DNA of 28,530 nt, taken from positions 1 to 28,530 of IMG/VR virus record IMGVR_UViG_3300030333_001429. One strand, written 5' to 3'. Source of the stretch: a virus. Below the pieces are notes generated by a model. That model worked only from the letters and a program-made list of their open reading frames with translations, did not search any database and was not told the origin of the DNA. Below, in pieces: positions 1 to 28,530 of the stretch (positions are counted from its first letter, which is position 1; the number at the start of each line of letters is the position of its first letter). The position numbers and the translations under genes are program-made.

Positions 1-162
1 CATGCTGATGCAATTCAATTATGGAAGAAATGGAAAGATGATGCTGATGAAGGTAGAATAAGGACTGTAGACTATGCTATCGCTGTTAGTTGGTTTAATA
101 AAGATATGGAAGATTGGAAACAAGAAGGGAAAAGCCATAGAAAAATAAAAAGGAGTAATTAA
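1..162 (+). CDS. Partial CDS, C-terminal 53 residues of an unknown protein
   Basis: An open frame runs from the window edge to a TAA at 160-162; the gene starts outside the window. The visible 53 residues are charged and rich in Trp, Lys and Asp, with no motif I recognise. The last codons contain the AGGAG that serves the next gene at 165, so the two are in the same operon. Function unknown. Confidence 0.6.
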   Translation, partial: HADAIQLWKKWKDDADEGRIRTVDYAIAVSWFNKDMEDWKQEGKSHRKIKRSN

Positions 163-164
163 TA

Positions 165-515
165 ATGAACCCAGAAGATACAAAGAAAAACATAAAGGCT
201 TTACTAGGAGCTGAGACAACTGAAGTAGACCCTTTTGAAAAGGTAATCATAATGGCAAAGCTGTTTGATGTAATGTCATTAATTGCATTATTGTCCAATA
301 GATTAATGAAAGCAGATTTGATTGATGAAGAAGAAGGCGATAAGGTTAGAGAAATTATCACTGGAGCCCAAGCATTTATAGGGTCTGTTCTTGAAGTGCA
401 ACCTGAGTTAGTTCACCTAGCTGCAGAGTTCTCCGATGGGATACCAGATGATATGGTTGATGATGTTAAAAGTATTGATTTATCTAGGAAGATAGGTGAT
501 GAGGCTCAAGCATGA
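165..515 (+). CDS. Hypothetical helical protein (116 aa)
   Basis: The ATG at 165 is preceded by a good AGGAG at 151-155. The protein is acidic and looks mostly helical, with a hydrophobic stretch around residues 25-50 (VIIMAKLFDVMSLIALLSN) that is more likely a buried helix than a membrane segment, because charged residues flank and interrupt it. No catalytic motif is visible. Its stop overlaps the start of the membrane protein at 512, which implies translational coupling. I do not recognise the family. Confidence 0.7.
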   Translation: MNPEDTKKNIKALLGAETTEVDPFEKVIIMAKLFDVMSLIALLSNRLMKADLIDEEEGDKVREIITGAQAFIGSVLEVQPELVHLAAEFSDGIPDDMVDDVKSIDLSRKIGDEAQA

Positions 516-676
516 ATATGGTTCAAGAATTTGCCTTGAACTTAATTGTAATATCTATGTTGGTTGGTGCTTTCGTGTATGGATTGTACCAACTAACATT
601 GTGGAATATCTACGAAGAAGGAGGAGAAGATGGAATTGAGTTTCCAGAGTCTGAACGAAACGAATCCAATAAATGA
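512..676 (+). CDS. Small single-pass membrane protein (54 aa)
   Basis: The ATG at 512 overlaps the previous stop (ATGA), and a GAGG lies at 501-504. A second in-frame ATG at 518 is an alternative start. Residues about 7-30 form one long hydrophobic helix (ALNLIVISMLVGAFVYGLYQ), followed by an acidic, hydrophilic tail. That is the layout of a one-span inner-membrane protein with its tail probably in the cytoplasm. Its last 47 bases overlap the next gene in another frame. Phage proteins of this type include lysis, superinfection-exclusion and host-takeover peptides, but nothing here picks one. Confidence 0.6.
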   Translation: MNMVQEFALNLIVISMLVGAFVYGLYQLTLWNIYEEGGEDGIEFPESERNESNK

Positions 677-926
677 TAATGAATGGAAAGCGTTATTGTT
701 ATTAGTAATGCGTGGATACAAAAGGAATAAAATACAATTTAGAACAGGGTTAGATGGCAATAGACATTTAAGATATGGGTATTGGTTGCCAATAAAACTA
801 GAAGACTTGGAATATCTACAAGAACATAGTAATATTAAACTCAAGGGAATAAAAATATTCGATGATGATTGTGGTGATAAATTCTGGTACGACATATCCC
901 TTCCACATACTAAGGAGAACGTATGA
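630..926 (+). CDS. Hypothetical protein (98 aa)
   Basis: A strong GGAGGAG lies 3-10 bases before the ATG at 630, which fixes the start although it is inside the end of the upstream membrane-protein gene. The sequence is mixed alpha/beta with aromatic residues and an acidic patch (DDDCGDKFWYDI) near the C-terminus. No family is recognised. The gene ends in a 4-base ATGA overlap with the gene at 923, typical of a coupled phage operon. Confidence 0.65.
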   Translation: MELSFQSLNETNPINDNEWKALLLLVMRGYKRNKIQFRTGLDGNRHLRYGYWLPIKLEDLEYLQEHSNIKLKGIKIFDDDCGDKFWYDISLPHTKENV

Positions 927-1174
927 ACAAGGCATTAATTGCTCATTGGACTTATGATAAGACCAATAGTAAAGGAGAAAAAAAGGAAATAGAGGTAGAA
1001 AGACTCATAGGTATTTATAATACTGTTGAAGAAGCTTCCTTTATAGAACGAAAAGCAAAGAAGAATTTTGAGGTTAACTGCAACTTCAAGATTGAAGACA
1101 CTAACAATAAAGTAACATCAAAGGCAAGTGTTTCTAGGTATATGGAGCATTTGAGGGGGAGAAATGGCAAATAA
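923..1174 (+). CDS. Hypothetical basic protein (83 aa)
   Basis: Starts at ATG 923 after AAGGAG (913-918), overlapping the upstream stop. It is lysine-rich and charged, with a possible beta-rich N-terminal half and a helical, basic C-terminus. No motif is recognised. It overlaps the DGQHR-domain gene by 11 bases, so the two are probably translated from one transcript. Confidence 0.6.
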   Translation: MNKALIAHWTYDKTNSKGEKKEIEVERLIGIYNTVEEASFIERKAKKNFEVNCNFKIEDTNNKVTSKASVSRYMEHLRGRNGK

Positions 1175-1937
1175 AACAACAAACTATAACAATTTTCAAT
1201 TAGTATTGGAAAATAGGCCGATTAAGCCTACAAAGCTTATTTCATTGGAAAAGAAGATGAAAGATAAGCCGTTCATATTCAAGACTAAGCCTATATTGTG
1301 TAACTCTAAAGAAGTTAGTAAAGAGAGATATGCAAGTTGTGATGGAACTGGTCTAGGAATAATAGATGGTCAGCATAGGTTTACAGTTGGTCAGCAACTT
1401 GGTAGGCCAATATATTATATAGTGGATGATAATATTCACTTAAATGATATAGCTGAAGCTACTTCAGAGACTACACCATGGACATTATCTGATTTCTTGC
1501 ATATGTATTGTGTACAAGGTAAGACTCACTATAAGGCATTCTCAGGATATGTTAATAGAAGTGGGTTTCCAGTTACAATGTGTCAGATGATATTACAAGG
1601 TGGTAAATGGAGATATGAAAAACTTCAGTTCACTACTGGTAATCTTGAATGCAACAACTGGGATAGAGCTAATTCATTTGAAGAAGCTATTAATGGAACA
1701 GATGAAAAAGCTGGTATATATGATTACTTAAAGTTTGCTAAGAAGTCAGCCTTCTTGCATGCTTATTGGATTATGTATAAACATCCAGAATATGACCATT
1801 CAAGGTTTATGAAGAAACTTGATTACCTAGCAAGGACTGTAGTTAACTGTCCTAATTGGAGATTGTTTCTAAAAGAGCTCCAGAAGATGTATAATCATAA
1901 CTCTAGAGACAAAGTAAGATTCTTAGAGGAGGATTAG
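1164..1937 (+). CDS. ParB/sulfiredoxin-like DGQHR-domain protein
   Basis: A 257-residue protein with ATG 1164 preceded by GAGGGGGAG. Residues 66-86 read IIDGQHRFTVGQQLGRPIYYI. The DGQHR (68-72) followed by a hydrophobic strand is the signature loop of the ParB/Srx nucleotide-binding fold, found in ParB N-terminal domains and DGQHR-type phage proteins. In the family this loop binds nucleotide, either CTP or ATP, or forms a nuclease-like site. Residues 25-65 would supply the preceding strands. The remainder is helical and Trp/Tyr-rich and I do not recognise it. There is no obvious ParB HTH block, so DNA partition is not implied. A regulatory or DNA-modification-related role is equally possible. 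Confidence 0.65.
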   Translation: MANKTTNYNNFQLVLENRPIKPTKLISLEKKMKDKPFIFKTKPILCNSKEVSKERYASCDGTGLGIIDGQHRFTVGQQLGRPIYYIVDDNIHLNDIAEATSETTPWTLSDFLHMYCVQGKTHYKAFSGYVNRSGFPVTMCQMILQGGKWRYEKLQFTTGNLECNNWDRANSFEEAINGTDEKAGIYDYLKFAKKSAFLHAYWIMYKHPEYDHSRFMKKLDYLARTVVNCPNWRLFLKELQKMYNHNSRDKVRFLEED

Positions 1938-2089
1938 TGGTTACTATTAAGGAACTAAAGTCTAGCATCCCAGACTTAATCCTTGATGTCTATACAGAGG
2001 GGAGGGTGACAGTAGTTACTTTCCCTTCAGGTAGGCTCAAGATTATGCCAGATGATAGAAAGCCAGGAGTTAAGAAAATTCGGGGTTAA
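1937..2089 (+). CDS. Small hypothetical protein, GTG start (50 aa)
   Basis: The GTG at 1937-1939 shares its first base with the TAG of the upstream gene, and GAGGAGGA at 1926-1933 is an excellent ribosome site. The 50-residue product has alternating hydrophobic residues (RVTVVTFPSGRLKIMP) that suggest a small beta-hairpin or barrel, then a basic tail. The strong start signal and the dense packing support it being real. Function unknown. Confidence 0.5.
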   Translation: MVTIKELKSSIPDLILDVYTEGRVTVVTFPSGRLKIMPDDRKPGVKKIRG

Positions 2090-2105
2090 TGTCACCTTTT
2101 TTCAA

Positions 2106-2134
2106 TTAACCAGTTCGTAATAGAATTGGATAAT
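2106..2134 (+). promoter_or_regulatory. Candidate sigma70-type promoter
   Basis: TTAACC (2106-2111) and GATAAT (2129-2134) are separated by 17 bases and match the -35/-10 consensus at 4/6 and 5/6. It lies in the first true gap after the gene ending at 2089. Transcription would begin near 2141 and produce a leader of about 100 bases carrying the hairpin at 2189-2222. This is a pattern match only. Confidence 0.35.
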
Positions 2135-2173
2135 GAATGAAAGAGTACAAGGGTTGGCGCCTAAAGACATATC

Positions 2174-2229
2174 CCCGTTAATCTCGCAATGTGGGGCGTC
2201 CATGCATCTGTGCGTCCTACATGAGCGGG
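2174..2229 (+). ncRNA. Structured leader or small RNA candidate
   Basis: The inner stem pairs 2189-2198 (ATGTGGGGCG) with 2213-2222 (CGTCCTACAT): ten consecutive pairs, two of them G-U. CTC 2183-2185 with GAG 2223-2225, and CCCG 2174-2177 with CGGG 2226-2229, extend it through an internal loop. Base composition here is richer in G+C than the flanking genes. The structure sits between a possible promoter and the start at 2244, so a cis-acting leader is the simplest reading. It does not fold as a tRNA by eye. Confidence 0.4.
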
Positions 2230-2243
2230 AAAAGGAAAGAAAC

Positions 2244-2474
2244 ATGGATAATATAGAAAGAGACACACAAGCATTATTAGAAGATGAAGAGTTCAATCAA
2301 AATAAGAATGAGGTATTCCTATATTTAGAACAACTGAGGGAATCTGGTAAGACAAATATGTTTGGAGCGGTTGCTTTTATTCAATCAGATTTTGAATGTA
2401 CTAAGCAAATGGCTAGAAGATACTTATCAGAGTGGATGAAAAGTTATAAAAAGGAATACAATGAAGAAGAATAA
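2244..2474 (+). CDS. Hypothetical acidic protein (76 aa)
   Basis: I chose the ATG at 2244, preceded by AAAGGAAAG, over an in-frame ATG at 2133. The 2133 start has no ribosome site, and the extension would translate the G+C-rich structured region. The 76-residue product is helical and acidic, with a C-terminal part (KQMARRYLSEWMKSYKKEY) that could be a small helical DNA- or protein-binding unit. No family is recognised. It overlaps the next start by 14 bases. Confidence 0.65.
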   Translation: MDNIERDTQALLEDEEFNQNKNEVFLYLEQLRESGKTNMFGAVAFIQSDFECTKQMARRYLSEWMKSYKKEYNEEE

Positions 2475-2652
2475 AGATAAAATGCTTAATATAGTAACTA
2501 GAAAAGAATGTATGGATGCTATTGAGTATCTATTCACAGAAGGTTTCATTGAAGATATGAGGTCTGATGCTAGATATTATACAAGGATATTATTAAACAA
2601 AGTAGCAAATGATTACAACATTAAACTAGAATGGGAGGAAGACTATGCCTAG
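2461..2652 (+). CDS. Hypothetical protein (63 aa)
   Basis: ATG 2461 lies inside the end of the previous gene, with AAAAGGAA upstream. It is a small charged helical protein (many Asp, Glu, Lys, Arg) with no recognisable motif. It overlaps the HTH-like gene at 2645 by eight bases, which places it in the same coupled operon. Function unknown. Confidence 0.6.
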   Translation: MKKNKDKMLNIVTRKECMDAIEYLFTEGFIEDMRSDARYYTRILLNKVANDYNIKLEWEEDYA

Positions 2653-3019
2653 TCCAATGAAAAAGAGAACACAAAAAGAAAGAGTATTAAAGTTTATGGA
2701 AGAAGGTAATTCTATTACACCTATTGAAGCCTTAGAAAGGTTTGGATGTTTTAGATTAGCACATATAATATGGGAAATAAGAAAAGATAGACATGTTTAT
2801 ACAAGAATGATTAAACATCCTAAATATGGCACTAAGTTTGCTGAATATTCATTTAAAAAACATGAAGAAGAGATAGTACCTGATGTAAATGATTTACCAA
2901 ACATCGAAGAAGAAAAGTACGTGTTGGTTGATGAATGGGGAAGAGAACCCGGTTTATCAGATGTTCCATTAACTGTTATGACTGAAAAAGAAGCTAAAAG
3001 ACTTAGGAGTAAAGTATGA
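2645..3019 (+). CDS. HTH-domain protein, probable DNA-binding regulator
   Basis: Residues about 9-55 match the phage helix-turn-helix pattern seen in small helix-turn-helix proteins of the HTH_39 type: a starting helix (KERVLKFMEEG), then SITPIEALERFGCFRLAHIIWEIR, then a wing. In these proteins the T-P-x-E-A-L-x-R-F-G core forms the helix-turn-helix. The rest (about 60-124) is acidic and less ordered. The start at 2645 has GGGAGGA upstream. A transcription regulator or replication-linked DNA-binding protein is likely; the binding site is unknown. Confidence 0.65.
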   Translation: MPSPMKKRTQKERVLKFMEEGNSITPIEALERFGCFRLAHIIWEIRKDRHVYTRMIKHPKYGTKFAEYSFKKHEEEIVPDVNDLPNIEEEKYVLVDEWGREPGLSDVPLTVMTEKEAKRLRSKV

Positions 3020-3192
3020 GATATTATTGGGAAGTTTTATTTAGCACAGAGTATTTTCCATATTGGGAATTCACAATGCTTATGATGTTAGCATTGCAGA
3101 TTAGTCATTTATGGAGACTTCACAGAATAGAAGAAAAAGTAGACATATTAAATGAAACAATGAATGAAGTATTGGATGAACTATTAGATTAA
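3016..3192 (+). CDS. Small protein with N-terminal hydrophobic helix (58 aa)
   Basis: The ATG at 3016 overlaps the upstream TGA, and TTAGGAGT lies nine bases before it. An N-terminal aromatic and hydrophobic part (residues 8-34, with FTMLMMLALQISHLW) precedes an amphipathic, acidic heptad-like helix (RIEEKVDILNETMNEVLDELLD). The layout suits a small membrane-anchored or peripheral protein with a coiled-coil tail. Function unknown. Confidence 0.55.
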   Translation: MRYYWEVLFSTEYFPYWEFTMLMMLALQISHLWRLHRIEEKVDILNETMNEVLDELLD

Positions 3193-3207
3193 AAAAGGGA
3201 GAAAAGA

Positions 3208-3798
3208 ATGGGATTTGACTTAAGTGGATTAAATCCACGAGAAAATACACCTAAGCCTGAGGCTATAACAAAATGGTATAATGAAGATGGTTGGGTACAA
3301 TGGAAAGAAATGGAAAAGGTAGAAGGTGCTTCTGTAGAGTATTTTGAAGCTCATGAAAAATGGAGTCAAGAAAACCCCGGTGATTACTTTAGAGCAAATG
3401 TATGGTGGTGGAGACCATTATGGGATTATGTATGTCATGTATGTGATGATATACTAACTGAAGAAGATATGGAAAAAGGCACATACAATGATGGACATGA
3501 GATAGATAATGAAAAAGCTATGGAAATTGCTGATAGATTAAAAACATTACATAAGAATGGAGACATACTTAAACATCAGATAGAAAGAGAAGCTTATCTG
3601 GAAGGTTTAGATAAAGAAAAATGCACAATATGTAATGGAACTGGACAAAGGAACGATGAAATAGTTCAGGGAGAGTGTAACAGTTGTAAAGGGGAAGGAA
3701 AAGTAGAAAGCTTTGCTAAACAATATCCATTTGATGCGGAGATTGCATTGCAATTTGCTAACTTCTGTGAACAGTCAGGTGGTTTTAGCATTTGTTAA
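3208..3798 (+). CDS. Hypothetical CxxC / DnaJ-type zinc-ribbon protein (196 aa)
   Basis: ATG 3208 follows GGGAG. A CHVCDD segment (residues 76-81) carries one CxxC. Further on, CTICNGTGQ and CNSCKGEGK repeat the CxxCxGxG form of the DnaJ zinc-binding region, giving four well-placed cysteines for one zinc ion. There is no J-domain, so it is not a chaperone in the DnaJ sense. An aromatic cluster (NVWWWRPLW) lies just before the first CxxC. The family is not recognised beyond the zinc ribbon. It is the last gene before the structured gap at 3799-3930. Confidence 0.65.
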   Translation: MGFDLSGLNPRENTPKPEAITKWYNEDGWVQWKEMEKVEGASVEYFEAHEKWSQENPGDYFRANVWWWRPLWDYVCHVCDDILTEEDMEKGTYNDGHEIDNEKAMEIADRLKTLHKNGDILKHQIEREAYLEGLDKEKCTICNGTGQRNDEIVQGECNSCKGEGKVESFAKQYPFDAEIALQFANFCEQSGGFSIC

Positions 3799-3816
3799 AT
3801 TTGCTTAACCCGAGCA

Positions 3817-3876
3817 CGGAATATAAGCTGGTAGTTGTGTAAGTCTACCCAGAGCCTCAACGCCAGCTATATTTCG
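3817..3876 (+). ncRNA. Long imperfect hairpin in intergenic gap
   Basis: 3817-3831 pairs with 3863-3876 over 14 base pairs, interrupted by one bulged A at 3825 and containing one G-U pair. The helix continues as GUUG 3834-3837 with CAAC 3858-3861, leaving a loop of about 20 bases. No U-run follows, so it is not a classical intrinsic terminator. It could be a transcript end processed by RNase, a small RNA, or a protein-binding site. The gap around it (3799-3930) shows no gene. Confidence 0.45.
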
Positions 3877-3877
3877 A

Positions 3878-3906
3878 TTGACTGTAAACCTTGATATTAT
3901 TAAATT
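3878..3906 (+). promoter_or_regulatory. Weak candidate promoter for recombination genes
   Basis: TTGACT (3878-3883) is followed after 17 bases by TAAATT (3901-3906). These fit the -35 consensus at 5/6 and the -10 at 4/6. It lies directly after the hairpin and 25 bases before the nuclease start at 3931, a sensible place for a new transcript. Pattern match only. Confidence 0.3.
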
Positions 3907-3930
3907 TACGATACATTTTGGGAGAGAAAA

Positions 3931-4707
3931 ATGGATATAGAGCAAATATATAACACATATCTTAAACAGCAAGAATCACTCAAAGAGAGAGATAAGAACG
4001 TGTTCCATGCATCATCTGCAGGCAGTTGTTTAAGGAAACAAATGTATTCATACTATGATTATCCAACTGATGAAAAAGATGGTGGTTCATATAGAATACT
4101 AAGGCTTGGGACTATAGTACATAGTGATGTTGAAAAAGCATTGTCATCATACCAAGATACATTAGCAGGTATGCAATCTAAAGATGCTCCAATCACTAAA
4201 AGTATTCATATTGAAGAGAAAATTAAATTAGAACAGTTAGAAGTATCTGGTACATTTGACGCAGGTGAGATGATAACTGATAAAATAAATGATACAGAAG
4301 AATTCAATCTTTATGATTTAAAAACTGCAGCTGCTTATAAGTGGACTACTAAATTTGGTAGAAAACAAAATAGGGTTGCTGATTCTGATTTAAATTACAA
4401 ACTTCAATTAGGTACTTATGCTTTGGGAGTAAGACATAAGTATAGTCCAGATAGAATTAATATGTATCTCTTGTGGTATAATAAAAATACATCACAAATG
4501 AGAGAACAGCTGGTGTCTCCAGAGTGGATAGACAAAGCTTTGGAATATTGGATAGAAATACATGAGATGAAAGAAGATATGGGTAAATCTTTTGAAGATG
4601 AACTTGTACCTCAGGTATCTTATGGTGTTCCTATGCAAGACTGGGAATGTAGATATTGTCAATTTTATAGTATCTGTCCTAGCACATTAGCAGATAAAAA
4701 AAGATAA
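3931..4707 (+). CDS. Cas4/RecB-like PD-(D/E)XK exonuclease with Fe-S cysteines
   Basis: This 258-residue protein has the full Cas4/AddB-like layout. Cys33 lies in HASSAGSCLRKQMY, His64 in GTIVHSDVE, and Asp110 in SGTFDAGE. The catalytic D-x-K is Asp129-Leu-Lys131 (YDLKTA), a Gln/Tyr motif is at 157-164 (YKLQLGTY), and C-terminal Cys240, Cys243 and Cys249 are in WECRYCQFYSIC. The four cysteines are placed as in 4Fe-4S Cas4-type nucleases. The family cuts single-stranded or end-resected DNA. With the annealing protein and SSB downstream, its likely role is resecting phage DNA ends for recombination. No cas genes are nearby, so it is not CRISPR adaptation machinery. Confidence 0.85.
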   Translation: MDIEQIYNTYLKQQESLKERDKNVFHASSAGSCLRKQMYSYYDYPTDEKDGGSYRILRLGTIVHSDVEKALSSYQDTLAGMQSKDAPITKSIHIEEKIKLEQLEVSGTFDAGEMITDKINDTEEFNLYDLKTAAAYKWTTKFGRKQNRVADSDLNYKLQLGTYALGVRHKYSPDRINMYLLWYNKNTSQMREQLVSPEWIDKALEYWIEIHEMKEDMGKSFEDELVPQVSYGVPMQDWECRYCQFYSICPSTLADKKR

Positions 4708-4716
4708 GGAGTAATA

Positions 4717-5355
4717 ATGAGCAATAAGAATGAGGTAATGGTAGTTGACGAGCAAATGCTACAAGCTACCGATGCCGTAAGAAAGGCAATAACTAACAAA
4801 CATAAAAAGGTATCTAGACTGAAGACGCCTAAGCCATTCATTAAGAAAAAGATGGGTTTGGATTATGTGGAATTCTCTTACATGAGAGATGTTGCAGATA
4901 AAGAATTTCCAGGCTGGTCTTGGACGATAGAAAAGACTGAGGTACTAGGAAGCGAAGCGTACGTTGTACAAGGTCGCTTAACTTGGTATGATGAAGGATT
5001 ATGGAGAAAGGCTGATATGGTAGCTGCACATAGGATACAAAAGAAACGTGGCACTAATGAATTTGTAGACATAGGTAATGATGTTAAAGCTGCTAATACA
5101 GATTGTATTAAGAAAGCATTTAATATGTACCTAAATATTGCAGATGATGTATATCGTAATCAGGTTGAAGATTTATCATTAACTGATGAACAAGCAAATG
5201 ATATTCTTGTAGTAGCTGGAGATATAAGCGAAGAAAGAATAGAACAGATACACGATTTAATCAAAGAGCAAGCAATAAATACTGCAAATTACAATTCATC
5301 ACTATTAAAACTAGAGAGAGAAAGGGAAAAAATAAATGCGAAATCTGAACAGTAG
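4717..5355 (+). CDS. Rad52-like single-strand annealing protein
   Basis: A 212-residue protein starting after AGGAGTAATAATG. Residues 50-75 (YVEFSYMRDVADKEFPGWSW) and 85-140 (VQGRLTW, then KKRGTNEFVDIGNDVKAA and TDCIKKAFN) follow the Rad52/Rad22 family pattern. There the conserved G-N-D-x-K-A-A-x-x-D-x-x-K-K helix contributes to DNA binding in the annealing ring. The C-terminal 50 residues are charged and may bind partners. Its position directly after the exonuclease and upstream of an SSB-like protein is the standard phage recombination order. It would anneal complementary single strands during replication or end repair. The call rests on motif resemblance. Confidence 0.75.
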   Translation: MSNKNEVMVVDEQMLQATDAVRKAITNKHKKVSRLKTPKPFIKKKMGLDYVEFSYMRDVADKEFPGWSWTIEKTEVLGSEAYVVQGRLTWYDEGLWRKADMVAAHRIQKKRGTNEFVDIGNDVKAANTDCIKKAFNMYLNIADDVYRNQVEDLSLTDEQANDILVVAGDISEERIEQIHDLIKEQAINTANYNSSLLKLEREREKINAKSEQ

Positions 5356-5596
5356 TTATGATGATGCCCTTCTAACTGAAGAAGAGTGTTATACAATAGG
5401 CACTAACGATGGAAAAGAATTTAGAAGAGTGGTTTATAAAGGAACTAAGCTTCTGAATGGCAAACCTATGATGGTATTTAAAACTGAAGAGGATACATCC
5501 TTAACAGTTAATCCGTCATTTCATACATTTACAATAGAAGAAATCCCACTACCTCAACCAGAGGACTTGGGAGAAGGAGAACAAACACATGGGTAA
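5336..5596 (+). CDS. Hypothetical protein (86 aa)
   Basis: It starts at ATG 5336, inside the end of the annealing-protein gene, with AAAGGG upstream. The product looks beta-rich (DGKEFRRVVYKGTKLLNGKPMMVFKT in pattern), like a small SH3-like or OB-like barrel, followed by an acidic Pro-rich tail. No family is recognised. Its position inside the recombination cassette suggests an accessory role, but the sequence does not say which. Confidence 0.6.
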   Translation: MRNLNSSYDDALLTEEECYTIGTNDGKEFRRVVYKGTKLLNGKPMMVFKTEEDTSLTVNPSFHTFTIEEIPLPQPEDLGEGEQTHG

Positions 5597-5861
5597 AATC
5601 TCAAAAGAAAATACCGAGAAACTCGTAAAGAGCGGAGTTCTTTCAAAGAAGGCTCTTGCTGAAATGGAAAAGTTAAACGTAGTTGCTAAAGACAGAACTA
5701 AAATCAAACGATTTATGAAAACTGCAGATGGTAAGTTCGTTGAACCAAGTCTATATTTCAGAGGAGCTAAAGGATGTAAACCATCAAAGAAAATGGAAGA
5801 GTTCACCGCTGAATATCAAAAACTATTAGACAAATACACAACAACTAAAAACACTAAATAG
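5589..5861 (+). CDS. Hypothetical basic protein (90 aa)
   Basis: ATG 5589 is preceded by GGGAGAAGGAG. The protein is lysine-rich: an N-terminal helical region (KENTEKLVKSGVLSKKALAEM), a short central segment with FVEPSLYFRGAKG, and a charged helical C-terminus. The basic character would suit nucleic-acid binding, but no motif is recognised. It lies eight bases before the SSB-like gene and shares its operon. Confidence 0.6.
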   Translation: MGKISKENTEKLVKSGVLSKKALAEMEKLNVVAKDRTKIKRFMKTADGKFVEPSLYFRGAKGCKPSKKMEEFTAEYQKLLDKYTTTKNTK

Positions 5862-5869
5862 GAGTAATA

Positions 5870-6496
5870 ATGGCTAAGACAATAAAAGGTGCAGTATATG
5901 ACCCTTCACAACAATGGATTCCAACTGAGGAAGGTACTTACCCAGCTCATGTAACATCTTTAACTACTAAAGAAGTTGCAACTAGAGCAGGTGAGGCTAT
6001 TGTTGTAAATATGACATACAAAGTAGCGCCTGAGGTAGTAGATGTTAAACAGAAACTATGGGAAATGGATGGATATGAGTACAAAAGAGATAGCTCTGGA
6101 GAAAAGATACCAGTATTTAATGGTGGAGGTTCTCAACAAGAGGTCAGTTGTACACATCTAAAAGATAAAGTTCTATATGATAATGGATTCTTTGTCTTTA
6201 CGGATACATCATCAGCTAGTAAGAATCAAAGATACTTTGCTTTACTTGAGAATCTTGGCATCAAATGTGAAGATGACAAAGGAATAAAGAAGTTAGTTCT
6301 TATTGAAGATGAGGATGTTGTAGGTCAACCAGTATATGTCACAACTAAGAGACAAGAATACGTCACTAAGGAAACTCGTGATTTACCAGTAGACCAACAA
6401 GAGAAACGTGCTACATTCAAAGTCAACACTGTTACTAAGTGGGAGGATGGAGATGTCCTATCTCAAGAAGAGATGGATGATGATGTCCCCTTCTAA
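5870..6496 (+). CDS. Probable single-stranded DNA-binding protein
   Basis: A 208-residue protein after AGGAGTAATAATG. The C-terminus, EEMDDDVPF, is the acidic tip with final hydrophobic pair that SSB proteins use to recruit helicase, primase and recombination partners. The body is beta-rich (HVTSLTTKEVATRAGEAIVV and following strands), as for an OB fold. The length is close to other phage SSB-like proteins, but I could not match a specific subfamily. The nuclease, annealing protein and SSB order supports the call. It would coat single strands exposed by resection and replication. Confidence 0.65.
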   Translation: MAKTIKGAVYDPSQQWIPTEEGTYPAHVTSLTTKEVATRAGEAIVVNMTYKVAPEVVDVKQKLWEMDGYEYKRDSSGEKIPVFNGGGSQQEVSCTHLKDKVLYDNGFFVFTDTSSASKNQRYFALLENLGIKCEDDKGIKKLVLIEDEDVVGQPVYVTTKRQEYVTKETRDLPVDQQEKRATFKVNTVTKWEDGDVLSQEEMDDDVPF

Positions 6497-6518
6497 ATAA
6501 GAGAAAAAAGGGTTTTTT

Positions 6519-6533
6519 ATTGTAATATACAAT
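6519..6533. promoter_or_regulatory. Operator-like inverted repeat
   Basis: ATTGTA (6519-6524) and TACAAT (6528-6533) form a perfect inverted repeat around a 3-base centre. The right arm TACAAT is also 5/6 to a -10 box, though no -35 is visible. The location, just after the SSB gene and before a new gene group, fits an operator. The binding protein is unknown; the HTH-like gene at 2645 is one candidate. Confidence 0.3.
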
Positions 6534-6549
6534 AGAGTAAATTAGAGGC

Positions 6550-6617
6550 GAGGGTGGCTGGATAATATATAATCTCTCTCTCGTCTCTCCCTTCGTTCTC
6601 CCAAGAAGGCTACCCTC
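6550..6617 (+). ncRNA. Hairpin-bearing intergenic leader
   Basis: 6550-6559 (GAGGGTGGCT) pairs with 6608-6617 (GGCTACCCTC) through ten pairs including two G-U, enclosing a pyrimidine-rich loop (6571-6603, repeated CTCTC). The element ends 20 bases before the start codon at 6637 and is followed by its AAGGAG. It may be a leader that controls the downstream genes, or the end of the SSB transcript. No gene is visible in 6497-6636. Confidence 0.35.
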
Positions 6618-6636
6618 AAATTTTTAAGGAGATATA

Positions 6637-6891
6637 ATGAACGAATCAACTGCATTAATTAAATTAACTAAATCTGAAATAGAGTGGGCTATAATCGCTC
6701 TAGTTTTTTCAGAACAATCAGCTGAACATTTCCAGAAATGGGATGAAGCGAAAATGTATGAAAGAATAAGAAAAGACTTTGTTAAAATAAAAGACGATAT
6801 AATTAAAGGAGAAAAAGAACTTGAAACCAGAAACGAAAAGGAAGAGGCAAATAGGAATAGCCCGCAAGCTTGCAAAAGCTGCGATGATTGA
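6637..6891 (+). CDS. Hypothetical helical protein (84 aa)
   Basis: ATG 6637 is preceded by a strong AAGGAGATATA. The product is helical and charged, with no recognisable domain. A CKSCDD at the extreme C-terminus is probably incidental. It overlaps the next gene by 71 bases in another frame, which is long for this genome and depends on a TTG start for that gene. Function unknown. Confidence 0.55.
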   Translation: MNESTALIKLTKSEIEWAIIALVFSEQSAEHFQKWDEAKMYERIRKDFVKIKDDIIKGEKELETRNEKEEANRNSPQACKSCDD

Positions 6892-7120
6892 TAAACCACA
6901 ATGGAAGCCTGCTAAAGGTTATAAATACTTAAAGGATGTTTCTGTTGGTGAATTAGTTGATACTAGTTCAGGGTTAAGAGCCATTGTTGTAGAGCATACT
7001 GGCTGTGCAACTCAAGTAATTGTATTAAGAGCAGACCATCACCCTATAAATGAGAGAGCTTTTTATTTAGGAGACCAAAGATGGTCAGAATCAACTGAAG
7101 TCAAAGTAATAGGAGAGTAA
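6821..7120 (+). CDS. Hypothetical protein, TTG start (99 aa)
   Basis: The frame has TTG at 6821, nine bases after AAAGGAG (6806-6812). The first in-frame ATG, near 6884, lacks a ribosome site, so TTG is preferred. The N-terminus is very basic (KPETKRKRQIGIARKLAKAA). The rest is beta-rich (VGELVDTSSGLRAIVVEHTG and following), like a small barrel that might bind nucleic acid. No family is recognised. Confidence 0.5.
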   Translation: MKPETKRKRQIGIARKLAKAAMIDKPQWKPAKGYKYLKDVSVGELVDTSSGLRAIVVEHTGCATQVIVLRADHHPINERAFYLGDQRWSESTEVKVIGE

Positions 7121-7121
7121 A

Positions 7122-7382
7122 ATGACAGAACAAATAAAAGAATTAAATAGGTATGTGTTGGAAATTGAAAAAATGTTAGATGATAAGAACAAGGCGTTAG
7201 AACATATACTAGATGTTCTTTCTTGGGAAGAAATATCTGACACAACAAAACTATCTAAAGTAAGAACAATAATACATAATTACTTTTCAATAGAAGATGG
7301 AGAGCCTACAACCGCAGATGAATTTAATGAAGCTCAGATACAAGAAGGCGAAGAACTAATGAGAGAAATAAATGAGAGGTAG
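7122..7382 (+). CDS. Hypothetical coiled-coil-like protein (86 aa)
   Basis: ATG 7122 follows ATAGGAGAGTAAA. The first 50 residues are a heptad-like amphipathic helix (LNRYVLEIEKMLDDKNKALEHIL), then acidic residues to the end. It may act as a small dimerising accessory protein. No enzymatic motif is seen. It overlaps the next gene by 11 bases. Confidence 0.55.
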   Translation: MTEQIKELNRYVLEIEKMLDDKNKALEHILDVLSWEEISDTTKLSKVRTIIHNYFSIEDGEPTTADEFNEAQIQEGEELMREINER

Positions 7383-7638
7383 GAAGTTAAATGATGTGCT
7401 AACATCCAATGCTCTTCAAAGAAGAGTTAAAGATGCTAAAAATGCAGATGCTAGAGTTAAATACTGCATTGAATGTAGAAGATGTTGGGAAATTATTATT
7501 ATAAACAACTTCACTAAAAAATCTAGAGAGATTCGCCATTATGAGGATTTCCCTTCATATGGTAAAGTAAAAGAAAAATGCGATAAATGTAAAGGAGAGA
7601 CAAATGGGAAAAATGTCATGGATAAGCCACTTGTGTGA
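7372..7638 (+). CDS. Hypothetical zinc-ribbon protein (88 aa)
   Basis: The start at ATG 7372 overlaps the end of the previous gene. Two pairs of cysteines, CIECRRC (about residues 32-38) and CDKCKG (about 74-79), are separated by about 40 residues, a plausible four-ligand zinc ribbon. The protein is basic overall. It may bind nucleic acid or act as an adaptor. The family is not recognised. Confidence 0.5.
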   Translation: MRGRKLNDVLTSNALQRRVKDAKNADARVKYCIECRRCWEIIIINNFTKKSREIRHYEDFPSYGKVKEKCDKCKGETNGKNVMDKPLV

Positions 7639-7834
7639 AACTGGCAATAGAAAAGAGTTGATAGAAGAGGTTGGAATAGAACTTGCTGACGACTTCTTAA
7701 AAGCTCACAATCAAATGAGAAATAATAAAGATAACCCTGCATATGATAAATTGAATGAAATTCATGATGAAATGCAGAAGGAGGTAAAGGATGAACAAGT
7801 GTCCAGCTTGCGGCTACAATCTGAAGGGGAGTAA
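7604..7834 (+). CDS. Hypothetical acidic protein (76 aa)
   Basis: ATG 7604 has AAAGGAGA upstream. The protein is helical and acidic (KELIEEVGIELADDFLKAH and similar) with no motif recognised. It overlaps both neighbours (35 bases upstream, 44 downstream), which is unusually compressed even for this operon. The good ribosome sites of both it and its neighbour support three real, overlapping genes. Confidence 0.5.
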   Translation: MGKMSWISHLCETGNRKELIEEVGIELADDFLKAHNQMRNNKDNPAYDKLNEIHDEMQKEVKDEQVSSLRLQSEGE

Positions 7835-8174
7835 GAACTATGCAGTTCAGATGAATAAGATTCTCAAGTCAAAGAGCAAGAGAACTGGGACACTATTAAC
7901 AAAAATTGCAACCATTATAATGAGAGAAGTTCCCTCAGAAACTCATTTCAACTATTATCAATTCTTAGTTGGAACGAAAGACGTGGATGACAACGTAATG
8001 GAATATGCAATAGAGCAATACTATCAAGCTAAATGGTATCTAAATGGAAAAGGATTCCCTTATCTTAGGACTATTGCTCTGAATAGAGGGAAGAACATTA
8101 AGGCAATAAAAGAAAACGAGAGAAAACGGTTGGGTTCAGTCCCACCTGTTTACAAAGGAGAAGAAGAGGAATGA
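7791..8174 (+). CDS. Hypothetical protein with N-terminal CxxC finger (127 aa)
   Basis: Starts at ATG 7791 after AAGGAGGTAAAGG. It opens MNKCPACGYNLKGS, one half of a zinc ribbon of the kind seen at the N-terminus of many phage proteins. A helical basic region follows (YQAKWYLNGKGFPYLRTIALN around residues 80-105), and the protein ends in an acidic EEEE tail. It may be a DNA-binding replication accessory protein. That is inference from composition and position only. Confidence 0.6.
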   Translation: MNKCPACGYNLKGSKNYAVQMNKILKSKSKRTGTLLTKIATIIMREVPSETHFNYYQFLVGTKDVDDNVMEYAIEQYYQAKWYLNGKGFPYLRTIALNRGKNIKAIKENERKRLGSVPPVYKGEEEE

Positions 8175-8176
8175 TT

Positions 8177-8320
8177 ATGTTTGACATAGCAGAATGGATA
8201 GCCAATTTCTTAATACTAGGACTTGGTGTATGTATATGGGCTGTGGCTATTTTCATGACAGCAATGATAATATCTATGGCTAATAAATGGATAAAAGAAA
8301 TAATAGAAAAGGAGAGATAA
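8177..8320 (+). CDS. Small single-pass membrane protein (47 aa)
   Basis: A GAGG at 8166-8169 lies seven bases before ATG 8177; the in-frame ATG at 8171 is too close to it. Residues about 8-34 are one hydrophobic helix (IANFLILGLGVCIWAVAIFM), followed by a basic C-terminal tail (NKWIKEIIEKER), which predicts an N-out/C-in one-span protein. It ends directly against the DUF932 gene, whose ribosome site (GGAGAG) lies in its last codons. Function unknown. Confidence 0.55.
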   Translation: MFDIAEWIANFLILGLGVCIWAVAIFMTAMIISMANKWIKEIIEKER

Positions 8321-9127
8321 ATGTTACAAAATGCAATGTTTCCAGTTAAAGAAGTACCAGCTTATTGGGAGGAAACTAAGAAAAACAAAGGCAATGGTAC
8401 TAGCGTTAGAGAAATGTCAACAGGATACAAGTTTATTGTAAGAGAAGACAATAACAAAGTTCTTAGTTGCATGACCAATGATTATAAATTGGTTAAGAAT
8501 GAAACACTTTTAAAGACTGCGGAACCACTTATTAAAGCGAATGGCGGAGAGATTAAAGAGGTAAGAGTATTCGGAGATGGACAAAAACTTCATACAAGTT
8601 GGTCTTTCCCAAAGAATCTTGTTAAGATAGGAAAGAATGATGAAATGACTCCCGAAATTGTAATCGGGAATAGTTACGATGGTTCTTTAGGTGTAAACAT
8701 AATAGCAGGTGCATTTAGACTTATATGTTCTAATGGTGCTGTTATAGGTGTAGTAGTATCAAAGTATAAGAACAAGCATATCAAAGCAAATGTATCATTA
8801 GATGATATAGGTGATATTGTTTCTGAAACAGTTGAGAAAACAAAACTTGTTATGAAAGATGAGTTTCCTGTTTTAATAGATACTGATTTCAAAGACAAGC
8901 ATATTGTTGACTTCTTAAAGATGTTTCCACTTCAAGCAAATGAAATGGTTACTCAGGCTTTAATAGCAAATAAACCTAAATCATTTTGGGATTTATTCAA
9001 TGTAGGTACTAACGTATTAAGTCACCACATGAATAGAGATAGTCAGTCTACACATGCGATTGAAGGTAAGTTGTATCCTACAATTAAACGTTGGGCTTCC
9101 AAAGAGGCTAAGGTTGCCGTCGCTTGA
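8321..9127 (+). CDS. DUF932-family phage/plasmid protein
   Basis: A 268-residue protein. It has the DUF932 (TIGR03299 phage/plasmid-like) order of motifs: SCMTNDYKLVKNETLL, GGEIKEVRVFGDGQKLHTSW, PEIVIGNSYDGSLGV and AFRLICSNGAVIG, then a long helical C-terminus. Families of this kind are common on phages and plasmids next to recombination and replication genes, but their biochemical role is not settled. The length is typical. Its last 14 bases overlap the preferred methyltransferase start. Confidence 0.8.
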   Translation: MLQNAMFPVKEVPAYWEETKKNKGNGTSVREMSTGYKFIVREDNNKVLSCMTNDYKLVKNETLLKTAEPLIKANGGEIKEVRVFGDGQKLHTSWSFPKNLVKIGKNDEMTPEIVIGNSYDGSLGVNIIAGAFRLICSNGAVIGVVVSKYKNKHIKANVSLDDIGDIVSETVEKTKLVMKDEFPVLIDTDFKDKHIVDFLKMFPLQANEMVTQALIANKPKSFWDLFNVGTNVLSHHMNRDSQSTHAIEGKLYPTIKRWASKEAKVAVA

Positions 9128-9953
9128 TTGGTACGACTGTCCAATCGTGATACCTTATTATGGTGGGAAGTATGAGTTGAGCAAGAGATTTGTTCCTCTC
9201 ATACCCCCACATGATAGGTATTTTGAAGTATTCTCTGGAGGTTTGTCAATGTTCTTCAGAAAGAATAAAGCAGAATGGAACGTACTAAATGATAAAGATA
9301 ACAACATTGTCAATTTATATATGTGTGTGATATATAAGCTTGATGAATTAGTAGATACTCTAAATTGGCTTCCCAAGTCTAGAAAATTATTCTTAGATTT
9401 TAAGGTTGAGGTACAAGAAAAAAGAGAGATAGAGATACCTGACCCTTTGAGAGCCGCCAAGTATTTCTATTGTATTCGTCATAGCTTTAACAAATTAATT
9501 CATACACCTATGTCTATGATAAAAGATTGGAATAAAAACTGGGAAGAAGAGTTTAAATACTCAAGAGAAAAACTAGGAGGTAGTACAATAGAGAACCTAG
9601 ACTTTGCTGAACTAGTAGATAGATACAACCCAAGAGAGGGAGATTTTTGGTATCTAGACCCACCATATTTCGTTGCCCATGAAAAGGGTAATAAGTATTA
9701 TCAACATAATTTCAATGCTGATGACCATTTAAGATTGAAAGAAAAAGTAGATAAGATACACGAAAGCGGTGGAAAATTCATGATTAGTTATGACCATGAA
9801 GAAAGAGTTGCAGAACTATATAAGGATTATGATGTAAGAACTATAGACCTTAAATATGCAGGTGCAACAGATGAGGCAAAGAAAAAGGAACGTAAGGAAT
9901 ACTTAATAATAAATTATGAACCAGCAAATCAAGTTGGTTTATTTGAACAATAG
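9114..9953 (+). CDS. D12-class (Dam-like) DNA adenine N6-methyltransferase
   Basis: From the TTG at 9114 (279 residues), PYYGGK (14-19) is motif X and YFEVFSGGLSMFF (around 36-48) is the FxGG S-adenosylmethionine-binding motif I. Motif IV is LDPPYF, with DPPY at 182-185. This order defines the D12/Dam class. I prefer the TTG because AGAGG lies upstream and D12 enzymes usually start shortly before motif X. The ATG at 9054 lacks a ribosome site and would overlap DUF932 by 74 bases. The target is not readable from sequence, but GATC is the family's usual site and is strongly depleted here. A role in protecting phage DNA from restriction or marking it for replication is likely. Confidence 0.9.
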   Translation: MPSLDWYDCPIVIPYYGGKYELSKRFVPLIPPHDRYFEVFSGGLSMFFRKNKAEWNVLNDKDNNIVNLYMCVIYKLDELVDTLNWLPKSRKLFLDFKVEVQEKREIEIPDPLRAAKYFYCIRHSFNKLIHTPMSMIKDWNKNWEEEFKYSREKLGGSTIENLDFAELVDRYNPREGDFWYLDPPYFVAHEKGNKYYQHNFNADDHLRLKEKVDKIHESGGKFMISYDHEERVAELYKDYDVRTIDLKYAGATDEAKKKERKEYLIINYEPANQVGLFEQ

Positions 9954-9961
9954 GAGCTAAA

Positions 9962-11275
9962 ATGGCAAAAGAAGTGAAGAAAATGCCGTCCGCATCTGAA
10001 GCTGAAGAAGCTTTATTAGGTTGTATATTGGAAGGCGGTGAGAGAGAGCAAGAGATTGCTATGGCTTGGATAAGAGATAATAATGCTTTCTATACTACAG
10101 AGAATCAAGATATATGGAAAGCTATGGCTGAGCTATATAAAGATGGCGTAGATATAGACTTTGTTACTCTATCTGAAAAGATGAAAGATATGACAGGTGA
10201 TAGTAAAGCGTACTTTATAAGTGGGTTACCAGATGCGTTTACATCTCTTGCAAATGTAGAAAACTATGCTAAAATAGTATGGGAAAGATACATACAAAGA
10301 GAGACTGCTAAATCAGCTCAAGCTTTACTTGAGGCTAGTTATGAAGACTACAAAGAAGTAGGTAGTATTCTAGAAAAACATAGCAAATTAATTGAGGAAC
10401 TGAGACACGTTCAACCATCTAAAATAAGAGACATTGAAGTGTTGGTTGAAGAGATGAAAGCAACTGTAGAAGAGGATACAAATCTGATACCATTCAACTT
10501 AGGACATCTTGATACATTTGCAGGTGGAATGACTAGAAAGGAATTAACTGTATTAGGTGGTAGACCCGGTCATGGTAAGACAACTCTAGTAATTAATATT
10601 GTAAAGGGATTGATTGAACAAGGATACAGAGTCATGCTATTCAATCGAGAAATGAGCAATACAGAGATGTTAAAGAAGATGGCAGTAATGGAATCAAGTT
10701 CTCTTAAATACGGAGATATAAGACGAAATGACCTTAATGAAAATAGTAAGGTTGAATTTGAATCTGTATCAGATAGATTGAAAGGTAACTATAAAGAGTT
10801 TCTTATGTATGACAATGTAAGAAGTCTTGATGATTGCCTAAGAGAAATTGCTAAACATAAACCAGATGTAGTCATTGATGATTATATTCAGTTGATACAA
10901 GTAGATGGCATTAAAGAAGGAAGAAGGTTTGAGATTGAAAAGATAATGCAAGAGTATAAATGGATATGTAAGCAAGAGAATTGTTCTGCTATATTAGTAT
11001 CTCAATTAAATAGAGAGATTGAAAAGAGACTAGACCCTAGACCTCGCATGAGTGATTATGCAGAGTCAGGTGTAATAGAACAAACTGCTGAATCTGCTAT
11101 GTTCGTATTCTATGGACATAACTTTGATAGCGATAAGTTTAATCCATACAAAAGTGAGATTATAGTCGCTAAAAGTAGATACGGAAAGATAGGTACTCAC
11201 ATGGTTGGCTTCAATGGTGGTAGATGTAAGTTCTATATGAACTCTACAATGGCGGAGAAAGATAACATTGCATAG
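9962..11275 (+). CDS. DnaB-family replicative DNA helicase
   Basis: 437 residues, close to the usual DnaB length, starting after AGGAGCTAAA. The N-terminal domain (residues 9-105, from SASEAEEALLGCILEGG) is the typical DnaB primase-interacting fold. The RecA-like C-terminal domain has Walker A GGRPGHGKTT (199-208), Walker B VVIDDY (303-308), and the SQLNREIEKR segment with RPRMSDYAESGVIEQTA that carries the family's conserved H4/arginine-finger region. It unwinds the template 5'-3' as a hexamer. No primase or helicase loader was found in the window; either the host supplies them or they lie outside. The next gene starts eight bases inside its end. Confidence 0.93.
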   Translation: MAKEVKKMPSASEAEEALLGCILEGGEREQEIAMAWIRDNNAFYTTENQDIWKAMAELYKDGVDIDFVTLSEKMKDMTGDSKAYFISGLPDAFTSLANVENYAKIVWERYIQRETAKSAQALLEASYEDYKEVGSILEKHSKLIEELRHVQPSKIRDIEVLVEEMKATVEEDTNLIPFNLGHLDTFAGGMTRKELTVLGGRPGHGKTTLVINIVKGLIEQGYRVMLFNREMSNTEMLKKMAVMESSSLKYGDIRRNDLNENSKVEFESVSDRLKGNYKEFLMYDNVRSLDDCLREIAKHKPDVVIDDYIQLIQVDGIKEGRRFEIEKIMQEYKWICKQENCSAILVSQLNREIEKRLDPRPRMSDYAESGVIEQTAESAMFVFYGHNFDSDKFNPYKSEIIVAKSRYGKIGTHMVGFNGGRCKFYMNSTMAEKDNIA

Positions 11276-11549
11276 AAGTTGCTACGGGTGTTTCTACGAG
11301 GTTTCTCGTAAATGCTATTGGTTCCTCTTAACTGGTAATGAAGAGACACCCAAAGCAATCCCTTCTGATGTAATAGATAAAGGTTGCAATAAGTACAAAT
11401 GTACACCATATGAGAGTACACCTATACTTGAATATATAATAAAAGTATTTGATGGTGAGGTAATTAGCAGTAAATATGAGAGACCTACATATAAAAGAAA
11501 ATATGTAAAAAGTCCTCATAAATACTCATATAGGAAGGATGCTCAATGA
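11268..11549 (+). CDS. Hypothetical cysteine-rich protein, TTG start (93 aa)
   Basis: No ATG exists in this frame. The TTG at 11268 is the only reasonable start, with GGAG about ten bases before it. Cysteines at CYGC and CYW near the N-terminus (residues 5, 8 and 17) and GCNKYKC around residue 40 could bind zinc. The C-terminal 30 residues are basic and Tyr-rich. It lies between the helicase and the resolvase, overlapping both, so a DNA-linked role is plausible. The family is not recognised. Confidence 0.55.
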   Translation: MHRSCYGCFYEVSRKCYWFLLTGNEETPKAIPSDVIDKGCNKYKCTPYESTPILEYIIKVFDGEVISSKYERPTYKRKYVKSPHKYSYRKDAQ

Positions 11550-12007
11550 CAATAATAGGAATAGACCCAGGCCAAGGTGGAGCAATAGCTTGTTGGAGAA
11601 AGGGAATAACATCATATAAATGTCCACAAAACGTGGAAACAATGGCTGAAATAATTGAATCATTTCTTGGTCACAGTGAGGATGTGTATGCATATATAGA
11701 AAAAGTACACGCCATGCCACATGACGGAAGAAGTTCTATATTTAAATTTGGCACTAATTATGGAAAATGGTTAGGTATTCTGGGAGCATACCAAATAGAG
11801 ACAACCTTTGTTACTCCACAAAAATGGATGAAACATTGGCAAGAGAAGCTTGGTATTAAATTACCTAAAGATAAACCCAGTAGAAAAAGAGAGCTAAAGG
11901 AAATAGCTTCACATTATACAGATAAAAAAGTTACACTATATAATGCGGATGCTATATTGATAACAATGTACGGACTGTACGATAAAAGGGAGAGTAGTAA
12001 TGAGTAA
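11546..12007 (+). CDS. RuvC-like Holliday junction resolvase
   Basis: This 153-residue protein starts with IIGIDPGQGG: Asp7 in the first RuvC strand. Glu52 in AYIEKV and Asp135 in YNADAIL supply the other acidic residues of the RNase H-like site, so D7, E52 and D135 are the likely catalytic set. RuvC, phage RuvC-like and RNase H-fold resolvases share this order, and the size is typical of a stand-alone resolvase. It would cut four-way junctions made by the upstream annealing system, and possibly branched DNA before packaging. ATG 11546 overlaps the previous stop by four bases, with GGAAGGAT upstream. Confidence 0.85.
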   Translation: MTIIGIDPGQGGAIACWRKGITSYKCPQNVETMAEIIESFLGHSEDVYAYIEKVHAMPHDGRSSIFKFGTNYGKWLGILGAYQIETTFVTPQKWMKHWQEKLGIKLPKDKPSRKRELKEIASHYTDKKVTLYNADAILITMYGLYDKRESSNE

Positions 12008-12206
12008 GATAAAAGGATTTGGAGATAATTTAATAGGAGCACATTATATTGAAACATCAAATGAAGAGTTAGATTGTTCGCAATTTATTATAGCTTTATT
12101 TCCATTTGCATTTCACTTTGAACTAATGCACGATATAAATACCCTTACTATAAAAGTAAGATTGTTTGATAAGTGCGAAGTAGGTTTTTATATACTAATT
12201 GATTAG
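12000..12206 (+). CDS. Hypothetical protein (68 aa), last gene of the + block
   Basis: ATG 12000 overlaps the end of the resolvase gene; GGGAGAG precedes it. The product is beta-rich and hydrophobic in its second half (FIIALFPFAFHFELM and IKVRLFDKCEVGFYILI). It may be a short barrel or membrane-active, but no clear single span is present. It is the last + strand gene before the convergent junction. Function unknown. Confidence 0.5.
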   Translation: MSKIKGFGDNLIGAHYIETSNEELDCSQFIIALFPFAFHFELMHDINTLTIKVRLFDKCEVGFYILID

Positions 12207-12270
12207 CTCGTAGAGCACTTTGAGGGCGGTGGTTTTTTAAGTTCATTCAATGTCATATCCCCATCGCCCT
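12206..12270. terminator. Convergent gene junction with possible terminating stems
   Basis: Between the convergent stops (12206 and 12253), 12223-12232 (AGGGCGGTGG) pairs with 12261-12270 (CCATCGCCCT) through ten pairs including one G-U. A small GCTC/GAGC hairpin lies at 12206-12216. A run of six T follows the left arm at 12233-12238. The T-run sits inside the long loop, so neither strand shows a textbook intrinsic terminator. The right arm is in the last codons of the 891-residue protein. Confidence 0.3.
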
Positions 12271-14928
12271 GTAAAGTTTTGTAAGCTCTTCATCTTTGGC
12301 TAATTTTTTCTTACGAAGTTTAGATGCCTCTGTTTCTTTTTCTTTACCAGATGTACCGGGGAATAATGTTTTAAAAGGTTCTTTTTGTCTAAGCTCCCTA
12401 GTATGCTTAGTTGGATAAACTCCAAACTCATGCATAAGAACATCCCATCCATTCCCATTGTCTAAAGCTTTATAATCTTTAGTTATTATTTTGGACATCT
12501 GTACATTTATACTTGATAATATTCTTGCTTTTTGTTGGTCTGGAGTTAGTTTATATGCATTATTATATCCAACTAACATATCTACTAGAGCATTATCTGG
12601 AAGCTTCATAAAATCATTTAATGTTGCATAGAAAAATAGGTCTCCAACTGTTGGCCCTATGATTCCCCTTCCTTTAACTTCCTTACCTTGTAAAGCATCT
12701 TTTAAATCTATTATCCTATCAACTGTATCGTTCTCCATAACTCTATGTAGGTCTAAATTCGTTATACCACTCATTAATTCAGTAAATAGATATAAACCTG
12801 CAAACTTCATAGGAACAAATAAATCTGGGTTAGTCCATTGTCTAGCTATCGCTGCGTCAGCCATATTTCTAAAGTTCTTTGATTGAAGTTGCGCAAAAGA
12901 CATTGGATAATGCATAAATTGAAATGCTATTTGTCCAGCCGCTCCTACATTTGAAGATGTACCCCCAGCTAATTTAGCCTTCTGACTAGCAGCGTATTCA
13001 AATGCATACCTAGCAACCATATCAACTGCGTGCAATCTAGCAAGCTTAGAAGCCTCTTTCTCACCAACTCCATTACTCCTAAGTTCTTTAAACTTGTCAA
13101 CAAAGGAATATCTAAACATATGTTTTCTTAAAAAATTCTCAGTTACTCTTTGTAAGATAGCACCATGTCCAGATGCGGATGAAAGAATAGAATCAAAAGT
13201 TCTCCAAACTTTTCCTTCTTTATATTGAAGTACGTAATTACCCTGAGAATTTTCTCTAAGTTCTATGTTTTTTGCTTTTACTCCCTCAGTTGGTAGCAAT
13301 CCTTCTGTAAAAATAGGAGAAGCCATGTCTTCAAATTTAAAACCTTGTTCTTCTTCAGCTTTCCTAACCTCTTCTCTTATTTCTTTATTTTCAAATTTAT
13401 TCCAATCTCTAAGGTATCTAGCAAATGCTAAGTTACCAACGCCTTGAACATAATATAATCCAGACAATGTATTTCTAGTTGCAGTACCAACACCAAATCC
13501 AAGCTTAGCTAAAAATTGAAACCCAGTTAAGGTTCTAACCATCTTATTAACCCAGCTAGGTCTGTCCTTATGTCCATTTTCAGCTAATTTAAATGTATCT
13601 GCAACATAATCAGATATAGCCTCAGCGGCTTTCCCGTCTTTGGGAAGTCCTTTCATTCCTTCAAAATAGAGAGCTTTTAAATGCTGAGCTTTATTAAATG
13701 TAATAGCATCAATAGAGTATTTTCTGAGAACTGTAATTGGATTCTTTAAATAATTTTCATATGGAGCAGACTTTCTAAATCTAGCAGACTTAGGAGTCCC
13801 CATACTTCCTCTCATTTCAGTTAATATAGAGGATAGCTCTGAAATATCTTTATCTGCATTTTTATACCCTTCTTTATCAGCTCTTTCCATTACTCTTTCT
13901 AAATGTAAAAATCCTTCAGATAAATAATGAGGAAAGTAATTACCATTTTCCTTTCCATCTTTTATAGCTTTTATTTCTTCCTGTATTTTATCAAGGTATT
14001 TTTCAACTTTTCTACCCATTGTAGTTTGCAATGCAGATTTTTCCATTGTCCCTAAGTATCCAAGTTGTATAACATCAGCATGTTTTTTAAGTCCAGAAAT
14101 AAGAACATTACCCATGTCATTTAAAAGAAGCCTTGATACCTTACCAGCTTCTACAATATTATTAGAGAATGGAACTCTCTTGCCATAATCAAGGCTATTA
14201 GGGTCATCAATAAGTCTCCCTTCTTTTATTTCTTCAGGAGTCTTTTCTAAATATTCAACAAGTTCTTTTAAAACTTCTCCGCCCTTAGAACCTAGAACTT
14301 CTTTTATTTCTTTTACAATTTCATTAGCTCTGCCAGACTTTGCGTCAGACGTTGGATTGTTAACTTCTAATAATAATTCATTCTCAAGTTTCTCTAACTG
14401 CCTTACTTCTTTTATACCCGGTATAAGAGAGCTTCTACTCCGATTCCTAGCTAGAATTTCAGTTCTTAATAATTTAGATAGAGCTATATGTGAACTGAGA
14501 TATTTAGTAAAAGAATTTCTTTCATAGTTGGTAATAAAGTTTATTTGTTTATTTAAATGATTGGTGATAGCATACTTTTGCATTACACCTCTTCTAACAA
14601 ACCCGTATTTTTCTAAGAAATTAAATTTGGGATTAGAAAGTTTTTTTGATTCCCTTACAATCTCATTTTTTATTCTTCTAAAATCACCTTTAGTAAATCC
14701 AGTGTATGATTCAATAGCTGGTTTATAAGTGCCTCTCCATACTATTTCATCAAACATCTTCCTACCTAAGTTGTCCTCAGCCCTTCCGTAATGGTCAACA
14801 ATAGTATTTCCCAACTTATAATCCTTACCTTCAAAATTTATCTTCTCACCATTAAACAATCTTTTCATTAACCTTAGATTGTCTGATGTGAATTTTTCTT
14901 TATCAGTTAGAGTTACACATTTAGGCAT
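12253..14928 (-). CDS. Putative virion/ejection protein, large (891 aa)
   Basis: Encoded directly after the giant (its TAA abuts this ATG) with a strong AAGGAG, so it belongs to the same virion operon. The N-terminal half is charged and helical. Around residues 465-505 lies a Gly/aromatic hydrophobic segment (LAKLGFGVGTATRNTLSG) that recurs in large phage internal or polyvalent proteins. Near residue 740, KGRGIIGPTVGDLFFY has the G-x-G-x-x-G-P form that I associate with the same class. No catalytic motif is visible. Known relatives of this kind are packaged in the head and pass through the tail into the cell. It may form part of an ejection apparatus with the giant; this is inference from context. 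Confidence 0.55.
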   Translation of the reverse strand: MPKCVTLTDKEKFTSDNLRLMKRLFNGEKINFEGKDYKLGNTIVDHYGRAEDNLGRKMFDEIVWRGTYKPAIESYTGFTKGDFRRIKNEIVRESKKLSNPKFNFLEKYGFVRRGVMQKYAITNHLNKQINFITNYERNSFTKYLSSHIALSKLLRTEILARNRSRSSLIPGIKEVRQLEKLENELLLEVNNPTSDAKSGRANEIVKEIKEVLGSKGGEVLKELVEYLEKTPEEIKEGRLIDDPNSLDYGKRVPFSNNIVEAGKVSRLLLNDMGNVLISGLKKHADVIQLGYLGTMEKSALQTTMGRKVEKYLDKIQEEIKAIKDGKENGNYFPHYLSEGFLHLERVMERADKEGYKNADKDISELSSILTEMRGSMGTPKSARFRKSAPYENYLKNPITVLRKYSIDAITFNKAQHLKALYFEGMKGLPKDGKAAEAISDYVADTFKLAENGHKDRPSWVNKMVRTLTGFQFLAKLGFGVGTATRNTLSGLYYVQGVGNLAFARYLRDWNKFENKEIREEVRKAEEEQGFKFEDMASPIFTEGLLPTEGVKAKNIELRENSQGNYVLQYKEGKVWRTFDSILSSASGHGAILQRVTENFLRKHMFRYSFVDKFKELRSNGVGEKEASKLARLHAVDMVARYAFEYAASQKAKLAGGTSSNVGAAGQIAFQFMHYPMSFAQLQSKNFRNMADAAIARQWTNPDLFVPMKFAGLYLFTELMSGITNLDLHRVMENDTVDRIIDLKDALQGKEVKGRGIIGPTVGDLFFYATLNDFMKLPDNALVDMLVGYNNAYKLTPDQQKARILSSINVQMSKIITKDYKALDNGNGWDVLMHEFGVYPTKHTRELRQKEPFKTLFPGTSGKEKETEASKLRKKKLAKDEELTKLYRAMGI

Positions 14929-17900
14929 TTAACACTCCTTCTCAATCCTTTTTATCAAATCTTTTTCTCCAATATAGTACTCTAAATTATTCTGGATTTT
15001 TTGATATGTTCCACGCTCTCTAACAAATTCCAAATCACCATTCTCATCATACTTTTTTCTAGCCCTAGCTGACATAGACTCAACTTCTTTTCCATAGTGA
15101 TGTTTAAATGCTGGGTCATGTAAATAACCTCTATCTATAGCTAAGTCAAATAATGGGTCATCTACTGTTTTTGATTTTCTACCTCTATATAATTGAGATG
15201 TAAATCCATCAGTAACTGTGTCTGACAATACATTATCATATCTTCTTCTATAGTCTTTTCCGTATATACTAACTATTCTATTTAAAGTTTCTCCATGTCC
15301 ATTGTTAATCATCCACCTACTCATAGCTTTGAACATTCTTTTATTAACTTTAACAACTGGCAACTTAGCTCCCCCAGCTGTCACATATGTATTAAATACT
15401 GGGTCGGGTTTCATCATAAATCTAACTAAATCAGTTACTTGATTATTGTCAATGTTCATTTCAGCTTTTCTTCTTTCTGGATTAGTCCATCTGTCCATAA
15501 AAACTTTAACCATAGCATCTTCTAAAGCTCTATCTAAGACCCAATTTTCCTGAGCGTTTGGATTCTTTTTATTAAATCTGAATGTTTCAGAGGCCATCAT
15601 GCCGAGAGTTTTTTGTAGATTTTCCTTCTCTAAGACGAATCTAGACATTTGCCCCTCATTCCTAAAACCTAAATGATGAATTTGAACATCACCTGTAGCT
15701 TCAAGGAGAGCCCATCCATCAAGAGCTTCACTTGTTCTAATAGGTTTACTAACAATAGGATTCTTCATAACATAATAATCACCCTTGCCAAACCATTTAC
15801 TAGAACCAGATTTAACATATCCAACTTCTTGAAATCTAGTGTTGCCATTTTGATTTTTTGTTTTCTTATATACGAACATGATATTGTTACCATTGTTCTT
15901 TATATACCCACCCCTAGATTTATTAGTATAATTAAATCTTCTTATATTTAATCTTTCGCTTGTCTTTTTATGGTCTTGAGGGTTCTTTATAACTTTACTA
16001 ACCATAGCGCTTTCTAATTCTCTAAGATGCTCAGATATATGCTCTATATGAGAAATCTTTCTTTTTGCTCTATGATGACTTAAGTCGAGATGCTTGCCAG
16101 CTTTTTTAATAAAACTTTGTAAACTCTCTTTTTCAATTCTAAAAGATTCTTGCAATAAAGCATATCTTTCTAAATTTTTTGTACTAATACGTTGCTCTTG
16201 CCTTAGTTCTTTATAGAACTTATCATACCACCCGCCTTCAAATACACCTGCATTTTCTTCATATAACTTTTCAGAGATTCTAGAATCACCGCTAATAGAT
16301 AATAATATATCTAGATTTTCTATTGCTCTACCAGCTTCCATAAAAGCCTTATCTCCTTTTGGAGACCTTGACTGAGTAAATCCATTAAAACTTTTCTTAC
16401 TCTGACTTAAATCCATTACTAACCCACCAGCAACTGTTGAGCCCATAAACTCTCTCTTCATGGTAGAAGGAATATTAAAAATCGATTCAGTTGGAATCAA
16501 ACTTCCAGTTTTATTTTTCTTTCTAAACTCTTTTAGGTTTTTCATGTCCAAAGTAATTCTTGAATAATTTTCTCCAAAAAACATTCTATTAAGAGCTTCT
16601 CTCATTTTTACATTTTCAGGACTTCTTCCTCTATATTTAAAAGACAAAGCATCGAATATATATTTGTCTGGGTTAGCTGCAAAATCATAATAATCACTTC
16701 TAATTTTCTGTATCTCTTCAGCGCTTGGTGGTCTTCTACCATCTACATCAAAAACATCAGTTAATAATCTCTGAGGCTTATTCATTTGTCGTATAAACTC
16801 AAGGACAGAAGACTTTAATACTTCTTGTTGTTGAGGGTTCTTAATTTTATCGAATCCTTTAAAGAACCCCTGAAAGTTTTCCATATCAAAATTCTTTTCC
16901 ATTTCTGCGGTAAGATTATAAAGTTCTGGTTTTTCTCCAAATAATAAATATCTTGTAATTTGTTCTGATGGAGAAGCTCCTGCGAAGTTAGGTCTCTTAG
17001 CAGAATCTATTATAGATTGTAAAACATTTTTATATGTCTGAAGGAACTCAGAAACTTCCTTTGTCCCTTTTACATGAGTAATTCCCATTTCCCCAAGTGA
17101 TATAGTAAAATTATTAGCTGTCTCATTAAATCTTAATATTCCAGATAAAGATGTTGAAAGTTTTTTAACTACCCCAAAATTCTTTTTTGATTGCAAAAAT
17201 AATTTATTATGAGCATCAAATGAATCACCATGCTGACTATTACTTCCAGCTCTACCAGAAGGCCCTGTTTCAAAAAAGTTTAAAGGAGTTTCTATAGTCG
17301 GAAATTGATATGCTTCTATTGAGTGGCCTGCGAATCGATGCAATTCTTTACCCATTTTGCTTGGAGACATGTTATAACTGAACATGGCATCAACATCAAA
17401 ATCAGCTTGATGTATCTGAGCTATATCAAAAACATTTACTCCAACTATATTACCTTGCTCTCTTCTGTAGAATCCCTCAACCCTATGAACAGCTACATCT
17501 CCACCTAAGTTTGGCATCCGTAAAGAAAGCGAACTTAGATATATTCTATTCTTTCCTTTTCCTAGATTGTCAAGGTTATGATCCCTAAGTCTATTATATA
17601 ATTGACCAAATAAAGGGTTACCATACTCTGTTAGCATTTCTTTCTGAATGTTTTCTATCTTACTTATTTCTTGTTGAACATTCTTATCAGTTACTTTAGC
17701 TTGTTTAAGAGGGTCATATATAACCCACTTGCCTTGTTCTTTCCCTAATCTAATATCTCTTCTATCTTTTTTACCCTTAGTTGAAGGTATAGACAATAAG
17801 TACTGAATAGAATCGAAATTGGTTATAGCTGCGTCTTTTCCAAATCCATCTTCATAAGATAATTTTTTACCACCAGCTTTAATAAGTTCTTTCACTCCAG

Positions 17901-20900
17901 TTGTGCTATTTGTTCTATATATAGGAATAGTTCCATTTATATATGGAGTTAATATTGAATAAGAAGCTCCGGTAGCCTTAGGCTTTCTGAGATTAGACAT
18001 TAAATTGTCAAGCATCATTCTTTTTAATTCTTGATGTATTATAGGAGAGTTAGGGTCTAAACCAGCTTCAAGAAGCTTAACTGTTATTCCCTGACCAGAT
18101 TCTTCAATCAATTCATTTCTATCTTTAAGGGCATTTGTTAGATGCCTTGCAACTGCATGCCTATCCCCAGCTCCAAGTACCAATTCTCCAAGATTCCTCA
18201 ATCCGTCATTCAATGTTTCAGAATACCTTCCAAATTCTTTATAACTTTGGAAACCTTCTTTGCTTAAAAAATCAGAAAATGAATATGTAACACTTGTCAA
18301 TCCTTTTCTATCTTCAACTTTACCAAGAAATATATCTTCAAGTTTCATTGTAGATTCATGCTTCGATTCAGCTCTTTTAATAGCTATGTCAGCTACATTT
18401 TCTATGCTCTTACTTGGTAAAGAATCGTATTCAGCTTTATTGATTTCAATCATTTCTTTATTAAATGATTTAGCAGCTGATTCAGTTGTTAGTATATCAA
18501 CACCTTTTGTGCTCATATAATCAGCTATGACTGGGTCATATATAAAATTTGTTTTCAATAGAATACTTTCACCAGCTCTACTAAACCAACCAGTGGGTTT
18601 TACACCAGCTGTCCCATATTTATTACCTTCTTCAGTCCTTCTTCCTTTTGGTAAATATAACAAATCAGCTAATCTATGACTGATAAATGATTGAGCATTG
18701 ATTGATGAGCTATTTAAACTGTTCAATCTTTCCTCAGCTAATTTAACCATTTCCTCATTATATCCTTCGTATCCATTTTCTTTCATACCTTTAAGAAATT
18801 CTAATACAATTTTCTTAGAAGATAGAGGCCCTGTTAGAACGCCTTGTGAATCTTTGAATTCATCTCTAATTCCAATTACTTTTAAATTAGGATTATCAAA
18901 ATAATTTTGTATAGCCTCGGATTGCCTTTCATTGAGGATTGAAGGTTCTTCCCTACTATCCAAAACCATCTCTCTTAAAAATCTTTCTGAAACTCTTACC
19001 TTTGCTCCAGTTGCTTCAGCTAACCCAACATATTTAAAGAATGATGCAGATAAACTTTTAAGTTGTCCTTCATTTTTAGAGGCAGCCACCATCTCATCAA
19101 ACTTATTAGAAGCAACTCTATCAAAATACAAAGCTCTTATCATCGATTTAATCTCTTGACTAGTAGCTGATGTCTGAGTTCTTTCTAGAATATGACTATA
19201 TAGATTTTCAAAGTTATTTCTTTCTAATCTCATTTCTTTTGCGTCATACCATTCTAATTTAGATTCATACCACTCTCTAAATTTTGAATTTAGTAAACCA
19301 GCTGCTTGGTCTCTTGGGACTATCAATGAACTGTTTTGACTGACAACTATCCTTACAGGCTCTCTAAATGGTTCAACATTTGTGTCATTTCTATTTTCAA
19401 TTTCTAATCCTTTTAAATGCCTAATTAAAGTTTCTTGAGATGCGTCTTGAATTTTTGCTCTAGATATAATCTCATCTATCTTTGGAATCTCGTTTATATT
19501 TACTTTTCGACCTTCATGCACCCCAGTGCTTTCTAAGTAAAGAACATCTATTCCAAGTTCTTTCATTTCCCTCTTGAACTCAGCTATTAACCCACTACCA
19601 ACGGTTACCTTATCCAACGCTAAAGTAGGCCTTCCATCAAAGCCAACCGACAATCTCATAGAAGGAACAGATTCTCTACCAATTTGATTAGAAATTATTT
19701 GAGGGTAAACAACCTGTAAAAACTCATTCCACTCTCTTTGGTATCCTTCGGTACCTTCTCCATGCTTGTTAATAAGAGCTTCAGATACATCATTTCTAAT
19801 ACTTTGCTTTGCTTGTTGAATCATTTCCCTATTCAACTCATTTGGGTTGCTAGCATGTATATACAAACTTTCCCTTAGTCTTTCTAGACTTTGATTGAAA
19901 GCATCATGTTTCATAGAATCGCTATATCTTCCATACTTATTGGATAAACCAGAAGCGGATAGAGCTATGTCACCTTTCTCAACATTATAAGATGCATAAT
20001 CATCCATAGCTTCTCTTATTCTTTCTTGAGTCTCGAAATACTTTTCCTCGCTTACCGCAGATTTCCAAGACCTGTGAGATTCTTTTAATATTTCTATAGC
20101 TTCTCCAATCCTATTGCTTTTTCCATATATACTAAGCAAATCATTTAAATTTCTTGCTTCTATGGATTCTTGCTCAAGCTCTGTATCTTTAAAATGCTCT
20201 CTAAGCCTAGATAAAAGCCTCCCTTTTCTTTCTTCAAAAGCAATTCTATCTCTACTATTATTCTGTAAATCAAATATAATTTCTTCTAAAACTGAATTAG
20301 CTCTACCTAAGTTAGCTCCTTGTTCAAGCATAATTCTATTAATTGCATCAGCTGGAGCTTTGACAGCGTTACTTATTTTTGTTTGCCCATGCTCTGAAAT
20401 TAGACCCTCAGCTAAAATCTTAAGGTGACTTCCCCATTCAGCTTCTGGAATGACTTCTGGTGGGTTTGCTTGTAATTTTTCTATTATTCTTAGAGCGCTG
20501 TCAAGTCTTTGCTCTGAGTCCATTAACTGTCTTTCTCTTGGCCCTTCTTGACCTTCTTCCCTAGGCTTGTGTATTATATCAAATAACTTTGTTATATCTG
20601 TTAAAGAATCAACATCCTTATGAATCTTCTCCCTCATCATTTCTATTTCTTGTAGATTTCTTTTTTGAAAACCAGCAGTTTCTCTATGAATAGCATTGAT
20701 AGACATATCTATATTATCTAAGACATCGAATGATGCATGAGTCTTAAAATCAATTTTGCTACCAACTAAAACATCAATCTCAGCAAGAATATCGTCATAT
20801 TTTTTTAGAAGTTCTTTATATTCTGGGCTAGTGCTTTCATACTGAGATAACAAAGCTTGCTCTACAGACTTTCTGTCAACAATCTTTATTACATAATTAT

Positions 20901-23820
20901 CTCTACCTACTGGTTCAACAGAGCCTAATTGCCAATCCCTAATTGATTCTACCAATGTAACATGCTTAGCAGTTAAATTAGGATTCTCTAAAATTTCTCC
21001 GTATATCTCTCTTTTTATATTTTCAACATTATATCTATCAAATGTATGACCTTCCATCTTCAGCATATCTATTAAATTCTCAGCGTGCTCAAATGGAATA
21101 CCTTCTTTATCCATTTTAAGCTTACCATTAGCCCTTCCGACTCCCCATATATCAGCTAACATTGTTAACTGCTCTTCAACTTCAGTCCTTTTTTCAGCTT
21201 TCTCTGCCCATTCTTTATCAGACATTCCCTCAGGTCTTGTTACTGATAGTACATTCCCTTGCCTAATAAAGTCTTTAGGAGCATTCTCACCAAGAACTTC
21301 AGATAAAACATCATATAATCTAGCTTCTCTTTGAGTAAACTCAGAAGTTCTGCCTTGACTTATATTAACCATCTCTCTTTGTCTTTGCTTTCCCTTGTAC
21401 TCTCCAATGGAACGTAAAAATCCATTATCATGTATTTCTATCATTCCTTTAGGGTAATGCTCACTGAAATTATTTAACCTAAAACTTTCAACTACACTAT
21501 TTGCTCTTTCTGATATTTCTCTAGATATAGATTCAAGATTTTCAATTTGATTAACATGCCTTTTTTGCCCAACTTGTTGAGGTATAAAATCTATTAATCC
21601 CATCTCAGCTAATATTTCAACTGTACCTCTAAAGTTGTTTATCTCGCTATATTTTGGGTCAGTATAATTCCTTCCAAAATTACGTGCGTCATCTGCAAGT
21701 CTAGACATTCTAATTGGCTTGTCTATATCTATTGTTTCAGGTCTCTCAACTTCTAATTGCAATTTTTCCGCTACGTCCATAACATATTCTAAATATATCT
21801 TTGCAGAATTTTCAATCGCTGTTTTTTCTACTTCTCTTTTCCATCTATTTATATTCTGTTCAGATAACTTTTCACCCTTAAAATGCCCATCTAAAATTTC
21901 AATAGATTCTAATTTATTTTTAATGTTAGTTAATTCAGATAATGTAAAATCTTCAAGTCTTACATTTTTATCATAGGAACCTTCTTCATGCAAAGACCTT
22001 GCTTTAAAAGCTTTGTCGTATATTTCAAAAGCTTCTAATACAATTTTAAACTCTTGAGTTAATGTTTGAGTATCTCTAATTGCAGTTGCGGGAGCTTCCC
22101 AATCTTTATCTCTTTGCTTTCCACCTGCTTTTTCAAAAATCATTTCTAGTGATTTAACATTTCCATTCCCAAGAATTCCAGTATAAACAGCTGCTTCAGA
22201 CATGTCTTCTCTAAATGAAGAAGCCCAGACCTTATAGTTAGATGAATCCATACCAAGATATTCTAGAACTCTTAACCTCTCTTCAGTTCCACTTGCAACA
22301 TGCTTATGAGTGGATTGAACTATTGGCTTTTTTATTTTTGTAAAATAACCACCTACCAAGAAATGAGCAAATAATTCCTCTGGTGAATGATTTCCTAATC
22401 CACCAATCTTTAAAACGTCAAATAAAGAAGCGGCATTAAAATAAAGACCACCAACAAGCATTCTACCAGTAGATGCAACGAAGTCTTCGCCAGCTTCTTT
22501 ATAAAATTCTTTCCACATTTTATCCACATCAACTTTATTATATATTGCTTTAACAGCGGCGATAGCTTCTTCTCTATCTATATCAACATCTCCCGGTCTT
22601 CTTCTAGACGCTGACTTTCCAAACCCGAAAATAGATTTTCCATCAGCTAGGTAGCTATCTTTGCTTAATATTCTTAGAACTGAATTCGCTTCTTCAGATG
22701 TCATTTTGTCAAATTCCCCTTTTCTCATCTTCCTTTTGACTTGGGGAATTAATCTCCATAGCTTTTTAACTTGTTGAGTTACGTGGACTTTACCACCTCC
22801 TCCCATAGCTTCAACAGCAGGTAGAAGAGTTGAAAATATCATAGCGTCCGTATATGCTTTAAACGGTTCAAAATCTTTTTCTCCAGCTATTGCATAAACA
22901 CCATCTTGAATTAAATTGTATGTTCCAAAATTCATAGTAAGGTCAGCAAATTTAGCAGCGTAACCAGCTATCAATTCTTTATGTTTATTAGTTAATCTTC
23001 TACCGAGTTGACTTTCAACAAACCTACCAATAGTATTAATATGAACACCTCTTGACTTTAATCCATCAGTAGTTGCTTTTACAATTTGAGCTAGGTCTTC
23101 CGTGCTAGCAGTTGGGAAAGCCTGTTTTAAAGATTTTGCTAAACCGCCCATCATTTGAGCCTCTACTCTACCAACAGCTTCTAGGGAAAGTTCATATGAA
23201 TTAATCGCACCGGGTGGTGGGGCTCCCCCTCTCCATGGCCAATTTGCAAACCATTTACTTTCTCCTTTAATGATAGGGTCATCAAATCCTTTCTTTAAAG
23301 CTTCTGAAACTTTATCTACAGAACCAACATTACGAGCTCCTTCTGCATTTGCTCCTAAATCAATAGCTTTTCTAGTAACTCTACCAGTCCCAGCTTTTAT
23401 TGCGTTCTTTGCGGCCCACTTTAGACCACCACTAACCCATTTCATAGGAGTTAAGAATCCAGCAGCACCACCAAATACTTCTCCCATTTTAGCAATACCC
23501 TCAGTACCTTCTTCATAAGGTTTCCATCCAGTCGCACCCTTTAATAGAAAACCGGGTATATCAAAAAGAGAAGCATCTACAAATTCCCACATTCCAGCTC
23601 CAATTGCGTGATGTATTCCACTGGCTTTATCGCCTTCTTTAAGATTGCTTACATCGTATGGTTGTCTCTCTCCTACGCTTGCAAATAAATCTTCATATAG
23701 AGTTCTTTGAGTTGTTTCATTATCTCTCTGAACTGGTAATGAGGGAGCTGTTGTGGATATTTTTTCTCTATCTCTTCTTAAATCGTCAAGAAGTCTTTGA
23801 GTTAATGTATCTAATGCCAT
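14929..23820 (-). CDS. Giant protein (2963 aa), probable virion DPBB RNA polymerase with ejection domain
   Basis: Residues 67-145 and 450-500 are Gly/Ala-rich and hydrophobic, as in phage ejection proteins. Residues about 550-1900 are charged and helical. Residues 2101-2109 (RMPNLGGDV) and 2139-2145 (ADFDVDA) are spaced like the second double-psi barrel of QDE-1-like RNA polymerases, where the pattern is R-x-P-x-x-H-x-G-D-V and, about 30 residues on, D-x-D-G-D or, in crAss-like phage virion polymerases, D-F-D-I-D. Asp2140, 2142 and 2144 would hold the catalytic magnesium. YEDG (1989-1992) may mark the first-barrel region, but that is weak. It would enter the cell with the DNA and transcribe early genes. 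Translation starts by a TAATG overlap without a clear ribosome site. An alternative is a polyvalent protein without polymerase activity. Confidence 0.72.
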   Translation of the reverse strand: MALDTLTQRLLDDLRRDREKISTTAPSLPVQRDNETTQRTLYEDLFASVGERQPYDVSNLKEGDKASGIHHAIGAGMWEFVDASLFDIPGFLLKGATGWKPYEEGTEGIAKMGEVFGGAAGFLTPMKWVSGGLKWAAKNAIKAGTGRVTRKAIDLGANAEGARNVGSVDKVSEALKKGFDDPIIKGESKWFANWPWRGGAPPPGAINSYELSLEAVGRVEAQMMGGLAKSLKQAFPTASTEDLAQIVKATTDGLKSRGVHINTIGRFVESQLGRRLTNKHKELIAGYAAKFADLTMNFGTYNLIQDGVYAIAGEKDFEPFKAYTDAMIFSTLLPAVEAMGGGGKVHVTQQVKKLWRLIPQVKRKMRKGEFDKMTSEEANSVLRILSKDSYLADGKSIFGFGKSASRRRPGDVDIDREEAIAAVKAIYNKVDVDKMWKEFYKEAGEDFVASTGRMLVGGLYFNAASLFDVLKIGGLGNHSPEELFAHFLVGGYFTKIKKPIVQSTHKHVASGTEERLRVLEYLGMDSSNYKVWASSFREDMSEAAVYTGILGNGNVKSLEMIFEKAGGKQRDKDWEAPATAIRDTQTLTQEFKIVLEAFEIYDKAFKARSLHEEGSYDKNVRLEDFTLSELTNIKNKLESIEILDGHFKGEKLSEQNINRWKREVEKTAIENSAKIYLEYVMDVAEKLQLEVERPETIDIDKPIRMSRLADDARNFGRNYTDPKYSEINNFRGTVEILAEMGLIDFIPQQVGQKRHVNQIENLESISREISERANSVVESFRLNNFSEHYPKGMIEIHDNGFLRSIGEYKGKQRQREMVNISQGRTSEFTQREARLYDVLSEVLGENAPKDFIRQGNVLSVTRPEGMSDKEWAEKAEKRTEVEEQLTMLADIWGVGRANGKLKMDKEGIPFEHAENLIDMLKMEGHTFDRYNVENIKREIYGEILENPNLTAKHVTLVESIRDWQLGSVEPVGRDNYVIKIVDRKSVEQALLSQYESTSPEYKELLKKYDDILAEIDVLVGSKIDFKTHASFDVLDNIDMSINAIHRETAGFQKRNLQEIEMMREKIHKDVDSLTDITKLFDIIHKPREEGQEGPRERQLMDSEQRLDSALRIIEKLQANPPEVIPEAEWGSHLKILAEGLISEHGQTKISNAVKAPADAINRIMLEQGANLGRANSVLEEIIFDLQNNSRDRIAFEERKGRLLSRLREHFKDTELEQESIEARNLNDLLSIYGKSNRIGEAIEILKESHRSWKSAVSEEKYFETQERIREAMDDYASYNVEKGDIALSASGLSNKYGRYSDSMKHDAFNQSLERLRESLYIHASNPNELNREMIQQAKQSIRNDVSEALINKHGEGTEGYQREWNEFLQVVYPQIISNQIGRESVPSMRLSVGFDGRPTLALDKVTVGSGLIAEFKREMKELGIDVLYLESTGVHEGRKVNINEIPKIDEIISRAKIQDASQETLIRHLKGLEIENRNDTNVEPFREPVRIVVSQNSSLIVPRDQAAGLLNSKFREWYESKLEWYDAKEMRLERNNFENLYSHILERTQTSATSQEIKSMIRALYFDRVASNKFDEMVAASKNEGQLKSLSASFFKYVGLAEATGAKVRVSERFLREMVLDSREEPSILNERQSEAIQNYFDNPNLKVIGIRDEFKDSQGVLTGPLSSKKIVLEFLKGMKENGYEGYNEEMVKLAEERLNSLNSSSINAQSFISHRLADLLYLPKGRRTEEGNKYGTAGVKPTGWFSRAGESILLKTNFIYDPVIADYMSTKGVDILTTESAAKSFNKEMIEINKAEYDSLPSKSIENVADIAIKRAESKHESTMKLEDIFLGKVEDRKGLTSVTYSFSDFLSKEGFQSYKEFGRYSETLNDGLRNLGELVLGAGDRHAVARHLTNALKDRNELIEESGQGITVKLLEAGLDPNSPIIHQELKRMMLDNLMSNLRKPKATGASYSILTPYINGTIPIYRTNSTTGVKELIKAGGKKLSYEDGFGKDAAITNFDSIQYLLSIPSTKGKKDRRDIRLGKEQGKWVIYDPLKQAKVTDKNVQQEISKIENIQKEMLTEYGNPLFGQLYNRLRDHNLDNLGKGKNRIYLSSLSLRMPNLGGDVAVHRVEGFYRREQGNIVGVNVFDIAQIHQADFDVDAMFSYNMSPSKMGKELHRFAGHSIEAYQFPTIETPLNFFETGPSGRAGSNSQHGDSFDAHNKLFLQSKKNFGVVKKLSTSLSGILRFNETANNFTISLGEMGITHVKGTKEVSEFLQTYKNVLQSIIDSAKRPNFAGASPSEQITRYLLFGEKPELYNLTAEMEKNFDMENFQGFFKGFDKIKNPQQQEVLKSSVLEFIRQMNKPQRLLTDVFDVDGRRPPSAEEIQKIRSDYYDFAANPDKYIFDALSFKYRGRSPENVKMREALNRMFFGENYSRITLDMKNLKEFRKKNKTGSLIPTESIFNIPSTMKREFMGSTVAGGLVMDLSQSKKSFNGFTQSRSPKGDKAFMEAGRAIENLDILLSISGDSRISEKLYEENAGVFEGGWYDKFYKELRQEQRISTKNLERYALLQESFRIEKESLQSFIKKAGKHLDLSHHRAKRKISHIEHISEHLRELESAMVSKVIKNPQDHKKTSERLNIRRFNYTNKSRGGYIKNNGNNIMFVYKKTKNQNGNTRFQEVGYVKSGSSKWFGKGDYYVMKNPIVSKPIRTSEALDGWALLEATGDVQIHHLGFRNEGQMSRFVLEKENLQKTLGMMASETFRFNKKNPNAQENWVLDRALEDAMVKVFMDRWTNPERRKAEMNIDNNQVTDLVRFMMKPDPVFNTYVTAGGAKLPVVKVNKRMFKAMSRWMINNGHGETLNRIVSIYGKDYRRRYDNVLSDTVTDGFTSQLYRGRKSKTVDDPLFDLAIDRGYLHDPAFKHHYGKEVESMSARARKKYDENGDLEFVRERGTYQKIQNNLEYYIGEKDLIKRIEKEC
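17389..17520 (-). other. RNA polymerase catalytic motif region (DFDVD) within the giant
   Basis: On the - strand, codons at 17389-17403 encode Asp-Phe-Asp-Val-Asp (residues 2140-2144) and codons from 17520 onward encode RMPNLGGDV (2101-2109). The metal-binding D-x-D-x-D and the preceding P/GDV element identify a beta-prime-like double-psi barrel. The three aspartates are intact. The middle residues (F, V) match phage-type DFDID more closely than cellular NADFDGD. Confidence 0.7.
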
Positions 23821-24899
23821 TATCTAGGTGAAAGCAGGTCTAATCCCTGTCCTATATCGAATTTCTTCCTTGTTAATCCGTACTCATCTCTTAAATCAAT
23901 ATTAAGTTGTTTCAAATCAGCTATATCTCTTCCAAGAGATTCTATTTGTTGATTAAGTGCATTTCTAATTGCATCTTGATGTTCAACCCTTTCAGCTAAT
24001 GCAGTTGGTATAGACTGACCCATACTAGAAAGGTCATTTGCTTGTTGGATATACTCATCTAAAGCATCTAAATCTTTAAAGCTGTCATTAAGACTTTGTT
24101 GTTTTGTTTGTAATTTAGATTCAACCATTCTAAGCTGCGAAGCTGGGTCATTGCTCCATTCAACTTCCGTTTCTTTTCCAGATGATGGTTGCTCTGAGAT
24201 TGCTTCTCTTTCTAAATTCTCAATAGCTTTTTGGGTAAAAGTAAAATCTTTTTGGAGCTGGTAGTCCCCCTTCATAAAACCCTCAGTCTCTTCTAGTATA
24301 TCAGCTTCTACTTGCTGAGCGGAAGTCATACTATTTAATACATCCATAACTTCTTCATTATCTCTCATGTCAGCAGATATATAATCCATCTTTTTTAAAG
24401 CTTCTATTAATTTATAATCCTTAGTCCCCTTTCTAGGCATGATACCCTTATTAGCCATCTGACCAATAGGAGATAATAACTCCATTAATGGGTCAGCATC
24501 TTTAGCGGTGTATAAAGCCCAAGTTGCAGATACAAGTCGACTAGCTGTTTCTTTATCTATGCTATCTTCTCCTAACGATGGCCACCATTTTTTAGCATCA
24601 TACAAATCATCAACAGCGTCTGTCATTCCTGTTTCTTTCTCATGATGAGATGAATAAAGACCAGCTAACCCAGATTGAGTAACGAATTTATTAGCGGCTT
24701 TTAACTTTAAACTGTCATTAGTCCCTTTCATTATCTCTAAGTTCTTTGCCATTGTTTGCATATCAGTCATTCTTTTTGACTGAGAATATTGCAGTATTTG
24801 TAAAGCTTGTTGAACGTCAGATTTATTTTGAGCTTGCTTATATTGTAATATTCTATTTAAAGATTGTAATACGTCAGAACCGTATGGATTTACTGCCAT
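23820..24899 (-). CDS. Putative virion-associated helical protein (359 aa)
   Basis: I chose the ATG at 24899, which overlaps the upstream TAA (TAATG) and lies about 11 bases after AAGGA. The ATG four codons earlier sits on that ribosome site. The protein is mostly helical and Gln/Asp/Glu-rich. Heptad-like stretches lie in the first 70 residues (LQSLNRILQYKQAQNK) and from about 250 to the end. No enzymatic motif is visible. It ends in another TAATG overlap with the giant, so their synthesis is coupled. It may be a scaffold or internal partner of the giant. Confidence 0.6.
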   Translation of the reverse strand: MAVNPYGSDVLQSLNRILQYKQAQNKSDVQQALQILQYSQSKRMTDMQTMAKNLEIMKGTNDSLKLKAANKFVTQSGLAGLYSSHHEKETGMTDAVDDLYDAKKWWPSLGEDSIDKETASRLVSATWALYTAKDADPLMELLSPIGQMANKGIMPRKGTKDYKLIEALKKMDYISADMRDNEEVMDVLNSMTSAQQVEADILEETEGFMKGDYQLQKDFTFTQKAIENLEREAISEQPSSGKETEVEWSNDPASQLRMVESKLQTKQQSLNDSFKDLDALDEYIQQANDLSSMGQSIPTALAERVEHQDAIRNALNQQIESLGRDIADLKQLNIDLRDEYGLTRKKFDIGQGLDLLSPR

Positions 24900-25564
24900 T
24901 ATGAGAACCATCCTTGATTAGCTTGTTTGTCAGCTAATTCTTTTTCCATCATTAATCTTCTTTTTTCACTTCTTATTCTAGACTTTTCAGTCTCTTGAAA
25001 TTCTGTTATAGTAGCCATATCTTCTCCAAGCTTTCCAATAAGACCTTCCATTCCAGATTTATGCGTAGCTGCAATTCTTTTAAATTGAGTAGATTCTTTT
25101 TCTTTGGCTGTGCCAGATACGGCCATATTACTTTTTTTAACAATGTTTTGTATTTCTTTATTTGTATCAGCTATTGTAGTATCCATTTGAAAAGAAAAAT
25201 CTTCTTTCTCTTTCTCATGTTTTTGAAGTGCTAAATCTTTTCTAGCTCCAACTGCAGTTTCTAAATTCTTCTCAGCTGTTTCTAATTCATTGATTCCTTG
25301 CTGAGCATATTTAGAAGTTGTTCTTGCAGTGCTTTTTTGAGATTGATTTTGTTGATGAGTTTGATATAGACTTAATCCAAAGCCCAAAGCAGTAAAGGGG
25401 TCAAAGTATTCTCTTAATCCAGTCTCAGGATTAATTGTCCCAGAGCCGCCTAAAGCTTTAAGTAAATCCCTTTCTTGTTTATTAACATGGACTAATTCAG
25501 TATCTCCAAATCTTCCCTTTTTTGCAGTATCAGATAAATGCTTATTCGCCATTGAATTCTTCAT
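24899..25564 (-). CDS. Putative internal virion protein with GDT...NPETG motif (221 aa)
   Basis: The frame begins near 25576. I prefer ATG 25564, six bases after GAGG; ATG 25552 (MANKHLSD) is also possible. The N-terminal part, RFGDTELVHVNKQERDLL then GGSGTINPETGLREYFD, is a pattern I recall as recurring in phage proteins encoded near tail and ejection genes. After about residue 65 the rest is a long charged helix (ELETAEKNLETAVGAR and onward), predicted to be coiled coil. The ribosome site lies in the last codons of the upstream gene, so translation is coupled. The exact function is unknown. Confidence 0.6.
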   Translation of the reverse strand: MKNSMANKHLSDTAKKGRFGDTELVHVNKQERDLLKALGGSGTINPETGLREYFDPFTALGFGLSLYQTHQQNQSQKSTARTTSKYAQQGINELETAEKNLETAVGARKDLALQKHEKEKEDFSFQMDTTIADTNKEIQNIVKKSNMAVSGTAKEKESTQFKRIAATHKSGMEGLIGKLGEDMATITEFQETEKSRIRSEKRRLMMEKELADKQANQGWFS

Positions 25565-26276
25565 CATCTTCCTCACTTTTTAGTCCATATCTCTGTAATA
25601 AAAAATCGTTAATATCTTGTGTTTCCTCGTCCCCTGGCGCATCATTGTCTTTTATATTTTTAGGAGCAGGTAGTCCCGAAGCTTCATCAAGCATTGTTTG
25701 GTCTTCTGTTTCTTTTTTTGTAAATAAACCAAGTATACTATCAGCTGCTTCTTTTGCTTTTTCAGCTATATTTAATTTATCTTTTTTATCATTTACTGGA
25801 GTAAAATCACCGCCAGATAAATCTACAGATTCAACATTTCTCTTTAATTCGCTTGCTCCTAAAATTTCATCACCTTTTATTACAACGCCTGCTCTAGATA
25901 AACTATGCACTTTACCAGACTCATCTTGAAAATGATACAACTTTTCTTCACCGCTTAAATAATCCCAAGCTTTCTTTAAGGCATTTCTATCATCTGGCAA
26001 TTCAACTTCTGTTATATTCTCACTTTTTACATATGCTTCTTTTCTTTTTTCAAATTCCTTTTTCTCTTTAATACCTCCATGTATAGTAGAACCAAGTTCT
26101 AAAGCAGTCCCAACAGTTGCAAACATTGCTGATAAATTTTGTTGCTTTATCTGCCCAAGAGCTTGGGATTTATCAATATTTGTTCTTGCAGTTGAGAGAG
26201 CATCCGCTAATGAAGAGCCGTATTTACCAGCACTTTTACCAGCGGCTAGATGTGCAGAGTATAAATTCTTAGCCAT
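25542..26276 (-). CDS. Putative virion-associated protein (244 aa)
   Basis: It starts at ATG 26276 with no visible Shine-Dalgarno; the upstream bases are only A and T with one exception. TTGTTA and TTAAAT 17 bases apart just before the start could be a promoter giving a leaderless or short-leader mRNA, but this is weak. The N-terminal 70 residues are small-residue-rich and partly hydrophobic (AAGKSAGKYGSSLADAL, then MFATVGTALELGSTIHGG). The middle is charged and the C-terminus strongly acidic. Position in the virion operon suggests an internal or tail protein. The family is not recognised. Confidence 0.55.
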   Translation of the reverse strand: MAKNLYSAHLAAGKSAGKYGSSLADALSTARTNIDKSQALGQIKQQNLSAMFATVGTALELGSTIHGGIKEKKEFEKRKEAYVKSENITEVELPDDRNALKKAWDYLSGEEKLYHFQDESGKVHSLSRAGVVIKGDEILGASELKRNVESVDLSGGDFTPVNDKKDKLNIAEKAKEAADSILGLFTKKETEDQTMLDEASGLPAPKNIKDNDAPGDEETQDINDFLLQRYGLKSEEDDEEFNGE

Positions 26277-26314
26277 ATATATTTAAAGTTTTACGATTTA
26301 ATTTAACAAACATG

Positions 26315-26503
26315 CTACGCTTTATCTAATGCTTTCTTATAAAGAATGCCGTTGCTTTTTACATATTCAACAACACCTTCATTTGTCCTTCTTATCTCAG
26401 GAACTCCTTCTTTCATTTCTGCCAACATAGGAACTCCAGTTCTAACTTGTATTCTTTCTTGTTTTTTATGTAATGCAACTCTTTCGTTTCTTGTCATTGT
26501 CAT
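26315..26503 (-). CDS. Small virion-operon protein (62 aa)
   Basis: ATG 26503 overlaps the stop of the tail protein (ATGA), with GGA ten bases upstream. A second in-frame ATG follows two codons later. The product is basic at the N-terminus (RNERVALHKKQERIQVRTG), then has GVPEIRRTNEGVVEYVKSNG. I recall proteins of similar form following tail-stabilisation genes in some podoviruses. No motif proves it. It may be a minor structural or assembly protein. Confidence 0.55.
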   Translation of the reverse strand: MTMTRNERVALHKKQERIQVRTGVPMLAEMKEGVPEIRRTNEGVVEYVKSNGILYKKALDKA

Positions 26504-28530
26504 TTTACGTTTTTCATCCTAAATACTATATTAATATCATTGATTTCAAAGTCAGATGGAACGCTACTTCCAGAAAGATAAAATTTTGCACTATATATAT
26601 TATTGCCTTGAGATGCTGAAGTTGGTTTTAACTCAGCTAAAGTCCAATCAGTAGAAGAACTTTTATCTAATAAAGGAGTATCACTTCCACTGAATTGATA
26701 ATAATTTGAAACATTTGATTCACCATTTGTTGCGTACTTGCAAGTAACTCCACTAGCATCTCCTTTATAAGTAAGATAAATCTTGTGAAGTCTTTTTCTC
26801 TGACCCGGTTGCCCAAATGTCATATCTTTGGTTTGAAACTTTAGACTTCCAGAAGCTGATGTATCATCCCATTTTTTAAAAGACACATTAGAAGAGCTTG
26901 TTTTAGCATGAATTAAATCATGATTCCAGTCAACTACGAAGTTAGATTTTATATTACTATCATCAAATTTTGAATCACCAGTAACCCAACTTTTAGTGAC
27001 TATATCATATAGATAAACATCTCCTAGTCCACCACTACCAGCAGTCCTTACAACTATTATTTGTCTTTTCTTCGGAAGGTATCCACACATAGGATTAGTC
27101 CCTATATGAGTAGCCCAATCACTTTCTTTAATAATTTGCACACCATTCTTTTCTAGCAGGTCATGTACTTGTCTTCCATCATATAGATAACAACCTTCTT
27201 CATTTACCCAAGCTATACCATAATCTGTCTCAGCAACTGAAGCTGGAGTTTTTATTCCTTTATGCATATGTGTCTCTTCTAAAAATTCTATTTCTTGAGA
27301 TACATTTATTATATGCATTTTATGTTCTTTAAATTGCAATATTCTATCTGCATATGTCGCTAATGCAATTATAGAATCACCATCTCTTACAGAAGCTTCT
27401 ATTATTCTACTAGATGGAAATACATCAAATTGATTTACATTTGATTTTAGCATACCATCAGACCTTATTTCTGTAGTTCCGTCTTCATTTTGCATTTCTA
27501 TATTAGCTATATAGGCAACTCTATTTGCTACAACAGCTGTTTTGTATCTAGAAGATATAGATTTTTCATCTGATGATACACCAGTAATAGTTTCATACGA
27601 ACCAACAAGATTCGGGGTTAATAAATTTTCTCTAGCTATTGAACAATTATATTCAGAATACACCGAATCGAAATCGAAATCAAAGTCAACTCCATTCGGA
27701 TAAACCTTTCCTTTTCCAAGAACTAAATCATATGTTGTCTGAAGATACCAATCTGTTTTTTGAGTTTCATCCTGTTCTCTCATATATAAATTGATTCCAG
27801 TTATTCTACTATTCCAAAGACTAATATCTCCTATATTAAGTTTAATGGTTGGACAATGATTGCCAGTTGAAACTGTTTGTTGAAAAACTGTTGAATCATC
27901 TTTTTCATATAATTGCCTTATTAAACTTTCTTGTTTTTCATCATAAATAAAAGATACACCAAAATTCCATTTCTTATCCCAACCAACTCCAGTTCCGACA
28001 GAAGCGGCACTCCAAGCAGCTTCAACGTAAACATCCATCGGAGATAGAAGATGACTATCATTATCAGCATCTACAGCTTGATATAATTTTATAGAATCAA
28101 TCTTTAAATTACTAACATCCCCACCTAATAATTCATTAGATATAACTGCATAAAATCCTTTGGTAGTATCTGATGTACCGTCAGGTTTTCTAACTAATAA
28201 TTCAGAGTCCGCACCATGTGTATAATCTGTGTTACCAACATCCCAATGATAAGTTATTTCTTTTTCATAATTGTCGCCACTTATTTTATTCCCCCAGTTA
28301 GAAGCCTGCTTTTGGTAATCATGTTCATGAACTCCAGTTGAGCTAAATGTTGTTGAATTATCAGCGTCTCCAATTTTAAAATCAAACCAAATAGTTTCGT
28401 CTTGAGACTCAGGGGCTGAAGCATCATATTGATACTTAAACTTTACAACTGCTTTTGCAATATTTACAAAACTGTCATTAGTTGGAGCACTGTCAGTATC
28501 AGTGAATATTTGTGAATATGTTTTAAAAAA
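26500..28530 (-). CDS. Partial large tail protein, possible tail-stabilisation/beta-propeller type
   Basis: The frame stays open from 26500 to the window edge (676 residues visible). The ATG at 28038 is therefore internal and the true start lies outside. The visible part is beta-rich with repeated four-strand units (YIANIEMQNEDG, IIALATYADRILQFKEHKMHIIN, YGIAWVNEEGCYLYDG, RQIIVVRTAGSGG with DVYLYDIVTKSWV). This resembles the beta-propeller tail accessory factors (P22 gp10-type tail stabilisation proteins) of podoviruses. The C-terminal 100 residues look like a separate beta domain. No enzymatic site is seen. It would sit at the portal-tail junction. The type is inferred from repeat form and place. 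Confidence 0.6.
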   Translation of the reverse strand, partial: FFKTYSQIFTDTDSAPTNDSFVNIAKAVVKFKYQYDASAPESQDETIWFDFKIGDADNSTTFSSTGVHEHDYQKQASNWGNKISGDNYEKEITYHWDVGNTDYTHGADSELLVRKPDGTSDTTKGFYAVISNELLGGDVSNLKIDSIKLYQAVDADNDSHLLSPMDVYVEAAWSAASVGTGVGWDKKWNFGVSFIYDEKQESLIRQLYEKDDSTVFQQTVSTGNHCPTIKLNIGDISLWNSRITGINLYMREQDETQKTDWYLQTTYDLVLGKGKVYPNGVDFDFDFDSVYSEYNCSIARENLLTPNLVGSYETITGVSSDEKSISSRYKTAVVANRVAYIANIEMQNEDGTTEIRSDGMLKSNVNQFDVFPSSRIIEASVRDGDSIIALATYADRILQFKEHKMHIINVSQEIEFLEETHMHKGIKTPASVAETDYGIAWVNEEGCYLYDGRQVHDLLEKNGVQIIKESDWATHIGTNPMCGYLPKKRQIIVVRTAGSGGLGDVYLYDIVTKSWVTGDSKFDDSNIKSNFVVDWNHDLIHAKTSSSNVSFKKWDDTSASGSLKFQTKDMTFGQPGQRKRLHKIYLTYKGDASGVTCKYATNGESNVSNYYQFSGSDTPLLDKSSSTDWTLAELKPTSASQGNNIYSAKFYLSGSSVPSDFEINDINIVFRMKNVK

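Follow-up and report, generated by a model that had tools for sequence, protein, structure and literature searches.

A giant phage protein with a predicted two-double-psi-barrel RNA polymerase core, most likely packaged in the virion

Gene block and layout of the giant protein

The window analyzed here is the whole stretch of 28,530 nucleotides of viral DNA under IMG/VR record IMGVR_UViG_3300030333_001429 (positions 1 to 28,530). Its minus strand carries a block of genes encoding, in transcription order, proteins of 244, 225, 363, 2963, and 891 aa, and the features of this block are collected in Table 1. A region of early type lies on the opposite strand (165-12007, +), with genes for a ParB-like protein, a PD-(D/E)XK/Cas4-like exonuclease, a DUF932 protein, a D12-class adenine methyltransferase (Dam-type), a DnaB helicase, and a Holliday-junction resolvase. 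No match to a defence system was obtained. Early promoters distinct from those of the host had been predicted in an earlier note on this DNA, and no sign of them emerged: sigma-70-like sites showed no excess (52 versus 59 ± 7 in shuffles), no shared intergenic 12-mer rose above shuffles, and scans for early promoters and terminators likewise gave nothing above shuffles.

Table 1. Positions of the genes and protein segments discussed in the text
Feature	Position in window	Strand	Basis
891-aa protein, encoded immediately 3' of the giant gene	12253..14928	-	Adjoins giant gene in relatives examined
Giant protein P0001, 2963 aa, with predicted RNA polymerase core	14929..23820	-	ORF list and translation; relatives' full-length genes
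C-terminal part, residues 2501-2963, conserved	14929..16320	-	Relatives' alignment
Core as modelled, predicted two-barrel RNA polymerase, residues 1560-2470	16411..19143	-	Model, fold and profile matches
LQSIIDSAKRPNF, residues 2266-2278, with invariant D2272	16987..17025	-	Conservation
Second double-psi barrel motif, RMPNLGGDV to D2140-F-D2142-V-D2144	17389..17520	-	Conservation; profile match, P 6e-6
Putative first double-psi barrel segment, about residues 1705-1785	18466..18708	-	Lys conservation, profile match
N-terminal part, 1479 residues, conserved in relatives	19384..23820	-	Relatives' alignment
363-aa protein, upstream, one-base overlap with giant gene	23820..24911	-	ORF; similar-size gene there in relatives
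Overlapping pair of small genes (225 and 244 aa)	24899..26276	-	ORFs; similar-size genes in place in G002

Within the giant protein, RMPNLGGDV (residues 2101-2109) and DFDVD (residues 2140-2144) lie exactly where the earlier note had placed them, and no long ORF runs on the plus strand opposite the motif. The distance from the Arg to the first Asp is 39 residues, equal to that in the virion RNA polymerase of phage phi14:2 (R1322 to D1361), a 2180-aa protein named gp66 in the literature and carrying the locus name Phi14:2_gp077. D2140, D2142, and D2144 would form a putative Mg2+-binding catalytic triad. A DFDxD motif is expected about 0.02 times by chance per shuffled protein, and R.P..G followed by a correctly spaced D.D.D occurred in 0 of 2000 shuffles, a count that is indicative only, as the pattern was picked after the motif had been seen. 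The putative first-barrel segment contains an NAQ motif, K1741, K1756, and ILTTESAAK (K1784). Farther downstream, LQSIIDSAKRPNF is possibly the bridge-helix region, an assignment made by eye from its resemblance to LINAHVDVAKDPYI of crAss enzymes.

The N-terminal part is Gly/Ala-rich around residues 70-150 and 320-500, and Gly/Ala-rich segments within residues 1-1480, such as GAGMWEFVDASLFDIPGFL and GEVFGGAAGFLTPMKW, are strongly conserved. It had been described as hydrophobic at its start; no classical transmembrane segment was found there, the best 19-residue Kyte-Doolittle mean being 1.34 (residues 454-472). A marginal match of this part to phi14:2 gp080 scored 8.9 bits across some 90 residues and was set aside as probably due to chance.

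Relatives and conservation of the putative active site

Used as a single query, the full-length protein had no match in Pfam, PHROGs, PDB sequences, viral contigs, or phage records. Relatives were instead reached with the motif region, the neighboring 891-aa protein, and an alignment of the motif as queries, which together gathered more than 20 distinct environmental viral contigs. Complete giant genes in these relatives encode about 2831-3135 aa and are directly followed by a member of the 891-aa family. No isolate relative was present among 50,697 phage records, the A2 profile found no relative in bacterial and archaeal genomes, and neither the A2 nor the A6 profile had a true match among PDB sequences. 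An Aeromonas phage match (E 0.3) was rejected, as it sits in an unrelated protein. One contig carrying a relative of the giant/891-aa pair, L070 (IMGVR_UViG_3300030107_004423), is 82.9 kb long versus about 50 kb for the other long contigs, and genome size in the lineage may vary widely.

The core alignment comprises 25 sequences with 16-86% identity to the window. Eight residues are invariant in all 25 (D2140, D2142, D2144, P2103, D2108, N2129, Q2138, and D2272), and K1596, K1741, K1756, and K1784 are Lys in each of the 24 sequences that reach these sites. DFDVD itself, put forward in the earlier note as the conserved element, is thus retained in its three Asp and variable in between: F, W, H, N, G, or Y occurs at 2141 and V, G, A, or M at 2143, with F and V being replaced in distant relatives to give DWDGD, DNDGD, DHDGD, DYDGD, and others. 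What this alignment shows to be conserved is D-x-D-x-D, of which the textbook D-x-D-G-D is one form, amid a freely varying background.

These patterns bear on whether the protein is still an enzyme. A two-barrel fold with lost or changed activity, for instance in an ejection protein with a structural role and no action on nucleic acid beyond binding it, would suit a protein whose catalysis is predicted and whose remainder has no known function. Against this, three Asp and three Lys are invariant at 16-20% identity while neighboring positions vary, which points to catalysis, and we regard loss or change of activity as very unlikely.

Profile comparison and predicted fold of the core

A set of crAss-like RNA polymerases was aligned for this analysis and compared with profiles of the family. 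The core profile matched this alignment at the motif with P 6e-6, and the 25-sequence profile matched with P 1.1e-5 over 489 collinear columns that span the DAQ/NAQ motif, the SAAK lysine, and the triad. The match varies with alignment settings: under the option -M first, it was weaker (P 0.0018) and fell in the same place. The first barrel alone independently matched the crAss first barrel in the region of phi14:2 K1065 (P 3e-4), and control comparisons with the barrels crossed gave no match. Against the same crAss-like polymerases, 30 column-shuffled profiles all remained at a probability of 0.1% or less, and control profiles of the N-terminal part, the C-terminal part, and the neighbor protein had no match.

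Of the profile comparisons proposed beforehand with the enzymes of phi14:2 and SPbeta (YonO), the one with the crAss/phi14:2 group gave a match (P about 1e-5), and YonO gave a weak second match aligned at the motif. P23-45 gp64, compared as a single sequence, gave no profile match. Profile comparison places the core nearer to the crAss enzymes than to YonO or gp64. The polymerase domain of the phage N4 enzyme is T7-like, and no Pfam RNA polymerase match, to that domain or another, was met in the giant protein.

A template-free model of residues 1560-2470 computed from the 25 sequences reached pLDDT 81.6 and pTM 0.81; it replaced a poor first model from 14 sequences (pLDDT 66), which had also put 6vr4 at rank 1. 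In a Foldseek search of the PDB, the final model retrieved 6vr4, the phi14:2 virion RNA polymerase, at rank 1 (E 3.6e-9), followed by the P23-45-type gp64 and gp62 and then by cellular largest subunits. Against 6vr4 the TM-score is low, at 0.32, a value that may arise when long proteins are very distantly related. VIA-align ranked QDE-1 best (Z 14.0 over 471 residues, 4.9 Å), ahead of gp64 (11.7), 6vr4 (11.6 over 594 residues), plant RDR2 (10.9), and gp96 (10.6), with cellular polymerases at Z 8 and below; the leading matches of the model were all two-barrel RNA polymerases. In BFVD, three viral proteins without a name headed the matches (E down to 3e-26), ahead of many crAss-like phage proteins; structural relatives are thus already in public databases, unnamed.

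The rank of QDE-1, which has been solved with both RNA and DNA templates, raises the question of whether the two barrels serve a different activity, for example synthesis that is RNA-templated or primase-like. The closest sequence match and the closest Foldseek match are nevertheless one and the same DNA-dependent phage enzyme, and we know of no RNA-templated step in such phages; we therefore hold such an activity to be highly improbable. That an unrelated giant virion protein carries the motif by chance is barely credible in turn. The missing sequence matches in Pfam, PHROGs, and PDB would fit this reading, but it is contradicted jointly by the conservation, by the separate matches of the two barrels, and by a confident model. 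Because conservation, profile match, and predicted-fold matches converge, the core is identified, at the level of sequence and model, as a single-chain two-barrel RNA polymerase, which upholds the QDE-1/crAss-like assignment and the two barrels proposed in the earlier note. Of the outcomes named there as refuting, the two that were examined did not occur: the predicted fold matches two-barrel polymerases, and the Asp triad is conserved throughout.

Packaging and comparison with known systems

No virion genes were recognised in the window itself, and the virion-operon position once claimed for the giant gene is instead backed by synteny in relatives. In the relative G002 (51.7 kb), a block of the same shape follows the terminase (TerL), portal, and capsid genes on one strand; its portal is P22-like (PF16510, E 4e-47) and its capsid protein SU10-like (PF17236, E 3e-18). 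This gene order, together with the types of portal and capsid protein, suggests a short-tailed phage in which the giant gene is a late gene of cargo type. The 225- and 244-aa products are candidate ejection proteins. The 891-aa protein, whose gene adjoins the giant gene in those examined loci that have both genes complete, is probably a partner or a second virion cargo protein. It has no Pfam or PHROG match, and its family has no clear match in phi14:2. It is kept better than the giant protein itself, with 26-62% identity to relatives and many invariant residues. A phmmer search of the ORFs of at least 150 aa from the window, G002, and G003 against phi14:2 gave no match at E 0.01, so membership in Crassvirales, which may still hold, gains no support from it.

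A functional two-barrel polymerase need not travel in the virion. Like P23-45 gp64 or YonO, it could be made in the infected cell and serve the middle or late genes; non-virion two-barrel enzymes exist according to PMC10770324, and YonO is the second, weak profile match aligned at the motif. The giant protein nonetheless has 2963 aa with large conserved extensions, compared with 616 aa for gp64 and 839 aa for YonO, and in relatives its gene lies in the late block after structural genes, where cargo and ejection proteins are usually encoded. An unpackaged enzyme is accordingly an unlikely reading.

We consider it likely that the core in the middle third (residues ~1560-2470) is a single-chain polymerase with two double-psi barrels, homologous to the crAss virion RNA polymerases, in a protein packaged as in phi14:2 and N4. 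Gene position, size, and analogy make it most likely that the protein is packaged, enters with the genome, and acts in early transcription. Several copies of the giant protein would be packed in the head as cargo, would pass unfolded through the short tail together with the neighboring late proteins, and would refold in the cell, transcribing the first phage genes while DNA enters. On the evidence of conservation, profile match, and predicted fold, the conserved lysines K1741, K1756, and K1784 belong to the first barrel and the putative metal-binding triad D2140/D2142/D2144 to the second. Roles in ejection, membrane passage, or promoter binding would fall to the conserved parts on either side of the core.

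The family is absent from the searched libraries (Pfam, PHROGs, and PDB sequences) and from the 50,697 phage records. No description was found in the literature searched, with the qualification that the supplementary survey of PMC10770324 may list it. The relatives probably represent a separate, unisolated phage lineage, known from environmental DNA, that would bring its own transcription machine. Virion-type two-barrel polymerases would thereby extend to a divergent lineage missing from the family libraries and phage records searched, and the 25-sequence alignment would add a new distant branch for comparing single-chain two-barrel enzymes with cellular and RNA-interference polymerases. More tentatively, and with real doubt, this short-tailed lineage outside the crAss order may have reached the N4 strategy independently, with a crAss-type two-barrel polymerase placed centrally in an ejection protein of 2800-3100 residues, which would both help form the entry path and transcribe the incoming genome. 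It becomes testable whether short-tailed phages acquired giant virion polymerases on more than one occasion, with a T7-like fold in N4 and a two-barrel fold here.

Among known systems, the phi14:2 enzyme is the best sequence-profile and Foldseek match of the core. The two share the order of two barrels in one chain, R.PN.G and D-F-D-x-D at the same 39-residue spacing, a DAQ/NAQ motif ahead of the first barrel, and three lysines in the same order (K1012, K1027, and K1065 in phi14:2), the first two with a common spacing of 15; as a further likeness, a large structural-protein gene follows the phi14:2 polymerase gene. They differ in length (2180 versus 2963 aa) and in flanking proteins, and identity is 14% over 489 aligned columns, with 25% over 51 columns at the motif. 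For crAss001, RNA polymerase-related proteins have been detected in virions (PMC10172136). The eukaryotic RNA-dependent RNA polymerases QDE-1 and RDR2 share the core fold (VIA-align Z 14.0 and 10.9), whereas they are cellular RNA-interference enzymes with 10-13% identity and without giant extensions of this kind.

P23-45 gp64 and gp96 share the two-barrel fold, and gp96 is also a giant virion RNA polymerase, described in PMC10770324 as a two-barrel polymerase fused to a tape measure protein. Its polymerase forms the N-terminus of this tape measure, which has 5002 residues and belongs to a long-tailed phage, whereas here the core lies mid-protein (1560-2470 of 2963, with 1559 residues ahead) in a lineage with a P22-like portal. 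YonO of SPbeta is likewise a single-chain two-barrel polymerase, with DNDGD as its motif, but it has 839 aa, is prophage-encoded, and is without giant extensions. Relative to N4 (Schitoviridae), whose gp50 carries a T7-like domain, the predicted two-barrel core would be a convergent solution. The likeness lies in architecture: gp50 is a giant virion RNA polymerase of 3500 residues, in which the polymerase lies centrally between an N-terminal domain that associates with the membrane and a further domain at the C-terminus (PMC12633501). Both proteins fall at about 3000-3500 residues with the polymerase in the middle, and N4, too, is a short-tailed phage in which small ejection-protein genes adjoin (PMC12633501).
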